Source: Janibacter sp. Soil728
GTDB taxonomy: Bacteria > Actinomycetota > Actinomycetes > Actinomycetales > Dermatophilaceae
Direction of reading: 5' to 3'
Assembly (NCBI RefSeq): GCF_001428305.1
Contig: NZ_LMRZ01000001.1
Span: 62,289 to 126,288 of the forward strand
Length of the DNA: 64,000 nucleotides
This document shows positions 1 to 64,000 of the stretch, one piece after another (position 1 is the first letter of the stretch; every line of letters starts with the position of its first letter). Position numbers and translations under genes: made by a program. The notes under the pieces are model-generated. The model did no database searches. It saw only the letters and a list, made by a program, of their open reading frames with translations, and was not told the origin of the DNA.

Positions 1-1
1 C

Positions 2-1894
2 CCCCTGCTGTCCGGAGCCCTGGGTACCGCGCACGTGCAGGGGCTGCAGTCCGTCGGCGTCGGGGCCTGCGTCAAGCACTTCGCGGCCAACAACCAAGAA
101 ACCGACCGGATGCGGATCAGCGCGGACGTCGACGAGCGCACCCTGCGGGAGATCTACCTCCCTGCCTTCGAGAAGGTCGTCAAGGACGCGACCCCGGCGA
201 CCGTGATGTGCGCGTACAACCAGATCAACGGCGTCCCCGCTGCCCACAACAGCTGGCTGCTCACCGAGCTGCTGAGGGACGAGTGGGGGCACACCGGACT
301 CGTCGTCTCGGACTGGGCCGCGGTCACCGATCCGGTCCGCTCGGTCCGGGCCGGCCTGGACCTGGAGATGCCCGGGACGAGTGGCCGGAGCGTGCAGCGG
401 GTCGTCGAGGCCGTCCGCGCCGGCGATCTCGACGAGGCCGTGGTCGACGCAGCCGTCGACCGGCTCCTCGACCTCGTCGACCGCACGACCGGAGGTGACA
501 TCGGGACGGACCTGGCGGCGGGTGACATCGATCGGCATCACGACCTCGCCCGCGAGGTCGCCACCGAGTGCGCGGTCCTGCTGAAGAACGAGGGGGCGCT
601 GCCCTTGGTCGAGGGCGCCCGCGTCGCGGTGATCGGAGAGCTGGCCCGCAGTCCCCGGTACCAGGGCGGCGGGAGCTCGCGGGTCACCGCCACCCGCGTC
701 GACGCCCCCCTCGATGCACTCCGGACGCTGGGGACCGAGCGGGGAGGCACGGTCGACTTCGCCGCCGGCTACACCGTGGACGAGTCCGGCGACGCCTCGG
801 ACCTGCTGCGGGAGGCGGTCGAGGCGGCACGCACCGCAGATGTCGCCGTCGTCTTCGCGGGGCGGCCCGAGTCGGACGAGTCGGAGGGCTTCGACCGGCC
901 CGACATCTCCCTTCCGACGGCCCAGACCGAGGTCATCCGTGCGGTCGCCGCTGCGGCCGCGCGCACGGTCGTGGTGCTGAGCAACGGCCTGATCGCGTCG
1001 GTGGAGGGCTGGCACCAGGACGTCGACGCCATCCTCGAGGGGTTCCTGCTCGGCCAGGCCGGCGGGAGCGCCCTGGCCAACCTGCTCCTCGGCATCGACA
1101 ACCCCTCCGGCCGGCTTGCCGAGAGCATGCCGGTACGCCTGTCCGACACCGCCAGCTTCGTCAACTTCCCCGGCGAGCAGGGCCACGTCCGTTACGGCGA
1201 AGGGGTGATGGTCGGCTACCGGTGGCACGAGACCGTGGGCATCCCGTGCCGCTACCCCTTCGGGCACGGGCTGTCCTACACCACCTTCGCCGTGCACGAC
1301 CTGGGCGTCGACGTGACCGGCGACGACAGTGCGCGGGCCACCGTCAGCGTCACCAACTCCGGAGAGCGCCCGGGCAAGCACGTCGTGCAGCTCTACGTCG
1401 CCACCGAGGCCGGCCCGGTGCGCCGACCGGTCCGTGAGCTGCGCGCCTTCGACAAGGTCGAGCTCGCCCCGGGTGAGACGCGCACGCTCACCTTCGACCT
1501 CGGGCGACGGGCCTTCGCCCACTGGGACATCACGAGCGCGAGCTGGGTCGTGCCGGCGGGGACGTATGTCGTGCAGGTGTGCCAGGACGCCGCGACCGTC
1601 ACGGTCGAGGAGCCGATCACGCTCCGCGGCGACGACACCCGTGAGCAGCTGACCCTCGAGTCCACCGTCGAGGAGTGGTCCACCCAGCGTCCCGACGTCT
1701 TCGCCGGCTTCCTGGCCGCGATCCCCGCGGACAGCGGTGTACCGGAGCTGACCCCCGAGCTGCTGCGGGTGATCGCGGGCATGCCGCTGCGGAAGGTCGC
1801 GGACCTGCTCGGCGACGCCGTCCCGACCGAGGTCCTCGACCAGCTGGTCGCGGGCGGGCCGGACGTGGTCGGCGACGACGGTGGTGCACGATGA
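2..1894 (+). CDS. Beta-glucosidase, glycoside hydrolase family 3 (5' end outside window)
   Basis: The reading frame is open to the left edge and the first codons (PLLSGALGTAHVQGLQ) already match the GH3 N-terminal domain, so the true start lies upstream and the GTG at 35 is internal. GH3 enzymes hydrolyse beta-glucosides or xylosides. The catalytic nucleophile is the Asp of GLVVSDWAAV (codon 311-313). The KHF motif and a C-terminal fibronectin-III-like domain (around RPVRELRAFDKVEL) are present. A tail of about 80 residues follows the FnIII domain. The stop overlaps the next start (ATGA at 1891-1894), so it is co-translated with the esterase fusion. No signal peptide can be judged because the N-terminus is missing. 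The exact substrate is not evident. Confidence 0.93.
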   Translation, partial: PLLSGALGTAHVQGLQSVGVGACVKHFAANNQETDRMRISADVDERTLREIYLPAFEKVVKDATPATVMCAYNQINGVPAAHNSWLLTELLRDEWGHTGLVVSDWAAVTDPVRSVRAGLDLEMPGTSGRSVQRVVEAVRAGDLDEAVVDAAVDRLLDLVDRTTGGDIGTDLAAGDIDRHHDLAREVATECAVLLKNEGALPLVEGARVAVIGELARSPRYQGGGSSRVTATRVDAPLDALRTLGTERGGTVDFAAGYTVDESGDASDLLREAVEAARTADVAVVFAGRPESDESEGFDRPDISLPTAQTEVIRAVAAAAARTVVVLSNGLIASVEGWHQDVDAILEGFLLGQAGGSALANLLLGIDNPSGRLAESMPVRLSDTASFVNFPGEQGHVRYGEGVMVGYRWHETVGIPCRYPFGHGLSYTTFAVHDLGVDVTGDDSARATVSVTNSGERPGKHVVQLYVATEAGPVRRPVRELRAFDKVELAPGETRTLTFDLGRRAFAHWDITSASWVVPAGTYVVQVCQDAATVTVEEPITLRGDDTREQLTLESTVEEWSTQRPDVFAGFLAAIPADSGVPELTPELLRVIAGMPLRKVADLLGDAVPTEVLDQLVAGGPDVVGDDGGAR

Positions 1895-3891
1895 CCTCCG
1901 CCGTACCTCGCCGTCCCAGCACCGGCATGCGGGTCGCGGCGGCCCTGCTCTCGGAGAGGGCCCGTCGCCGTGAGGGCCATCCCGTCGACCTCGCCCGGGA
2001 GCGGCGGCTCAACTCCGGCCTGACCGACCGGCTGCGCGTGCCGCCGGGCGTCGCGATGTCCCACGAGGAGATCGCGGGCGTCCCCGTGGTCCGCCTGTCC
2101 GCGAGCGCGCGCCCACGGGGGACGGTGCTCTTCCTCCACGGCGGTGCCTATGCGCTCGGCTCCGCCGAGGAGGCCCTGACGTGGGTCCCTGCCTGCACGG
2201 ATGCCGGTGCGGACATCGTCGGTGTCGAGTACCGTCTCGCTCCCGAGCACCCCTTCCCAGCGGCCGTGGACGACGCGATGGCCGTCTACCGGGAGCTGCT
2301 GGGCTCCGTCCCGGCCGACCGCCTCGTCGTCGGGGGCAACTCTGCCGGAGGTGGTCTGGCCCTGCTGGTGCTCCAACGCGCACGTGAGGAGGGCCTGGCC
2401 ATGCCGGCGGCGGTGATCCTGGGGTTCCCGTGGGCCGACCTGTCGCTCAGCGGACAGAGCGCGAGGACGAACCTCGGCCGGGACATGCTGACCGGCTCGG
2501 AGCTGGACGAGGAGGCCGGCTGGTTCGCCGACGGCCGAGACCTGCAGGACCCGGCCGTCTCGCCGCTCTTCGGTTCGTTCGACGGCTTCCCGCCCACGTG
2601 GATCACCGTCGGGAGCCGGGACCTGCTCCTCGACGACTCCCGTCGGCTGGCCACTGCGATCACCTCGGCCGGAGGCGAGTGCGTCCTGCAGGAATGGCCC
2701 GGTGCGGTGCACGCCTTCACGGCGTTCCCCCTCCCCGAGCGCCGTCGATACCGGCAGAAGATGTTCGCCGTCGTCGATGCCGTCCTCCCCCCTCACGCCG
2801 ACGACCAGACCGGAGCGACGATGACACCCACCCCGGACACCAGGACGCCCGGCCCGGAGCGTGGCCGGGCGCGCTTCGCCGCGCTCGGCCACACCGTCCG
2901 ACTGATCAAGTCGCTCCCGACGCCGGTGCGTGAGCGGGTGCTCGACGCGATCTCCGGCGGGGTCTCCTCGGCGCTGCCGCCCTTCCCGGACGTGCTCCGA
3001 CTCGTGGAGACGGCGGGCGGGATCCCTGACGGCACCCTCTGGCAGGAGCGGCTCCTCGCCGAGCGTCCCCACCTGCGCGGTGTCCGCCAACGGGAGATCG
3101 AGGGCGACGACGACGGTCGCCTCCGCGCCCGCCTCTACCTCCCACCGCGAGGAGCAGGCGCAGCACGGGCCGCGCTGGTGTGGGTGCACGGTGGTGCCTT
3201 CGTCATCGGCAGCCTCGACCAGAAGGAAGCGCACTGGCCCGCGGTCGAGCTGGCCGCTGCCGGCATCCCGGTCCTGTCCGTCGACTACCGCATGTGCATC
3301 GACGGTGTGCACTTCCCCGCGCCGCAGGACGACGTGCTCACCGCGTGGCGCTGGGCCGTGGCGCACGCCGACGAGATCGGCGTCCAGCCCGCCCAGCTGC
3401 ACCTCGGTGGCGGCAGTGCGGGTGGCTGCCTCGTCGCCGGGGCAACGGTGCGCCTGCGTGACGAAGGGGGGACCCTGCCGGCCTCGCTCCACCTCGCCTA
3501 CCCCGTGCTGGAAGGCACGCTGGCGCCCCCTTCGCCCTCCGCTGCACTAGCCCTCGCGTCAGCCGACCTCCTCTCCGACGAGTGGATCACAGACATGTTC
3601 CGCGCATGGTCGGGCCCGGCCCCGTGGAGCGATCCTCGGGTGAGCCCGGGACTCGCCGACCTCACGGGCTTCCCACCCACGTACCTGCTGACGTGCGGCC
3701 GCGACCTGCTGCGCAGGTCCAGCGAACCCTTCGCCCAGCGTCTCCGCGGTGCCGGCGTGCCCACCCGGCACGTCCTGTTGGACGCCTCCGAGCACGCACC
3801 GCTCGACCGTCCTGGCACGGCCGACGGGGAGGACGCCGTCCGCAGGCTGGTCGCGTGGCTGGACGGCGGCTTCGAGCAGGTGGGTGCGTGA
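1891..3891 (+). CDS. Tandem alpha/beta-hydrolase (two HSL-family esterase domains in one polypeptide, 666 aa)
   Basis: Two complete hormone-sensitive-lipase-type hydrolase domains lie in one uninterrupted frame. Domain 1 has the oxyanion motif HGG at residue 83 and nucleophile Ser151 in GNSAGG. Domain 2 has HGG at 433 and Ser509 in GGSAGG. Each is followed by the late Asp and His regions (DLLLDD...AVHAF; DLLRRSS...SEHAPL). HSL proteins normally have one domain of about 300 residues. An internal ATG at 2821 begins domain 2 but no stop precedes it, so this is either a true fusion or two ancestral genes joined. It overlaps the GH3 gene by ATGA and the next gene by GTGA, which suggests a deacylation-plus-deglycosylation operon for acylated glycosides (inference). 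Confidence 0.88.
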   Translation: MTSAVPRRPSTGMRVAAALLSERARRREGHPVDLARERRLNSGLTDRLRVPPGVAMSHEEIAGVPVVRLSASARPRGTVLFLHGGAYALGSAEEALTWVPACTDAGADIVGVEYRLAPEHPFPAAVDDAMAVYRELLGSVPADRLVVGGNSAGGGLALLVLQRAREEGLAMPAAVILGFPWADLSLSGQSARTNLGRDMLTGSELDEEAGWFADGRDLQDPAVSPLFGSFDGFPPTWITVGSRDLLLDDSRRLATAITSAGGECVLQEWPGAVHAFTAFPLPERRRYRQKMFAVVDAVLPPHADDQTGATMTPTPDTRTPGPERGRARFAALGHTVRLIKSLPTPVRERVLDAISGGVSSALPPFPDVLRLVETAGGIPDGTLWQERLLAERPHLRGVRQREIEGDDDGRLRARLYLPPRGAGAARAALVWVHGGAFVIGSLDQKEAHWPAVELAAAGIPVLSVDYRMCIDGVHFPAPQDDVLTAWRWAVAHADEIGVQPAQLHLGGGSAGGCLVAGATVRLRDEGGTLPASLHLAYPVLEGTLAPPSPSAALALASADLLSDEWITDMFRAWSGPAPWSDPRVSPGLADLTGFPPTYLLTCGRDLLRRSSEPFAQRLRGAGVPTRHVLLDASEHAPLDRPGTADGEDAVRRLVAWLDGGFEQVGA

Positions 3892-4700
3892 TCGTGGGAG
3901 GCGCCGACGACCGGCCCGCTGCGGGCCCACTGCATCCGGGTGACCACCACGTGGCGATGGGCAGCTCCTTCGCCGCCGGCTCGGGGCTGCGCCCACGCAG
4001 CCCCGGCAGCCCGCGGCTCGCCCAACGCTCCGCGGCGAACTACGCGCACCTCGTGGCCGACCGCCTCGGCCTCGACCTGACCGACGTCACCTGCTCCGGT
4101 ACGACGGCCGCCTCACTGCTCACGGCGTCGTCGCGGCACCCGGCACCGACCGACGCGGTCAGCGCGGCCACCCGGCTCGTCACCATCACCAGCGGCGGCA
4201 ACGACGTGGGGTACATGTCGGTCCTCGGCCTGGCCAGCCTGCCCCGCCCCCTTCGCGCGCTTCCCCCGGTCAAGCGCCGCTTGGAGGAACTGATGGAGGG
4301 AGTCGATGCGCGCTTCGTGGAGCTCTCGACGACCTGGGACGGCGTGCTGGGCACGATCCGCAGCCGCGCGCCGGAGGCCACGGTCGTGGTCGTCGACTAC
4401 CTCACCCTGCTCCCACCGAGCGGGACGCCCGCACCGCTGGGGCCGGACGCTGCCGCGTGGGCTCGCAGCACGGCCCGACGGCTGGGCGTTGTGACGGCCG
4501 CGGCTGCGGAACGGACCGGCTGTCGGCTGGTGGCGGCCTCGGCAGCCAGTCGCGAGCACCACGCCTGGTCCATGGATCCGTGGACCCACCGGTTCCGGCT
4601 GGGCCCCGACACGGTCCCGTACCACCCCAACCACGCCGGGATGCGGGCCATCGCCGACCTCGTGCTCAAGGAGCTGCGAGGACCCGTCGGGTCGGGCTGA
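3888..4700 (+). CDS. SGNH/GDSL-like hydrolase, 270 aa
   Basis: The GTG at 3888 overlaps the previous stop (GTGA). GTG 3894 and ATG 3957 are alternatives. Block I reads VAMGSSFAAG, so the usual GDS triad motif is GSS: the first Ser replaces the Asp and the second is the expected nucleophile. Downstream come TSGGNDVGYM (block III-like GGND) and the C-terminal YHPNHAGM block carrying Asp/His. This is the pattern of SGNH esterases such as GDSL lipases. No signal peptide is visible. It is third in the operon with GH3 and the tandem esterase, which fits a role in removing acyl or aryl esters from glycosidic substrates (inference). Confidence 0.8.
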   Translation: MIVGGADDRPAAGPLHPGDHHVAMGSSFAAGSGLRPRSPGSPRLAQRSAANYAHLVADRLGLDLTDVTCSGTTAASLLTASSRHPAPTDAVSAATRLVTITSGGNDVGYMSVLGLASLPRPLRALPPVKRRLEELMEGVDARFVELSTTWDGVLGTIRSRAPEATVVVVDYLTLLPPSGTPAPLGPDAAAWARSTARRLGVVTAAAAERTGCRLVAASAASREHHAWSMDPWTHRFRLGPDTVPYHPNHAGMRAIADLVLKELRGPVGSG

Positions 4701-4704
4701 GCCT

Positions 4705-4721
4705 CCCCGTCACGAACGGGG
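4705..4721. terminator. Small hairpin between convergent genes
   Basis: CCCCGT at 4705-4710 pairs with ACGGGG at 4716-4721 around a 5-nt loop, in the 45-bp gap between the convergent SGNH-hydrolase and fructosamine-kinase-like genes. It could terminate from either side, but there is no U-tract, so the call is weak. Confidence 0.35.
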
Positions 4722-4745
4722 ATGTCCCCCCTTCGTCCCCGGTGG

Positions 4746-5525
4746 TCAGGCGTAGGAGCGGGCCATCTCGACCGACTGCTGCACGTAGCCGCCGCCGAAG
4801 ACGACGGCGTGGACCATGACGGGGAAGAGCTGGTGCAGGCCAACCCGCTCCTGCCAGCCGTCGGCGAGCGGGGCCGCCTCGTCGTAGGCGGCGATGATGC
4901 GCGCGATGTGCGGCGCGGTGAAGAGCAGGAGCATCGCGAGGTCGGTCTCGGCGTGGCCACCGTGGGCCGCCGGGTCGATGAGGACGGCGCCCTTGCGGGT
5001 CCACAGGATGTTGCCCGCCCACAGGTCGCCGTGGATGCGGGCCGGGGGCCGGCCGTCGTCGAACTCCCCGGACTCGAGCCGCTGCGCGACCCGCTCGAAG
5101 ACGTCCTGCTCGTCCTGCCACAGGTTCTGGGCCAACCCCGTGCGCAGCATGTGGCGGATGCGCTGCTCCGCGAAGAAGGCGCCCCAGGACTCGCTCGCCT
5201 CCAAGGGCATGGGCAGCGGGGAGTCGGCCGGGCCGACGAAGCCGTGGCTGGTCCACCGGGCCGGGGGTGCGCCGAAGGCTGGCGCGCCCGCCGCGTGGGT
5301 CGCGGCGAGGGCCACGCCGAGCTCGTCGGCCTGGACATTGGTCGACGGCGCCGGGTCGTACTGGAGCAGGTCGATGTGGTCGAGGTCGACGTCCTGCAGC
5401 TCGGCGATGGCGGCACCACCGTCAGCCTGCGCCTCGGCGAGCCAGAGCAGCCCGGCAGCCTCCCACGACGAGTAGCCACGCGGGGCGGCGGAGGTGTCCT
5501 TGCGGTAGGTGCGGGGCGGCTTCAC
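4746..5525 (-). CDS. Fructosamine kinase family protein, 259 aa
   Basis: The core matches the fructosamine/ketosamine-3-kinase family (APH fold): a conserved Glu in SSWEAAGL, the catalytic loop HGDLWAGNILW, and the metal-binding segment IDPAAHGGHAETDLAML. The family phosphorylates fructosamines on glycated amines or proteins, allowing deglycation. I chose the GTG at 5525 because the conserved sequence begins right there (VKPPRTYRKDTS). The longer open frame upstream to 5651 is low-complexity and unlike the family. The protein lacks most of the glycine-rich N-lobe found in longer homologues. That short form is also seen in actinobacterial members (from memory). It stands alone, convergent with the GH3 operon. 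Confidence 0.85.
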   Translation of the reverse strand: MKPPRTYRKDTSAAPRGYSSWEAAGLLWLAEAQADGGAAIAELQDVDLDHIDLLQYDPAPSTNVQADELGVALAATHAAGAPAFGAPPARWTSHGFVGPADSPLPMPLEASESWGAFFAEQRIRHMLRTGLAQNLWQDEQDVFERVAQRLESGEFDDGRPPARIHGDLWAGNILWTRKGAVLIDPAAHGGHAETDLAMLLLFTAPHIARIIAAYDEAAPLADGWQERVGLHQLFPVMVHAVVFGGGYVQQSVEMARSYA

Positions 5526-5772
5526 GGGGTCAAGACTGCCACCCCCCTCCCCCGGTCCCTGAGGAGGTTGCGCAGCAACCATCTCGAAGGGCGCTCCGTG
5601 GGCGAAGGGAGGTACGCGCCCAACGCCTACGGGCGAAGGAAGGGCCCGCACCCGCCGAAGTCCCTTCGTTCGTCAAAAGCCGCACCTTGTCGTTACGGAC
5701 TTCGGCTTGATGTGTGCGGACCCTCCCTTCGCCCTCCGGCGATAGGCCATCGATCGCACGCCCGCGCCGCGA
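5526..5772. other. Intergenic region with a nested inverted repeat (5631-5734)
   Basis: No gene is seen. The outer arms 5631-5651 and 5714-5734 pair at 19 of 21 positions. Inside them, GCCGAAGTCC at 5654-5663 pairs perfectly with GGACTTCGGC at 5697-5706. The outer arms contain the local CGAAGGR motif, and a further partial copy of the left arm lies at 5600-5613. The structure sits upstream of the fructosamine-kinase-like gene and downstream of the malic enzyme gene, so it may be a terminator of the latter or a small palindromic repeat. Confidence 0.6.
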
Positions 5773-7248
<1,476 letters not shown>

Positions 7249-7329
7249 GTGATCAGTCTCTCACCGCGCGACGATGGCCGAAAATCGGCCTGTCTCCACC
7301 GGTCGACATACAGCAGTAGACGAGCACAT

Positions 7330-7357
7330 CGCGACGCGCCGATGCCCGAATCTGCCG
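7330..7357 (+). repeat. 28-bp direct repeat, left copy (flanks the AbiE module)
   Basis: This 28-bp segment starts CGCGACGCGCCGAT and contains CGAATCTGC. It matches 9157-9184 in the same orientation at 25 of 28 positions (differences at repeat positions 15, 17 and 27). The two copies bracket exactly the broken toxin and intact antitoxin genes. Confidence 0.75.
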
Positions 7358-7367
7358 GTGACCATGC

Positions 7368-8094
7368 TCAGGCCCCCTTCGGGACGCCCGCTGCGAAACC
7401 TCGCCCGTAGGCGTCGAGCAACTCACTCGCGGTCAGATGCTGCATCTGGAGAGCCAGCCGGGCGAAGGCGGTGGGGTCGTCGAGGACGTCGACCACCGCC
7501 TGGGCACGTGCCGCGGTGAAGTTCTCCGCGCACGTCTTGCCCAGCAGGTAGGCGCCAGCGAGATCCAGCACGTAGCCGCACGCCTCGAGAGCGTCCGGCG
7601 CCGCCCACATCTCCTCGGCGTATGGACCCCGCGACCCCGCCCACAGCACGTCATGGAGATCGGGCGCGTCCTTGGAGTTCGTGAGATGACGATCCCGCCA
7701 GGCCAAGATCTTCAAGGCCGTCTGCGCCTGGATGCTGGCTACGTTGATGGTCAGAGTCGGGGACAAGGTGACGAGGTCGGGCGAGCTCATCGCCTCACGC
7801 AGGCCGACGACGTCCAGCACGGTCCCGGAACTTGTGCTCGGCGCCACGCACGGCGTCGAAGCCAGACGTGAACTCGGCGAACGCCTCTCCGTGCGGCACC
7901 GCGATTGCGATGTCCACATCGGCTGTGCTGCGAGAAGAGCGCTCCGCGACCGGCGCGTGCACGCACAGGTCGCGAGCGGCTGCACCGATGAGGACCATGG
8001 GGAGCGAGAGCGCACGCGAACGTGAGTCCAGCATCTCCATGAGCTCGACCGGGACGTCATGCTGGTCCGGCGCGACAGTGAAGTGCCTACCCAC
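7368..8094 (-). pseudogene. AbiEii-type nucleotidyltransferase toxin, frameshifted and internally deleted
   Basis: Reading starts at GTG 8094, which overlaps the antitoxin stop. The first 90 or so residues carry the nucleotidyltransferase core (GAAARDLCVHAPV then STADVDIAIAV) and end at a stop at 7795. The C-terminal half continues in another frame from about 7830 to 7368 (TINVASIQAQTALKILAWRDR, then KDAPDLHDVL), which matches the end of AbiEii-like proteins. At the junction the segment expected between the NTase core and the second half, roughly 20 residues, is missing. A small out-of-frame deletion therefore explains both the shift and the loss. In AbiE systems the toxin is a nucleotidyltransferase acting on tRNA or related targets (family knowledge). 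This copy should be inactive unless the frame break is a sequencing error. Confidence 0.75.
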
Positions 8095-9112
8095 CCGCTC
8101 TCCACTCCTTCGCGACCGTGTCCGCTCTGGGGTCCTGCAGCGCAAGGAGATCGGCATAGACCACCGGACTCGGTGCCATCCGCGGCCAGAGGTTGGTGGC
8201 ACGCGACTCCTTCTCCGTCCGCGGGGCCCATGCCGGGCGCCGCAGGACGACGGGGCCGTCGGGGTCGGGCCTGAGCCTGGCTCCCTGCACGACCGAACCC
8301 ACGGAGTCGTGGACATACAGGTCGAAGGTCACCGGTGAGATGTCGTAACCAGCCAAGTACGTAGCCCACTCCCCCGAGGGGGTCGCGTCGACCTCCTTGA
8401 GTGCACCGATCAGGTCCTTGCGGCTGCGTTCACTCGAGTACCTCTCAATCAGGGCGTCGTCACGTGGCCCAGCCAGGTAGGCGGCGACCCAACCGTCGTA
8501 CAGCCGGCGCCACCTCCCTGCGTCGGCACTCTCCGTTGACCGATAGCCCTGGTCGTGGAGGAAGGACACCACCTTTTGCACGCTCCCCAGCGAGACCGTC
8601 GTGTGGGCCTGCACTTCACGAAGGGGGGCGTCCAAGAGGTGGGGCTGGTTGAGGATGGCCAGGACGACCGGCAACCCGGCCCGGGTGAAGAGAGGCGATG
8701 CCTTGCGGCCCGCCCCCGGCGATCTCTCCGGTGCACGGCGTCCGCGGACGTCGATGAGGACGCCTGGCCCTCTCAGGTAGGCATTGCCCGCGCTGTCGAC
8801 GTACTGGATCCCGCGACTGCGCAACAGGTCTCCCACGGCGACAGAGATGTGGTCCCCGATGAGCAGGCCCCCCTCGAGGTTGGCGAAGACCAGCCCCACC
8901 GTTGAGGGCCGCAGGCCCAGCTTGACGTCAAAGGGGACGGTGAACTCTCGGCCGTCGAGACGCACAGTGGCTGACCCGTCGTGCACAGCATCACCGTGCG
9001 CCCGCTCTCCTGACAGCTGCTCGGTCTTCAGCGACACCCCCAGCTGACGCAGGGCGGACACCGCCTCCGCGACGATCTCCGGCTCCCTGCGACGCGCGTT
9101 CAGGTTTTTCAT
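8087..9112 (-). CDS. AbiEi-family antitoxin of a type IV toxin-antitoxin system, 341 aa
   Basis: The frame is intact and matches the longer AbiEi-type antitoxins. The N-terminal part carries a Tyr-Val-Asp-Ser-Ala-Gly-Asn-Ala-Tyr motif typical of the restriction-like segment in this family. The middle has a winged-helix region (LPVVLAILNQPHLLDAPLRE, then TTVSLGSVQKVVSFLHDQG). The C-terminal part (VVLRRPAWAP, then NLWPRMAPSPVVYADLLAL) is a common family signature. AbiEi proteins repress their own promoter and counteract the toxin. The start codon lies inside an inverted repeat (9111-9152), a likely operator. The stop at 8087-8089 overlaps the toxin start, the usual antitoxin-first order. The antitoxin is preserved although the toxin is broken. 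Confidence 0.82.
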   Translation of the reverse strand: MKNLNARRREPEIVAEAVSALRQLGVSLKTEQLSGERAHGDAVHDGSATVRLDGREFTVPFDVKLGLRPSTVGLVFANLEGGLLIGDHISVAVGDLLRSRGIQYVDSAGNAYLRGPGVLIDVRGRRAPERSPGAGRKASPLFTRAGLPVVLAILNQPHLLDAPLREVQAHTTVSLGSVQKVVSFLHDQGYRSTESADAGRWRRLYDGWVAAYLAGPRDDALIERYSSERSRKDLIGALKEVDATPSGEWATYLAGYDISPVTFDLYVHDSVGSVVQGARLRPDPDGPVVLRRPAWAPRTEKESRATNLWPRMAPSPVVYADLLALQDPRADTVAKEWRAGG

Positions 9113-9152
9113 GTGTTCACGCTACGCGATTTGCAGGAATTCCTGAACACAT
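9111..9152. promoter_or_regulatory. Probable AbiEi operator: inverted repeat with inner palindrome
   Basis: ATGTGTTCA (9111-9119) and TGAACACAT (9144-9152) are perfect inverted repeats. Between them lies the 12-bp palindrome CAGGAATTCCTG (9134-9145), which overlaps the right arm. The left arm covers the antitoxin start codon. AbiEi-type antitoxins are known to bind inverted repeats in their own promoter, so this is the best operator candidate. Binding itself is inferred. Confidence 0.55.
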
Positions 9153-9156
9153 GGCC

Positions 9157-9184
9157 CGCGACGCGCCGATACGCGAATCTGCGG
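9157..9184 (+). repeat. 28-bp direct repeat, right copy (flanks the AbiE module)
   Basis: Direct copy of 7330-7357 with 25 of 28 positions identical. It lies between the AbiE operator and the start of the ATPase gene at 9226. With its partner it defines a segment of about 1.83 kb that contains only the toxin-antitoxin genes. Confidence 0.75.
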
Positions 9185-9225
9185 CAATATCCCCCTTCGC
9201 CTAGACAAGCGGATACGGTCGCATC

Positions 9226-10440
9226 GTGGATCCGATCACCAACCCCTATGCCCCAGGCGCCGGCCAGCGTCCGCCCGAGCTCGCCGGCCGTGACGAGCAG
9301 CTGACCCGCTTCGACGTCGTGCTCAAGCGCATCGTCAGCGGGCGCCCCGAGCGCTCCCTCGTCCTCACCGGGCTGCGCGGTGTCGGCAAGACCGTGCTGC
9401 TCAACCAGCTGCGCTCGGCCGCCGTGCGCGCCAAGTGGGGCACCGGCAAGCTCGAGGCGCGGCCCGAGCTGGGGCTGCGCCGACCGCTGTCCAGCGCCCT
9501 CCACCAGGCGGTGCGCGAGCTCGGGCACACGCAGGAGGAGGAGGTCGAGCACGTGCTCGGCGTCATCAAGTCCTTCGCCCAGCGCGACGCCAAGCCGGGC
9601 ACCAAGCTGCGCGAGGTGTGGAACCCCGGGATCGACGCGCCGCCCATCAAGGGACGCGCCGACTCCGGTGACATCGAGATCGACCTCGTCGAGCTCTTCA
9701 CCGACGTCGGCGGGCTCGCAGCCGACCTCGGCCGGGGTGTCGCGATCTTCATCGACGAGATGCAGGACCTCGGCCCGGAGGACATCTCCGCGATCTGCGC
9801 GGCCTGCCACGAGATGAGCCAGTCGGGTCTGCCGCTCATCGTCGTCGGAGCCGGCCTGCCACACCTGCCGGCGGTGCTGTCGGCGAGCAAGTCCTACAGC
9901 GAGCGCCTCTTCCGCTACCAGCGCATCGACCGGCTGGCCCGCGAGGAGGCGGACCGGGCCCTCAGCGCGCCCGCGGCCGACGAGCTCGCGGAGTACGAGC
10001 GGGAGGCACTCGACGCGCTCTACATCGCGACCGGCGGCTACCCGTACTTCATCCAGGCCTACGGCAAGGCGGTGTGGGACCAGGCCCCGCAGTCGCCGAT
10101 CCGCGCCGAGGACGTGCGCGTCGCCTCACCCGAGGCCGAGTCGGAGCTGGCCGTCGGGTTCTTCGGGTCGCGCTACGAGCGGGCGACGCCCGGCGAGCGG
10201 GAGTACCTGCGGGCGATGGCCGACGTGGCCGCCGACATCGCGGCGAAGGGGGAGGAGTCTCTCGACGACATCGAGTCCGTCCTCACCTCCGAGGTCGCGA
10301 GCACCCTGGGCAAGAAGCCACAGTCCCTCTCCCCCGCGCGGGACGCCTTGCTGAAGAAGGGGTTGATCTACTCCGCCGAGCGGGGACGGATCGCCTTCAC
10401 GGTTCCTCACTTCGGGCGGTACCTGCGCGAGCAGACCTGA
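9226..10440 (+). CDS. AAA/STAND-like P-loop ATPase with C-terminal winged helix, 404 aa
   Basis: Walker A is GLRGVGKT (about residues 48-55) and Walker B is VAIFIDEMQDL. The downstream FRYQRIDRLAREEADRAL region and a C-terminal winged-helix-like part (SLSPARDALLKKGLIYS, then FTVPHFGRYLRE) match Orc1/Cdc6-like or archaeal-type ATPases found singly in actinobacteria. The start is GTG 9226. No strong ribosome site is evident, so it may be leaderless. The biological role is not known. The direct repeats TGAACGAGGA...TGATCA just downstream (10488-10567) could be targets of its winged-helix domain, but that is speculation. Confidence 0.8.
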   Translation: MDPITNPYAPGAGQRPPELAGRDEQLTRFDVVLKRIVSGRPERSLVLTGLRGVGKTVLLNQLRSAAVRAKWGTGKLEARPELGLRRPLSSALHQAVRELGHTQEEEVEHVLGVIKSFAQRDAKPGTKLREVWNPGIDAPPIKGRADSGDIEIDLVELFTDVGGLAADLGRGVAIFIDEMQDLGPEDISAICAACHEMSQSGLPLIVVGAGLPHLPAVLSASKSYSERLFRYQRIDRLAREEADRALSAPAADELAEYEREALDALYIATGGYPYFIQAYGKAVWDQAPQSPIRAEDVRVASPEAESELAVGFFGSRYERATPGEREYLRAMADVAADIAAKGEESLDDIESVLTSEVASTLGKKPQSLSPARDALLKKGLIYSAERGRIAFTVPHFGRYLREQT

Positions 10441-10487
10441 GGGCCTACCTGTCCGGGAACTACCGATTCTGATCATTCGGTCCGTTC

Positions 10488-10567
10488 TGAACGAGGAAAA
10501 TGATCAACGTGATCAGACAGCGCTCGTGAACGAGGATTTTGATCATTTTGAACGAGGAAAGTGATCA
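10488..10567 (+). repeat. Three 19-bp direct repeats, TGAACGAGGAnnnTGATCA type
   Basis: Copies lie at 10488-10506, 10527-10545 and 10549-10567. They are identical except for the 3-4 bases before TGATCA. Starts are 39 and 22 bp apart. A degenerate fourth copy, ending in GATTCTGATCA, lies at 10457-10475. They fill the 157-bp gap between the ATPase gene and the convergent epimerase gene. TGATCA is palindromic, suggesting dimeric binding sites. Confidence 0.8.
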
Positions 10568-10597
10568 TCCTGCGGGTGGTGTCCGCTGAGCGACAGG

Positions 10598-11533
10598 TCA
10601 GATCTCGGAGCGCCCGGCGCGCTGCCACTGCTCCTCTTGGGGGGTGGGCATGTACTGCAGTTCGTCGTTGCGGTGGAACCAGTCGAGCGCGGAGCGCAGG
10701 CCCTCCGCCAGTGGCAGATCGTGCCCAGCTGCGGTGTTGGTCAACTTCGAGACATCGAGGGTGAGTTCGGCGTCGCGGAAGGGAAAGTAGTCGCGGGCCG
10801 GGATGTTTGGGTCGTGGATCTCAACCAGTTCGGGCCGCACGTCGGCCACTTCTCCGAGCAGTTCCAAGTAGTCACGGAAGCTGTAAGTGGCCCGCTCACC
10901 CGTGTTGTACACGCCAGCCGGCAGTGTCCCTTCGCACGCCGCAAGGACGATCTCCGCGAGGACGTCAGCGCGCAGAAACTGCACGCGCGTGCTTCCGTCT
11001 CCAGGCATGTACACCGGGCGGCCACTGAGCATGCGAGCCCATAGGAACTGCTCGCGCTGGTCTGCGTTGTGCGGGCCGTAAACGTACGGAGGTCGCAGCA
11101 CCGTCAACCGATCAGGGAAAGCTTCCTTCAGTAGCCGCTCGCAGGCGGATTTATCCACGCCGTACTCGCCCCAGATCGCGTCACCCACCGGCTCTTGGTC
11201 CTCACGGAACGGCGGCGGGGTCTCCTCCCGGTCGTACACGGCGGCGGAACTGATGAACACGTAGCGCGAAGGCGGGCTAAGCCGCAGCGCGGTCAGAACG
11301 CCGGGGAACATGGCGGGTTCGGTGCCGGAGACATCAACCACGACGTCATAGGGATCACGCAGCACTGCGGCAGTGCCTTCCCGGTCCGCCCGGTCCCCCA
11401 CCAGGAGTTTCACGTCGTCGCGCGGCAACGGACGCGTGCCCCGGTTGAGCAGCGTCACGTCATGTCCCTCAGCGAGGCGATCGACGATCGCCCGGCCGAC
11501 GAACCGGGTGCCACCAAGCACCAAGATGTTCAT
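10598..11533 (-). CDS. NAD(P)-dependent epimerase/dehydratase (extended SDR), 311 aa
   Basis: The N-terminal Rossmann motif is GGTRFVGRAIV. The catalytic region has SSAAVY followed by Tyr-Gly-Val-Asp-Lys (YxxxK). RPPYVYGPHN and GVYNTGERATYSFRDYL follow, typical of extended SDRs acting on nucleotide sugars or related NAD(P)-dependent isomerases. The first 40 residues also resemble plastid CSP41-like RNA-binding SDRs, so the substrate cannot be assigned. The start is ATG 11533. The upstream gap carries a 13-bp near-palindrome that may be an operator. It stands alone at the left end of the accessory island, convergent with the ATPase gene. Confidence 0.88.
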   Translation of the reverse strand: MNILVLGGTRFVGRAIVDRLAEGHDVTLLNRGTRPLPRDDVKLLVGDRADREGTAAVLRDPYDVVVDVSGTEPAMFPGVLTALRLSPPSRYVFISSAAVYDREETPPPFREDQEPVGDAIWGEYGVDKSACERLLKEAFPDRLTVLRPPYVYGPHNADQREQFLWARMLSGRPVYMPGDGSTRVQFLRADVLAEIVLAACEGTLPAGVYNTGERATYSFRDYLELLGEVADVRPELVEIHDPNIPARDYFPFRDAELTLDVSKLTNTAAGHDLPLAEGLRSALDWFHRNDELQYMPTPQEEQWQRAGRSEI

Positions 11534-11741
11534 GGCTTTCCTTCCTTAAGTGAGTCACGTTGTTTTGCTAACGCAGCGTTATCGAAACGGGAGGTTGTCG
11601 CGGGCGAGAGACCATCCACCATTGAGTTGGAAGACACCCGCAAACCCGGTGTCACACAGAGCCCCGTCACCGGAGAGATCAGCGAGCGACGCCGAAGAAC
11701 AGGGTCCACTGACCGATCGTCATACGGAGCAGCGGTGCCGA
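11534..11741. promoter_or_regulatory. Intergenic region with operator-like TAACGC-A-GCGTTA
   Basis: TAACGC and GCGTTA at 11569-11581 form a perfect inverted repeat around one base, 36 bp upstream of the epimerase start. It is the kind of site bound by a TetR- or MarR-type dimer, but no such regulator is nearby. No gene is supported in the rest of the gap. Confidence 0.35.
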
Positions 11742-12500
11742 TCAGCTGGTGCGTTGGGCGACCACGTGGATCTGTGAGCCGAAGTGTCGGTACGGGTCTC
11801 GTCTGCTGGCCTCGTACTCGACGTCCAAGAGACGGCGCAGCTCGGGCTCGGGTGGAGGCGCTTGGTCGGCTGGCATGGGGTCGGTGAAGACGCGCACGCC
11901 GTACCACTGCACGACGGCGAAGCCGAGCTCGGTCAGGCACCCGGTGATGTTCTCCAGGGTATGGGCCGTGGCCGTGACGCCGAGCTCGTTGACGTAGGTC
12001 TTGGCGCCCAGGGCTTCGGTGGCGGCCCGCCACTGACCGCGCAGGGCCGGCCGGTAGGCCAGTGCTGCGCCGTTGCGAAAAGTGACCGATAGGAGACCGT
12101 CGGGGATGGCGTAGCTCGCCAACATCGCCAGCGCAGCTGCGGTGTCCTCCAAATACATGAGTAGGCCGTGCGCACAGACAACCTCGAACCTTCGGTCATC
12201 GAGCAGCGCGGGTAGGTCCTCCAGGGAACCGACGCAGGTCTGCACTTGGAGCCCGCCAGCGTGAGCGGCCGCACGCAGCTGTTCGAGTAGCGCGGTCGAC
12301 GGGTCGACACCGACCACGGTGCACCCACGTTCGGCGAGCCGGATCGCTTGCGTGCCCTGCCCGCACCCCACGTCAAGGACCGTGTGCCGGGACGGGACGT
12401 GGCATTCGAGTTGTCGGGCGATCGACTCCTGTCTGACGAGGTTACGCAGGCCGCCCAGGCGTTCCACCCAAGTCCCCTCCGCAGCGCTGAACAATGTCAT
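11742..12500 (-). CDS. Class I SAM-dependent methyltransferase, 252 aa
   Basis: Motif I is VLDVGCGQGTQAIRLAERG. It is followed by VVGVDPST (acidic end of strand 2) and VVCAHGLLMYLED (motif IV region). The N-terminal part (WVERLGGLRNLVRQESIARQL) and overall layout recall SmtA/CmoM-like methyltransferases, but the substrate is not determined. ATG 12500 was chosen because the conserved sequence begins there. The frame is open further upstream to 12647, but that part is arginine-rich and unlike the family. The gene is monocistronic, with spacing of about 200 bp on both sides, like its neighbours in this accessory string. Confidence 0.87.
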   Translation of the reverse strand: MTLFSAAEGTWVERLGGLRNLVRQESIARQLECHVPSRHTVLDVGCGQGTQAIRLAERGCTVVGVDPSTALLEQLRAAAHAGGLQVQTCVGSLEDLPALLDDRRFEVVCAHGLLMYLEDTAAALAMLASYAIPDGLLSVTFRNGAALAYRPALRGQWRAATEALGAKTYVNELGVTATAHTLENITGCLTELGFAVVQWYGVRVFTDPMPADQAPPPEPELRRLLDVEYEASRRDPYRHFGSQIHVVAQRTS

Positions 12501-12705
12501 GCGCCCGAGCCTGCCACCTGAACCAAAGAAGAGGGCTGTTCGCGACGCGCGCCTGCACGAGCCCACCTGGACGCCCGACCGGTGGACGTTCCATGTCCGG
12601 TCGGCGTTCGGCTTGTAGGACCTCGGAGTCGGAGCCTGACATGCCATCCCGTCGGGATGGTTTACAGAATTGCTCGGCGACTCGATTGGACTATGGACGA
12701 CACCT
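12501..12705. other. Intergenic spacer with GC hairpin at 12644-12660
   Basis: CCATCCC (12644-12650) and GGGATGG (12654-12660) form a 7-bp stem around GTC, followed on the plus strand by TTTA. It lies 46 bp beyond the 3' end of the HEAT-repeat gene. Read in that gene's direction there is no U-run, so termination is uncertain. Nothing else is recognised. Confidence 0.35.
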
Positions 12706-13155
12706 CTAAGTTCCGGCTGCCGTCACAGAGACAACAGCTCGGTGTGCGGCAGCACGCACTCGTTGCACAGGGTCATGGCGAAGGTCGGCCACGACCGACA
12801 GTGCATCGCCTAACTGGTGGCGGGCGACGACCTTGGCAGCCATCTCCCGGACCCTCCATGCGTCATCGTTCAACGCGTCGACAATCGCGGGCTGAGCGGC
12901 ATCGTCCCAGGCCCACAGCAGTCCTCGAGCTGCCCAGACGCGAAGCCAGTACTCAGGGCCGCTCGGCTCGCCGGTCACTACCCATCGTGCTGGAGGGCCG
13001 CCGAGCGCGAGGACCAACGCCGGATCAGCATCGCCGCCCCTGAGGAGGTCAATGCATCCAACGACGACTGCGCTGTGGCCGCGGCGGGCACACTCGGCCT
13101 CGATGCTCTCTCGTGGAGTTTGCCCCCACCGCGATGCGGCCGCCACCCCGCCCAT
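12706..13155 (-). CDS. Small HEAT-repeat-like protein, 149 aa
   Basis: The C-terminal 85 residues contain at least two helical repeats of HEAT/PBS-lyase type: WLRVWAARGLLWAWDDAAQPA, split as one repeat before AIVDALNDDAWRVREMAAKV and a second ending DPVQRVRAAAHRAV. Such proteins are protein-interaction scaffolds. The N-terminal 50 residues are not recognised. ATG 13155 is the first start after an in-frame stop at about 13200, without a clear ribosome site, so the N-terminus is uncertain. It is an isolated accessory gene bounded on its 5' side by repeat element A. Confidence 0.6.
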   Translation of the reverse strand: MGGVAAASRWGQTPRESIEAECARRGHSAVVVGCIDLLRGGDADPALVLALGGPPARWVVTGEPSGPEYWLRVWAARGLLWAWDDAAQPAIVDALNDDAWRVREMAAKVVARHQLGDALSVVADLRHDPVQRVRAAAHRAVVSVTAAGT

Positions 13156-13251
13156 CTTGCCGTAGTCGCCGGACCCGTCGCATGGATGGGGGTCGCGCGA
13201 TCACTGCACAGCCTTCTCGCGAAGAAGCCGACTTACCGCCCGTCCATAGGG

Positions 13252-13400
13252 GGATCCTCTTGCGGGACGGCCCGATGCAGCGGACGCGGCAACGCGACGG
13301 GCGAACCGTAGGGCTCGACTCGGGCACTTTGCACGGCGCCCGTCTCAATGGGGTATGTGTGCAAAGTAGGCCGCGTGTCGTATGCAGTCACGGCCGTTCT
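13252..13400 (+). repeat. Inter-gene repeat element, copy A
   Basis: The left part (13252-13330, GATCCTCTTGCGGGACGGCC and onward) aligns to 16536-16616 of copy C with scattered substitutions. The right part (13367-13390, TAGGCCGCGTGTCGTATGCA then GTCA) matches copies B and C. Between them CTTTGCAC (13327-13334) and GTGCAAAG (13359-13366) form a perfect stem. The element lies upstream of the HEAT gene and downstream of the glycosyltransferase gene. The gap 13156-13572 holds no other gene. Confidence 0.7.
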
Positions 13401-13418
13401 TTGCAGCAAAAACCGATT

Positions 13419-13436
13419 GTTATGGATCGCCATAAC
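13419..13436. promoter_or_regulatory. 18-bp palindrome GTTATGG-ATCG-CCATAAC
   Basis: A perfect 7-bp inverted repeat around ATCG in the spacer next to repeat element A, with short outer arms ACCGAT (about 13412) and ATCGGT (about 13444). It may be a protein-binding site or a hairpin at the end of the glycosyltransferase transcript. It lacks the exact integron core sequences. Confidence 0.4.
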
Positions 13437-13572
13437 TAGTCGTTATCGGTCGACGGCCTTGGACGTGGCTGGCTCGCGGTGTCTCCGTGCCGCCCCGGCC
13501 GGATCGTTCCTCGTCGCCCCATCACATGGCGTCGTTGAGGGGACGTTTGGTTCTGCGAGCACGAGCGGATCG

Positions 13573-14676
13573 TCATTGCAGTACCGACTCGAGGTGTTCG
13601 ACGATTGTGGACGGTTTCGGGAGCCTTAGCGTGGAGCGGCGAAGTTGTGCGGTCCGGTGCCTTGCCCGCTCGTCTGCCAGAAGGTCGGTGATCGTTTCCG
13701 CGATTGTGTGGGCTGTGGCCGTGATCGGGTCGAGGACCCGACCGAGACCTATCCGGCTCACGCTGTCGGCCGTGAACGGCTGGTCCGCTCCCATCGGGAG
13801 GACGATCTGTGGTGCTCCGCCCATGACCGATCGCAGGAACAGGCCACTGCCACCGTGGTGGAGGACGACGCTCGCATGAGGGATCACGACATCGAAGTCG
13901 ACGAACTGCTCCACGCGCACCTGCGGGGGCTGGCTTCCGAAGCGTTCCGGGTTGAGGTCGCGACCGATGGCCACGACGGCGGGCGCCCCGGTGGCCGAGA
14001 GTGCCTTGAGGATTCGATCGAAGAGGTCACCAGATTCCGTGTTGAACTCGGTGCCGAGCGTCGCGACGATCGACCCGTCTGGATCCGGCGCTGAGCCCGC
14101 ATCGGGCTGCATCCAAAGCGCGTCGGCGGGCGCGGGGAAGTGGGGATCTCGCATTGGCGGGGCGAATGGGACGACGAAGAAGTCCCCGTACGGGCGGATC
14201 GGCTCCGGCACTCCGAGCTGATTACTGAGCACATCGAGCGCATCGGTGAGTCGCCCTGGTCGCACGAGCGCGCCGGACGCGATCACCGCCACGACGACAA
14301 CCGGGATCCGCGCCCGCTGCGCTGCAGCGATGGCACCGAAGTCGACCTCGTCGCAAACAACGAGGTCGTACCCGCGCAGTTCGTCGTCCAAAGCCGCAGC
14401 CGCTACAAGCGCCGCCCGCCCGGCGAAATGGCCCTCGACCACCGCCAGTTCGTGTTCGATATCCACCGGCGCGAGTGGAGCGATCGCATCGGCGAGTTCG
14501 CTTCGCCGGTCTGGCCGAGCAAAGATGCGACGGTAAATACCGGGGGGAACACCGGAAGTCGCGGACTCGCGCCCGGCAAGAGTCAGCTCGTGGCCAGCCG
14601 AAGCGAGGGCGCGATGCAGCGGCATCTGAGGAACAAGGTGCCCGGCTCCACCCGCGAACGAACACAGAACCCGCAT
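13573..14676 (-). CDS. Glycosyltransferase of the UGT/GT-B (GT1) type, 367 aa
   Basis: The N-terminus MRVLCSFAGGAGHLVPQMPL is typical of GT1 enzymes. The C-terminal sugar-nucleotide site is HHGGSGLFLRSVMGGAPQIV followed by LPMGADQPFTADSV and the final Gly-Leu-Gly. Such enzymes glycosylate small lipophilic acceptors or natural products. I chose ATG 14676 because the GT1 motif starts there. A TTG at 14703 would add nine residues. It is an orphan, with no biosynthetic genes beside it. Repeat elements A and B lie on its two sides, giving a cassette-like appearance. Confidence 0.88.
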   Translation of the reverse strand: MRVLCSFAGGAGHLVPQMPLHRALASAGHELTLAGRESATSGVPPGIYRRIFARPDRRSELADAIAPLAPVDIEHELAVVEGHFAGRAALVAAAALDDELRGYDLVVCDEVDFGAIAAAQRARIPVVVVAVIASGALVRPGRLTDALDVLSNQLGVPEPIRPYGDFFVVPFAPPMRDPHFPAPADALWMQPDAGSAPDPDGSIVATLGTEFNTESGDLFDRILKALSATGAPAVVAIGRDLNPERFGSQPPQVRVEQFVDFDVVIPHASVVLHHGGSGLFLRSVMGGAPQIVLPMGADQPFTADSVSRIGLGRVLDPITATAHTIAETITDLLADERARHRTAQLRRSTLRLPKPSTIVEHLESVLQ

Positions 14677-14840
14677 GGCAGCGACGTTACCAACAAGGAT
14701 CAATCATGATTAGGCGCTCAACGGGTTCGATGCCGCCTCCGGCTGAGCGACGTCCGAGGCTATGTGCGCACGGGGATTCGCTTCGGGAAGCTTCTAAAAG
14801 ACGGATGACGACTGGACCGTCCTCAGCACTGAACAGCCGG

Positions 14841-14917
14841 TACTTTGCACACCCCTTGACGGAGCGCCCTTGTTCACAAGGTAGGCCGCGTGTCGTGTGC
14901 AGTCATCGCTGCATCTC
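14841..14917 (+). repeat. Inter-gene repeat element, copy B
   Basis: TACTTTGCAC at 14841 matches copy A. The 3' part 14882-14917 matches copy C over about 33 bp with few differences. TGCACAC (14846-14852) pairs with GTGTGCA (14895-14901). It lies 165 bp upstream of the glycosyltransferase start. The left half seen in A and C is not recognisable here, so this copy is shorter or more decayed. Confidence 0.65.
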
Positions 14918-14922
14918 GTCAC

Positions 14923-15096
14923 ATGGGCACGGACGCCGGGATGGAACCGGTGGCTCCGGCCTGGCTGACGGTGGTGCCATTGGTGACCACGATGGGTGCG
15001 GCCGCCACGGTGACATGGTGGCGGCGCGCCGAGGTGGTCCGACTGGCAGTGGGCCAAAAGATGCGCCTCTCCTCTGTCGCCACCCACATCATCTAG
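14923..15096 (+). CDS. Possible small membrane protein, 57 aa
   Basis: A short open frame from ATG 14923 (or ATG 14941) contains one hydrophobic stretch (PAWLTVVPLVTTMGAAATV) followed by a basic segment (WWRRAEVVRLAVGQKMRL), consistent with a single-pass membrane peptide. It begins right after repeat element B. There is no clear ribosome site and no recognised family, so it may be chance. Without it, the stretch 14677-15156 would contain only repeat element B. Confidence 0.3.
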   Translation: MGTDAGMEPVAPAWLTVVPLVTTMGAAATVTWWRRAEVVRLAVGQKMRLSSVATHII

Positions 15097-15156
15097 GACC
15101 TACCTCGGGAAGGCGTACCTGCGGGGGTCATCCTTCGAGGCCCCTCGAAGCAGAGG

Positions 15157-15450
15157 TCAGAGCAATTTGTCAAAGACGTCCGGGTAGGGGCAACCACGGT
15201 TTCCGCGGTTGCCGGGATCACCAGGGTTCCCGGGGTTCCCGGGATTGCCGGGATTGCCGATGTTCCCGAAGTCCCCAAGGTGCTTGTTCACTACTTGGGC
15301 TTCGAACAGTTCGCCGACGTACTGCCCGTTGAGGCGATGAACATGGCTGCCACTCAGTTGGCCGACTGCGGTGCCACCGAGCTCGTGGACGTAGCGCCCG
15401 TGGACGAAGCCCACGGCTTTTCCTGAGGTCGCGTAGATGTACTGAGTCAT
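15157..15450 (-). CDS. Small four-repeat beta protein with collagen-like Gly-X-Y tail, 97 aa
   Basis: Residues 1-58 consist of four related units of about 16 residues, each with aromatic or His and Gly-Val motifs (YIYATSGKAVGFVHG; RYVHELGGTAVGQLSG; SHVHRLNGQYVGELFE; AQVVNKHLGDFGN). This resembles the small proteins named 4-fold beta flower proteins (family name from memory). Residues 59-85 are nine consecutive Gly-X-Y triplets (GNP, GDP, GNR types), which is collagen-like and unusual in so small a bacterial protein. A short CPYPDVFDKLL end follows. There is no signal peptide. It is divergent from the TIR gene with 145 bp between starts, so they may share regulation. Function unknown. A ligand-sensing or oligomerising role is only a guess. 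Confidence 0.72.
   Translation of the reverse strand: MTQYIYATSGKAVGFVHGRYVHELGGTAVGQLSGSHVHRLNGQYVGELFEAQVVNKHLGDFGNIGNPGNPGNPGNPGDPGNRGNRGCPYPDVFDKLL
15196..15276 (-). repeat. 9-bp tandem repeat encoding Gly-X-Y triplets
   Basis: Nine 9-bp units within the small repeat protein, most of the GGNAAYCCN type on the coding strand. Because each unit is three codons, unit gain or loss keeps the frame and would change only the length of the collagen-like tail. Confidence 0.75.
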
Positions 15451-15595
15451 GGGCGCAGACTAGACGCAACCTCGAGTACGGCCCAGATGACCTTCAATGT
15501 TGCGATCCTTGCCCAGAAGGGCGCGGCGCGGTGTCGATTGTTGTCCTCCTCTGGTATTCGTGTTGCCTAACGTTCCGATAAAGACGGTGAGACGC

Positions 15596-16465
15596 ATGGG
15601 CATGATGGATCAGCACCGACGTCAGATGACGCACGAGCGCGCGAAGAAGCTGCGACTAAGCAAGGACGTACAGAGCATCAGTAAGCGGCTGTCTGAGAAG
15701 CGGGCCAAGGTCACCAAGGCCAACACCGAGAGCATTCGCAAGTCCCGGCAGCGCGAGGTCGACGCTCTTGAACGGGACTTGGTCCGGACCGAGAACAAGG
15801 TGGTCGACCAGGAAAAGGCGATCGCAAACCTCCAGAAGAAGATCGACAAGGAGGGGGACGCAGCGCAAGGGAGGCGAGATCGGACCGATGCCCGGCGCGA
15901 GCGGGATCGGGCCCGCCGTGACCAGGTTGTCGATCGAGACCTTGACTTGCTGGTCCAGACCACGTCGGCTCTCGATGCTCGACTCACCGAGGTCGAGGCA
16001 TCCTCCCTGAATACGCTGGCACTGGCCGTCGCGAGCGACCTCGTGGATCGTCAGTACGACGTGTTCCTGTCCTTCGCTACACCGGACGAAACCGCGGCCA
16101 GCAACCTCCGTGACGAACTGCAGGCTCGTGGTCTCGACGTCTGGATGGTCGACGCGCAGGTCGGTCTCGGGCAGTCGCTCGTGACGGGGATCGACAACGG
16201 CATTGGATCGTCGCGGTGCGGCATCACCTTCGTCACCCCGGCCTACGTCGACCCGAGTCGGTTCTGGCCACGTCAGGAGCTAGCGGCGCTGATTATGGGA
16301 CGCAAGAGGGTCATACCAGTCATCTCCGGTCTTGAGTTCGACGACGTCGAGAAGTTCAGCTCGCTCTTAGGCGACCGCAAGGGCCTCAGTACCGACATTC
16401 ACGGGCTCGACGAGATTGCCGATCTCATTGTTCACTCTTTGAGCGACGAGACTCCCAGGCAGTGA
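15596..16465 (+). CDS. Coiled-coil TIR-domain protein, 289 aa
   Basis: ATG 15596 has GGTGAG five bases upstream. Residues about 10-130 are highly charged, heptad-like coiled coil (SKRLSEKRAKVTKANTESIR; AIANLQKKIDKEGD). Residues about 153-285 form a TIR domain: YDVFLSFATPDETAASNLRD, VWMVDAQVGLGQSLVTGID, and FWPRQELAAL, where Glu228 is in the position of the NADase catalytic glutamate. Bacterial TIR proteins commonly cleave NAD or make signalling nucleotides in antiphage systems such as Thoeris (family knowledge). No Thoeris ThsA or CBASS gene is next to it. Its only close partner is the divergent collagen-tailed protein. Repeat element C lies just downstream. Confidence 0.85.
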   Translation: MGMMDQHRRQMTHERAKKLRLSKDVQSISKRLSEKRAKVTKANTESIRKSRQREVDALERDLVRTENKVVDQEKAIANLQKKIDKEGDAAQGRRDRTDARRERDRARRDQVVDRDLDLLVQTTSALDARLTEVEASSLNTLALAVASDLVDRQYDVFLSFATPDETAASNLRDELQARGLDVWMVDAQVGLGQSLVTGIDNGIGSSRCGITFVTPAYVDPSRFWPRQELAALIMGRKRVIPVISGLEFDDVEKFSSLLGDRKGLSTDIHGLDEIADLIVHSLSDETPRQ

Positions 16466-16535
16466 TTCCGGTCGGAATGGATTGCGCGAGCCGCCGCGCG
16501 ACCGGTTGCACGTCACTGTCCTTGTCCCGCAGGGC

Positions 16536-16682
16536 GATCCTCCTGCGGGACGGCCCGATGCAACAGACGCAGCAACGAGATGAGCAAGGCGTAGGAACTG
16601 ACGCGGCACTTGCGGACACCCTGCACAAGGCGGGATCTGCGCCATCTTTGCCGCGTGTGGTGTGCAGTCTCCGCTGCATCTC
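16536..16682 (+). repeat. Inter-gene repeat element, copy C
   Basis: The left half aligns with copy A (TGCGGGACGGCCCGATGCA is shared exactly). The right end (16650-16682, GCCGCGTGTGGTGTGCAGTC and onward) aligns with copies A and B. CTGCACA (16621-16627) pairs with TGTGCAG (16661-16667). Just at the left edge GTCCCGCAGG (16524-16533) pairs perfectly with CCTGCGGGAC (16542-16551). It fills most of the 323-bp gap between the TIR gene and the methyltransferase gene. Confidence 0.7.
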
Positions 16683-16788
16683 TCAGCCGGGACGACTTCG
16701 ACCCGCTTCACATCGCCCGTTCTGTCATTTCTCCGCACCAACGTCCAACAGTCCGTGCTTGATACTCACTCGTGGTTACGGTCGCTGA

Positions 16789-17397
16789 ATGACCAAGGAT
16801 GTTCGCGCCGATCTGCGCGCCTTCTACGACCAAGAGATGACCGAGCGCGCGTCTCGTCCCGTAACAGCGGCGCGTAGTCGCCATCTGGATCGCTTCGTGG
16901 AGGAGGTCCAGCGCCGCGGTGCGGTGTCGGTCCTCGAAGTTGGGTGCGGAGCGGGCCGCGACGGCACTGTCATCCAAAGCGCTGGGTTGGCTTACACGGG
17001 CGTCGATCTATCCGCCTCCTCAATCGACATCTGCGTAAGACAGGGACTACGAGCGACGCGAGCGGATGCCATCTCACTGCCTTTCGGCGACTCCACCTTT
17101 GACGCCGCCTGGAGCATGAGCACTCTGATGCATCTGCCCGACAACGACTTTGGGCTGGCGCTCCGCGAACTGGCACGCGTCGTTCGGCCCGGAGGATTGG
17201 TCGAGATCGGCGTCTGGGGGCATATCCAGAGCCGTGACTGGGCCAGCCCCGATGGCCGCTTCTTTCGCCAGAGGTCCGACAGGGCCCTCCGTGCGGAGTT
17301 GTCGGAGGTCTGCACCGTCCTCGATTTCGCAACCTGGGACTGGCAGGAGGATGACGCCCACTACCAATGGGCACGTACCGAGGTAACTACCCCCTGA
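16789..17397 (+). CDS. Class I SAM-dependent methyltransferase (UbiE/SmtA-like fold), 202 aa
   Basis: Motif I is VLEVGCGAGRDGTVIQSAG, followed by YTGVDLSASSIDI, ADAISLPFGDSTFDAAWS (post I and motif II) and ARVVRPGGLVEIGVWG (motif III). This is the standard fold. The substrate is unknown. It is a lone plus-strand gene bounded upstream by repeat element C and convergent with the HIRAN-like/TPR gene. The start is ATG 16789. No strong ribosome site is visible, as for several neighbours in this island. Confidence 0.87.
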   Translation: MTKDVRADLRAFYDQEMTERASRPVTAARSRHLDRFVEEVQRRGAVSVLEVGCGAGRDGTVIQSAGLAYTGVDLSASSIDICVRQGLRATRADAISLPFGDSTFDAAWSMSTLMHLPDNDFGLALRELARVVRPGGLVEIGVWGHIQSRDWASPDGRFFRQRSDRALRAELSEVCTVLDFATWDWQEDDAHYQWARTEVTTP

Positions 17398-17487
17398 AGG
17401 CATATCGATCCTGACGCGGACCCCTTCTGACGGGTCTGAGCGACTAATGCTCCACGAACGTGGCTCGCTGTGGAGGCCCTTGCCCTC

Positions 17488-18387
17488 TCACTTCGCGGCG
17501 GTGATCTTGGCCAGCCTTGCTTGGATCCGGCTCCCTTCGCGGCGTTCGGGAGGGCATGCAATAAGCCACCTTGTTAGCACCGCGATCTCCTCTGTGCGTT
17601 CTCCGAGCTTTCGGTGAATGATCGCTGCCTGCTCTGAGTACCAGGGTGCGGGTTCCCTGCCTTCACGGGCCGCCTCAGCTGCCTCTGCGGCTGCGAGACA
17701 GAGCTCGAGTGCTTCCTGAAGGCGCCCGTCGCGCTTGAGTTGCTTGATCGGCTCGACGAGCTCGAGGTAGTGCACACCGTTCACCAACCCAGAACGCAAG
17801 GTGTTGGCCCTCGGTCCACCTTCGGCGAGAGATTCCCTCACTATGCGGCTGCTGTCGTCATGTCTGGCTTGTGCCTTTGCCTGGGAAGACATCGGTGGCC
17901 GATCTGATGCGGACCATCGCCAGCGGGGGGTTCCTTCGGCCAGCCATGCCCATCCCTCCACGCGAAGACCCGCGGTGAGTGGTTCGGCGAATAGCTGCAC
18001 GTGGACGGGCCAAGCGCCGCCCGCGGGCAATTGCAAGGAGCGGGCGATTCCCCCAGGTAAGTACCCGATTCTCTCTCCGTCCACATGGACAGCAACAGCC
18101 ATCGGCTCAACTGGATTGTTCGGCTCAAGCTGCACGAAGCCACCAGTCTCGATGTGGCCGCCGGCGCCGATCCCGTGCCGAACTGCCAGTGCCAAACAGG
18201 CTTCCTTCGCGAAGGTGGTCGTTCCAGTTAGGTGGACGAGGTCCGCTATGCCCCCGAAGGTTGCGGCGCCCTGCACCTTCGGCACCGCACGGCCAAGACT
18301 TGGTGCATCCGGTCGGGCCGAATCGGCGCCTGGCGCCGTTACCGACCCAGGATCCGGAAGTTGATGACGCCTACGGAATAGCCCCAC
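17488..18387 (-). CDS. HIRAN-like domain protein with C-terminal TPR-like region, 299 aa
   Basis: GTG 18387 starts just after the upstream gene ends (52-bp gap). The frame is open above it, but that part overlaps the neighbour. The middle (NPVEPMAVAVHVDGERIGYL, then PGGIARSL) resembles HIRAN-type domains, which bind DNA ends or stalled forks. The C-terminal 100 residues (LELVEPIKQLKRDGRLQEAL to the end) are helical and TPR-like. Similar two-part proteins are found as stand-alone accessory genes in actinobacteria (from memory). It probably shares a transcript with the HAD-domain gene. The function is not established. Confidence 0.6.
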   Translation of the reverse strand: MGLFRRRHQLPDPGSVTAPGADSARPDAPSLGRAVPKVQGAATFGGIADLVHLTGTTTFAKEACLALAVRHGIGAGGHIETGGFVQLEPNNPVEPMAVAVHVDGERIGYLPGGIARSLQLPAGGAWPVHVQLFAEPLTAGLRVEGWAWLAEGTPRWRWSASDRPPMSSQAKAQARHDDSSRIVRESLAEGGPRANTLRSGLVNGVHYLELVEPIKQLKRDGRLQEALELCLAAAEAAEAAREGREPAPWYSEQAAIIHRKLGERTEEIAVLTRWLIACPPERREGSRIQARLAKITAAK

Positions 18388-18439
18388 GACGCAACCTTGG
18401 CACGGCTCAGTCCTGGCGGCGCCAAATTGGGCACGGCAT

Positions 18440-19687
18440 CTACGACCAGGCGAGCAGTGTCCCGATGTTCTCGTCGGTGAGCCCATGTCGCGGGTTCGGA
18501 CGTAGTACAAGGCAGTCACGATCTTCGGTCAGCCGCTTGGCGTCTCCCCGGCCGAGCTGATCGTCGACCCAGGCGAAGGGCCTGTCGCCTACGAAGGCGA
18601 GGACAGGCTTGACTCGCGGGTTGTCGAAACCGTCTGGATCCCTGCGGGCGCTACTGACGACGGGGACGACCGGCCAAGAACCTCCTGTGGAGTGGTCCAG
18701 CAGGGTGTTAGCGCTGTTCTCCCAAGAGGTAGCCCAGGCCAATTCGTAGTGCCGCCCCAACCTATCCAGACTGGCGAGAACGTCGGGACCCAGAGCATCT
18801 TCGCCGGCACCGTCGCGAAGGAGTACGCCGTCGACGTCCAGCAAGAGCCACGGCTTAACCGCCCGCGGACGTGCGTCCGTGCTGAGATGCCAGCTGACAG
18901 CGTGGAAGTCCACGACGTGGGGGTGATGATCAGTCACCACGTACTCGGTGCCCCTCACTAGAGGGCCACAGTCCCGAGTCATGGTGTCGAGCTCGGCAAT
19001 ATCGGGCTCTGATCCGTCGTCGCGTCTGGGAGGCAGCACCAAGCCACGCTCGCTTCGATCGACGTACCCGGAGCTGGCCCAAGACCTGGCTTCCGCAACA
19101 CCGTTCACCATCACTTGGTAGGCGTTCTCAAGGTCGTCGGCCCCTCGGAAGGTGAGGACCGATGCCGACGGCCAGCATCGGATCTCCGGCTGCCGGAGCC
19201 CCCCAGTCCGCATCAAGTCCCCTGACGAGTCCGCCTCAAACAGCCCATCGGGCGGGCCCGCGTACTCGATCCACGGAACAACGGGCAGGGTCTCGAACCA
19301 AGACCGAAGCTCACGGTGAAACTGCGTGGCAGTCACATTTGGATCTTCCAGATGCACCCACAGCGGGTGAGGCCGGTGCGGCATGGCGTCGCGGACGAAC
19401 CGACCCCTCGGATCGACGCAAAGATCCGAAAAAGTGTCGAGGAACGTCTCCTCTCGTGGAGGCATCGGCCACGACTCCAAGAGGGTTTGCGCGCACTGGT
19501 CTATCCAGAAGCGCACATCTCGCCGGGTGTGGTCCCGCTCTGCGTGAGCCCTAGCTTGCTCCTCCACCAGGGCTCGGCAATGCCGATCAATGTGATCGAA
19601 GTAGGCGGCAGGGTCGCGTAGGGAGTCATAGGCACCGGGAGACTCCAGCTTCCAGCGACGAATCACTTCGCGTCCGAACCGGTCCAT
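18440..19687 (-). CDS. Unknown N-terminal domain fused to C-terminal HAD-like domain, 415 aa
   Basis: ATG 19687 has GGGAG upstream. Residues about 1-290 are not recognised (Trp- and Pro-rich, acidic). The last 125 residues carry HAD-like signatures: motif I WLLLDVDGVLL (DVDGV), motif II-like LAWATSWENSAN, a conserved Lys in RVKPVLAF, and motif IV FAWVDDQ. Such C-terminal HAD domains are often annotated as secreted or accessory HAD phosphatases of unknown substrate. The layout suggests a two-gene operon with the HIRAN-like/TPR gene. The N-terminal domain could supply targeting. No close functional analogue comes to mind. Confidence 0.62.
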   Translation of the reverse strand: MDRFGREVIRRWKLESPGAYDSLRDPAAYFDHIDRHCRALVEEQARAHAERDHTRRDVRFWIDQCAQTLLESWPMPPREETFLDTFSDLCVDPRGRFVRDAMPHRPHPLWVHLEDPNVTATQFHRELRSWFETLPVVPWIEYAGPPDGLFEADSSGDLMRTGGLRQPEIRCWPSASVLTFRGADDLENAYQVMVNGVAEARSWASSGYVDRSERGLVLPPRRDDGSEPDIAELDTMTRDCGPLVRGTEYVVTDHHPHVVDFHAVSWHLSTDARPRAVKPWLLLDVDGVLLRDGAGEDALGPDVLASLDRLGRHYELAWATSWENSANTLLDHSTGGSWPVVPVVSSARRDPDGFDNPRVKPVLAFVGDRPFAWVDDQLGRGDAKRLTEDRDCLVLRPNPRHGLTDENIGTLLAWS

Positions 19688-19757
19688 CAAGGTCTCCCTG
19701 CAGGCGGAAGATGACCCCGGACGACGAAGCCACTCAGGCATCGGACCAACGCAGACG

Positions 19758-21290
19758 CTAACGGCTGCAGGTGCATCCGAAAGACGCGTCCCCTGCTTGC
19801 TGGGCGCTGAGTTTGCCGCAGGTGAGGCACCGTGTCAGATGCGGATCTCCTTCCAGCGATGGGGCCGTCAAGGGTTGGATGTACTCCAGCCCGCTCGCCG
19901 TGGCGATGGCTTGCACTTCGCTGATATCCACCGGTCGGTAATCGCGCCAACCTTTGCCCATCTCCCTGACCTCAGCGCCCCACTGGCGCCAGTAGCAGGC
20001 CCGACAGACGAGCTCCTGCTCGCCTCTCTTCTGCAGGACATACTCAAATCGGTAGTGAGCTTGAACCCCGCACTTGAGGCAGCGGGTGAGCATGTAGCTC
20101 CGCGGGTGCGTGAACGCGTCAACACGTTCCAGCCCGCCTTCGAGCACGATCTGGGTGATGTGTTCGACACACCAGGTGGGCCGGCTGTTCGTGCGGAAGG
20201 CCGCACTACAGGCGCAGCCAGGGGCCGAACATGACTGAGTGGTGGAGCTCGGTGGAAGGGCGAGTGGTCGTGGCACCTTCGCTTGAGCCGGCTCAGTCGC
20301 CGGAGAGGAAGCTCCAGGCTCCGCGGCCGTGAGCACATCTTCGAGTCCCTGGCTGGTCAGGTCTCCACCATCCAGAACGCGCAGGAAGTCGTACTCGGTC
20401 ATCAGCTCGATGTCTTGACCGGCATCCTGCAGCTCGAATGCGCGGCGAGCCTTGGCTGAGAAGTTCGCGCCCGGCCGCAAGTTGGCAGGGTTGAAGTCGC
20501 CAATGACCAGGACGTTCGTGTGCTTGGTGGAGGTCTTCGCGGGGAGGCCACCGTTGCGGGTGACCTCGTCCCAAGCCAGTTGTCTCGTCATCGACATCAA
20601 CTTCCCCGTGAAGACCACGACGCGACCGTACAGATAGCCATCGGGGTCCGCGTCGGGGTTGGCTTCGGCCGCGACGAGGCTGTCCTGGCCGGAGCGACTA
20701 ATTGAGACGGAGCCCTGATACTGACCCGCCGCCATAGTGCCCACCCGGATGTGGTGAGCCCCAGCGAGCTCCTCGAGGGTCTCCGCCCCCGCTCGGCGCG
20801 CTAATTCGATGACGATGTGCACGACGGTGGCCGCGTCAGCCAGAGCATTGTGGTGATTCTCGAGGCGGAAACCGACTGACTCCGCGACGAACGGCAACGT
20901 GTAGGAAGGCAGGGACAACGCCTTGCGGGAGATCACCAACGAGCACAGGAAGTGCAGCTCTGGCCATTCGATTCCGTCGGCCATGCAGGCGTACCTGATG
21001 ACGCCGATGTCGAAGCCGGCGTTGTGGGCCACGACGATGTCGTCACCGATGAACTCGACCAGCCAGGCCAGTACCTGCCGCCACGTTGGGGCATCTCGTA
21101 CGTCGTCAGCAGTGATGCCGTGGATGCTGGTGTTGAAGGCCGAGAAGTGGGACGCCGCTTCGGGAGGGCGAACGAACACATGGTGCTGAGCGACCACCTG
21201 GCCGTCGCGAATCTTCACTACCCCGACAGCGCAGGGCGACCCCTGAAACGAGTTCGCCGTTTCGAAGTCGATGGCTGTGAAGTCAAGCAT
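19758..21290 (-). CDS. DEDDh exonuclease (DnaQ-like) - BRCT - zinc-binding protein, 510 aa
   Basis: ATG 21290 starts exactly at the exonuclease motif. Exo I is FTAIDFETAN, Exo II is VVAHNAGFDIGVI, and Exo III is NHHNALADAA (DEDDh type), spanning residues 1-170. A BRCT domain follows (GRVVVFTGKLMSMTRQLAWD, then NVLVIGD). The C-terminal third holds cysteine clusters (CSAPGCAC; CLKCGVQAHY; CRACYWRQWG; CLTCGKL), probably zinc ribbons. DnaQ-BRCT combinations occur in DNA-repair-like accessory proteins. It overlaps its upstream neighbour by 8 bp (21283-21290), so the two are translationally coupled and probably act together. Confidence 0.83.
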   Translation of the reverse strand: MLDFTAIDFETANSFQGSPCAVGVVKIRDGQVVAQHHVFVRPPEAASHFSAFNTSIHGITADDVRDAPTWRQVLAWLVEFIGDDIVVAHNAGFDIGVIRYACMADGIEWPELHFLCSLVISRKALSLPSYTLPFVAESVGFRLENHHNALADAATVVHIVIELARRAGAETLEELAGAHHIRVGTMAAGQYQGSVSISRSGQDSLVAAEANPDADPDGYLYGRVVVFTGKLMSMTRQLAWDEVTRNGGLPAKTSTKHTNVLVIGDFNPANLRPGANFSAKARRAFELQDAGQDIELMTEYDFLRVLDGGDLTSQGLEDVLTAAEPGASSPATEPAQAKVPRPLALPPSSTTQSCSAPGCACSAAFRTNSRPTWCVEHITQIVLEGGLERVDAFTHPRSYMLTRCLKCGVQAHYRFEYVLQKRGEQELVCRACYWRQWGAEVREMGKGWRDYRPVDISEVQAIATASGLEYIQPLTAPSLEGDPHLTRCLTCGKLSAQQAGDASFGCTCSR

Positions 21291-21852
21291 CGGAGGTCCT
21301 GCCCGTTTCACGCAGTTCAGGCGGAATCACAGCGAAGATCTCAGCGCTGATCGTGTCCTCCAGAGCCTGCGTCTTTCCTGCAGCCTGCAGCGCCATGACC
21401 TTCCGGTGGCGTACGGACTCTGTTGCCAGCCAGAAGGACCACGCTTTGATGAGGCCGTTGGCCCAAGCGACCGTTCGCTGGGGCAGCTCCGGCGCATCAG
21501 TTGGAAGAGAGACCAGCTGTTCGCTGGGTGCCGCATCCAAAGTCACGTCGAATGGCACATCAGGCAGTCGAAGGGTCCGCCACTGACGCCGACACACTGT
21601 GCGTAGCTCCAAACCCGCGATCGACATTCGATCGATCACCTGAGTCACGTCGACGCCTGCCGGAAGCGATTCAGGGTGGCCGCCCGGGGCCCGAAGGACG
21701 ATGCGGTCGCCCGTCAGGAGATCCAGGGTGTCTGTGTCTGATCGATCCGTAACTACAGCGTTCGTGCTGCCAGCACGATTCTGCTCCGTGCGACCCACCA
21801 GCCAGACGGCTACGCGGTCGTCCTGCGCATCAACCACTGCGAACCCAAGCAT
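21283..21852 (-). CDS. Uncharacterised protein coupled to the DnaQ-BRCT gene, 189 aa
   Basis: Not recognised. ATG 21852 follows GAGGGCAAGAAC and starts the plausible protein MLGFAVVDAQDDRVAVWLVG. The sequence is a mix of beta and alpha without cysteines forming a zinc site (CRRQW only). The region AWANGLIKAWSFWLATESVR is helical, and the C-terminus is acidic. The stop lies inside the start region of the exonuclease gene, with an 8-bp overlap. That tight coupling suggests an accessory or regulatory subunit for the exonuclease (inference). Confidence 0.65.
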   Translation of the reverse strand: MLGFAVVDAQDDRVAVWLVGRTEQNRAGSTNAVVTDRSDTDTLDLLTGDRIVLRAPGGHPESLPAGVDVTQVIDRMSIAGLELRTVCRRQWRTLRLPDVPFDVTLDAAPSEQLVSLPTDAPELPQRTVAWANGLIKAWSFWLATESVRHRKVMALQAAGKTQALEDTISAEIFAVIPPELRETGRTSDA

Positions 21853-21956
21853 GTTCTTGCCCTCCGTCAGACACCCCAAGCCTGACGTCAACATAGCGCT
21901 CGACTACGACAATGATCCGGCTCCTCGGCCGGAGCTTCGCCAGAGTGCAGAGCGCG

Positions 21957-22826
21957 CTACTTGCGTTTCGGTCCTTGACGGAAGAGCCACAGCTCAATCT
22001 CATCGCCCCCAACTTCTCGACCGACCGCGTCGCTTGCCTCCGCAGCCCACCTCGTGAGGAGGTCGCAGTACCGCTCATACGTGGCAGTCGGCCAATTGCC
22101 GCCAGTTCGCAGCGACCACCACCCGTGGTGGTCGCGCAGGGCGCCGGCCACTCGGTCATCAAGGATGAGTGCCCGGTGACCGCTCGCACCGCCCCCGGCG
22201 AAATAGAGGACCTTGGTCAGGAAAGCGGGCCCCAGCCAGGGGATAGCGTTCCTGCCCTTGGGCCGTAGGACTTCGTATCCAGCGACGGGGTTGACCCGAG
22301 CCGCGGCGCAGGCTCGCCGCAGCACGTCTGCGGCCTCGGGCATGAGTTCGGCCACGGACATCAACCGGCGCCGGTTGTTGCGGCCTCGAGATCCCCATGC
22401 GAGGACGTGCCACAGGAACCTCAAGACGTCTTGATCGGAAGTCGCCTCATTCATGGCACCTCCGAGGCTGAAGACAGACCCCCGTGAGAGCGTTTGCTCG
22501 CGATCAGAGTCAGGAGCCACAGGCCCGCCGGGCAGTCCGTACTGCGCCAGAGCGGCCTGCCACCATGCCGAGTTGACTGGCACAGCGTGGACATACACGG
22601 ACTGCACACGTATTGGTGCCAGGTCGGTGGCGATCCCTGCCGGGAGACTGAGATCCGAGAGGTCGGTCATTCTGCGGCGAGGTTCTGGCGTGCCGATCAC
22701 GTTGTGCCAGAGGCCTCCACCGGCATGGAAGAACTCGGTTCCGACTTGGTCGCGGTGGGCTCCTCGGTGGCGACGGTCCAATGCGCACTGGGTCTGGGGG
22801 TAGAGGTTTGAGTAAGCGGCGCACAT
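21957..22826 (-). CDS. OGG-fold DNA-glycosylase-like protein, 289 aa
   Basis: ATG 22826 has GGGAGG eight bases upstream and begins with a short Cys/His segment (CAAYSNLYPQTQC then HRGAHRD). ATG 22670 would be a shorter start. The conserved core, about residues 160-289, has LRFLWHVLAWGSRGRNNRRR, WLGPAFLTKVLYFAGGG, LILDDRVAGAL, GWWSLRTGGNWPTATYERY and a DEIELWLFRQG end. This matches actinobacterial proteins annotated as 8-oxoguanine glycosylase OGG-fold (family name from memory). The Lys in LTK and the Asp in LILDD are candidate catalytic residues. It lies upstream of the DnaQ-BRCT pair on the same strand, consistent with a nucleic-acid-directed module. Confidence 0.7.
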   Translation of the reverse strand: MCAAYSNLYPQTQCALDRRHRGAHRDQVGTEFFHAGGGLWHNVIGTPEPRRRMTDLSDLSLPAGIATDLAPIRVQSVYVHAVPVNSAWWQAALAQYGLPGGPVAPDSDREQTLSRGSVFSLGGAMNEATSDQDVLRFLWHVLAWGSRGRNNRRRLMSVAELMPEAADVLRRACAAARVNPVAGYEVLRPKGRNAIPWLGPAFLTKVLYFAGGGASGHRALILDDRVAGALRDHHGWWSLRTGGNWPTATYERYCDLLTRWAAEASDAVGREVGGDEIELWLFRQGPKRK

Positions 22827-23127
22827 CCCGGGCCTCCCTCGATTCACGAGCACCTCATAGGCAGACCCTTTCGCACTGCGTGACCGGCCGCAAGAGTGCG
22901 CCTCGTCGAAGGGGGGTTGAGGCGGAGCCCTTGCATGTCGGTCGAATACCGGTAACGTTTCGCGCGTCATCCATTGATCTCCGAGACGCAACAACTGAAT
23001 GGTCGCTGGGGTGCACCAACCACCCACATACAGCTATGGGACTTACCAACCCCTCCGCGCGTCTAGCCAACGCGTGTGCGCCTGACCAGCGCGACCGGGC
23101 CTTCATGCTCGCGAGAGGAGAGTCCCC
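22827..23127. other. Divergent intergenic region, no gene seen
   Basis: 301 bp between the OGG-fold gene (minus) and the ribbon-helix-helix gene (plus). It probably holds both promoters. No convincing gene or repeat was found. It was also scanned without success for a transposon end beginning TGT and matching the 36.4-36.7 kb region. Confidence 0.4.
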
Positions 23128-23346
23128 TTGCCCGATCATCCAGTTCACCGTCCAACGCTCGCCGCTCATCGCGGGCGTCCCAGGATCTCACCAGAGTCCT
23201 CCGCGTCCACCGTGCGCGTCGAGGTCCGCCTCCCACGCGACGTAGCAGCGGACATCTATGCCGTCGCCGACCGCGAGAACGTCACGGTGAGTCGCGCGGT
23301 GGCCGACGCCTGGCGTCAAGGCATGGCGCGAGGTGACGGCATGTAG
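23128..23346 (+). CDS. Small ribbon-helix-helix-like protein, 72 aa
   Basis: The TTG start at 23128 is supported by GAGAGGAGAG eight bases upstream. The C-terminal 45 residues fit the RHH (CopG/Arc) pattern: a beta strand STVRVEVRLPRDV, helix ADIYAVADRENV and helix TVSRAVADAWRQGMA. RHH proteins are small dimeric DNA-binding regulators or antitoxins. No toxin gene follows. It sits 131 bp upstream of the leader ORF of the tns operon and could regulate transposition genes, or simply lie outside the element. Confidence 0.6.
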   Translation: MPDHPVHRPTLAAHRGRPRISPESSASTVRVEVRLPRDVAADIYAVADRENVTVSRAVADAWRQGMARGDGM

Positions 23347-23394
23347 CCGGCCCGGGCGAATCGTCTGGAGCCCATTCCCCCCAGACATGCGAAA

Positions 23395-23414
23395 AGCCGG
23401 GTGGCCACCCGGCT
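23395..23414. terminator. 20-bp perfect palindrome after the RHH gene
   Basis: The sequence AGCCGGGTGGCCACCCGGCT is self-complementary over 20 bp, preceded by AAA and not followed by a T-run. Its place between the RHH gene and the tns leader suggests a terminator or attenuator-like hairpin, or a protein-binding palindrome near the transposon end. Confidence 0.5.
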
Positions 23415-23477
23415 GACGCATCGAAGCGCGAAGCGAATCGCGCCGTCAAACCCAACTCGACCCTTGGAGGTCTACGC

Positions 23478-23552
23478 ATGCCATCTTGGCGACCCCTTCC
23501 ATACCTGTCAACAGCACCAGTCGGCGTCTCACGGGGCGGTGAGTCCTCGTGA
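23478..23552 (+). CDS. Leader ORF of the tns operon, 24 aa
   Basis: ATG 23478 has a strong site (GGAGG at 23466-23470, 7-nt spacing), better than that of tnsA itself. It encodes 24 residues beginning MPSWRPLPYL and ends in TGA at 23550-23552, which overlaps the tnsA GTG at 23549 (GTGA). tnsA therefore probably depends on translation of this leader by re-initiation. The peptide has no known family. It could also be a remnant of a longer tnsA N-terminus in another frame. Confidence 0.5.
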   Translation: MPSWRPLPYLSTAPVGVSRGGESS

Positions 23553-24445
23553 CGGCTTCGGCGAAGGCGTCACACCGGCTGGGCAGCAGAGTCGACTACC
23601 TACCGCGGGCTCAGGGCCCTTCAGCTGATTGGGCAGAGGTCCGGCTAACAGCAGACGGTGAACGTCTCGAAGAGGTGGTCCGGCACACGCGGGTGACTAT
23701 CCGTCGGCGGTCCGGCGGGATGGACGGCAGCCGGGTCGAGGACCTGTCCCTCGACGAGGCCGCGGCCTTGACTCCCGACTCCCTTCTAGAAGTGCGCCGG
23801 CCGGTCTCCTACAAGGGGATGCGCAACTACATCGGACGAATGGCACTTCCGTCCCAGGCATACCAAGCGCACGCCGGTTGGTTCGAATCCAGGAACGAGC
23901 AGGAGCATTATCGCGAGCTGCTCATACGGCAGGCGGTCATGCAGATGGCTACGCAGCCCCTTCGGCTGGCGTGGGCGTTCCCTTCAGGTGTGCGCACCCA
24001 TGTCCCGGACGCCTTCCATCTGACTGTCGACGGACGCATCACCCTGGTCGACGTCACTCGCCGTAGGCGGCTGGAAACGCCTGAAGCCGTAGCGATCTTC
24101 CTGCTCGCCCAAGCGACAGCTGGCGCCTTGGGCTGGCGATACGAGCTGCGCGACGAACTGTCGCCTCAGCACCAACGCAATGTCTCCCTCGTCTACTCAC
24201 ACCGCCACACCACGCCATCAACACACACGTGGAGGGCAGCCGTGAAGGGGATGCCCGCCACCCAACAGGTGCTGCAAGCGGCCCAGGCCTTGGGCGTCGG
24301 CGCGTCCCCCAACTACGCCGCGGTCTGGCACCTCGCGGCCACTCGCCACCTCTTCATCGATCTCACCCGAGCACTCACACCCGACGCGGTCGTCCGCCGC
24401 CGCCCCCTCTCGACCAGGAGCAACCCATGCCTCATCAGTCTGTGA
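23549..24445 (+). CDS. tnsA: TnsA-like heteromeric transposase endonuclease subunit, 298 aa
   Basis: TnsA cuts the 5' ends of a Tn7-like element so that, with TnsB, the transposon is fully excised. The restriction-like core is visible: GWFESRNEQEHY (Glu113, Glu117), THVPDAFHLTVDG (Asp154), then ITLVDVTRRRR (Asp168). The usual Gln-X-Lys of TnsA is replaced by Asp-X-Thr, with arginines following, so the catalytic Lys is not obvious. The N-terminal 70 residues are specific to this subgroup. The GTG start overlaps the leader ORF stop. The 3' end overlaps tnsB by 19 bp. Confidence 0.88.
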   Translation: MTASAKASHRLGSRVDYLPRAQGPSADWAEVRLTADGERLEEVVRHTRVTIRRRSGGMDGSRVEDLSLDEAAALTPDSLLEVRRPVSYKGMRNYIGRMALPSQAYQAHAGWFESRNEQEHYRELLIRQAVMQMATQPLRLAWAFPSGVRTHVPDAFHLTVDGRITLVDVTRRRRLETPEAVAIFLLAQATAGALGWRYELRDELSPQHQRNVSLVYSHRHTTPSTHTWRAAVKGMPATQQVLQAAQALGVGASPNYAAVWHLAATRHLFIDLTRALTPDAVVRRRPLSTRSNPCLISL

Positions 24446-26673
24446 ACGATCAGCCAGGACCAGCCGGGTCGAGCGAATCCACACCAGCGCGCCTGCACAA
24501 GGTCGCGCCGGGAGCCCTCGTCACGTACGAAAAGAAGACCGTCCGCATCGTCAGTTTCGAGCGTGGGCCCGCCGGAAGGCTGGAAGCCCTGATCGATAAC
24601 GGGTCAGGTCTCCAACGGGTCCCCATCGCTTCCTTGTTCGCGGCCATCGCGGACCTGGAACCGGCGACACCCGACGCCGAGACCGAGGCGGAGTTCCAGT
24701 CACCGCTCCTGGCTGAGCTCCCCGACGAGGAGCGCAAGCGGATCGAGACTCGCTACCGCGACCTGAAGCAGGCTGCCACCGGCAGCCGCCACGGCACCCC
24801 GGAGGCGGACCGCGCGCGGGGAGTGCTCTCGCCCACCTACGACCCGCTAGTGCACAACAAGGGCGAACGATGGAGGGCGAAGTCCGAAGAGCTAAAGGCG
24901 CGGGGCGAGTCCGCCACCTCGGTCCCGCAACTTCGACGCCAACTCGACGCCGTCGACCTCAACGGAATCGAAGCGCTGATCCACGGCAACAAGAAGGCCC
25001 GCAAGCATCAACTGGCTGGTGCCGACGAAGAGGTGATCGCGGTGCTAACCGAGTTCCTCCACGCGCAACCCGGTCGAGCCCGCACGAGCAACAAGGCACT
25101 CCTGGTGCTCGGCAAGGCGGCGCTGGCTCAGGCTGGTGTCGGCCAGGAGCTGACCGACTACAAGCTGCGCATCATCATCGGCGAACTCTCCCGGGCCCTC
25201 GACCTCCATCACGAGGCCAAAGGCCGAGAACGCGTGGCGCTGAAGCCCGACGTCGTCTACGGCCGACGGCTCGTCTCGCGACCCGGTGAGATCGTCCAGA
25301 TCGACGCAACGACCACCAACATCCACGTCTTTGACCCCCGACTCGGCTGGATCCGCTCGACAATCCTCACCGCCATCGACGTCTTCACCCGCTGCGTCCT
25401 CGCCCTTCGGGTCATCACCGGATCAGCGACCACCCGGGACGTGACCATGCTTCTGTGGGACATCGGCCGACCAACTGTGACTCGATCCGGCTACCCCTAC
25501 GAACTCATCCACCACCACGGGATGCCTCGCCTGATCGCCGTCAATCACGACCCCGATGAGCCGGCCGACTCGAACCACATCGACATCTTGGGAACCAAGC
25601 CGGCGCTCATCCCCAGCGCGATCGTTGTCGATCACGGGCGTGAGTTCGACTCGGAACACTTGATGTCCGCCTGCGCCCGCATCGACGTGGACGTGATCTT
25701 CTGCCCGCCCCGAGCGGCCCATGCGAAGGGAGTGGTCGAGTCCCTCCACAACGGTTGGCGCGAGGTCCAGTCCCTCTTGACCGCGTACAAGGGCGCCAAC
25801 GTCAACAACCATCCCAAGGGCGTCGAGGACCTCGCCACGCTGACAGCTCAAGACCTACGCGACGCCCTATGGGAGTACGTGCTGGAGATCTACCACTGGC
25901 GCGAACACCAAGGACTCGCCGACCTCCACAACTCCCAGACGCCCCTGTGCCCAGCCGGTGTCTTCGAGGCCTACCTTGAATCAGGAGGCGAGGTCACCGT
26001 CCCGACGGACCCCTTCCGGCTCATCCAGCTGCTGTCCTCGAAGAAGTGCCTGGTCCAGCCCTACGGGATCAACATCAACGGACGCGTCTACAACAACGCA
26101 ACGTTGGTCTCCCTTCGTCAACACCTCGCACGAGGGGTGGGCACGCCGGCCACGCCCCTCCTGGTCTTCTACGACCGCTGGGACATCAGCCGGGTCTACA
26201 CGCGGCATCCGGTCACTGGGGAGTGGCTGTGCATCCCACGAGCCGGCGAATCACCGCACGCTCTTATGCCCTGCAGCGACGCCTTCGACACAGCCATCCG
26301 CAAGCAACTCATCCGTGGTGACTCCCGTCCCCTGAACGCCACAGACCTCACCAACGCCAGCGCCGAGTTCGTCAACCGTTGGGCACCCGAGAAGTTCACC
26401 GACCGCAACGAAGCCCGAATCTTGGCCCTCGAAGCCGGCCGCGCCCACGACTACGCGCACGACCTCGCCGACGCCAGCCCCGAGTTCCGCGAGCTCGCCT
26501 TCGGGAACAGCAACGACCGGGAGACCCTCCCAGGAGAAATCGTCCAGACCACGGCCGACAGCGACGACATCCTCGACTCCGACCTGGCCGACCAGGACGA
26601 AGAGATCGACCTCGACAACCTCGACGACTACTCCCCCGACAACGCCATCCTCGGCCGCAAGGAGGCCTCGTGA
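24427..26673 (+). CDS. tnsB: TnsB-like DDE transposase, 748 aa
   Basis: Carries out DNA cleavage and strand transfer at the 3' ends. The DDE triad is Asp293 (QIDATTTN), Asp402 (IVVDHGREFDS) and Glu438 (HAKGVVESLHNG), with 35 residues between the last two, the classic D-35-E spacing. The N-terminal part is DNA-binding (HTH-type, LRIIIGELSRALDLH). After the catalytic core comes a Mu-type beta-barrel (KKCLVQPYGININGRVYNNA), and an acidic tail ends the protein. The tail probably contacts TnsC (family knowledge). ATG 24427 lies inside the end of tnsA, and the stop overlaps tnsC (GTGA). Confidence 0.95.
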   Translation: MPHQSVNDQPGPAGSSESTPARLHKVAPGALVTYEKKTVRIVSFERGPAGRLEALIDNGSGLQRVPIASLFAAIADLEPATPDAETEAEFQSPLLAELPDEERKRIETRYRDLKQAATGSRHGTPEADRARGVLSPTYDPLVHNKGERWRAKSEELKARGESATSVPQLRRQLDAVDLNGIEALIHGNKKARKHQLAGADEEVIAVLTEFLHAQPGRARTSNKALLVLGKAALAQAGVGQELTDYKLRIIIGELSRALDLHHEAKGRERVALKPDVVYGRRLVSRPGEIVQIDATTTNIHVFDPRLGWIRSTILTAIDVFTRCVLALRVITGSATTRDVTMLLWDIGRPTVTRSGYPYELIHHHGMPRLIAVNHDPDEPADSNHIDILGTKPALIPSAIVVDHGREFDSEHLMSACARIDVDVIFCPPRAAHAKGVVESLHNGWREVQSLLTAYKGANVNNHPKGVEDLATLTAQDLRDALWEYVLEIYHWREHQGLADLHNSQTPLCPAGVFEAYLESGGEVTVPTDPFRLIQLLSSKKCLVQPYGININGRVYNNATLVSLRQHLARGVGTPATPLLVFYDRWDISRVYTRHPVTGEWLCIPRAGESPHALMPCSDAFDTAIRKQLIRGDSRPLNATDLTNASAEFVNRWAPEKFTDRNEARILALEAGRAHDYAHDLADASPEFRELAFGNSNDRETLPGEIVQTTADSDDILDSDLADQDEEIDLDNLDDYSPDNAILGRKEAS

Positions 26674-27662
26674 GCACCTTCCACGCCGACGACCCCTCGA
26701 CCTGGCCGGCACACATCGAGTGGCTCCAGAAGCGCGCAAAACCCCGCAGCGGCGAGCCCCTCGACGCGTACGTGGAATGGAACCTCGGCATCGGCCCCCT
26801 CGTCACGGACGACACGAAGAACGTCGAGAGTGCCATTGCCCGAGCGCAACACCGCAGCCGCCGCGCACCGTTGGGTGGCCGCGACGTGGTCATCATCGAC
26901 GGTTCACCTCTGGCCGGGAAGACCTTCGCCGCACTGTCCGTCGCTCTGAAGCAGACCGCGAAGGCGCAGACAGAACCACCACCCCACCCCACCTGCGTGC
27001 ACCCAAGACCTTGGGCCTATGCAGAAGTACGGCGCCAGACGGGCGCCGCTGGCGTAGCTCGATCTCTGGCTCAGAGTGTCGGAGCGCTCGTGGATTCGAA
27101 ACGCCCGTCGCTGGCCGACTGCATCTCCGCCATCCGCCACATGACGCCCAAGGTCGGGTTCCAGGGGTACATCGTCGACGACGTGCACGGCATGCTCGGC
27201 GCTGGGTCGAAGGATTCAACAGCGCTGGCCACGGGTCTGAAGAGCCTGATCACTGGCATCCCCGTTCCCGCTGTCATCATCGGGGCCGACCTGAAGCGGG
27301 ACGGCATCTTCCAAGGCACCGCCGGCGAACAGGTACGCCTATCCGCTCACGACTGGGTGATGTGCGGCGACTGGAAGACCCCAGACGGTAAGTCCACGAC
27401 GGGATGGGAACGGCTTCTACGGGAGCTCAAGCACCACCTGGCCCTACCCGGGGGCGCGAAACAGTTCCGCCTGACGCATGGAGCGCTCCACGCGCTGGTC
27501 GAAGGGTCCCTCGGGCGCCCCGGCCTCGCGATCAGGTGGGTGACCTCGGCAGCGAACTACGCCATCGCGAACGAGGCCACCCTCGACCACGACGCACTGA
27601 CAACGACCTACTCAGAGATCGACCCCGCACGGGCGACCCTGTCCATGGAGGTCAGGGCATGA
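26670..27662 (+). CDS. tnsC: TnsC-like AAA+ ATPase regulator, 330 aa
   Basis: The ATP-dependent adaptor that links target selection by TniQ to the TnsAB transposase. Walker A GSPLAGKT starts at residue 78 and Walker B is GYIVDDVHGM (Asp170, Asp171). The GTG at 26670 is preceded by GGAGG (26661-26665) and overlaps the tnsB stop. The protein is shorter than Tn7 TnsC and lacks the long terminal arms, similar to TniB/TnsC of other Tn7-like groups. It overlaps tniQ by ATGA at its 3' end. Confidence 0.92.
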   Translation: MSTFHADDPSTWPAHIEWLQKRAKPRSGEPLDAYVEWNLGIGPLVTDDTKNVESAIARAQHRSRRAPLGGRDVVIIDGSPLAGKTFAALSVALKQTAKAQTEPPPHPTCVHPRPWAYAEVRRQTGAAGVARSLAQSVGALVDSKRPSLADCISAIRHMTPKVGFQGYIVDDVHGMLGAGSKDSTALATGLKSLITGIPVPAVIIGADLKRDGIFQGTAGEQVRLSAHDWVMCGDWKTPDGKSTTGWERLLRELKHHLALPGGAKQFRLTHGALHALVEGSLGRPGLAIRWVTSAANYAIANEATLDHDALTTTYSEIDPARATLSMEVRA

Positions 27663-29152
27663 CCCCGCTACCTCTGCGTGTCGCCCCGCACCCGAACGAG
27701 GCGTGGCACGGATACCTCGCCCGCACTGCAGCCCAGTACGACGCGACCGTTGCCAGGCTGGCCGACCATATCCGGCTTCGGCGCGACGGCCGGTGGCCGG
27801 GCTACCACGGTGTCCTCCTCGACGCGCAGACCGCCTCGGCGACCGCCGAGGAGCTCAACCTCGAGGCGACGGAGGTCCTGCAAATGCAGCTGGCCAGCCT
27901 CGACCAGTCAGCGTTCGACTTGACCGGGCTAGACATCCCTCAGAGACATCAAATGGCCGCGACCCAGCGAGTGACGAACCAAGGGTGGGTCTTCCTCGCC
28001 GGCGGTCGCTACTGCGCGACCTGCCTGCGAACTGACGGCGTATGGCGCCTGGAGTGGCGGATCCCGTGGATCACCACGTGCACCCTTCACGGGTGCTGGC
28101 TGGAGCACCGATGCCCCCGCTGTGAAGGGGTCATTGGCCGGTACAACGGCCTCAACGCAACTGCCCCTTCCCGAGCGGCCACCCGGATCGGTTCACGTTT
28201 CTGCGACCTCCCCTTCGGCCACGGGACCTGTGGGGCCGACCTTGCGGAAGGAGACATGAGGCCATGCCCTCCGGAGGCAACCGAGTCCACGAGGAACTTC
28301 CGCACGACTATCGGTTCGCAGGTCGGCGTCGTCGCAGGCAAGCAACAAAGCAGTCTGAAGACGCTGCAGGCGTGGCAGGCAGCCATCGGCATATCCATCT
28401 CGCTCGGACGCAGCCGCACCACCACAGCGCTTCGAAACCACCGATGGACATCGCCACCACGCGATGCCCTGGAGGTTCACCAGCTCGTCATGGACGTCGC
28501 ACCCTTCGTGAAGGCCGAGTCCGTCGACCAGGCAGCTGACGAACTCCTCGAGTGGTGTCGTACCGCCGGTATCCCCAGTCCGCACCGAGACACCTTCGCA
28601 CGAGCCACGCGGCCAGCCTCTGCCCTGACACCCGTGACGACTACCGCCCTCGCTCGCGTAGGTAGGGTCCACATCCGCCTAGCCCGACAGCGCGTACATG
28701 ACCAGCAGACGCTGCCACTGCTCCCATGGGCTCCCGACGATGTGCCGCAACTGGCGTGGCCCTGCACGCTCCCACCGAAGTGGCGGACGAGCACTCGCCC
28801 CGACCAGCTCATCCTCCGCGCCGTCCTCGCAATGCTGCTCGTCCGCATGCACAGCGGCGCCACCTGGGCCGACTCCGGGGCCACGTTGGGCATCCCGCCG
28901 GACAAGGCCCGCAACTGGACCCGCTACTGCTTCTCCGCGCGGTTCCACCACCTCAAGGACGACCTGATCAACGCCGCACAGAGCACGGCCGATGTGCTCC
29001 CACACCAGCCCACACGGGCAGCGTGGCACCGCAGACCGGATGTCACCGACGACTTCGGCACCTGCTCCCTCAAGCAGGCCCAGGCACCCCGGTGCCGCAA
29101 TGACGACCCCACCGCCACGTGGTGCCCCTGCACATCGGAGTCGCGTCCATGA
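27659..29152 (+). CDS. tniQ: TniQ-family target-selection protein 1, 497 aa
   Basis: Begins MTPLPLRVAPHPNEAWHGYL, the standard TniQ opening. It contains the zinc-finger pair CATCLRTDGVWR ... WITTCTLHGCWLEHRCPRC (CxxC and HxxxxxHxCPxC type), then a helical C-terminal region with a late HTH-like segment (SGATWADSGATLGIPPDKAR). TniQ/TnsD proteins bind the attachment DNA or another guide and recruit TnsC. The start overlaps tnsC (ATGA) and the stop overlaps the second tniQ (ATGA). The presence of two TniQ genes suggests two target pathways or a hetero-complex. Confidence 0.9.
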   Translation: MTPLPLRVAPHPNEAWHGYLARTAAQYDATVARLADHIRLRRDGRWPGYHGVLLDAQTASATAEELNLEATEVLQMQLASLDQSAFDLTGLDIPQRHQMAATQRVTNQGWVFLAGGRYCATCLRTDGVWRLEWRIPWITTCTLHGCWLEHRCPRCEGVIGRYNGLNATAPSRAATRIGSRFCDLPFGHGTCGADLAEGDMRPCPPEATESTRNFRTTIGSQVGVVAGKQQSSLKTLQAWQAAIGISISLGRSRTTTALRNHRWTSPPRDALEVHQLVMDVAPFVKAESVDQAADELLEWCRTAGIPSPHRDTFARATRPASALTPVTTTALARVGRVHIRLARQRVHDQQTLPLLPWAPDDVPQLAWPCTLPPKWRTSTRPDQLILRAVLAMLLVRMHSGATWADSGATLGIPPDKARNWTRYCFSARFHHLKDDLINAAQSTADVLPHQPTRAAWHRRPDVTDDFGTCSLKQAQAPRCRNDDPTATWCPCTSESRP

Positions 29153-30462
29153 ACCCAGACCTGAACGAGAACGTCACACCCCTTGCACTGCGCGTCGCCC
29201 CTTTCAAAGGGGAGGCTTGGCCCGCTTACCTCGAACGAACGGGCGATGAGTACCAGTGCCACCCAGCAACCCTCGTCGAGCCCATTAGCCGCCGCTGGGC
29301 CAACCGGTTACATCGCGGCCGCACCGCGTGCACGTCCGGGGTCTCCATGACCCAGCCCGTGGCGGCGGCGGTGGCCAAGCGGCTCAACCTCTGTCACACC
29401 GAAGTGCTGGCCATGCAGTTGTCAGCCCACCAGGGCATCACCCTCAGCCTCGACGAGGGCACCATCGCCCTCTTCGACCCGGTCGTCGGAACAGCAAAGG
29501 CCCGTGACGTAGGCAGTGTCGGGTGGGTTGCCCACCCCAGATCGCGGCGGTGGTGCCCTCGCTGCGACCGAGAGCGACCAGACGTCGACCTGCTCGTCTG
29601 GCGCTACCCCTGGGTGACCGTATGCCTTCAGCACGAAGCCCTACTCCGCCCCTGCGCCAAGGGTGACTCCGAGAACGCCACCTCGTTTGACTGGCAAGGT
29701 CTGGTCGACACTCAGGCCGACCTCGAGGCCATTCTGGCGGGCAGACGGTCCTTCCAACGGCTGTCCGTCCGGGACGGCTTCACCGAACTGCTGGCTGCCA
29801 CCGCCGTGCTCGCAAGCCGAAGGGGAACCTCAGCGCTCGAGCCAACGGACATCTGGCAGCCCAGCTTCATGGCCAAACTCCTGCCCGACGCCTTCACCGC
29901 CGTCGAGACGGCGATCGATGAGTGGCCACACGCTCTCGACGACCTGGTCCGTGGCAGGCACAAGGGCGCCTACCTCAACCATGTACTGCAAAAGTTCGGT
30001 GCAACCAGTCCTTTCGGGCTGCGCTCGGACCTCACGCGCTACGTCTCGGAGCCGGGCCACTTCCTCGACCCATGGGCGCGCGACATCCGCATCCCCAGCG
30101 AGCACCAACCTCTCGTGACCCCGCGGACCAGAGCCGCTGCCATGACCTCTCTTCCCCGCATGATCCCCAAGCACCTGGCAGTACCGACCCTGACGGACTT
30201 CACGCCTTGGCTAACCACCCGCGACGTCCAGATCGCTGCCGCTCAGGCTGCGTTCATGCTGGCCACGGGAGGGAACCTCAAAGAGGCCTGCGATCATCTG
30301 AACTGGCCCGGGACCCGGCAGGTCCCGCTACGGCGACTGTGGTGGCATCTTGAGTCAACGGGCCAATTCGGGGAATACCTCGACGCATTACAGCGAGCCT
30401 CGCGCTCCCTCTTAAGCGACCGGCGGTCGACTGAAGCCGACCAGGCATCCCCGACTGAGTAG
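29149..30462 (+). CDS. tniQ: TniQ-family target-selection protein 2, 437 aa
   Basis: Starts with the same pattern as TniQ 1 (TPLALRVAPFKGEAWPAYLE) and has one clear zinc motif (RRWCPRCDRE ... VTVCLQHEALLRPC). The rest diverges from TniQ 1, so the copies are old paralogues rather than a recent duplication. Last gene of the five-gene overlapping operon. Paired TniQ proteins are known in several Tn7-like groups, where one recognises the chromosomal site and the other another target or a guide complex (established for CAST and TnsD/TnsE-like systems; the role here is inferred). Confidence 0.87.
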   Translation: MNPDLNENVTPLALRVAPFKGEAWPAYLERTGDEYQCHPATLVEPISRRWANRLHRGRTACTSGVSMTQPVAAAVAKRLNLCHTEVLAMQLSAHQGITLSLDEGTIALFDPVVGTAKARDVGSVGWVAHPRSRRWCPRCDRERPDVDLLVWRYPWVTVCLQHEALLRPCAKGDSENATSFDWQGLVDTQADLEAILAGRRSFQRLSVRDGFTELLAATAVLASRRGTSALEPTDIWQPSFMAKLLPDAFTAVETAIDEWPHALDDLVRGRHKGAYLNHVLQKFGATSPFGLRSDLTRYVSEPGHFLDPWARDIRIPSEHQPLVTPRTRAAAMTSLPRMIPKHLAVPTLTDFTPWLTTRDVQIAAAQAAFMLATGGNLKEACDHLNWPGTRQVPLRRLWWHLESTGQFGEYLDALQRASRSLLSDRRSTEADQASPTE

Positions 30463-30578
30463 CGCTCGACCGGCTACCTGACAAATGTCGTTCGCGAGGA
30501 GCCACGGGACCCCAGAAGCGAGTTGAATGGCACCAGATAGTCGGAAGAAGGCCGGACACCAACCTTGGGGGGCAAGCC

Positions 30579-33500
30579 GTGGCTCCAAAGCGGAAGCGAG
30601 GGGCACCCTCAGGTCAGACGCGGTCGAGGAGCCCGCGGCGTCCTGCGCGCAAAGAACAACCGAACGGAGCAGCCACTCAAACGACGCTTGACCGTCGGCG
30701 CGCCATGGACCCCCAGAATCTCTGGGACGACCTCCGACAGGGCTCACGCAACGTCGCGGGCGTGACGTGGCAGGTCGACGTATGCGTGTACATGCTGATC
30801 GCCGGCCACGCTGGTGAGCTGCCCTTCGTCTGTATCACTCCAGAGGGCTATGAGGATGCCGACTGCGAGCACGCGAACGGCGCCCAGACATTCGTGCAGA
30901 TGAAGGAGGTCAGTGCCGGCCAAGGGCGTCTTGCTGCGGCTGCGGTTGCCATGGCTCTAGCCCATGCGGAAGCAAGTGGGAGAGGTTCCGAGATCACCCT
31001 GGTGACCGACGGGACCTTGGGGTCTGGCCTCTCTTTCACTGGCTGGTTTGACGTACTTTCCAGTCAGCAGACTCAGGGCGTCGAAAACGTCGTCAATGCC
31101 CTAATCGACCTCAAATATGGCGGTGGCGAGGCCAAAAGCATCGTGTCGCGGGCCCACGTGGTTCAACTGCCGTACCGCGTGAGAGAACTGAGTGAACAAC
31201 TCCTGGCACAGTCGACAGGACGCCCCGCCACCGTGTGCGGACTTTCTGTGGGCAAGCTGACCGAGCTGATCGCAGATGCTTCGGCAGCTCAGCGCCACAG
31301 TAAGCCCCAGGCAGCACGCCGGCTCCGGACGACCGACGTCGATCAGGTTGTCTCCAGCGTCCAAGATGCCGTCGACACGCGCGGACTTGACCGGGCCCAG
31401 CAAGCGGGCGTCTGTGAACCCGCCGACTTCCTTGCGCCCGACGCCGTCCCGGCCCGAACGTTCTATCTCGGCATGGACGGCCAGCCTGGCCACGTGGCGG
31501 CCAACCTTGATGTCATCCGCCCCATCGAACTCGTCGCTTGTGCAGAGGGCCTGCGCGACGAGCACAGTGTGCTGATTCTTGGCCCGTCCGGTTCTGGCAA
31601 ATCGGTCCTCCTCTGGCGGGCTGCCCGCGACTTGGTTCCCTCGTCCCGGGTCCTGAGAGTTCGTCGGGTGGCCACCGAGAACGATGCGGTTTCGCTGGGT
31701 CGTCACGTACGTCTCATGCGCCCGAGCGAACATAGCCCAGTACTCGTAGTCGCCGACGATCTCGGCCGGCCCGCAACCGCGGCTTGGCCCGACGCTGCTA
31801 AGCGGCTGCGAGAAACCCAGCACACTTATCTGCTGGGTGCTGCTCGAGCAGAGGACTTCCATCCAAGCTTGCTGGTTGGTGCAACCCGAGTCGTCCAACC
31901 CCACCTCGACCTTGCCACGGCGAGAGAGATTGGATCACGTGCGCAGGACATGGGGATAACTCTGCGTATGGATGTGCAAGAGGCTCTTGCCGAGAGCGAG
32001 GGACTACTGATGGAATTCTTGGCTGTCCTCACAACGGGTCAGCGGCTGCGCCAAGTCCTCAGCACCCAAGTAGCCGATCTAGCTCGCCCGGATCGGCGGT
32101 TGCAGCGAGACGCGGCGCGGCTACTTACAGCTGCCCATGCGCTCGGACTCTCCCTTGACTCCAACCGCCTAGCAGCAGCTCTAGCCCCTACAGGCGATGA
32201 GGCGCCAGTCGGCGATGCCCTTGCCATACTCCGCGACGAGCACATCATTGTTGAGGACCTGGGAACCTGGCGCGGCCTCCACGAACTTCGTTCGGCCACC
32301 ATCACCGAGCTCTTGCATGAGAGCCCTCCGCCCACCCTGGGCGCTACGTGGGCGCGTGTAGCCGCCCTACTCAAGCCGGGCGAGGCCGGCTGGATCCTGA
32401 GGCGAGCAGCCGAGCGGGACGCGGCTAGCGTCCCTGAACTAATCCCTGCCATTGGCCGCCTCATCACAGCCCCAGAACGCACCGCAGTTGAGGTGGCGAG
32501 AGTTCTAGAGGGCGCAGAACGCGCTGACAATGCCATCTACGCTCAAGCTTCGATCCCCGTCCTTCGCTCGAACCTCCGACCGGGGGTCCAACTGTCCGAC
32601 CTCGCCATGCTGGTTTACCCCACGCGGAACCAAGAGTTCACACTGGAGCCCTCCTCTTCTGAGGCATGGCGCACCATGATCAACAGGGTGAAGGACGTCG
32701 CGGCCCAGATGCCGCTCCGCGTTAACTTCGATAACACCTTGGCGGAGACCTGCGCGGCCCTGACGGACGGTGTCGTCGCGCGACTCCTGAGTGATTCCGA
32801 CATCGTCGACATAGTTCGCCTGCTCGAAGCAGGGCGTGAATACCTGAGGGTGCCCTTGCCAGCGATCCGCACTCTTACTCAGAGGGTAGAGAGGCCACAC
32901 GACGTGCGCACTGCGTTGGTGTACTCACGGCTGGTTTCTGCCTTGGCTCGCCATATCCCACCCAGCGAAATCGAGTCCGTGCTGGGCTCGCCCAACCAGC
33001 GGGCGCTAGCCGTCGCCCAGGCTGATCCGTGGACTCTTGCCGTCGAGGTCGATGCGGCCGGCGGCAAGATCCAAGTGCAACGGTTACTTCCTTTCGATGG
33101 GGCACTGCCTCCAGTGATGGACTGGGATTCGCCACGCACAGATCGATCTGAAGCACTCAACGTAGATGTCGTCGCTTGCATCGAACGACTAAAGGACGCA
33201 TGCCCTGAGATCAGTCAGTTCGAATTGCGAACACTGACCGCGTCTGGCACTCCTTATCGCGTCGCAGATCATGAGCCTGGGCACAAGAACATGCACCGTA
33301 AGCGGTTCCCCAACCGCTCCTCCGTTAGGCAGGCCGTTGGCTTTCAGGCTGCACTCCGCCGCGCGACTGAATCTCAAACTTGGACCGAGGTGATTCGAGA
33401 GCAGATCGAGGTAGCCAAAGAACTAGTCGATCTCAGCGCCCAAGTACCACTACGACTTAAGCCTCATGACAACAGCGGCCGAAGGACTGCTTGGCTCCAA

Positions 33501-34736
33501 CGCGTTGAGCAGGCGAACCATCGGCTCGCTGACATCAGTCCGCCTCCAATGGGTCGCACAGCGGGGCCTGCGGTAGCCGCAGGCCGACACGATCAAGTGG
33601 ACCGTCGTCGCGATGCCACCAGCCATGCCCTGTCTATCGCTGCCGACGCGTTGGAGGCGCTATGTCCGGGAGACCAAGCACAGTCGCCGCCCAGACCACT
33701 TGCCGTAGCTATGTCTTTGCGGTCGGCGGCCAAGACCCTCGAGGACGCCCTCGGAGAGGGCCGGACCGTTCTTGGACACCTCGGCTCGCCTATCCCCGAC
33801 GAGCTCATCAAGAACCTCGAGCGATCTGCCAATCTGGCAGCAGCCATCGCCACGGCGCCGAAGGTTTCGGGTCGGATCAGAGCTTCGGAACCCCTCGATT
33901 CGTCTGACGAGATCTGGGCTGATGTCGCGAGCCAGACGACCAGCGCGGCGTCAGTTCTGCTCCACCAGCTTCTCCACGATTTCTCTAGCCCCGAAATAGA
34001 GCGCGTCCTCGATCCCGACCCTCCAACGTGGTCTCTAGACCAGAAGGCATGGCTAATCACGGCATCCATGGACGATCTCGACCCGCTCGCGGAGCGACTC
34101 GACACGTTGTCAGACGACGACCGCAGCGAACTCGCCGGTCGACTCGTTGTACTTGCTGTCGGGCACCGTGGCCCCATTGGCCCCGACCAGGATCAAGGCA
34201 TGGCTGAGGCGCCCCTCAATTTCGCTGAGCCACACCGCGTCTCACTTGATGTGGGCCTTCAGCTGAGCTACAGCTCTTCTCGTTCACCCATCCCCTTGAC
34301 GCCCGAGCAAGCAGCCATGTGGGCCACAGCAAGCGGGCTCGCCCGCAATTCGGACGACCCTCTCCCGCCAATCGCTGCGCTGGAAGACCTAATCGTCCGA
34401 TCAACGAATGCTGCGCTGGTCCGTATGCGCCGGCTGCCCCCGGCACCTGCGCATCCCGTCTCACCCAGCACGTCTGAGGAAGGCCGACCACAGCCGACAC
34501 GGACGGCAAACGGTCTGACGAACAGCGCCGCCGCTGAAGCGCTTCGCACCCTGGAGTCGCAGGTCGCCGCCGAGGAAGCAGGGACCGCAACAACAGCATT
34601 GGCCGCGGTGGTGATCCCAGCCTCGACGGACGACGTCCTCACGAGTGATGAGAGTGTCCTCCTATCGGCAGTCCTTGCTCTTCACTTCGCTCGGTTGAGT
34701 CAGCAGAACGGCTTCGGCCAGGACCCCTACTCTTGA
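30579..34736 (+). CDS. Nuclease-STAND NTPase, candidate antiphage protein, 1385 aa
   Basis: First gene after the tns operon. Residues about 55-115 look like a Cap4/Mrr-type PD-(D/E)XK nuclease: VTWQVDVCVYMLIAG, then Glu92-Asp93 in EGYEDADCE and the Gln107-Met-Lys109 motif in FVQMKEV. A P-loop NTPase follows: Walker A GPSGSGKS (335-342) and Walker B LVVADDLG (Asp393-Asp394). About 850 residues of helical, repeat-like sequence complete the protein. This effector-STAND-sensor order is that of Avs and related antiphage NTPases, but the sequence matches none I can name. GTG 30579 follows GGGGGG. ATG 30705 is an alternative that drops a basic Arg/Ser-rich segment. Codon use is visibly more AT-rich than the core genes. 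Confidence 0.72.
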   Translation: MAPKRKRGAPSGQTRSRSPRRPARKEQPNGAATQTTLDRRRAMDPQNLWDDLRQGSRNVAGVTWQVDVCVYMLIAGHAGELPFVCITPEGYEDADCEHANGAQTFVQMKEVSAGQGRLAAAAVAMALAHAEASGRGSEITLVTDGTLGSGLSFTGWFDVLSSQQTQGVENVVNALIDLKYGGGEAKSIVSRAHVVQLPYRVRELSEQLLAQSTGRPATVCGLSVGKLTELIADASAAQRHSKPQAARRLRTTDVDQVVSSVQDAVDTRGLDRAQQAGVCEPADFLAPDAVPARTFYLGMDGQPGHVAANLDVIRPIELVACAEGLRDEHSVLILGPSGSGKSVLLWRAARDLVPSSRVLRVRRVATENDAVSLGRHVRLMRPSEHSPVLVVADDLGRPATAAWPDAAKRLRETQHTYLLGAARAEDFHPSLLVGATRVVQPHLDLATAREIGSRAQDMGITLRMDVQEALAESEGLLMEFLAVLTTGQRLRQVLSTQVADLARPDRRLQRDAARLLTAAHALGLSLDSNRLAAALAPTGDEAPVGDALAILRDEHIIVEDLGTWRGLHELRSATITELLHESPPPTLGATWARVAALLKPGEAGWILRRAAERDAASVPELIPAIGRLITAPERTAVEVARVLEGAERADNAIYAQASIPVLRSNLRPGVQLSDLAMLVYPTRNQEFTLEPSSSEAWRTMINRVKDVAAQMPLRVNFDNTLAETCAALTDGVVARLLSDSDIVDIVRLLEAGREYLRVPLPAIRTLTQRVERPHDVRTALVYSRLVSALARHIPPSEIESVLGSPNQRALAVAQADPWTLAVEVDAAGGKIQVQRLLPFDGALPPVMDWDSPRTDRSEALNVDVVACIERLKDACPEISQFELRTLTASGTPYRVADHEPGHKNMHRKRFPNRSSVRQAVGFQAALRRATESQTWTEVIREQIEVAKELVDLSAQVPLRLKPHDNSGRRTAWLQRVEQANHRLADISPPPMGRTAGPAVAAGRHDQVDRRRDATSHALSIAADALEALCPGDQAQSPPRPLAVAMSLRSAAKTLEDALGEGRTVLGHLGSPIPDELIKNLERSANLAAAIATAPKVSGRIRASEPLDSSDEIWADVASQTTSAASVLLHQLLHDFSSPEIERVLDPDPPTWSLDQKAWLITASMDDLDPLAERLDTLSDDDRSELAGRLVVLAVGHRGPIGPDQDQGMAEAPLNFAEPHRVSLDVGLQLSYSSSRSPIPLTPEQAAMWATASGLARNSDDPLPPIAALEDLIVRSTNAALVRMRRLPPAPAHPVSPSTSEEGRPQPTRTANGLTNSAAAEALRTLESQVAAEEAGTATTALAAVVIPASTDDVLTSDESVLLSAVLALHFARLSQQNGFGQDPYS

Positions 34737-34905
34737 TGTGATCCAGTCACAACCCCAACCACGCCACCCCAGTTCCCGGAGGCACCTACGGTGCTGGGTG
34801 GGCCGCACTCGAGCGACGACCGGCCGGCAGAGATGAAGTAGCGCCTGACAACGAAAAGGGGAGGATTCGTGCATCACAAAGCGAGTGGGGCGACGAGGTA
34901 TCCCG
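34737..34905. other. Spacer between the two cargo genes
   Basis: 169 bp with no gene. The STAND gene ends and the nuclease gene starts without an obvious terminator, so read-through transcription is possible. Confidence 0.3.
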
Positions 34906-36444
34906 ATGGACCGTGAACGAAGTGAGCGCCGCCGACCCCCCTTCGCGCGCAACTACACCACTTTCGCCAGTGAGATCCGTAGGTACCCGCTAACCCCGCT
35001 GCTGCGTGAGCTCTCCGGTCGCGCGTGGGAAGCCGCTAACCGGCGATATTCGACGGACGAGCCCCTCGGCGTCGTCCAGGAGTTCACCATCGCCGGGATC
35101 GCGCGAGTTGCGCTGCAGCACGGCACGGACGACCGCTCGTGGCCGCGCAGGATCCCCAGCCTCCAGGTCCTCTGCAGCGCCTACATTGACCTCCCCGAAC
35201 CCGAAGTGGTTGAGGGCAACCTCGACGTGAGCGCGATTCTCGCCCGAATGGCCCACGAGCAATATCCTGCCCAGAGCATGGGGCCGGAGGCCTTCGGTCG
35301 CCTGCACGCCCTGACAGCGGACTACCTGCCTCAAGTGGTCAACGGACCGACGCCGGCGGACTGGCAGAGTCACCTCGGCGTCACGCTTGTCGACTACTGG
35401 CGAATCGGTTGGATCATGCTCGTGGCCCTCGGCAGCAACAATGGCGCCATCGGGTGGGCGACCCTGGCCGCTCCCCACGTCGCGCCGCTCTTCTCCCCGC
35501 TCAGCGCGGATCAGGTGAGGTCCGTCATCACGCGGCGTTTCGCCCAGTCTGTCCCCGACGCCCAGGCAGAGGCCCGGGCAAATATGTTCCAGCCATCTCC
35601 GAAGTGGTCCCAAAGCCCCCTGGAGAGACGGCCCCTTCTCGACGTCGGGGAGGACCTGGTTGGTCCCGCGCCACACTTCCTGATGGGCCAACTCACCCCC
35701 ACCGGCCTCTACTACCTCGGTCTCGACGTCTTCGGTAAGACCTTCGGCCAGGCGCTCGGAGATGCCTTCGAGAATTACATCGGCGCACAGTTGGACCTTC
35801 TTGCGCACGCGCAGGTCCATCGCGAGATCACCTACGGCAAAGACAGCGGGAAGAGCTGCGACTACATCGTCGTCACGGCAGAGTGCGTGATGCTCGTCGA
35901 GTGCAAAAGCGGGCGACCCGACCTGGATGCGCGACAGGGGGACTCCTCAACCGCCATGAAGAAGATCGAGAAGGCCAGGGAGCAGCTCGAGACCACGGCC
36001 AATCTCATCCGCACTCGTCACCCGAACTTCGCTCATATCCCTCGCGATCGCCCCTTCATCGGGCTTGTCGTCACCCTCGAGCCCCACTACGTCATCGAGA
36101 CCCTGTCTGAGGACCACCTGATCTCCGAGGTGCTCCCCATCGCCGCCGCCACGTCCAACGACGTCGAACTCCTGACTGCCGCACTGGCCAGGCGTACAGA
36201 CCTCGGCGAACGACTACGGGACAGGATCTTCGCGCGCCCACCCATGGCTCCACGACCGCCGCGCGTACAGGCAGCGATTGAGGACCTCTTGGAGACGGCA
36301 CCACGTAATCCCATCGTCGGAGCCGGTTGGGATTCTCTCACTGATCTTCCCGGCATCCAGATCCTCGCGAACCAAGAGCTTGCCTCGAAGACCCTCAACG
36401 AGCGCGAACCGGCGGAAACACCAGAGGGGCCCAGCCTTTCGTGA
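34906..36444 (+). CDS. Protein with C-terminal PD-(D/E)XK nuclease motif, 512 aa
   Basis: ATG 34906 has GAGG eight bases upstream. The N-terminal 290 residues are helical and not recognised (WRIGWIMLVALGSNNGAIGW is partly hydrophobic but not a clear membrane span). Around residues 290-345 lies a restriction-like core: a Glu in DAFENYIG, Asp319 in SCDYIVV, then Glu332-Cys-Lys334 in MLVECKSG. This D...ExK pattern fits an active PD-(D/E)XK nuclease. It is the last apparent cargo gene of the Tn7-like element, so a host-defence or anti-competitor role is likely (inference). It could act alone or with the STAND protein. Confidence 0.7.
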   Translation: MDRERSERRRPPFARNYTTFASEIRRYPLTPLLRELSGRAWEAANRRYSTDEPLGVVQEFTIAGIARVALQHGTDDRSWPRRIPSLQVLCSAYIDLPEPEVVEGNLDVSAILARMAHEQYPAQSMGPEAFGRLHALTADYLPQVVNGPTPADWQSHLGVTLVDYWRIGWIMLVALGSNNGAIGWATLAAPHVAPLFSPLSADQVRSVITRRFAQSVPDAQAEARANMFQPSPKWSQSPLERRPLLDVGEDLVGPAPHFLMGQLTPTGLYYLGLDVFGKTFGQALGDAFENYIGAQLDLLAHAQVHREITYGKDSGKSCDYIVVTAECVMLVECKSGRPDLDARQGDSSTAMKKIEKAREQLETTANLIRTRHPNFAHIPRDRPFIGLVVTLEPHYVIETLSEDHLISEVLPIAAATSNDVELLTAALARRTDLGERLRDRIFARPPMAPRPPRVQAAIEDLLETAPRNPIVGAGWDSLTDLPGIQILANQELASKTLNEREPAETPEGPSLS

Positions 36445-36588
36445 CCACCCGAACCACTTGTTGACGAAGATTTGAGCCACGCCAGACGGCGATAACTCGC
36501 CTGCATGAGGATGGTGGACACCCTCGCAGCAAAGGTCGACGTCGCCCTCCGGTCAACTCCAACAGGCACGCCCATGGTCAGAATGCTC

Positions 36589-36640
36589 GATCACGAAGTG
36601 ATCAGAATCCCCGTGAGGCCCTCCTCCAGTGATCAGATTC
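36589..36640 (-). repeat. TGATCA-type sites upstream of the MazEF-like pair
   Basis: GATCAC-GAA-GTGATC (36589-36603) is a perfect inverted repeat. On the minus strand, GATTCTGATCAC (36597-36608) and GAATCTGATCAC (36629-36640) repeat the same pattern 32 bp apart. They share GAWWnTGATCA with the array at 10457-10567. They lie between the Tn7-like cargo and the RHH antitoxin gene, near the place where a transposon end is expected. Confidence 0.55.
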
Positions 36641-36674
36641 CTTCGAACCCGGACACCTACCGCTGCTCGAAGGT

Positions 36675-36693
36675 GCATCCCACATCGGGATGC
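36675..36693. promoter_or_regulatory. Probable autoregulatory operator of the MazEF-like pair
   Basis: GCATCCC (36675-36681) and GGGATGC (36687-36693) form a perfect 7-bp inverted repeat around ACATC, 20 bp upstream of the antitoxin start. RHH antitoxins bind such sites in their own promoter. Confidence 0.5.
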
Positions 36694-36713
36694 GCTGGGT
36701 TACCATGGGGTCC

Positions 36714-36947
36714 ATGAGCACCCAGATCGCCGTACGCCTTCCCGACGAGATGGTCGAGTTCCTCGACCGCTCCGTCGCGAGGGGCGAGGCACCCAGCCGC
36801 GCAGCACTGGTGACATCTGCGCTGGAGCGAGAGATGCGCCGTCTGGCCGCTGAGCATGACGTTGCCGTCCTCACCGAGCGTGGCACGGCCGACGATCTCG
36901 ACGTCGTCGTCGAGTGGACCGCTGCCCACGTCGACGTCGGGGACTGA
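36714..36947 (+). CDS. Ribbon-helix-helix antitoxin of a MazEF-like pair, 77 aa
   Basis: ATG 36714 was chosen over the in-frame upstream codons because the RHH strand begins at once (MSTQIAVRLPDEMVEFLD). The helices SVARGEAPSRAALVTSALER follow. The C-terminal half (VLTERGTADDLDVVVEWTAA) is the toxin-binding tail of MazE-like antitoxins. It precedes the MazF-like gene by four bases, the usual order. The palindrome at 36675-36693 is a likely operator. It marks the return to core-like, high-GC sequence on the right of the island. Confidence 0.82.
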   Translation: MSTQIAVRLPDEMVEFLDRSVARGEAPSRAALVTSALEREMRRLAAEHDVAVLTERGTADDLDVVVEWTAAHVDVGD

Positions 36948-36951
36948 GGGC

Positions 36952-37266
36952 GTGCGAGAGATCTGCTTGGTGCGTCTGGACAAGACCCGGCCGGCGCTCG
37001 TGCTGACGCGTGAGACCGCCCGCGGGGCGATGACCAAGGTGACGATCGCGCCCATCACGACGACGCTCAAGGGACTGTCGAGCGAGGTGCGAGTCGGCCG
37101 GGACAACGGCCTCGATGCGGAGTGCGCCGTGGCTCTGGACAACGTGGTCACCGTGCCGGTGGAGCTGCTCGGGCGCACGGTCGGGTATCTCTCGAGCACA
37201 CAGGAGGCCGAGCTGGCGCGCGCCGTGGTCGTGGCCTACGACCTGGACCTGCCGCTGACAGGATGA
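36952..37266 (+). CDS. MazF/PemK-type mRNA interferase, 104 aa
   Basis: GTG 36952 gives a protein beginning VREICLVRLDKTRPALVLTR, the beta-barrel start of MazF/PemK toxins, followed by TIAPITTTLKGLSSEVRVG, NGLDAECAVALDNV and LLGRTVGYL. MazF toxins cleave mRNA at short sequences. A longer frame upstream is an overlap with the antitoxin gene. The length of 104 residues is normal. The stop overlaps the start of the alcohol dehydrogenase gene (ATGA at 37263), an unusual coupling of a toxin with a metabolic gene, perhaps accidental. Confidence 0.86.
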   Translation: MREICLVRLDKTRPALVLTRETARGAMTKVTIAPITTTLKGLSSEVRVGRDNGLDAECAVALDNVVTVPVELLGRTVGYLSSTQEAELARAVVVAYDLDLPLTG

Positions 37267-38309
37267 CGCGCATGCGAGCCGTGGTCATCGACGCCGTCCG
37301 AGCCCAGCCCGAGGTCCGGGAGGTGGCTACCCCCTTCGCTCCTGAGGGTGGGGTGGTCGTGCAGGTCATGGCGACCGGGATGTGCCGCAGCGACTGGCAC
37401 GCGTGGGCCGGCCACGACGACATCGCCTGGCCGCACGTCCCCGGTCACGAGCTGGCCGGGATCGTGACCGAGGTCGGCGCCGGCGTCGAGCGGTGGCGGG
37501 TCGGGGACCGGGTCACCGTCCCCTTCGTCTGCGGGTGCGGACGCTGTCAGTGGTGCGCGGCCGGTGAGGCGCAGGTCTGCCCCGACCAGGAGCAGCCCGG
37601 CTTCACGCACTGGGGTTCCTTCGCCGAGCAGGTCGCGCTGCACGCGGCCGACACCAACCTCGTGGCGATCCCCGACGGCGTCGACTTCGCGACAGCGGCG
37701 AGCCTCGGCTGCCGCTTCGCCACGGCCTACCGTGCACTCGTCGCCCGCGCCCGCCTGACGAAGGGAGAGTGGGTCACCGTCGTCGGGGCCGGCGGCGTCG
37801 GGCTGAGCACGGTGATGATCGCCCGGGCGCTCGGTGCTCGGGTCATCGCGGTCGACCGCAACCCAGAGGCCCTAGCTCTCGCAACGGATCTCGGCGCGGA
37901 GCAGGTCCTGCTCGCCGACGGACGGGACATCGGGTCGGCCGTCACCGACCTGACGGACGGCGGCAGCCATGTCGCCGTCGACGCCGTGGGCAGCGAGCAG
38001 ACCTGCGCGGACGCGATCCACAGCCTGCGGCGTCGCGGCCGGCACGTGCAGATCGGGCTGCTACCGCCGGTCGACGGTCACCCGCGGGTCCCGATGGCGC
38101 GGGTCATCGGCTGGGAGCTCGACCTGCTCGGCAGCCACGGCATGGCCGCCGTCGACTACCCGGGGATGCTCGCGCTCATCGAGTCCGGCGCCCTCCAGCC
38201 GCAGCGACTCGTCGAGCGGACGATCGGGTTGGACGAGGCGGCCACGCTGCTGCCCGTCTTCGACCGGGCGAGCGTCGCGGGGATGACGATCATCGACCCG
38301 GCGCGCTGA
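37263..38309 (+). CDS. Zinc-dependent alcohol dehydrogenase (MDR family), 348 aa
   Basis: Catalytic zinc ligands are in GMCRSDWH and GHELAGIV (Cys, His-Glu). The structural zinc loop is CGCGRCQWCAAGEAQVC. The cofactor motif is VVGAGGVGLSTVMIARALG, followed by VIAVDRNPEAL, which suggests NAD preference. Oxidises an unidentified alcohol. Its ATG overlaps the MazF stop and a second ATG lies at 37272. Relatives are usually annotated as zinc-dependent alcohol dehydrogenases of unknown substrate. There is no direct pathway partner, since the next gene is separated by 80 bp. Confidence 0.92.
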   Translation: MTRMRAVVIDAVRAQPEVREVATPFAPEGGVVVQVMATGMCRSDWHAWAGHDDIAWPHVPGHELAGIVTEVGAGVERWRVGDRVTVPFVCGCGRCQWCAAGEAQVCPDQEQPGFTHWGSFAEQVALHAADTNLVAIPDGVDFATAASLGCRFATAYRALVARARLTKGEWVTVVGAGGVGLSTVMIARALGARVIAVDRNPEALALATDLGAEQVLLADGRDIGSAVTDLTDGGSHVAVDAVGSEQTCADAIHSLRRRGRHVQIGLLPPVDGHPRVPMARVIGWELDLLGSHGMAAVDYPGMLALIESGALQPQRLVERTIGLDEAATLLPVFDRASVAGMTIIDPAR

Positions 38310-38389
38310 GCCCCCTTCGCCGGCAACGGATATCGAGGCGACAGGCCGCGCGCACTGCCCTACTGTCGCCGTGGACGAAGGGACACACA

Positions 38390-38974
38390 ATGCGCGCACT
38401 GACCTACCTCGTGGCCGCGACACTCGACGGCTTCATCGCAGGACCGGACGGCGGGGACCCGAGCGGCCAGGAGTACTTCCCGATCACGCCGGACCTCGTC
38501 GAGTTCCTCGTGGCCACCTACCCGGAGACGCTTCCCGGACCGGCCCGTGAGGCGATGGGACTGACCGAGCCGGGCGCCACCTTCGACACGGTCATCGAGG
38601 GCCGGGCCTCCTACGAGCTCGGGCTGGCGGCGGGTCTCGTCGACGCCTACCCGCACCTGCGCCACCTCGTGGTGTCGACCACCCTGACGGACCTCCCCGC
38701 ACCCGCGATCGAGCTCGTCCGTGGCGACCCGCTCGAGACCGTGCGAGGGCTCAAGGCCGAGGACGGCCTGGGCATCTGGCTCGTCGGCGGCGGCACGCTG
38801 GCACACAGCCTGCTGCCCGAGATCGACCGCATCGTCGTCAAGCTCAACCCATGGGTCATCGGTGACGGCATCCCGATGTTTGCCGGGGGCTTCCGACTGA
38901 CCGGCTTCACGGTGACCGAGACCGTGCCGCTGCCCGGCGGGGTCCAGGTCATCACGCTCGCGCGCCAGCGCTGA
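38390..38974 (+). CDS. Dihydrofolate reductase family protein (RibD C-terminal-like), 194 aa
   Basis: Starts MRALTYLVAATLDGFIAGPD, the usual opening of DHFR/RibD-like reductases, and has the NADPH site IWLVGGGTLAHSLL and the end LPGGVQVITLARQR. Family members reduce pterin-like or flavin-pathway substrates, and some confer drug tolerance. It is not classical FolA, lacking its substrate-site motifs. ATG 38390 follows GACGAAGGGACACACA. The gene is monocistronic. Confidence 0.87.
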   Translation: MRALTYLVAATLDGFIAGPDGGDPSGQEYFPITPDLVEFLVATYPETLPGPAREAMGLTEPGATFDTVIEGRASYELGLAAGLVDAYPHLRHLVVSTTLTDLPAPAIELVRGDPLETVRGLKAEDGLGIWLVGGGTLAHSLLPEIDRIVVKLNPWVIGDGIPMFAGGFRLTGFTVTETVPLPGGVQVITLARQR

Positions 38975-38987
38975 ACGCTGCCTCCGG

Positions 38988-39119
38988 TCAGCCGGTCAGG
39001 TCGACCCAGGGGCACTCGCGACGAGAGACGGTCGACAGGCGGAGGCTGACTCCGTCATCGGCAGCGAGGCGTTCGAGGACCCGCATCGTGACGTCCAGAC
39101 GGCCCTCCCAGAGGGGCAT
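38988..39119 (-). CDS. Possible short gene or 3' fragment, 43 aa
   Basis: An open frame from ATG 39119 to TGA at 38988 encodes a peptide beginning MPLWEGRLDVTMRVLERLAA and ending CPWVDLTG. It looks protein-like rather than random (balanced composition, helical segment), but I cannot name a family. The frame continues upstream without an obvious start, so it may be the remnant of a larger minus-strand gene cut by rearrangement. The rest of the 294-bp gap 38975-39268 shows nothing except the acyl-CoA synthetase ribosome site. Confidence 0.3.
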   Translation of the reverse strand: MPLWEGRLDVTMRVLERLAADDGVSLRLSTVSRRECPWVDLTG

Positions 39120-39268
39120 GGAGCCAGCGACTGCGACATGACCACGTGCCCGGCGCCCTCTGGGAGGGTCCCTGGATCTGGCTCTTTGCCGCCCCTTGCC
39201 GCGCGACGACCGGGGCCCTACTCTCGGCCAAAGCCCTCAGCGTGGAGGGCTCCCGTGATGGAGACGCC

Positions 39269-41038
39269 ATGTCCGACGCCACCACCCTCTGCGAAGCCTT
39301 CCAGCAGACCCTGACCGTCGACCCGGGCGCCGTGGCGCTGCGCACCGCAGGTGACGCCGTCACGGTCACGTGGGCCGAGTACGGCGACCACGTGCGGGCC
39401 GTCGCCGCAGGTCTGGCCGCCCTCGGCTATCAGCGCGGGGACACCCTCGGCATCATGCTCACCAACCGGCCCGAGTTCGCCTGGGTCGACGCCGGGGCGA
39501 TGCACCTGGGGATGACCCCCTTCTCGATCTACAACACGTCGGCGCCGGAGCAGGTCGAGTACCTCTTCGGCAACGCGGGCAACCGGATCGCCGTGACCGA
39601 GACCGCCCTGCTGCCCGCGATCCTCGGCTCCGGGGTGGCTCTCGACCACCTCATCGTCATCGACGGGAAGCCCGAGGGCGCCACCCACACGCTCGCCGAG
39701 CTCGAGGGCCTGGGGTCTGCCGACTTCGACTTCGACTTCGAGGCGGCCTGGCGTGCGGTGCAGCCGGACGACGTCCTCACCCTGATCTACACGTCGGGCA
39801 CGACCGGACCGCCGAAGGGGGTCCAGCTCACCCACCGCAACCTGCTGGCCGTCCTCCACGGCGCGGAGGGCGTCGTCGACGTGCGCTTCGGGGACAGGAT
39901 CACGTCCTTCCTCCCGGCCGCCCACATCGCCGACCGTGCGTCGGCGCAGTACTTCGGACTGGCGAGGGGGGTCCAGGTCTCCTACATCGCCGACCCCAAG
40001 ATGATTGCCTCCGCGCTGCCCGACGCCCGCCCGACGATCTGGTTTGCCGTGCCCCGGGTGTGGGAGAAGATCAAGATGGGCATCGAGGCCAAGGTCGCCG
40101 CGGCCGAGAGCCCGGTGAAGAAGAAGCTCGGGACCTGGGCATTGGCGATGGCCGAGAAGCAGGGCGCCGCGCTGCTGGCCGGCGAGCCGCTCCGCGGCAA
40201 GGACGCGGCGCAGTACCGGCTCGCGGACAAGCTGGTCCTGAGCAAGGTCCGGGGTGCGCTCGGTCTGGACGAGCTGCGCTGGGCCTGGTCGGGTGCCGCG
40301 GCGATCGCGCCCGAGACACTGTCCTTCTTCATGGGGCTGGGCATCGACGTCTGCGAGATCTGGGGCATGTCGGAGATCGCGGGGGCGGGGACGATCAACC
40401 CGCCCGGGCGGGCCAAGGTGGGGACTGTGGGCCCCGCACTGCCCGGCTTCGAGATGAAGATCGCCGACGACGGTGAGCTGCTCTTCCGCGGGGACTGCGT
40501 GATGCCCGGCTACCGCGGCGATCCGGACAAGACGGCGGAGGCCATCGACTCCGACGGCTGGCTGCACACGGGTGACGTCGGCACGATCGACTCTGACGGC
40601 TACCTGACGATCACCGACCGCAAGAAGGAGCTGATCATCAGCTCCGCCGGCAAGAACATGTCTCCGTCCAACATCGAGAACACGCTCAAGGTGACCACGC
40701 CACTCGCGGCGACGATCGTCGTCGTCGGCGATGCCCGCCCCTACAACATCGCCCTCGTGACCCTGGACCCGGACGCCGCGGCCGTCTTCGCCGAGAAGGC
40801 CGGAGTCGCAGCGGACCCGGCCGTCCTGGCGGAGCACCCAGCCCTCATCACCGAGATCGACAAGGGCATCACGGCGGGCAATGCCAAGCTCTCCCACGTC
40901 GAGCAGGTCAAGAGGTTCACGGTCCTCCCCGAGTACTGGGCGCCGGGCAGCGATGTGCTGACCCCCACCCTCAAGGTGCGCCGCAAGCCGATCAATGACC
41001 GCTACGCCGACGAGATCGCGGCGCTGTACGGCGGCTGA
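39269..41038 (+). CDS. Long-chain fatty acid-CoA ligase (AMP-binding), 589 aa
   Basis: Activates fatty acids to acyl-CoA. The AMP-binding P-loop is LIYTSGTTGPPKGV, and later motifs are EIWGMSEIAGAGTINPPGRA, GWLHTGDVGTIDSDGYLTIT and DRKKELIISSAGKNMSPSNI (A8-A10 region). Length is usual for the FadD15/ACSL-like type. ATG 39269 has GGAG at 39260-39263. The VOC gene follows after 91 bp. A single gene in this context most likely serves lipid uptake and beta-oxidation, or complex lipid synthesis. Confidence 0.95.
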   Translation: MSDATTLCEAFQQTLTVDPGAVALRTAGDAVTVTWAEYGDHVRAVAAGLAALGYQRGDTLGIMLTNRPEFAWVDAGAMHLGMTPFSIYNTSAPEQVEYLFGNAGNRIAVTETALLPAILGSGVALDHLIVIDGKPEGATHTLAELEGLGSADFDFDFEAAWRAVQPDDVLTLIYTSGTTGPPKGVQLTHRNLLAVLHGAEGVVDVRFGDRITSFLPAAHIADRASAQYFGLARGVQVSYIADPKMIASALPDARPTIWFAVPRVWEKIKMGIEAKVAAAESPVKKKLGTWALAMAEKQGAALLAGEPLRGKDAAQYRLADKLVLSKVRGALGLDELRWAWSGAAAIAPETLSFFMGLGIDVCEIWGMSEIAGAGTINPPGRAKVGTVGPALPGFEMKIADDGELLFRGDCVMPGYRGDPDKTAEAIDSDGWLHTGDVGTIDSDGYLTITDRKKELIISSAGKNMSPSNIENTLKVTTPLAATIVVVGDARPYNIALVTLDPDAAAVFAEKAGVAADPAVLAEHPALITEIDKGITAGNAKLSHVEQVKRFTVLPEYWAPGSDVLTPTLKVRRKPINDRYADEIAALYGG

Positions 41039-41129
41039 CCGAGCCCGGACCACGACCCCGGCTCCGGCCGCTCGCACTCCGGCAGCTCGCACTCCGGCAG
41101 CACGAGGCGGCGAGGAGCAGACTGTCGGC

Positions 41130-41570
41130 ATGGCAGCCATCAAGCGCTTCGACCACGTGGGCATCACCGTCGCTGACCTCGACCAGGTGTTGGACTTCTT
41201 CGTCGGGCTCGGCTTCGAGCTGCAGGGGCGGATGGTCATGGAGGGCGAGTTCGTCGACACCGTCATCGGCATCCCGGGCTCCCGCTCCGAGATCGCCACC
41301 CTCGGTCTACCGGACGGCGGGACCACCCTGGAGCTGTCCTGCTTCGAGCGGCCCGATCACCAGCCCGGCTCCCCGACAGCGATGTCGACGCAGCTGGGTC
41401 TGCGCAATGTCACCTTCGCGGTCGAGGGCCTGCCCGCGATCCTCGAGCAGCTCGCCGACCAGGGGTACGGCCTCGTCGGCGGCATGGGCGAGTGGCAGGG
41501 CGCGTGGCGGATGGCCTACGTCCGAGGGCCCGAAGGGATCGTCGTCTCGCTCGCCGAGAAGATCGGCTGA
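41130..41570 (+). CDS. VOC/glyoxalase-fold protein, 146 aa
   Basis: Starts with MAAIKRFDHVGITVADLDQV and ends with VRGPEGIVVSLAEKIG, the two halves of a vicinal-oxygen-chelate fold. The metal ligands His9 and Glu (in TTLELS and PEGI) are visible. Could be a dioxygenase, a glyoxalase-like lyase or a resistance protein; no substrate is suggested. The 91-bp gap upstream holds two tandem copies of GCTCGCACTCCGGCA (about 41069-41098). Downstream is a short repeat cluster. Confidence 0.85.
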   Translation: MAAIKRFDHVGITVADLDQVLDFFVGLGFELQGRMVMEGEFVDTVIGIPGSRSEIATLGLPDGGTTLELSCFERPDHQPGSPTAMSTQLGLRNVTFAVEGLPAILEQLADQGYGLVGGMGEWQGAWRMAYVRGPEGIVVSLAEKIG

Positions 41571-41586
41571 GCGCTCGACGCCCTCG

Positions 41587-41650
41587 CCGGGCTGCTCATG
41601 CATGGGGCCCGGGCTGCCCATGCCCGTGGGGCCGGGCTGCCCATGCCTGT
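41587..41650 (+). repeat. Tandem repeats of 23-24 bp in the gap after the VOC gene
   Basis: Units 41604-41627 and 41628-41650 share GGGCTGCCCATGCC and differ at a few positions. A partial unit precedes them (41587-41604, GCCGGGCTGCTCATGCAT). GC-rich and non-coding, between two convergent genes. Copy number could vary between strains. Confidence 0.6.
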
Positions 41651-41687
41651 GGGCCGGCCCGTCAGGGCCGGCTGCGGGGCGTGGTGG

Positions 41688-43223
41688 CTAGACGTGCCAG
41701 GTGACGCCGCGGGGGGTGATGGTGCAGGTCAGGTCGAGGGCGTGGACCTTGGTGTGGTGGCGCTCGCACAGCAACGCGGCGCAGCCGATGTCGGTACTGC
41801 CGCCCAGGGACCAGTAGTCGACGTGGTGCGCGTCTGACCAGTGGGCGGGCATGGTGCACCCGGGATAGGTGCAGCCACCGTCGCGTAGGTACAGGGCACG
41901 TTTTTGGCCCGCTGTGAAGAACCTCGCAGATCGCCCCAGCTCCAGGGGTTCGGTGTCGGTGCCCAGCAGCGCGGGGATGATCCCGGCCTGACAGGCCAGC
42001 TTGCGCACCGAGGCCGGTGAGAGGACCTGACCGGTGGCGGTGACACCGCCTGCGTGGCCCGTGGCCGGTGTGCCGCACCCGCCCGGTCGCCCCGACAGGT
42101 CCGACCGGTCGAAGGGAGCCGCTTGGCCGTCAGGCGACAGGGGCTGCCCGAGAGGCCCCAGGGGCAGGTCTTGCCCGCAGGCACCACAGCGCCCGTGGGT
42201 CAGGTCGGCGGTCAGGGCTTGCAGGCTGATCGTCACGATGACCTGGGCCTTGTCGCTCTTGGGCGCCTCACCCGGGGAGGACACCCCGCGTCCGATGATC
42301 GTCAGCAACGCGTCCGCTCGCCGGCGGGCTGGGGTGCGCTCATCGAGCTCGCCGTCCGCTCCCTTGACCGGGGCGGACAAGGCCGCCAGCGCGGCGTCGA
42401 TGATCGCGGCGCCCTCGGGGTCCATGTCCACCCGGTAGCGCGTCATCCCGCACGCACCGGCGGACTTGACCAGTGACCGGGAGGCCTTCAGAGCCTCGTC
42501 CTCCTCGCGCAGGTCCTTGTCCGGGCGCAACATCCGCCCGGTCATCGTGATCGCCGCCGCCAGCTTCTTCTCGTCCAACCCCGACACCCGAGCCCGCGAG
42601 CGTGCGTCCGGGCCGGTGGCGACGACCTCGTCACGGGCGTGGCCGAGCAGGATCCCCAGGTCCTCAACGAGGAGCTGCGGGTCGGCGACCCGGCGCACCG
42701 ACTCCTCGAACCGCACCAGCTGATCGGTCTTGCCCAACGGCAGATCCCCAGCAGCGAAGGCTGCGATGACGGCTGGCACTCCGGTGGGCCCCTGCTCGCC
42801 TGCCGCGTCTGCCGCGTCTGTCGCGTCTGACATGGACGCCTCCTTGGAGGTTGCGGCAGTCGGCGCGGGATCGCTCAACGAACTCCCCGAGGCCTGCAGG
42901 CCGGCCTTGGCCACCCGCACCACCGACGCCGCGTGCCCCACCGCAGGACGGGGCGCACCACGCCCTTCGCAGACCCCCACCCAGTCCACCGGCGACCACG
43001 ACGACTCACCAGGCAGACCCCGGGAGATGCCCTCCCGCGCCAGAGCCACCTCCGCAGCCTCGGTGAGCTGACGCAACCGCCCCACCAACGCCAGCGCCTC
43101 ACCCACATCACTGTCGGGGGCCTGCCACACACTCGTGATGTCACTCATCAACAGGCCACGCAGCGCGTCACGCAACCCCGGGAGAACCCCCGGATCGTGA
43201 AACCGCACCGTCGCCTCTGACAT
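41688..43223 (-). CDS. DUF222 protein with C-terminal HNH endonuclease domain (13E12-repeat type), 511 aa
   Basis: The N-terminal two thirds is DUF222 (VGRLRQLTEAAEVALAREGI; DKKLREE-type charged helices). The C-terminal HNH motif is RDGGCTYPGC ... SDAHHVDYWSLGG ... ALLCERHHTKVH with all His/Asn-like ligands. ATG 43223 starts the conserved part. A further frame upstream to 43268 is unlikely. These are multicopy actinobacterial proteins of unknown role, often near recombination events. A low-complexity insert (ATDAADAAGEQ) lies around residue 145. Confidence 0.88.
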   Translation of the reverse strand: MSEATVRFHDPGVLPGLRDALRGLLMSDITSVWQAPDSDVGEALALVGRLRQLTEAAEVALAREGISRGLPGESSWSPVDWVGVCEGRGAPRPAVGHAASVVRVAKAGLQASGSSLSDPAPTAATSKEASMSDATDAADAAGEQGPTGVPAVIAAFAAGDLPLGKTDQLVRFEESVRRVADPQLLVEDLGILLGHARDEVVATGPDARSRARVSGLDEKKLAAAITMTGRMLRPDKDLREEDEALKASRSLVKSAGACGMTRYRVDMDPEGAAIIDAALAALSAPVKGADGELDERTPARRRADALLTIIGRGVSSPGEAPKSDKAQVIVTISLQALTADLTHGRCGACGQDLPLGPLGQPLSPDGQAAPFDRSDLSGRPGGCGTPATGHAGGVTATGQVLSPASVRKLACQAGIIPALLGTDTEPLELGRSARFFTAGQKRALYLRDGGCTYPGCTMPAHWSDAHHVDYWSLGGSTDIGCAALLCERHHTKVHALDLTCTITPRGVTWHV

Positions 43224-43388
43224 ACCTCGATCGTATGGACGACCACCCACCACGCACCCACACCCCATCCAGCTGGGGACAACCGCTCCCTTCGGCCCGA
43301 GGGTGTGGACAAGCTGGTGGCTTCGAGACGCCCGCTACGCGGACTCCTCAGCCAGCGTTCCGAAGTCAGCGTTCCTCAGCCGCGTTCC
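43224..43388. other. Intergenic region with REP-like actinobacterial sequence
   Basis: GGCTTCGAGACGCCCGCTAC, then GCGGACTCCTCAGCC (about 43320-43355), followed by two GCGTTCCTCARCC copies. This resembles the scattered palindromic motif that often accompanies DUF222-HNH genes in actinobacteria (from memory). No gene is seen. Confidence 0.4.
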
Positions 43389-44318
43389 TCAACCAGCGGT
43401 GACGGGCCCGAGGTGAGGGTGTACCCCCGTCAGCTCCTCGGAGACCTCCCACAGCCGACGCATCGCCTCCGGGTCCCGTGACCCCGAGGACGAGCCCACG
43501 GCAACCGGGCGACCCCGCGTCTCCCCGGGCCCGCTCGGACCGTAGAACCCACCGCCGACCACCGTCGGGTCGGTGGCTGCACGCAGGGTGGGCAGAGCCC
43601 CCTTCGCCGCGCTCTGACCGGTCACCCAGGTGCCGGCTGCGATGAAGGGCCGCATCGGAAGGGGCAGATAGCGAGCCAGCGACGTCCGGGAGAGGCCGGG
43701 GTGCGCCGCGACCGCGATCGTCGGCGCGCCGGCCTCGTCAAGGCGACGCTGCAGCTCGTGCGTGAAGAGCAGGTTGGCGAGCTTGGACCGGCCGTACGCG
43801 CCCATCGAGTCATAACCACGCTCTGCCTGGAGGTTGTCGAAGTCCATCACCCCGCCACCCCACCGGTGCGCCAGGCTCGTCACCGTGACCACCCGGGAGC
43901 CGGGTGTCACCAGCAGCCGGTCGAGCAGCAGCCCGGTGAGCGCGAAGTGCCCCAGGTGGTTGGTGCCCACCTGCAGCTCGAAGCCGTCCTGCGTCGCGCC
44001 ACGGGGCGTCATCATCAGCCCGGCGTTGTTGACCAGCAGGTCGATCCGCTCGTGCCGTCCACGGATCTCCTCCGCCGCCTCGCGCACCGACTCCAGCGAC
44101 GCGAGATCCAGGCGCACGACCTCGGCGCCGGGGAGCGATGAGGCGACCTGTTCCCCCTTCGACGTGTCGCGGCAGGCGAGGACCACGGTGGCGCCGCGAG
44201 CGGACAGCTCACGGGCCGTCACCGCGCCCAGCCCCGAGTTGGCCCCGGTGATCACGACGGTGCGTCCGCTCTGGTCGGGCATGCGGGCTGCTGTCCATGC
44301 TTGGCGTGCGCGTGTCAT
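43389..44318 (-). CDS. Short-chain dehydrogenase/reductase (retinol-dehydrogenase-like), 309 aa
   Basis: The cofactor motif is VVITGANSGLGAVTARELSA, followed by VVLACRDTSKGE (Arg after strand 2, suggesting NADPH), the NNAG motif LLVNNAGLM, the Ser in VVTVTSLAHR, and catalytic YGRSKLANLL. About 300 residues is the normal size for the oxidoreductase subgroup similar to human RDH/WWOX. Start ATG 44318. It is divergent from the MFS-patatin gene with a 94-bp shared promoter region. The substrate is unknown. Confidence 0.9.
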   Translation of the reverse strand: MTRARQAWTAARMPDQSGRTVVITGANSGLGAVTARELSARGATVVLACRDTSKGEQVASSLPGAEVVRLDLASLESVREAAEEIRGRHERIDLLVNNAGLMMTPRGATQDGFELQVGTNHLGHFALTGLLLDRLLVTPGSRVVTVTSLAHRWGGGVMDFDNLQAERGYDSMGAYGRSKLANLLFTHELQRRLDEAGAPTIAVAAHPGLSRTSLARYLPLPMRPFIAAGTWVTGQSAAKGALPTLRAATDPTVVGGGFYGPSGPGETRGRPVAVGSSSGSRDPEAMRRLWEVSEELTGVHPHLGPVTAG

Positions 44319-44412
44319 GTGGGCCAGTCTGCCTCTCGCACCTCAGCGGCCACGTCGCCCCGGCTAGTGGCAGACAAGCCGTTGGCAAGTCACCCCACCC
44401 ACGGTGGGGGGT

Positions 44413-47400
44413 ATGAGTCGCAACGCGTCCGCCCCCGCTACGCAGGCCAGCTCCCGGACGAGACCCGGGAGCGTCCTCCTCGTTGCCTGTCTGGGCGCCT
44501 TCCTGGCCTTCCTCGACGCGACCATCGTCAACGTCGCCTTCCCGTCGATGAGGGATGCCTTCAAGGACTCCTCGATCGGTTCCCTGTCCTGGGTGCTCAA
44601 TGGCTACAACATCGTCTTCGCGGCCTTCCTCATCGTGTTCGGCCGGCTCACCGACCTCATCGGCAGGCGCCGTGCCTTCGTCGGTGGCGTCGTTGTCTTC
44701 ACCATCGCGTCCGGTCTGTGCGGAACCGCCACGACCGTCGAGGCACTCGTCGCCTTCCGCGTCGTCCAAGCCCTCGGGGCCGCCCTGCTGGTGCCGGCCT
44801 CCCTGGCGCTCGTGGTCGCGGCCTTCCCCCGCAGCCGACGCGCACATGCCATCGGCCTGTGGGGGGCGTCGGCAGCCGTGGCCGCCGGGCTCGGTCCGCC
44901 CATCGGCGGGCTCGTGGTGGACGCCGGCGGCTGGGAGTGGGCCTTCCTCATCAACATCCCCTTCGGGCTGGTCGCGATCATCGCCTCCCGTCGCGTCCTC
45001 GTCGAGAGCCGAGCTCCCGGACGCCGGGTCCTGCCGGACCTCGTCGGCGCGGGGCTGCTGGCCATCGCCATGGGTGCGCTCAACCTCGGCGTCGTCAAGG
45101 GGGCGGACTGGGGCTGGACCAGCATCAGGGTCATCGCGTGCGTGCTCGCCGCCGGCGTGCTCACCGCGCTCTTCGTGGTCAGCTCCCGCCGGCACCGGGA
45201 GCCTCTGCTCGACCCGGTGCTGCTCGGTCAGCGCGCCTTCGCCGTGAGCTCGCTGGCGACCGTAGCGGCCGGTTTCGGATTCTTCGCCTACCTCTTGACC
45301 AACATCCTGTGGTTGCAGTACGTCTGGCAGTACTCGGTCATCGAGGCGGGTCTGGCGCTCGTCCCGGGAGCGCTCGTGGCGGCAGTCGTGGCCGCGGCAC
45401 TCGGCCCGCTCGCCGAGAAGCACGGGCACCGGGAGTTCATCGTGCTCGGCGCGCTCGTCTGGGCCGGCTCCTACGTCTGGTACCACCAAGCCGTCGGGTT
45501 GACGCCGGCCTTCTGGACCGAGTGGATGCCGGGTCAGGTGCTGAGCGGGCTGGGGGTGGGCGCCACGCTGCCGCTGCTCGGGAGCGCCGGGCTCGCCGCA
45601 GTGCCGGGAGGACGCTTCGCGACCGCGTCGGCGATCGCCTCGAGCGCCCGGCAGCTCGGCGGTGTCTTCGGGATCGCCGTGCTCGTCGTCGTGCTCGGCG
45701 ACCCGACGGCGGAGACCGCCGTCGCGGCCTTCCGGCGCGGGTGGGTGCTGTCGATCATCGCCTTCGTCGTCGTCGCCGCCATCGCGCTCGCGCTCGGTCG
45801 CACCGAGGAGATCGACCCCGAGTCGGCGCAGGAGCTCTCGCTGGCGGACAGCGGGGCGCGCATCCACGACCCCGCACCGCCCGAGAGCTGGGCCCCGGGC
45901 CCGGCGATCCACAGCACCCTGGCCGGGCTCCCTGCAGCGACGTCGGCGCACCTGCTGGCCTGCATGCGCCCCGTCCGGGTCGCCGCTGGCACCTACCTCC
46001 TCCACCAGGGTGACCCCCCGGGCTCCGCCTACAGCGTCGCGAGCGGCCGCCTCGAGGTGGAGGTCGACGGGCAGGTCGTGCGTGAGCTCGTCCCCGGCGA
46101 CGTCCTCGGCGAGCTCGCCCTGCTCACGGGAGAGCCGAGGTCCGCGGCCGTGCGCGCCCGGCGCGACAGCACGGTCCTCGAGCTGCCCCGCGCTTCCTTC
46201 GACGACCTCACCCTCACGGACCCGCTCGCCTCCCGGGCACTGCTGTCGCAGATGGCCGAGCGCCTGCGGACCGCCGGCGGACCCGCGCAGGCGCGCTCCC
46301 CCCTTCGCCCGACGGTGATCTCGGTCGTCGCCCTGACCCGGGGCGTCCCGGCGGCCGCCGTGGCGGAACGCCTGACCACCGACATCGCGACGCACCGCTC
46401 CGTCGTCGCGCCCGGGCGCATCGGACCGGACACCCTCGACCAACTGGAGAAGGATCACCAGCGTGTCGTCCTGCTCGCCGGCGAGGACGACGACGACACC
46501 TGGCGCGAGTTCTGCCTCCGGCAGGCCGACACCGTCGTCCTCGTGGCGCGTTCCGACGGCGTCGACGAGCGTCTGGCGATCTTCCCGACTCCTGCGCGAC
46601 AACCGGAGCTCGTCCTCGTCGGACCGCCACCGCCGCACCCGGGGCGGGCCGCGTGGGTCGCCGCCACCGACGCCTGGGACCTCACGCTGGCCCACGGCGA
46701 CCTAGCGGTGGCCCTGCGACCCCTCGGGGAGCGCCTCGCCGGCCGATCGCTCGGCCTCGTCCTCGCCGGTGGAGGAGCGAGGGGCATGGCGCACATCGGC
46801 GTGCTCCGCGAGCTGGAGGACGCCGGCCTGCACGTCGATCGCGTCGCCGGCACGAGCGTGGGGGCCGTCATCGCCGCCGCCCACGCCTGCGGTCTCGACG
46901 GCGCCGAGCTCGAGGACATCGCCTACGGCGAATTCGTCCGACACAACCTCTTCGGGGACTGGCAGCTGCCCGCCCACTCCCTCCTGCGGGGACGGCGCAT
47001 CCACGCCGGGCTCACCCGGACCTACGGCGCCGACGCGGTGATCGAGGGTCTGCCCCGACAGCTGTGGATGGCCAGCGTGGACCTGCTCAGCCGCAGCCGT
47101 CAGGTGCACCGCCGTGGCGCCGTCGTGGAGGCAACCCTTGCCTCGTCGCGCATACCAGGGCTGTTCCCGCCGATCCCCACCGACGACGGCCGTCTCCTCA
47201 TCGACGGTGGAGTCCTGGACAACCTGCCCGTCGACCTCCTCACCCGCCGGGACGAGGGACCCGTGGTCGCGGTCAACATCGGCGCAGGTGGAGCGCCTCG
47301 CAACCGGTCCGGGCGACCGCGCGTGCCGGCACTCGGCGACACCCTGATGCGCAGTCTGATGATCGGCTCCGGTGGCGCGGTGGAGCGAGCCCGCGCGCAC

Positions 47401-47655
47401 GGCGCCTGGGTGATCAGCGTCGCCGGGCACGGTGTCGGTCTGCTGGAGTTCCACCAGATGGACGTCCTCATCGAGTCCGGCCGTGCTGCCGCGCGGGCCC
47501 TGCTCGCGGAGTGCGACGGCGACCTCGGCGACCTCGGCCAGCCGGTGGACCCGACGCCCGCACCCGACGCACCCGACGCACCCGACGCCCTCGTCGGGCT
47601 CGTCGGGCTCGACCGGGCCCCGCCCGTGGGCGCCGTCCCTGGTGGCGCACCCTGA
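44413..47655 (+). CDS. Fusion of DHA2-type MFS transporter, cNMP-binding domain and patatin/NTE-type phospholipase, 1080 aa
   Basis: Residues 1-470 are a 14-helix MFS (DHA2) transporter starting VACLGAFLAFLDATIVNVAF. Residues about 500-620 are a cyclic-nucleotide-binding fold with the phosphate-binding cassette PGDVLGELALLTGEPRSAAV. After a linker comes a patatin domain: oxyanion loop AGGGARGMAH, nucleophile Ser815 in GTSVGA, and Asp931 in LLIDGGVLDN. cNMP plus patatin is the arrangement of NTE/RssA-like lysophospholipases. Fusion to an MFS porter is unusual. The C-terminal tail is a Pro/Asp-rich repeat (DAPDAPDALVGLVGL). It is followed within 2 bp by the cyclase-homology gene, whose product could make the nucleotide sensed here (inference). 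ATG 44413 is favoured over the GTG at 44404. Confidence 0.88.
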   Translation: MSRNASAPATQASSRTRPGSVLLVACLGAFLAFLDATIVNVAFPSMRDAFKDSSIGSLSWVLNGYNIVFAAFLIVFGRLTDLIGRRRAFVGGVVVFTIASGLCGTATTVEALVAFRVVQALGAALLVPASLALVVAAFPRSRRAHAIGLWGASAAVAAGLGPPIGGLVVDAGGWEWAFLINIPFGLVAIIASRRVLVESRAPGRRVLPDLVGAGLLAIAMGALNLGVVKGADWGWTSIRVIACVLAAGVLTALFVVSSRRHREPLLDPVLLGQRAFAVSSLATVAAGFGFFAYLLTNILWLQYVWQYSVIEAGLALVPGALVAAVVAAALGPLAEKHGHREFIVLGALVWAGSYVWYHQAVGLTPAFWTEWMPGQVLSGLGVGATLPLLGSAGLAAVPGGRFATASAIASSARQLGGVFGIAVLVVVLGDPTAETAVAAFRRGWVLSIIAFVVVAAIALALGRTEEIDPESAQELSLADSGARIHDPAPPESWAPGPAIHSTLAGLPAATSAHLLACMRPVRVAAGTYLLHQGDPPGSAYSVASGRLEVEVDGQVVRELVPGDVLGELALLTGEPRSAAVRARRDSTVLELPRASFDDLTLTDPLASRALLSQMAERLRTAGGPAQARSPLRPTVISVVALTRGVPAAAVAERLTTDIATHRSVVAPGRIGPDTLDQLEKDHQRVVLLAGEDDDDTWREFCLRQADTVVLVARSDGVDERLAIFPTPARQPELVLVGPPPPHPGRAAWVAATDAWDLTLAHGDLAVALRPLGERLAGRSLGLVLAGGGARGMAHIGVLRELEDAGLHVDRVAGTSVGAVIAAAHACGLDGAELEDIAYGEFVRHNLFGDWQLPAHSLLRGRRIHAGLTRTYGADAVIEGLPRQLWMASVDLLSRSRQVHRRGAVVEATLASSRIPGLFPPIPTDDGRLLIDGGVLDNLPVDLLTRRDEGPVVAVNIGAGGAPRNRSGRPRVPALGDTLMRSLMIGSGGAVERARAHGAWVISVAGHGVGLLEFHQMDVLIESGRAAARALLAECDGDLGDLGQPVDPTPAPDAPDAPDALVGLVGLDRAPPVGAVPGGAP

Positions 47656-47656
47656 C

Positions 47657-50600
47657 GTGCCGGCTTCACCCTTGCGGCCCTATGTCCCGGACCTTGCTGC
47701 GGAGTGGCTCCGGGGCACGCCTGCGGCCGTCCACCGTGAGATCGAGGGGTCGATGGCCTTCGTCGACCTCTCCGGCTTCACCAATCTGACCGAGCGGCTC
47801 ACGCGGTTGGGGCTGGTCGGCTCGGAGGAGCTGAGTGACATCCTGTCGGCGACCTTCGCGGCGATGCTGGAGGCCTGCCGGCAGGAGGACGCCGACCTCA
47901 TCAAGTGGGGCGGGGACGCGGTGCTCCTCCTCTTCCGCGGCGCGGACCACGCAGGTCGCGCCGTCCGCGCGACGACCGCGATGCGCCGGGCGCTCTACAC
48001 GGTCGGTCGGACCCGCTCGTCCGCGGGCAAGATCACCCTCCGGATGTCGGTCGGCATCCACAGCGGGCGCTTCGACTTCTTCCTCGTCGGTGACCCCGCA
48101 GTGCACCGAGAGCTGATCGTCAGCGGTCCGGCGGCGAGCCGCACGGCCCAGCAGGAAGCGGCGGCGTCCGCAGGTCAGATCGCGGCGAGCGCCGAGACGG
48201 CCGCACTACTGCCGATCAGGGCATTCTCGCCCTCCCCCACGGGCTTCCTCCTGCGCCGGGCACCGGTGGCGCGACCGGACGCGCCGGTCGGGCCTCGGCG
48301 GGGGCTGGACCCGGACAACATCGCCTGCCTGATCCCGCCTCCGGTGCGCGCCCATCTCCTCGCAGAGACCGGCGAGGACGAGCACCGCTTCATCGCGGTG
48401 TCCTTCATCCAGTTCTCCGGCACTGACTCGCTCATGACCCGGTCCGGCGCCGACGCCGTCGCGGGCGCCCTCGATCGGCTCGTGCGAGCCACCCAGCGCG
48501 CGTGCGAAGCCCACGGGGTGACCTTCCTCGAGAGCGACATCAACGTCGACGGGGGCAAGATCATGCTCGTCTGCGGGGCGCCCGAACGTGGTGAGGACGT
48601 GGAAGACCGGATGGTCCGCGCGGTGCGCGAGATCGTCGACGGGGCAACTGACCTGCCGTTGCGGGCAGGCATCAACGCCGGCCGGGTCTTCTCGGCCGAC
48701 TTCGGTCCCGAGTTCCGACGAAGCTACTCCCTCCTGGGCGACTGCATCAACGTCGCGGCCAGGGTCATGGGCAAGGCGTCGCCCGGTCAGGTCATGACCA
48801 CCAAGGCCGTTCTCGCGCGGGTGGGCAGCGGCATCGTCTCCGAGGAGGTGGCTCCCCTGACCGTCAAGGGCAAGTCCCGCCCCATCGAGGCCGCGCTCGT
48901 CCGCTCCATCCGGCCCCAGGACGACACCACCTCGCCCGACCGGGCACGCCAGCTCATGCTGGGTCGCGGGCGAGAGGTCGCCGTCATCGCCGAGGCCCTG
49001 GACCAGGCACGCGCGGGACGCAGCCAGTACATCGAGATCGTCGGGGCCGCGGGCCTGGGCAAGTCGGCCCTGGTGGAGACCGTCAGGGAGCAGTACGCCG
49101 ACGGATTCGTCGTCGTGCGCGGACCCAGCCGTCGCTTCGGGGGCGCTGTCGCCCACCAAGCCGTCCGGCGCCTGCTCAGGGACGTCATCGGCATCCCCCA
49201 CGGCTGCTCGATGACGGACCAAGTCGCGGCGCTCCACCGTGCAGTGACCGCGTCCGCCGCCGAGCTCCTGCCGTGGTTCCCGCTCCTGGCCGCCCTGCTC
49301 GGCGCGCAGGTGCCGGACACGCCGGAGCTGAGCGATCTCGACGATCGCTTCCGTCCGGCCAGGGCAGCCGACTCGCTGATGACCTTGCTCGCCGCGGTCT
49401 GCTCAACCCCCACGCTCTTCGTCCTCGAGGGTGTCGACGACATGGACGAGGCGTCGGCCGACCTCGTCCGGCGGATCATCGCGGACCGGTCCGCCGGACC
49501 CTGGGCCGTGGTCACCACCCGCCGGACACCGGTCCACGGGCTGCGGATCGACCCGGCTGACGAGCCGACGCGCCTCACCCTCGAGCCACTCGACGAGGCC
49601 ACCTCGCTGGCCCTGCTCGAGGAATGGACCCAGGAGCAGCCGCTGAGCGAGTCGTTGTTGCGGGCGGTCGTCGCCAAGGCCGACGGCAACCCGCTCTTCT
49701 TGCGCTCGTTGCTCGACGTGATCCGGGTGCGCGGATCATTGGTCGGCCTGCCCGACGGTGTCGAGGAGGTGATCGGCGCCGCGATCGGCGCGCTACCGCC
49801 GCGGGTCCGCACGATCTTGCGATTCGCGTCCGTGCTGGGTGAACTCTTCAGCCTGGCCGACCTGGACGACCTCGTCAGCGAGGAGCACTGGACCGTGCGG
49901 CCGGAGGACCTGCGCGAGCTGCACGGGCAGCTGCGGTCCGAGCGGTCGGACGAGACGATGTTCCGGTTCACCAGCAGCCTCGTGCTCGACGTGGCCTACG
50001 CCGGGCTGCCCTACCGACTCCGACGTCGACTGCACCTGCGGGCCGGTACCCGCCTCGAGGCCTCCGATGCCACCCCTCGGCCACTGGAGCTGCTCTCGAC
50101 GCACTTCTTCGAGGCCGGCGAGCACAGCAAGGCGTGGACCTACTCCCGGCTGGCGGCGGAGCGAGCCCGTGCGGCCTACTCCTACCTCGAGGCCATGGCG
50201 CTCTACGAGCGGGCCCTGACGGCCGCTGCCCGCGTCGAGGACGTGAGCAAGGAGTCGGTGGGTGAGGTGCACGAAGCCATCGGTGACGTCGCAGAGATGT
50301 CCGGGCTCTCCGAGGCGGCCATCGCCCACTATCGGCGGGCCCGGAGCGGTTTCCGGGCCCAAGGTCTCGCGCGCATCGCGGTGATGGCGAAGGAGGTCGG
50401 GATCCACCAGCGGGTCGGCGCCTTCGGGACCTCCCTGCGGATCGCCGGCCACGCCCGCCGGTCCCTGGTGGAGGTGGACGGCCCGGACGCCGACGCCCTG
50501 CGCTCCCGTCTGGCCCTCCAGATGGCCTTCGTCCACCACCTGCGGGCCAGTCACGAGTCGGCCATCCACTGGTCGCAGCTGGCCGTGACGGAGGCCGCCC

Positions 50601-51541
50601 GGTCCGGGGACCCCGACGTCCTCGCCCGGGCCCACAACGGCCACGCGCTCATCCTCGCGGTCGCCGGGGTCCCGACCGACCGACCCTATGGCGAGCTGGC
50701 GCTCGCTCGGGCGGAGGAGACCGGCGACCTGTTGTTCCAGGGCAAGTGCCTGACGAACCTCGCGATCGCTGCGATCATCGACGGCCGCTGGCCCGTCGCC
50801 GAGGAGCTCCTCGACCGGGCCGCCATCGTCATCGATCGCGTCGGCGACACGGCGAATGCCGCCAACGCCCGCTACAACCGGTGCGACGTCCTGGTCCGGC
50901 AGGGCCGCTGGAGCGAGGTGGAACAGGTGCTGGCTTCGGTGGGACGTTCCGCGAGCGCGACTGGCGACCTCGAGCTCGTCGCCCTCGTGCGGCTCGAGCT
51001 CGGCAAGGTCCGCGTCGGTCAGTGCCGACTGACGGAAGGAAGAGAGCACCTCGAGGACGCGAGGGCACAGCTCGCGGTGCTGGGCCTTGACCAGGAGGCC
51101 GCCGATGCGGACCTGGCCATCCTCGGCAGCCGCGTCGCCGACGTCGTCCCCTCGCGGGACCCTGATGCGATCCGGGCCGACATCACCGGTCTGCTGGCGC
51201 GCGCGGGCGATCTCGGGGTGGACGGTCTCGCGGCCCGACTGCACTTCCTGCTCGGCACCCTGTTTCTCCAGGAGCACGACCCCGACGCCGCCTGTGGCTG
51301 CTACCAGGCGGGCATTGCTTCCCGACCGGGCGAAGGGGGGTTCGAGCGGGCGCTGAACCAGCTGGGTGCCGCGGTGGCGGCGGACGTCGACGGCCGGCCC
51401 CGTCCCGTGGACCGGGCCAGGGCCGACGAGGCCCTGGCCCGGTTGGGAGTACGCGCTCTCCCCTTGCCGTTGGGATGGCCGCTCGCGACCTCATCCACGG
51501 CTCGTCCTACACGGCTCCTCGGTAGTCACCGAGGACGTTGA
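47657..51541 (+). CDS. Tandem class III cyclase-homology domains + AAA-type NTPase + TPR protein, 1294 aa
   Basis: The layout is that of soluble adenylyl cyclases. Cyclase domain 1 (about 25-230) has SMAFVDLSGFTNL with the metal Asp and KWGGDAVLLLF with the second Asp. Domain 2 (about 250-420) reads AVSFIQFSGTDSL, so the first metal Asp is replaced, but keeps GDCINVAARVMG. Then LMLGRGREVAVIAEALDQA and the P-loop GAAGLGKSALVETV (about 463-476), and a long TPR-like helical C-terminus. Probably a cyclase or a cyclase-fold sensor. Start GTG 47657 is 2 bp after the MFS-patatin stop (GTG 47642 is an alternative). The 3' end overlaps the convergent secreted-protein gene by 35 bp. Confidence 0.85.
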   Translation: MPASPLRPYVPDLAAEWLRGTPAAVHREIEGSMAFVDLSGFTNLTERLTRLGLVGSEELSDILSATFAAMLEACRQEDADLIKWGGDAVLLLFRGADHAGRAVRATTAMRRALYTVGRTRSSAGKITLRMSVGIHSGRFDFFLVGDPAVHRELIVSGPAASRTAQQEAAASAGQIAASAETAALLPIRAFSPSPTGFLLRRAPVARPDAPVGPRRGLDPDNIACLIPPPVRAHLLAETGEDEHRFIAVSFIQFSGTDSLMTRSGADAVAGALDRLVRATQRACEAHGVTFLESDINVDGGKIMLVCGAPERGEDVEDRMVRAVREIVDGATDLPLRAGINAGRVFSADFGPEFRRSYSLLGDCINVAARVMGKASPGQVMTTKAVLARVGSGIVSEEVAPLTVKGKSRPIEAALVRSIRPQDDTTSPDRARQLMLGRGREVAVIAEALDQARAGRSQYIEIVGAAGLGKSALVETVREQYADGFVVVRGPSRRFGGAVAHQAVRRLLRDVIGIPHGCSMTDQVAALHRAVTASAAELLPWFPLLAALLGAQVPDTPELSDLDDRFRPARAADSLMTLLAAVCSTPTLFVLEGVDDMDEASADLVRRIIADRSAGPWAVVTTRRTPVHGLRIDPADEPTRLTLEPLDEATSLALLEEWTQEQPLSESLLRAVVAKADGNPLFLRSLLDVIRVRGSLVGLPDGVEEVIGAAIGALPPRVRTILRFASVLGELFSLADLDDLVSEEHWTVRPEDLRELHGQLRSERSDETMFRFTSSLVLDVAYAGLPYRLRRRLHLRAGTRLEASDATPRPLELLSTHFFEAGEHSKAWTYSRLAAERARAAYSYLEAMALYERALTAAARVEDVSKESVGEVHEAIGDVAEMSGLSEAAIAHYRRARSGFRAQGLARIAVMAKEVGIHQRVGAFGTSLRIAGHARRSLVEVDGPDADALRSRLALQMAFVHHLRASHESAIHWSQLAVTEAARSGDPDVLARAHNGHALILAVAGVPTDRPYGELALARAEETGDLLFQGKCLTNLAIAAIIDGRWPVAEELLDRAAIVIDRVGDTANAANARYNRCDVLVRQGRWSEVEQVLASVGRSASATGDLELVALVRLELGKVRVGQCRLTEGREHLEDARAQLAVLGLDQEAADADLAILGSRVADVVPSRDPDAIRADITGLLARAGDLGVDGLAARLHFLLGTLFLQEHDPDAACGCYQAGIASRPGEGGFERALNQLGAAVAADVDGRPRPVDRARADEALARLGVRALPLPLGWPLATSSTARPTRLLGSHRGR

Positions 51542-52502
51542 CGACGAGCAGCAGATCCCCTTGGTTGCGACTGGAGGACACGTAGTCCGTGCAGAAGGCG
51601 TTGCCGTGCCCGTCGTCGGCCACACCCTTCGCCACGCAGGGCTGCGAGGTGATGTCGAGGGGCCCTGTCGCGTCGAAGGTCATCTTCGCGACGTACTTGT
51701 GGATGGCGCCCTGACCGCATCGGCTCGCGTCGCACCGGATCACGATCTGGGCAGGCGCGTCCCGGGTGTAGAGGGTGCCCAGGTCCGCGATGAACCCGAC
51801 GACCTCTGACCCGTCCGGGCACTGCAGCTCTTGGGTGCAGGCGCCGACGGTGGTGACCGCGACGCTCGACACGGTCCCCTTGGGAAGCAGTACGGTGGCG
51901 CACCCGAGGTCAGCGCTGTCGGCGGTGCAGGCACCGGCCCCGATGGTCGTCGCGCCGGGTCCTGCGGGCGTGACGGTCAACCGCTTCAGGCTGACGAAGG
52001 GATCGCTGGCCGTCGCGGTGAGTGGGTTCGTCGTCGCGAGGTCTCCCGTCAGGCGGGGCGTGATGACGACGCCGTTGTCCGCGGCGGAGTACGTGATGGT
52101 TGTCGTGGTGGACACCTCGCCGGCCGGCAGCACGACCTGGTCGGGCGACACGCTCCCGTGCGGGGTCCCGCCACCGGCCAGGCTCACGTCGAGCGCAAAG
52201 GTCGCGTCCGATGTGAACGTCGGTGTCGGCCCGCTGGGCTGGTCACCTGTGAGGGTGAGCGTCAGCGAGATCGGGGTGACCCCTGCCTGGGCGAGCACGT
52301 CGGGGACTGCACCTCCCACTCCGGGCTGCGTCGTCGCGAGCTTCACCGCCACCCCGGTCGGTCCGCTCGTGGGATCGGCGGACGACGTCGGCGGCGGCGC
52401 CAGGACCATCATCGCCAGGGCGAGGAGGGCGGCGACGAGGCCAGCGAGGCCCGCCCGTCGCGCCCGTGGAGCCAGCATCGTGGTGCGGATGGAGTGCGAC
52501 AT
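51507..52502 (-). CDS. Secreted protein of unknown function, 331 aa
   Basis: ATG 52502 follows GGACC. The N-terminus has a basic region, a hydrophobic core (GLAGLVAALLALAMMVLA) and a likely cleavage site at SSADP, so it is exported. The mature part is Thr/Ser-rich and beta-predicted (VSTTTTITYSAADNG; LTVTPAGPGATTIGAGAC), with six or more Cys (ACTADSADLGCA; ACTQELQCPDG; RCDASRCGQ) that could form disulfides. No family recognised. Convergent overlap of 35 bp with the cyclase-like gene. Confidence 0.78.
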   Translation of the reverse strand: MSHSIRTTMLAPRARRAGLAGLVAALLALAMMVLAPPPTSSADPTSGPTGVAVKLATTQPGVGGAVPDVLAQAGVTPISLTLTLTGDQPSGPTPTFTSDATFALDVSLAGGGTPHGSVSPDQVVLPAGEVSTTTTITYSAADNGVVITPRLTGDLATTNPLTATASDPFVSLKRLTVTPAGPGATTIGAGACTADSADLGCATVLLPKGTVSSVAVTTVGACTQELQCPDGSEVVGFIADLGTLYTRDAPAQIVIRCDASRCGQGAIHKYVAKMTFDATGPLDITSQPCVAKGVADDGHGNAFCTDYVSSSRNQGDLLLVVNVLGDYRGAV

Positions 52503-52595
52503 CTGACGGTCCTTCGGTCCGGGGCAAGGCCCTCGAGGGTGCGTTACCAGTGGACCCACGCTGATGCACCCCGCTTGCCACCGGCTTGTCGCGTG

Positions 52596-54005
52596 CTAGC
52601 CGGAGGTGGGAAACCCGGTCGCCGGTGCGACTGGTCGGTTGCTCCGGATGGTGTCCAGGGGATCGATCACCCGTTTGATCGCCTCGAGCCGGATGCGGGC
52701 GGTCTCGTCCCACCACTCGCACTCCTCGTCGTGCGCGAGGAAGTTCATCAGGGTCCGACCACTGCCCGTCGGGGCCACGGCGGCCATGGCCCGATCGCCG
52801 TCCGTCCGGACCCTGCGCACGTCCTCGGGCGTGGTCGCCATCCCGAGGGCCAGGACGGTGTAGTGCTCGGGGACGGATCCGTGGCAGCCGGACGCGTCGT
52901 GCGTCAGGGCCCCGCCGAGATGTCGGACCTGCAGCATCGCCAGCGCCGTCCCACTGCCCGGACCGACGGCGGTGAGGAGCCGGTCGACGACGACGTCGTC
53001 CAGCTCGTCCAGCAGCGCGGAGCGGGTGAGGCAGGACTGGGGCTCGGTGGGCTCGCCGGTCAGCTCCAGCAGCTGTTCGACCGTGAGCTCGTCGATCTCG
53101 TCGACCACGAGACCGGCTACGGCACGCAACGGCGACAGGAGCCGGTGCGTCTCCCCCTTCGTCCCCAGGTGTGCCACCAGGACCGCCACGAAGCGTTGCC
53201 CGCGCACTGTGTCCACGGGTCTGGGCAGGTCCGCCGAGGCGACCACCTGGAACCACGTCGTGAGGGCATCCGGCGCCGCCTCGCACACTGCGCGGAAGGC
53301 CGGCAGGACCTCCGCCATGGCCGTGACCGGCCAGAGCAGGCGCCCGCCGTGCAGCTGCTCCACCGGGTGCAGCGCCAGCTCCAGCGACAGGACGATCCCG
53401 AAGCCGCCGCCACCGCCGCGCAGGGCCCACCACAGCTCCGGTTCCTCCACAGCCGTGACTCGTCGCAGCCGCCCCAGCCCGTCCACGATCTCGGCGGCGA
53501 CGATGCTCTCGGACGCCAGGCCGAAGGCCCGGCCGAACCAGCTGAAGCCGCCCGTCAAGGTCATCCCCACCACGCTGGGACCCGGCGACGACCCGACCAG
53601 GAAGGTCAGTCCCGTGCCCGCCAGCGCGGCACACAGGGCTCCGCTGCTCACGCCGGCGCCGACCTGGGCCGTCCGGTGGGCGAGGTCGATCTCTATGGCG
53701 TCGAGTCGTCCGGTCTGCAGCAGGAGGGCGCCACGCAGGTCGGTCCCGGCCCCGTGGCCGACGGGCTGGGTGAAGACCTGCACCCCGTTGGCCACGGACC
53801 AACGCACCGCTGCCACGACGTCCTGCCCGTCCTCGACCTCGACCACCGCGAGGGGGTGCTGGTCGACGTACCTCTGCCAGGGCTGCCGGACCGCGTCCCA
53901 CTGCTCGGCGTCGGGGCCGTGGACGGCCCCGCGGATGCGCAGGCGCAGGTCACGCAGCGCCGTCGAGGTGACACTCGAGCCGGTGTGCAACACCGAGGGC
54001 CGCAT
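52596..54005 (-). CDS. FAD-linked oxidase, berberine-bridge-enzyme (BBE) type, 469 aa
   Basis: FAD-binding (PCMH) features: the GHGAGTDLRG motif with His, TGRLDAIEIDLAHRTAQVGA, and SPGPSVVGMTLTGGFSW, plus a C-terminal BBE end (WWDETARIRLEAIKRVIDPL). Such enzymes oxidise alcohols, sugars or polyketide and alkaloid intermediates. ATG 54005 follows GGGAG with good spacing; ATG 54020 is also possible, and a still longer open frame reaches 54407 but overlaps the neighbouring regulator. It lies downstream of the SARP-like regulator on the same strand with a 56-bp gap, so it is a likely target or partner of that regulator. Confidence 0.85.
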   Translation of the reverse strand: MRPSVLHTGSSVTSTALRDLRLRIRGAVHGPDAEQWDAVRQPWQRYVDQHPLAVVEVEDGQDVVAAVRWSVANGVQVFTQPVGHGAGTDLRGALLLQTGRLDAIEIDLAHRTAQVGAGVSSGALCAALAGTGLTFLVGSSPGPSVVGMTLTGGFSWFGRAFGLASESIVAAEIVDGLGRLRRVTAVEEPELWWALRGGGGGFGIVLSLELALHPVEQLHGGRLLWPVTAMAEVLPAFRAVCEAAPDALTTWFQVVASADLPRPVDTVRGQRFVAVLVAHLGTKGETHRLLSPLRAVAGLVVDEIDELTVEQLLELTGEPTEPQSCLTRSALLDELDDVVVDRLLTAVGPGSGTALAMLQVRHLGGALTHDASGCHGSVPEHYTVLALGMATTPEDVRRVRTDGDRAMAAVAPTGSGRTLMNFLAHDEECEWWDETARIRLEAIKRVIDPLDTIRSNRPVAPATGFPTSG

Positions 54006-54061
54006 CAGTTCTCCCACCATCGCGGGCGACGCGCCCTCCGGGACCCGCCTGCCACCTTCCT

Positions 54062-57000
54062 TCAGGGTGCGCGTCCGTGCTGGCTGCCCGCTTGCCCACG
54101 ACTTGCCGCCTCGCGCGGGCCGAGCGTCGGCTCCGGGGCCAGCGATGCGAGCAGCGCCGCCGACCGGCGGGTCCAGGGCGCGCAACCGAGGGCCTCGTTG
54201 GCCTGCTGGGCATCGGCGGCCGTTGCGGCGGCCCGGGGGTCGCCCACGGCTGCGTAGCCCACCGCGAGGAAGTGGTCGGTGACGCCACAGTGGTCGGCCC
54301 ACGCACCGAGCGTGACGGTCCGACCACGGTGGGGCTCCAGCGCCTCGATGGCCCGGCGGATCTCCTCCGGGGCCCCGATGCCGGCCAGGACGACGAGGCG
54401 GAAGCACAGGTTCTCGAGGTTGCCCGCGTAGGGCCCTTCCGACCAGTCGACCTCCTCGGCGACCGTCCGGGCCGCAGCCTCCTCCCCCGCCTCAAGGAGG
54501 ACGTGGGCGACGAGGAGGCGGGCCGTCTGCACCCGTGGGGGCGGGGCAGCCCGCAACCGTGCCAGGGCATGCGCACCTGCGGCGTGGCGCGCGGCCGCCA
54601 GCCACACGACGTCCTCGATGCCGATGGCACCCGACTGCCGATGCAGATCCATGGCAGCCTCCAGCAATGCGTCCGCGTCCGGCGCGTCTCGGTCCCTGGC
54701 GCGGGCCGCGTGCCACCAGGTCATGACCAGCTCCACCGCGCCGATGCCCAACCGGCCGGCCTCGGCGGCACAGCGCTCCATGGCGGCGTCCGCGGCATCC
54801 GGGCGCTGGTTCTCCCACTCGACGACCGCGCGCGACAGCAGGGCACCCACCAGCAGGTCATCGGTGGGCTCGAGCGCGAAGAGCTCGTCGACCAGCGCCA
54901 AGCGCTGCTGCGCCGACCAGATCCCCGTCGTGCCCACGAGGAGGAAGAGGATCACGCGTCGGAGCAGGTCGTCATCATCTTGGCGACGTGCCAGGGCCAG
55001 GGCCAGCGGCGCGTGCTCGCCCCGTCTGCGCCGGGTGGCGGCGTGGTAGAGCTCCACCTCGAGGACGGCGAGGAGCAGGGCGCGCGACCGCTCGCTCACC
55101 ACAGGAACCGCCTCTTGGAGGGCGCCCATGAAGGCAGCCCGAGAACGACCGTGGATGGGCCACCCCCACGGTCCCACCGCCGCGAGGGTGGACACGAGCT
55201 CAGCGACCAGGTCCCAGGACCCCAGGTCGCGGGCGATCGCCACGCCGGCCTCGATCTCGCTCGCGGCCTCGTCCAACCGGGTCAGCTGCATCAGCGCCAC
55301 TGCAGCGCCGCCGTGGGCGCGGGCGGCCGCCTCCGAGTCGGTCGGCACGCTGGCGAGGACGTCGCGCCACAGATCCAAGGCCTCCTTCGTCGCGTGCCGC
55401 GCTGCCGCCAGGCCCGCGGCGCGGGCCCGCCAGTGGGCAGCGCGCTCACGGTGTGCGGGGGACAGGGTCGACGCGGCCCACGCGTGCTGGGCGATGGCAG
55501 CAGCGGTGTCGGCGCCGTCGCCGAACTGGTCCTCGATGATGCGGCCGGCGCGGTCGTGCAGCCGGACCCGCCGAGCCGCACTCAGCTCGCCGTAGGCGCT
55601 GGCCCGCGCGAGTGCGTGCACGAAGGCGTAGCGGCTGCCCTGCTCGACGGCCAGACCGGCGGCGACGGCAGTGTCGAGCGCGGCCAGGACGTCGTCGACG
55701 GGAGCGCCGACCAGGGCCGCGACCACCTCGGGCTCGATGGTCAGGCCGAGGACGGAGGCGGAGACGATCACGGGGATCGCGGTCTGGGGAAGGTGGTGCA
55801 TGCGCTGCCGTAGGACGTCCATGATGCCCTCGGGCACACCCACGGTGGTTGGGTCGAAGTCCTCGACGTGCGGGTGCGTCGCGAGCAGGCCCGCGTACTG
55901 CAGGACGAACAGCGGGTTGCCGCCGGTGAGCTCGGTGACGAAGGCGTCGAGGGCCTGCGTGTGCCCGCCGGCCACGCTCGTCAACAGCTCACCCACCGCG
56001 GCAGTGGTGAGCCCGTCGAGACGTACCCGCACCACATGTGCGGCGGACAGCTCCGCGAGGCAGTCGAGCAGCGGTGCAGCGAGCGGGGTGGTCGTGCGCC
56101 GGGAGAGGGCCACGACGATCGGCACCCGCAGTCGTGCGTGCGCCACGTGCCGGATCAGCTGCAGCGTGGCGGTGTCCGCGCAGTGCAGGTCCTCGATCAC
56201 CACCAGGAGGGGTCGAGCCCGGGCGCGTCCCGCAAGGAGGTCCAGGACGGCGTCATAGGTGCGCAGCGGCCGGCCACCGCGAGCGGGAGCCGACGCGTCG
56301 GGGGAGACCATCGGCTCGAGCGTCTCGCGCAGCTCTGGTGGGGCGCCGGCCAGCAGGGGCCGCACGATCTCGAGCCACGGCCACAGGACGGGAGCGAGAT
56401 CGTCCTCGTGGTTGTGGCCGACGACGACCTCGAACCCGTGCTGGGCCGCGAGCTCCTCGAGCGCACCGAGGTAGGCCGACTTGCCGACACCCGGCTCGCC
56501 GGCCACCAGCAGGAACTGGGCCCGACCCTCGGTCCTGGCATCGGCCAGGAGGCTGGCCGCCACCTCCAGCTCGTGCACCCGTCCGACGATCCTCGGTCCG
56601 TCGTCCGGCGAGGTGGCGGTCGTGACTGGCGACGCCCTCGCCTGCAGGGCAGGGTCCTGACGAAGGATCGCCTGCTCCCGCTCGAGCGTCGCCGGGGCCG
56701 GATCGACCCCCAGCTCGGCTGCCATCGCCCCCCGGAGCCGGCGCAGTGTCTCCAGGGCATCGGCTTGGCGGCCGCCCCGGTACTGCGCGAGGGCGAGCAG
56801 GCACCACAGTGGCTCGCGGAAGGGGTAGTCGGTACTGATCTCGGACAGGTGCAGCACCGCGGCGTCGGCGCGCCCCATGTCGAGCAGGGCCCGACCGTGC
56901 TCCACCTCGAGGTCGGCGTGCAGCTCGCGCAACCGGCCCGCATGGCGCTGGGGGCCGGGCGCGTCGAGGCCGGCATAGGGAGTCGACCACAGCAGCGCTG

Positions 57001-57403
57001 CCTCCTCCCCGATGGCCACGATCCGCTCGGGGGGGCGGCCGGGATCGAGCGCCTCGTGAGCAAGGTCCTCGAAGCGCCACACATCGACGTCGGCGGCATC
57101 CGCGTGCAAGAGGTAGCCGGCGGGTGTGTTGACGATCAGGTCGCCGCCGCGCCGGGTGCGATCCGGCTCCAGCAGCGACCGCAGCCGGGAGACGGCGACG
57201 TGCACCAGCCCCACGGTGGCGTGGCCTGCGTCGGTCCCCCAGATGTCGGTGGCGAGCCGGTCCGCACTCACCGCGGCATCGCGAGAGGACACGAGGGTTG
57301 CGAGGACCTGACGCTCGCGAGCGCGCGTCATGGATTGCGGGACACCGGCGACGGTCACCCGCAAACCACCAAAGGCGCTGTAGGTCACACGCACACGACT
57401 CAT
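54062..57403 (-). CDS. SARP/AfsR-like transcriptional regulator with BTAD, NTPase and TPR domains, 1113 aa
   Basis: N-terminal OmpR-like winged helix (residues about 5-100, TRARERQVLATLVSSRDAAV; GLVHVAVSRLRSLLEPD), BTAD domain (about 110-255, ending LGVDPAPATLEREQAILR), an AAA/STAND-like ATPase with Walker A VAGEPGVGKSAYL (about 300), and a C-terminal helical TPR region. AfsR/DnrI-type proteins bind direct repeats near antibiotic and secondary-metabolism genes. Start ATG 57403. The adjoining gene encodes a BBE-type oxidase, so it probably regulates a small oxidation pathway. No polyketide or peptide synthetase gene is in the window. Confidence 0.87.
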   Translation of the reverse strand: MSRVRVTYSAFGGLRVTVAGVPQSMTRARERQVLATLVSSRDAAVSADRLATDIWGTDAGHATVGLVHVAVSRLRSLLEPDRTRRGGDLIVNTPAGYLLHADAADVDVWRFEDLAHEALDPGRPPERIVAIGEEAALLWSTPYAGLDAPGPQRHAGRLRELHADLEVEHGRALLDMGRADAAVLHLSEISTDYPFREPLWCLLALAQYRGGRQADALETLRRLRGAMAAELGVDPAPATLEREQAILRQDPALQARASPVTTATSPDDGPRIVGRVHELEVAASLLADARTEGRAQFLLVAGEPGVGKSAYLGALEELAAQHGFEVVVGHNHEDDLAPVLWPWLEIVRPLLAGAPPELRETLEPMVSPDASAPARGGRPLRTYDAVLDLLAGRARARPLLVVIEDLHCADTATLQLIRHVAHARLRVPIVVALSRRTTTPLAAPLLDCLAELSAAHVVRVRLDGLTTAAVGELLTSVAGGHTQALDAFVTELTGGNPLFVLQYAGLLATHPHVEDFDPTTVGVPEGIMDVLRQRMHHLPQTAIPVIVSASVLGLTIEPEVVAALVGAPVDDVLAALDTAVAAGLAVEQGSRYAFVHALARASAYGELSAARRVRLHDRAGRIIEDQFGDGADTAAAIAQHAWAASTLSPAHRERAAHWRARAAGLAAARHATKEALDLWRDVLASVPTDSEAAARAHGGAAVALMQLTRLDEAASEIEAGVAIARDLGSWDLVAELVSTLAAVGPWGWPIHGRSRAAFMGALQEAVPVVSERSRALLLAVLEVELYHAATRRRRGEHAPLALALARRQDDDDLLRRVILFLLVGTTGIWSAQQRLALVDELFALEPTDDLLVGALLSRAVVEWENQRPDAADAAMERCAAEAGRLGIGAVELVMTWWHAARARDRDAPDADALLEAAMDLHRQSGAIGIEDVVWLAAARHAAGAHALARLRAAPPPRVQTARLLVAHVLLEAGEEAAARTVAEEVDWSEGPYAGNLENLCFRLVVLAGIGAPEEIRRAIEALEPHRGRTVTLGAWADHCGVTDHFLAVGYAAVGDPRAAATAADAQQANEALGCAPWTRRSAALLASLAPEPTLGPREAASRGQAGSQHGRAP

Positions 57404-57520
57404 GGTAGGAGGCCGCGCACGGGCCGGTCAGCGCCTTCTGTGGTGGCCGACGGTGCGGAGCAGTGCGTGCCGGGCGAAGGGGACGATGGGCGCGAGCGCA
57501 ACCAGTGGGGCGGACACGGC

Positions 57521-59260
57521 TCAGACTGCCGTTGTACGTGTCAGCGGGGACGAACCGAGCAGCGCCAGGTACTGGTGGACCTCCGAGACGACGACCGAGC
57601 CTTCACCGACGGCTGAGGCGACGCGCTTGACCGAGCGGCTGCGCACGTCCCCGACGGCGAAGAGACCGGGCACGCTCGACTCGTGGTCGCACGGTGGCCG
57701 CTCGAGCCGCCACCGGCCCGCCTCGACGACGTCCGTGCCCGTGCACACGAAGCCGCGACGGTCGCGCAGAGCGTCCTCGGGCATCCAGTCCGTCCGCGGC
57801 TCGGCGCCGATCATGACGAAGAGGGCATCCGTCGGCAGCGTCTGTCTGCCGTTCTGGCCCTCGACGACGACCTCCTCGATCCACCCACGACCGGACCCTC
57901 CGACGACACCCGCCTCTGGCAGCACCGTGATCCGGGGGCTGGCCGCGATCTCGTCGATCAGGTACTGCGACATCGTCGCCATCAGGTCGGCGCCGCGGAT
58001 GACGATGGTGACCGAGTCGGCGTAGCGCGCCAGGTGCAGGGCTGCCTGACCAGCTGAGTTCCCGCCGCCGACGATCACCGTCCGTGCGCCGGCGAGTCCG
58101 TGCGCCTCCGAGACGCTCGCGCCGTAGAAGACTCCCGCGCCCGTGAGCGCCTCCAGCTCGGGTACACCCAGGCGCCGGTAGGCAACGCCGGCCGCGAGCA
58201 CGACGGCCTTCGCACGCACCTGGCCGTCGCCGTCGATGGTGGCGACGAAGGGGGCGGAGGAGGTCCCGTCTGCGCTCACCTCGGGCACGGTCAGGGCCGA
58301 GACGCGGCGGCTGAGGACGAAGGTCGCCCCGAAGACCCATGCCTGCTGGAAGCCCCGCTGGGCCAGCTCGGCCCCTGAGATGCCGCGGGAGAAGCCCAGG
58401 TAGTTGCGGATCAGCGAGCTGGTCGCCGCCTGACCGCCGAGGGCAGCCTCCTCGATGCACAGGACGGACAGTCCCTCCGACGAGGCGTAGACCGCCGCGG
58501 CGAGCCCGGCCGGGCCGGCCCCCACGACGAGGACGTCGACGTCGCGTGCATCGGCGTCCACGTGGGTGCGGATGCCCCACGCCTCGATGATCTCGGCATC
58601 GGTGGGGTCCGTCAGCAGCGGGCCGCCGATGGCGGGCATCCACACGATCAGCGGTCCGTCGGTGGCGTCGATGTCCTCGCTACCGGCGCGGCGCAGCGCA
58701 CTCGCTGCCTCGGGGGTGCCTCGATCGAGGTAGGCGTGCGGGATCCCGTTGCGGGAGAGCAGGCTTCGCACGTCGTGGCCACGCGGGTCGCGGGCCCGTC
58801 CGACGACGAGGACCTCTCGGCTGGAGTCGGCGACGCTGCGCGACCACGGCTGGACGAACTCGCTCACGGCCCGGTTGAAGAGCTCATCGGGGGAGGTCCA
58901 GGGCTTGAGGACGTAGTAGCTGATGTCACCGCGGGCGATGGCGCGCAGGGTCTCGTCGGCGGTCCGGCGGTCAGCCCAGGCGCCCCACGGGACGAGGAAG
59001 GCGCGGCCGGCGTCGGGGTGGAGGGTGCGCACGAGGGCGAGGAGGTCCGCGCCCCGACCGTCCGCCAGCCACGGGTCCGCGAGGACGAGAGCCACGGGGT
59101 CCCCGCGCTCCGCCGCCAGTTGCAGCGTGGCCGTCGCGGCAGGCGTGTCCCCTTCGCCGCGGACGCGGAAGTCCGCCCCGAAGCGCCGCTGCAGCTCACC
59201 CTCGATGCGGGCAAGACTCGAAGGATCGGAGTCCACCGCGAGGATCAGTGGTCGAGTCAT
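57521..59260 (-). CDS. Receiver-like domain fused to thioredoxin-reductase-like flavoprotein lacking CxxC, 579 aa
   Basis: Residues about 1-120 resemble a response-regulator receiver: ILAVDSDPSSLARIEGEL, VLADPWLADGRGADLLALVR with an Asp, and the conserved Lys in YYVLKPW. A thioredoxin-fold-like linker precedes a pyridine nucleotide-disulfide oxidoreductase domain: FAD motif VLVVGAGPAGLAAAVYASSE, NADPH motif TVIVGGGNSAGQAAL, and FAVGDVRSRSVKRVASAVGE. At the position of the TrxR active site the sequence is GVFYGASVSEA, with no cysteines. It is therefore unlikely to reduce thioredoxin and may be a redox sensor or an FAD-dependent oxidase. ATG 59260 fits the receiver start. Confidence 0.85.
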   Translation of the reverse strand: MTRPLILAVDSDPSSLARIEGELQRRFGADFRVRGEGDTPAATATLQLAAERGDPVALVLADPWLADGRGADLLALVRTLHPDAGRAFLVPWGAWADRRTADETLRAIARGDISYYVLKPWTSPDELFNRAVSEFVQPWSRSVADSSREVLVVGRARDPRGHDVRSLLSRNGIPHAYLDRGTPEAASALRRAGSEDIDATDGPLIVWMPAIGGPLLTDPTDAEIIEAWGIRTHVDADARDVDVLVVGAGPAGLAAAVYASSEGLSVLCIEEAALGGQAATSSLIRNYLGFSRGISGAELAQRGFQQAWVFGATFVLSRRVSALTVPEVSADGTSSAPFVATIDGDGQVRAKAVVLAAGVAYRRLGVPELEALTGAGVFYGASVSEAHGLAGARTVIVGGGNSAGQAALHLARYADSVTIVIRGADLMATMSQYLIDEIAASPRITVLPEAGVVGGSGRGWIEEVVVEGQNGRQTLPTDALFVMIGAEPRTDWMPEDALRDRRGFVCTGTDVVEAGRWRLERPPCDHESSVPGLFAVGDVRSRSVKRVASAVGEGSVVVSEVHQYLALLGSSPLTRTTAV

Positions 59261-59462
59261 GGTCGATCCCGTCTTCGCGTGGGTCCGGCCCGCTGGCCCG
59301 GGCCCCCACGCTACGCCGGTCTGCACCCCGCTGTCTGTACCTGCCGCACTACATCGGTGCCGGCCGGTCGCCCGGTCATCAGCCGGCCGCCGGCTGACGT
59401 GGGGCTGTCACACCCGCGCGTCTCGTTCGTCAGGACGATGAACCCAACTCAGCGCGGCACCC

Positions 59463-60368
59463 TCACCCCTGTGGCTCGACGCCGGCTCGCTCCTCGATGA
59501 GGTGGATGGCCCGCTGCACGTAGTCCAGGTGCGCGCTGACGTCCTGCACGTGCATCGTCACCCGGCGCAGGGGGACCGGGTCGACGACCGGGACGATCTT
59601 CACGTGGTGCGGCAGCTCCCCCTTCGCCAGCCTCGGCATCATCGCGATACCGATCCCGGCGCCGACCATCGCCAGCGCCACATTGTGGTCATCGGACCGG
59701 GCGACGTACCGCGGCTCGAAACCCGCTGCGTAGCAGGCGTCCCGGACGATCTGGGCGGTCGTGCGGTCAAACATGTCGTGGTCGATCCACGACTCCTCCT
59801 GCAGCTGCGACGCGCGGATCTCCTCGTGGTCCGCGAGGGGGTGCTCGAGCGACAGGGCGACCCCGAAGTCGTCCGTCCCGAGCACACGGCGGCGATACCC
59901 GGTGAGTGCACGCGCCTCCTGCGTCGGCACCTCCTCGTCGAGCTCGATGTCTCGGGTGCGGTAACCCGCGGGTGCACCCGGGGTGTGGATGTCGATGGCC
60001 CACTGCACCCCGGGGAACTCCTTGGTCAGGTCCGACACGACACCGGGCAGCCACGCCCGCGCCGCTGAGGCGAAGGATCCGATCGACAGAGTGGGCACAG
60101 GGTCGGCATGCAGGTCATCGATGATGGCCTCGAGCCGTCGCGCGCTCTCGAAGATCTCCGTCGACTCGTGCGCCAGACGCTCCCCGACGGCGGTCGGCTC
60201 GATCCCCCGCCCACTGCGCTCGTACAGCGGGATGCCCACCTGTTTTTGCAGCGCGATGATGTGCTGGCTGATGGTCGCCGGCGTGAAGCCGAGGTTCGCC
60301 GCGGCCCCGCTCACCGAACCACTGGCCACCACGGCGCGCCACACGGACAGACGATGCAGATCAATCAT
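59463..60368 (-). CDS. LysR-type transcriptional regulator, 301 aa
   Basis: N-terminal HTH: LHRLSVWRAVVASGSVSGAA, then NLGFTPATISQHIIALQKQ. The effector domain follows to EERAGVEPQG. The ATG at 60368 (MIDLHRL) is the usual LysR start. The frame continues upstream but is unlike the family. It is divergent from a small membrane protein gene with 81 bp between starts, the typical LysR arrangement, so the small gene is the first candidate target. LTTR sites (T-N11-A) probably lie in this gap but I cannot pick one with confidence. Confidence 0.92.
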   Translation of the reverse strand: MIDLHRLSVWRAVVASGSVSGAAANLGFTPATISQHIIALQKQVGIPLYERSGRGIEPTAVGERLAHESTEIFESARRLEAIIDDLHADPVPTLSIGSFASAARAWLPGVVSDLTKEFPGVQWAIDIHTPGAPAGYRTRDIELDEEVPTQEARALTGYRRRVLGTDDFGVALSLEHPLADHEEIRASQLQEESWIDHDMFDRTTAQIVRDACYAAGFEPRYVARSDDHNVALAMVGAGIGIAMMPRLAKGELPHHVKIVPVVDPVPLRRVTMHVQDVSAHLDYVQRAIHLIEERAGVEPQG

Positions 60369-60449
60369 CGACCAACCATAAGGCAGAGACTGATGGTCGT
60401 TAGGAAAGAATTGCTTTAAGTTGTTGAAACTCCACGCAATACTGGACTC

Positions 60450-60647
60450 ATGAGCATCCTCGCAGCAGTCATCGTCTTCTCCGTTCTCTTCGTCGCAGGC
60501 CTGTCCCCCTGGTGGGTCGCCGGTCGCTACGTGGACACCACCCAGGAGCGCACAGCCCTCAAGGACCTGGGTCTGACGGGCGTCATCGCCACCCTCCGTC
60601 GCGGTGCGGCCATGTACGTCCCGGCCCAGCTCAGCACGCGCGCCTGA
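60450..60647 (+). CDS. Small single-pass membrane protein, 65 aa
   Basis: ATG 60450 encodes an N-terminal hydrophobic helix (MSILAAVIVFSVLFVAGL, residues 1-18), then a short charged tail with KDLGLTGVIATLRRGAAM. It has no recognised family. It faces the LysR gene divergently and is followed by a strong hairpin terminator at 60726-60752, supporting a real transcription unit. A role in the LysR regulon is inferred from position only. Confidence 0.6.
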   Translation: MSILAAVIVFSVLFVAGLSPWWVAGRYVDTTQERTALKDLGLTGVIATLRRGAAMYVPAQLSTRA

Positions 60648-60725
60648 GCCTGGGGTCCGACAGCGTCGTCGGACCGCCGACCCAGCCGACCCACCGGGCC
60701 CTCTCCCCACCATCTCGACTCACCG

Positions 60726-60752
60726 GGACCGTCACATCCGTGACGGTCCTTT
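60726..60752 (+). terminator. Intrinsic terminator-like hairpin
   Basis: GGACCGTCA (60726-60734) and TGACGGTCC (60741-60749) form a perfect 9-bp stem with a 6-nt loop, followed by TTTCG. It ends the small membrane protein unit and insulates the sigma-factor gene. Confidence 0.7.
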
Positions 60753-60789
60753 CGTCATGGAGGTACCAGCACTCAGAGAGGATGGACCC

Positions 60790-61656
60790 ATGGACCGCAC
60801 GCACGACTTCGAGGTCGAGCGGCCACGACTGACCGCTCTGGCGACCAGGATCCTCAGCGACCACACCGAAGCAGAAGACATCGTGCAGCAGGCCTGGCTG
60901 CGGCTGCACGGCACGGACACCGACATCGAGTCGCTGCCCGCCTGGCTGACCACCGTCACCACCCGCCTGTGCCTCGACCGCCTCAAGTCACGAACACCTC
61001 TGCCGCACAGCGAGATCGAGCCCGGCGAGACCACCCCGGACATCGCCGACGACGTCGTCCTCGCGGACACCGTCGGCGTCGCCCTCCAGGCCGTCATCGA
61101 GCGGCTCACCCCCGGCGAGCGCGTCGCCTTCGTCCTGCACGACAGCTTCGGCTTCGACTTCGCCACCATCGCGGCGATCCTCGACACCACCCCGGCTGCG
61201 GCCCGCAAGCTCGCCTCGCGCGCGCGGGGGAAGGTGCGGGCTCGCTCCCTTCGCGGCTCGGCCGCGGACGGCCTCGCACCTCAGGGAGCGGGGAGAAGCG
61301 ACTGGGAGGTCGTCGACGCCTTCATGGCGGCCGCCCGCGGAGGTGACTTCGACTCCCTTCTCGCCCTGCTCGCACCCGACGCGGCCATCACCGCTGACGC
61401 CGCAGCCATCGCCACCGGCACCCCCGAGCGGATCGACGGCCGGCAGCAGATCGCCGAGTTCTTCAACGGCAGCGCACACTCTGCCCTCGCCGTGCTCGTC
61501 GACGAGCGCCCCGCCGCCGCGTGGTTCCTCAAGGGCGAGGCCAAGGTGCTCTTCGACTTCACCCTCGAGGACGGTCAGGTCTGCGGCATCACCTTCCGCG
61601 CCGACCCCGAGGTGCTCGCCCGGGTCACCCGTCGCACCGACACCCGACGCGACTGA
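60790..61656 (+). CDS. ECF sigma factor with SnoaL-like C-terminal domain (ECF41/SigJ-like), 288 aa
   Basis: Sigma-2 region: FEVERPRLTALATRILSDHT, EDIVQQAWLRL. Sigma-4 region: LTPGERVAFVLHDSFGFDFA and LDTTPAAARKLASRARGKV. The remaining 120 residues are a SnoaL/NTF2-like domain (DAFMAAARGGDFDSLLALLA). In ECF41 sigma factors this extension controls activity in place of a classical anti-sigma (established for the family). ATG 60790 follows GAGAGG. It is followed after 64 bp by the DUF1059 gene, a possible target. Confidence 0.92.
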   Translation: MDRTHDFEVERPRLTALATRILSDHTEAEDIVQQAWLRLHGTDTDIESLPAWLTTVTTRLCLDRLKSRTPLPHSEIEPGETTPDIADDVVLADTVGVALQAVIERLTPGERVAFVLHDSFGFDFATIAAILDTTPAAARKLASRARGKVRARSLRGSAADGLAPQGAGRSDWEVVDAFMAAARGGDFDSLLALLAPDAAITADAAAIATGTPERIDGRQQIAEFFNGSAHSALAVLVDERPAAAWFLKGEAKVLFDFTLEDGQVCGITFRADPEVLARVTRRTDTRRD

Positions 61657-61720
61657 GCGTCACATCCGCACCTCCCCGCTCGTCAACACTGCACCGACAC
61701 ACCCGCACAGGAGACACGAC

Positions 61721-61957
61721 ATGAAGACCATGACCTGCCGACAGCTCGGTGGCCCCTGCGACCTGGCCCACCGGGGCGAGAGCGCCGACGACGTCATCAA
61801 CGCCCAGGACCAGCACCTCAAGGCGATGGAGAAGGAGGGCGACGCAGCCCACCAGCCGGCCCGCAGCGAGATGAAGAAGCGCTGGCTGCGCCCGCGCAAG
61901 GCACTGGGTTGGTACAACGCCACCAAGGCGACCTTCGCCGACCTGCCGCAGGACTGA
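61721..61957 (+). CDS. DUF1059-like small protein, 78 aa
   Basis: MKTMTCRQLGGPCDLAHRGE, followed by DDVINAQDQHLKAMEKEGDA, matches the small DUF1059-type pattern. Two Cys (CRQLGGPC) and His residues could bind a metal. ATG 61721 has AGGAG seven bases upstream. ECF41 clusters often contain small COE-type carboxymuconolactone decarboxylase or DUF proteins as targets. The order here, sigma factor then this gene, fits. Ends at a strong terminator. Confidence 0.8.
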   Translation: MKTMTCRQLGGPCDLAHRGESADDVINAQDQHLKAMEKEGDAAHQPARSEMKKRWLRPRKALGWYNATKATFADLPQD

Positions 61958-61974
61958 GACCGCACCACCCCAGC

Positions 61975-62007
61975 GACGAAGGGAGGGCCCCGCGCCCTCC
62001 CTTCGTC
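61975..62007 (+). terminator. Strong hairpin containing the CGAAGGG motif
   Basis: GACGAAGGGAGGGC (61975-61988) and its complement (61994-62007) form a perfect 14-bp stem with a 5-nt loop. It lies 17 bp after the DUF1059 stop. The stem contains CGAAGGG, the same core seen in the nested hairpin at 5631-5734. Confidence 0.75.
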
Positions 62008-62129
62008 AGCCGCTCGGCGACCCTCGTCTCATTCGCGGTGCAGGCGCCCTGCCGGCCGGTTACCGTCGAGTCACGTGTTCACCAACGGCGGTGCTGCGGG
62101 ATACCTGTGCCGCCCGGGAGGTCCCTGTC

Positions 62130-63827
62130 ATGCACCCCAGTCGTCGTTCCCTCCTCGCTGGTGCCGGTGGCGCCGCGGCTCTCGCCGCGCTGCCCACCAG
62201 CGCCCAGACCCTGTCGATACCGGGCGTCCCGATACCGGACCTCACGGGCCCTGTGGACACACTGGGCTCCACGGGCGCCCTGAGGCCCAGCGACCGGACG
62301 GCGCACCTCGCGCACCAGGCCGCCGTCCCCGAGATCTTCCAGGCGCCCAGGCCGGTCGCCTCGCACACCGACGTCATCGTCATCGGGACCGGCTTCGGCG
62401 CCAGCGTCAGTGCGCTGCGCCTGGGCCAGGCCGGAGCCCGCGTCGCGATGCTCGAGCGCGGCTCCCGCTGGCCGCACGACCCGTGGCGACGCATCCACGC
62501 ATCCGACACCGCGCTCGACGGCCGAGGCGTCTGGCACAAGCGCAGCATCAAGGACCTGCTCGGGCTCGCGCACCCGGTCGACAAGTTCGGCGGGGTCCTC
62601 GACGACACGATCTACGAGCACCTGCGGGTGTGGCGCGGAGCAGCGGTCGGCGGTGGCTCCGTCGTCTTCACCGGTGTGCTCCTCGAGCCGCCCAAGGAGT
62701 ACTTCGAGCACCTCTTCGGCAGCACCGTCAGCCAGCGCGAGATGCACGAGAAGTGGTACCCCAAGGCCCGCACGATGCTCAACGCCTCGCCGATGCCCGA
62801 CGACATCTACCAGGCTGCCCCCTTCGGCCACTCCCGACGGTGGGACAAGCACGCCCGCACGGCCGGCTACGAGATCGAGCAGCTGGACGGCATCTGGGAC
62901 TGGGACGTCGTGCGCAAGGAGCTGCAGGGTCGCTCGCGCCGCTCGGCCACGATCGGTGAGAGCAACTACGGCAACGCCAACGGCGCCAAGTGGGACCTCA
63001 CCCTCAACTACCTGCCCGCGGCCGAGGCCACCGGCAAGGTCACCGTCCACCACTGGCACGTCGTCGACCGCATCGGCCAGGACCGTCGTGGTCGCTACAC
63101 CGTCGACCTGCGCGTCGTCGACCCCACGGGTCGCGTCCTGCAGGAGCGGACGCTCACCTGCGACCGGCTCGTCCTCGGCGCCGGCAGCGTCGGCACCTCC
63201 GAGCTGCTCGTGCGCGCCAGGGCCGAAGGCACCCTGCGCCATCTCGACGACTCCGTCGGCGAGGGCTTCGGCACCAACGGCGACGCGGCGATGACCCAGT
63301 TCCTCAATCTCTCCCAGGGGCTGGCCCAGGGCTCGCCCTCCGCATCGACGATCCTCGACCGGTCGGGTGACATCCCTGCACGGATGGAGAACTGGTACAC
63401 GCTCGGTCTGCAGGTCAACGCCGGCATCCTCGGCTCGCTCGGCATGGCGATGGACCCGGCCCGCGCGCGCTTCGTCTACAGCGCGGCCAAGGACGGCGTG
63501 ATCCTCGACTGGCCCAAGGACGGCAACCAGGCCGCCGAGGACTCGCTGCGAGCCATGCAGGACAAGATCGCCGAGGCCAACGGTGTCGGCACCGGCGTGC
63601 CGGTCCTCGGTGTGCCCGACGTCGGGACGAGCTTCACCGCGCACCCGCTCGGTGGCGCGGTGATCGGTGAGGCCACAGACTCCTACGGTCGGGTCAAGGG
63701 CCACCGCGGGCTCTACGTCATGGACGGCGCGGCCATCCCCGGCAGCACCGGTACGGCCAACCCCTCGCTGACGATCACCGCCCTGGCCGAGCGCAACATC
63801 GCGAGGGTCATCGCCGACGGGCGGTAG
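62130..63827 (+). CDS. Tat-exported GMC oxidoreductase, cholesterol-oxidase-like, 565 aa
   Basis: ATG 62130 has GGGAGG eight bases upstream and starts a Tat signal (SRRSLLAGAGGAAALAAL). The FAD motif is VIGTGFGASVSALRLGQAG, and the C-terminus has HPLGGAVIGEATDSYGRVKG ... LYVMDGAAIPGSTGTANPSL ... ALAERNIARVIA, closely following the class I cholesterol oxidases of Streptomyces and Brevibacterium. The likely reaction is oxidation and isomerisation of 3-beta-hydroxysterols with O2. The exact substrate is not certain. The Cys of the usual HPLGGC is Ala here. A GC-rich hairpin follows (63884-63912). Confidence 0.85.
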   Translation: MHPSRRSLLAGAGGAAALAALPTSAQTLSIPGVPIPDLTGPVDTLGSTGALRPSDRTAHLAHQAAVPEIFQAPRPVASHTDVIVIGTGFGASVSALRLGQAGARVAMLERGSRWPHDPWRRIHASDTALDGRGVWHKRSIKDLLGLAHPVDKFGGVLDDTIYEHLRVWRGAAVGGGSVVFTGVLLEPPKEYFEHLFGSTVSQREMHEKWYPKARTMLNASPMPDDIYQAAPFGHSRRWDKHARTAGYEIEQLDGIWDWDVVRKELQGRSRRSATIGESNYGNANGAKWDLTLNYLPAAEATGKVTVHHWHVVDRIGQDRRGRYTVDLRVVDPTGRVLQERTLTCDRLVLGAGSVGTSELLVRARAEGTLRHLDDSVGEGFGTNGDAAMTQFLNLSQGLAQGSPSASTILDRSGDIPARMENWYTLGLQVNAGILGSLGMAMDPARARFVYSAAKDGVILDWPKDGNQAAEDSLRAMQDKIAEANGVGTGVPVLGVPDVGTSFTAHPLGGAVIGEATDSYGRVKGHRGLYVMDGAAIPGSTGTANPSLTITALAERNIARVIADGR

Positions 63828-63883
63828 GACGCAGAGAACACGCGAGGCGAAGGGGGCGGCCGCGCCACCCCCGTAGTCTGGTC

Positions 63884-63912
63884 GGGCCCCGGGACCCACC
63901 GTCCCGGGGCCC
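63884..63912 (+). terminator. Long GC hairpin before the last gene
   Basis: GGGCCCCGGGAC (63884-63895) and GTCCCGGGGCCC (63901-63912) form a perfect 12-bp stem around CCACC. Terminator for the GMC gene or a leader structure for the next gene; no U-run follows. Confidence 0.55.
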
Positions 63913-63942
63913 AGCTGTCACCCACCCCCGGACGGATCCCTC

Positions 63943-64000
63943 GTGAGCACCGCCATGCCTCCCGCCACCGACACCACGACCCCGGACCCCTCCGTCCGGG
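63943..64000 (+). CDS. Start of next gene, truncated by window edge
   Basis: GTG 63943, after GGACGGATCCCTC, opens a frame beginning VSTAMPPATDTTTPDPSVR that reaches the window end. Only 19 residues are visible. The Thr/Pro-rich start ending DPSVR is a pattern I associate with actinobacterial succinate-semialdehyde dehydrogenases, but this is too little to name it. Confidence 0.45.
   Translation, partial: MSTAMPPATDTTTPDPSVR

Follow-up and report, generated by a model that had tools for sequence, protein, structure and literature searches.

The window analyzed here (64,000 nucleotides of contig NZ_LMRZ01000001.1 from Janibacter sp. Soil728) contains an intact tnsA-tnsB-tnsC-tniQ1-tniQ2 core, in which successive genes overlap by 19, 4, 4 and 4 bp, in agreement with the overlaps of 4-19 bp of the original prediction:

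23549..24445, +, tnsA (NCBIfam TnsA_like_Actin NF033179, E 3.4e-24, below the curated cut-off)
24427..26673, +, tnsB, DDE transposase (D293, D402 and E438, with 35 residues between the last two)
26670..27662, +, tnsC, AAA+ ATPase (Walker A at residue 78, Walker B at 166)
27659..29152, +, tniQ1 (497 aa), proposed homing selector (PF06527, 4.9e-17)
29149..30462, +, tniQ2 (437 aa), second TniQ (PF06527, 3.6e-10)

All these genes had been named beforehand and were borne out, including the catalytic residues and 35-residue spacing of TnsB and the Walker motifs of TnsC. TnsB matched Mu-transpos_C and, below the cut-off, rve (Pfam), and its profile matched TnsB structures (E 3e-9). The TnsC profile matched VchTnsC (E 0.003), and no Pfam or NCBIfam match was found for this protein. 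The best match of the predicted TnsA fold was Tn7 TnsA (1f1z/1t0f; E 3e-6, probability 1.00, TM 0.43-0.49); its sequence profile matched nothing at E<=1 among solved structures. At the presumed QxK position of Tn7 TnsA, this TnsA carries DVT. A 24-codon ORF at 23478-23552 overlaps the start of tnsA by 4 bp and could correspond to the "leader" ORF noted earlier. The features expected of a Tn7-like element (TnsA, a DDE-type TnsB, an AAA+ TnsC and a TniQ/TnsD selector) were all present. The Pfam-scanned proteins included no TnsE match, the scanned cargo proteins (the main ORFs) contained no Cas effector, and no CRISPR-like array was seen among the 20 of 58 direct-repeat families listed for positions 8000-40000; the earlier statement that the element is not CRISPR-associated agrees with these scans of effectors and arrays.

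The borders originally predicted (23347-36600) enclosed the right half of the element only, missing about 13 kb of its left part, and the true ends were located at 10450 and 36655:

10450..36655, no strand, whole transposon (26,206 bp; GC 64.3% vs. 71-72% in the flanks)
10444..10449, no strand, left copy of the target duplication, CCTACC
36656..36661, no strand, right copy of the target duplication, CCTACC
10450..10479, no strand, left terminus TGTCCGGG, inverted match to the right terminus
36648..36655, no strand, right terminus CCCGGACA
10464..10567, +, four inward-facing TnsB-like sites (10464, 10495, 10534, 10556; pattern match)
36599..36641, -, two inward-facing TnsB-like sites of the right end (pattern match)

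Both signatures that had been proposed for a search of the flanks, TGT/ACA termini and arrays of inner TnsB-like sites, were present at these two positions. The pattern GGAWWNTGATCA, derived from these same two ends, gave seven matches with at most one mismatch in the 64 kb (0.95 expected), six of which fall at these ends. The duplication CCTACC is perfect, lies just outside both termini, and is 6 bp long instead of the 5 bp anticipated. Related insertions showed 5-bp duplications (five, plus one probable); the 6 bp found here could reflect a cut of 6 bp, or 5 bp with one additional base.

Borders near 23 kb were dropped because no end-like repeat pair was found there, whereas a complete pair was found at 10450/36655. 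The start of the tns genes some 13 kb inward of the left end, together with repeated stretches within the left cargo, could also suggest a short Tn7-like element of approximately 23-36 kb lying beside an older, unrelated left island. Such a composite origin is very improbable: the termini at 10450 and 36655 match each other and are bounded by the perfect 6-bp duplication, no end-like repeat pair was detected in the three stretches examined (21800-23700, 30400-30700 and 36300-37300), low GC spans all of 10450-36655, and relatives share the same layout (an end at an AAA ATPase gene, cargo, and then tnsABC).

This AAA gene lies immediately to the left of the element, and a host gene pair lies to its right:

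9226..10440, +, conserved Orc1/Cdc6-like AAA_16 ATPase gene, adjacent to the element and serving as its attachment (target) gene (Pfam AAA_16, E 1.4e-20; weak NCBIfam orc1/cdc6)
36714..37266, +, host flank, ribbon-helix-helix (RHH)/MazF-like pair (in genome G012, whose site is empty, this pair comes next after the AAA gene)

The stop codon of the AAA gene is separated from the left end by 9 nt. Matches to the gene were found in 84 of 98 genomes (E<=0.001, own genome included), some of which were paralogs only. In 16 genomes, this one among them, a transposon end was located 6-19 nt past the AAA stop; the set was partly picked because its members carry such elements. Comparison with relatives, as originally suggested, revealed the unoccupied site in the same-genus genome G012, in which the AAA protein is 99% identical and the RHH/MazF pair follows within approximately 65 nt on the 3' side. 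Insertion is site- and orientation-specific at the AAA 3' end, with an empty site in a relative; the prediction of a defence-cargo Tn7-like element was upheld, while its attachment site, described as unmapped, is now placed at the 3' end of the gene at 9226-10440. A fixed spacing from a coding motif rather than from the stop codon received no support, because both spacings were equally variable (sd 3.8, n=16). The kind of element was already known; no mention of the AAA gene as an attachment site was found in the portions of the open-access literature consulted.

The cargo occupies both sides of the core, with a TIR protein, a DEDDh exonuclease and an OGG-like glycosylase on the left, and a STAND NTPase and a GapS1-like protein on the right:

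10598-11533, -, NAD-dependent epimerase (Pfam)
11742-12647, -, methyltransferase (Pfam)
12706-13155, -, HEAT-repeat protein (Pfam)
13573-14703, -, EryCIII-like glycosyltransferase (Pfam)
15497..16465, +, TIR-domain protein, ThsB-like/PDC-S66 (Pfam TIR_2, E 3.1e-16; PADLOC PDC-S66 1.5e-36, ThsB 5.8e-20)
16789..17397, +, methyltransferase (Pfam)
17488-18519, -, HIRAN-like, weak (below the Pfam cut-off)
18440-19741, -, HAD_SAK_2-like (below the Pfam cut-off)
19758-21311, -, DEDDh exonuclease (Pfam RNase_T 7.8e-21; PADLOC PDC-S48 1.1e-28)
21283-21894, -, partner ORF overlapping the exonuclease (adjoins it in 4 of 6 relatives compared)
21957..23027, -, OGG-like DNA glycosylase (PF21790, E 6.2e-56)
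30579..34736, +, nSTAND_NTPase5, 1385 aa (Pfam PF25199, 3.9e-9)
34885..36444, +, GapS1-like protein (NF047931, E 6.8e-16, 58 bits, below the curated cut-off of 320)

Several of these genes are likely anti-phage, as judged from their domain matches. The defence-type cargo predicted earlier gained support on the same basis, and the list proved longer, with the left-side genes added. The exonuclease also matched the PADLOC model of a CRISPR-associated DEDDh protein (6.7e-26), which is not an effector, and a QxK-type motif spotted by eye near the N-terminus of the nSTAND5 NTPase may mark a nuclease.

Taken as a whole, the directly observed ends, duplication, empty site, target gene, orientation and gene content are best explained by a complete-looking Tn7-like cut-and-paste transposon at 10450-36655, an interpretation that we regard as highly probable. 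By analogy with the Tn7 family, TnsB would bind the repeated sites at both ends and cut and join the 3' ends, with TnsA as its partner endonuclease and TnsC as the ATPase adaptor. TniQ1 would be the selector that reads the AAA gene, TniQ2 a second selector or a co-factor, and the cargo an accessory gene set, in part of defence type. The element may be active at present.

Among the relatives, TnsB identity was 40% in Marihabitans asiaticum (G113) and 54% in Knoellia sinensis (G495). As here, two tniQ genes come after tnsABC in both, and the AAA gene bears an end; in M. asiaticum, unlike here, another TniQ (TniQ-a) precedes TniQ1. Their cargo (type I restriction-modification; ArsR, LMW phosphatase-like and MIP genes) differs from that described above. 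The same core without these cargo genes had been named in advance as evidence against the element; such relatives do exist, the transposon stands, and its cargo is exchangeable, since tnsABC-tniQ-tniQ occurs with different cargo. The right end in K. sinensis is probable only, because it was found by seeking the expected duplication across approximately 56 kb. The right end of the G050 element was not found, and the tniQ genes there are interrupted; in G082, the right end that precedes a second element lacks a matching duplication.

A left-end pattern, written from ends already met at the AAA gene, was found at 18 places in 186 family genomes, nine of them directly after the AAA stop (reversed control, 0). 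Six of these nine, and one stacked place, were known before the survey; the 11 new places comprised three directly at the AAA gene, one stacked behind it, five elsewhere and two that could not be assigned. Homing to the AAA gene is therefore not absolute, as some new places lie elsewhere, at least three of the five being elements without tns genes. An IS21-type reading of the TGTCAACGG ends, prompted by their TGT start, was rejected, given that identical ends flank tnsABC loci. On plasmids, the mini-element left end had no match and TnsB had distant matches only (identity <60% in 52 of 52 records, E<=1e-30).

Orthologs of TniQ1 (41-58%) were found in seven other genomes. In the four (own included) where TniQ1 could be read on the same contig as the AAA gene, it was located 9.5-17.2 kb downstream on the same strand; in three more, where the AAA gene bears an end, the core breaks off at a contig end or at a 100-N gap, and the eighth, G520 (74% complete), yielded no AAA gene. 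Other TniQ homologs, leaving out the partner TniQs of the TniQ1-bearing elements, were on a different contig from the AAA gene or >100 kb away. Based on these patterns, TniQ1 is proposed as a TnsD-like homing factor reading the AAA 3' end. Co-presence cannot tell which TniQ reads the gene, because each readable core also holds a second one. A structure model of TniQ1 was set aside (pLDDT 45).

Across the 186 family genomes, a full-length TniQ2 match was found only in K. sinensis (45%) and a shortened one (residues 2-189, 42%) in G050, the remaining matches covering the N-terminal TniQ domain alone. Separate targets for TniQ1 and TniQ2, as suggested originally, are possible. With TniQ1 leading to the AAA gene, a second pathway, for instance toward other chromosomal or mobile DNA, would be directed by TniQ2 (by TniQ-a in the sister group), a reading that we hold with some reserve. 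TniQ2 and TniQ-a diverge strongly in their central and C-terminal regions, TniQ1 being alike across elements, related ends at non-AAA sites have clean 5-bp duplications (two apparently inside genes), and dual TniQ loci have been proposed to give two options (PMC10293859). However, the 186 genomes yielded no element with TniQ2 at any place other than the AAA gene, TniQ2 had no plasmid match at E<=1e-8, and those non-AAA insertions whose ends are known are sister-group elements devoid of tns genes. In G074 and G102, displaced cores were discounted as evidence of a second site because 100-N runs sit beside them (about 2 kb upstream of tnsA and 0.3 kb behind tnsC, respectively). Alternatively, both TniQs could share the single site in one hetero-oligomeric target complex, as the 4-bp overlap of the adjacent tniQ1 and tniQ2 and the constant position of TniQ2 beside TniQ1 (three genomes, one with the shortened TniQ2) would suggest; this is rather doubtful, as gene order and partner architecture differ between two groups using the same site.

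The element resembles Tn7 of E. coli in its TnsA/B/C and TniQ-family selector, its TGT/ACA ends with several inner sites, and its insertion just past a conserved gene, on the 3' side. The TnsD protein of Tn7 binds glmS over its final 36 bp, and insertion occurs approximately 20-25 bp beyond (PMC2918618). Differences include the AAA ATPase target instead of glmS, the two TniQ proteins, the absence of a TnsE match, the 6-bp duplication and low sequence identity. In host phylum (by named relatives), core genes and defence-type cargo, it is similar to the Actinobacteria-dominated clade 2 of Benler et al. (2021, PMC8649781), to which it probably belongs, as placed by host and gene content rather than by a tree; no clade 2 transposon had been experimentally characterized as of 2021, and the portions of that account consulted do not mention this attachment gene. 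Two tandem TniQ genes are also shared with the 998 dual tniQ-tnsD loci reported by Faure et al. (2023, PMC10293859), where usually one protein exceeds 400 aa and the other is substantially smaller, while here both exceed 400 aa (497 and 437).

Considered jointly, and tentatively, these observations would fit a dual-TniQ Tn7-like family of Knoellia/Nostocoides/Marihabitans-type actinobacteria that piles up at the 3' end of an Orc1/Cdc6-like ATPase gene, TniQ1 reading the gene and a divergent second TniQ opening another route, with a sister group spawning small tns-less elements (constant ends of 409 and 168 bp, changing cargo) moved in trans. A probable clade 2 member now has precisely mapped ends, an identified target gene and an empty site, and direct reconstitution is therefore possible. 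For high-GC actinobacteria, this could offer a tool for site-specific integration with the target gene left intact. Moreover, the role of paired TniQs can now be tested, because TniQ1 is alike across the elements at the AAA site and its partner is not.

The GC content of the window, about 71%, is lowered to 64% in the stretch from about 10 to 37 kb, and the Tn7-like element was delimited by a left end at 10450, which starts TGTCCGGG, and a right end at 36655, which finishes CCCGGACA, with CCTACC outside both ends as a 6-bp duplication. The motif GGAWWNTGATCA, derived from the element's own two ends, was matched seven times in the 64 kb with ≤1 mismatch (0.95 expected), and six of these matches were located at the element ends, with four + strand sites at the left one and two - strand sites at the right one. 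The two ends, the duplication and the end-located motif sites give the element a length of 26,206 bp; the originally predicted interval (23347-36600) comprised its right half only. The 5-bp duplication that had been expected turned out to be of 6 bp in the window. Duplications of 5 bp were found at related insertions in G113 (Marihabitans asiaticum; TGTCA) and in the family genomes G102 (ATGTC), G115 (GCCCA and TACCT) and G037 (CGAGC), and the insertion in Knoellia sinensis (G495) probably has ACAAC, which is less certain since it was located by searching for the duplication itself.

The five core genes (tnsA-tnsB-tnsC-tniQ1-tniQ2) lie at the positions given in the original prediction, with overlaps between adjacent genes of 19, 4, 4 and 4 bp. 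The tnsB product bears D293, D402 and E438, the last two separated by 35 residues. Both TniQ proteins and the STAND NTPase of the cargo were recognised in a Pfam scan, as was TnsB (Mu-transpos_C, and rve below the cut-off), and TnsA and the GapS1-like cargo protein were recognised by NCBIfam, below the cut-off in both cases. Profiles of tnsC, tnsB and tniQ1 matched VchTnsC (E 0.003), TnsB structures (E 3e-9) and a TniQ (E 3.5e-6, 40 residues covered), respectively, and the best match of the predicted TnsA fold (mean pLDDT 77) was Tn7 TnsA (E 3e-6). Residues 168-170 of TnsA (23549-24445), which we take to be the position of the QxK lysine in Tn7 TnsA, read DVT, identically in all four aligned sequences (own included), and cleavage by this protein may differ from that by Tn7 TnsA.

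The cargo lies on both sides of the core:

Left cargo: epimerase, methyltransferases, HEAT protein, glycosyltransferase
Left cargo: TIR protein, ThsB-like / PDC-S66
Left cargo: two weakly assigned genes
Left cargo: DEDDh exonuclease with small partner
Left cargo: OGG-like glycosylase
Right cargo: STAND NTPase, GapS1-like protein

Judging from these families, the cargo would have a defence function. None of the window cargo proteins matched the compared stretches of 18 relatives at E 1e-4; the proteins matching those stretches at this threshold were AAA, RHH, MazF, ADH and tns/tniQ. The cargo of the Marihabitans element includes type I restriction genes, and that of the Knoellia element ArsR, LMW phosphatase-like and MIP genes. 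The DEDDh exonuclease and its overlapping small partner ORF (19758-21894) recur as a pair in four of six compared relatives, one of which, G510, has a further tnsA/tnsB at about 1 kb from the pair, and could possibly constitute an unnamed two-gene defence system. Three related stretches of about 150 bp (13248-13402, ~14790-14917 and 16531-16682) were also observed between left cargo genes; the first and the last have 76 nt in common at 79%, and a 33-nt piece is common to all three (73-91%).

The left end of the element lies 9 nt past the stop of an AAA_16 / Orc1-Cdc6-like ATPase gene (9226-10440, + strand; hereafter AAA gene), whose product had matches in 84 of 98 genomes (E<=0.001, own included; paralogs only in some). 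In G012, of the same genus, a 99% identical ortholog is followed within ~65 nt by an RHH/MazF pair, the one that also forms the right flank of the window element, and this locus is the empty site. Among the 30 best-matching AAA loci (L031-L060), a clear transposon end was located directly past the AAA stop in three (G057, G014 and the own genome, G000) and a decayed-looking one past it in G054. An end 6-19 nt past the AAA stop was found in 16 genomes (own included), a total that includes genomes picked for carrying related elements or ends and is not an unbiased rate. The transposon-like ends past the AAA stop in G014 (same genus; L071) and G054 (L072), genomes with no TnsB match, would be either remnants or additional elements that lack tns genes.

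When 186 family genomes were scanned with one left-end pattern (<=3 mismatches), it was found at 18 places in 12 genomes, and its reversed control had no matches. Nine places were directly past the AAA stop (G112, G057, G496, G102, G074 and G026, known before the scan, and G065, G499 and G037, new), two were stacked behind an AAA-adjacent element (G102, known before; G082, new), five were elsewhere (G115 twice, G102, G513 and G037), and two, at an N run or contig end, were beyond judging. Since three of the 11 new places were directly at the AAA gene, the preference for this site is far from absolute, yet strong for one spot in 3-4 Mb genomes. At the AAA site of M. asiaticum (L063 and L064, ~23399) and of G102 (L168/L068), the right end of one element abuts the left end of the next, which is serial stacking of Tn7-like elements.

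Four related Tn7-like elements without tns genes (2542, 3697, 4723 and 8972 bp) were found in three genomes of three genera:

L165, L166, L167, L168: G115 (two elements), G037, G102

A left end of 409 bp and a right end of 168 bp are common to all four (97.7-100% identity), beyond which no DNA similarity was detected among them at E 1e-10, and every one of them is flanked by a perfect 5-bp duplication. A comparison with 24 window proteins (tns and tniQ included) gave no match inside them at E 1e-3, and three of the four are located away from the AAA gene. Such elements seem rare, because in a 396-genome sample of the order just one more match, a partial one, was found (G112, 88% over 222 bases). 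They have the appearance of cargo modules mobilised in trans, with the sister group (elements such as that of M. asiaticum, which has an end at the AAA gene as the window element does) as the candidate mover.

TniQ1 orthologs (41-58% identity) were found in eight genomes, own included. In the four with both genes readable on one contig, TniQ1 is encoded on the strand of the AAA gene and downstream of it, at distances of 17.2 (G000), 9.5 (G050), 13.4 (G113) and 11.4 kb (G496). In G495 the AAA contig stops 2.8 kb past the gene with the left end present, and a contig beginning near tnsA carries a probable right end; in G074 (Nostocoides jenkinsii) and G102, 100-N runs separate the core and the AAA gene bears an end; in G520, 74% complete, the AAA gene was not found. 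G108 has a fragment resembling TniQ1 (36%) at 1.9 kb behind its AAA gene. Partner TniQs aside, the remaining TniQ homologs (26-36% identity, plus one 49-residue match at 41%) are on another contig or >100 kb from the AAA gene. Among the matches to TniQ2, one was full-length (G495, 45%) and one, in G050, was a shortened form (residues 2-189, 42%), all further matches being limited to the N-terminal TniQ domain. In the sister group the partner is another protein, TniQ-a, placed before TniQ1. TniQ1 is thus proposed as the homing factor, because its orthologs, where readable on one contig, lie downstream of the AAA gene, TniQ2 is scarce and the sister-group partner differs; as the elements whose core could be read also have a second TniQ, this role is one that we infer. 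The copies in G050 and G113 are probably no longer active, since tniQ1 is interrupted in both (L061 10736-12838 and the L063/L064 junction, respectively) and G050 also has a shortened tniQ2.

This kind of element is known from earlier work, which describes dual tniQ loci as well as defence cargo (PMC10293859; PMC8649781). No mention of the attachment gene turned up in the open-access literature examined; it may still be in print. From its sequence, the window element looks intact, and it is a site-specific Tn7-like transposon that combines dual TniQ with cargo of defence type.
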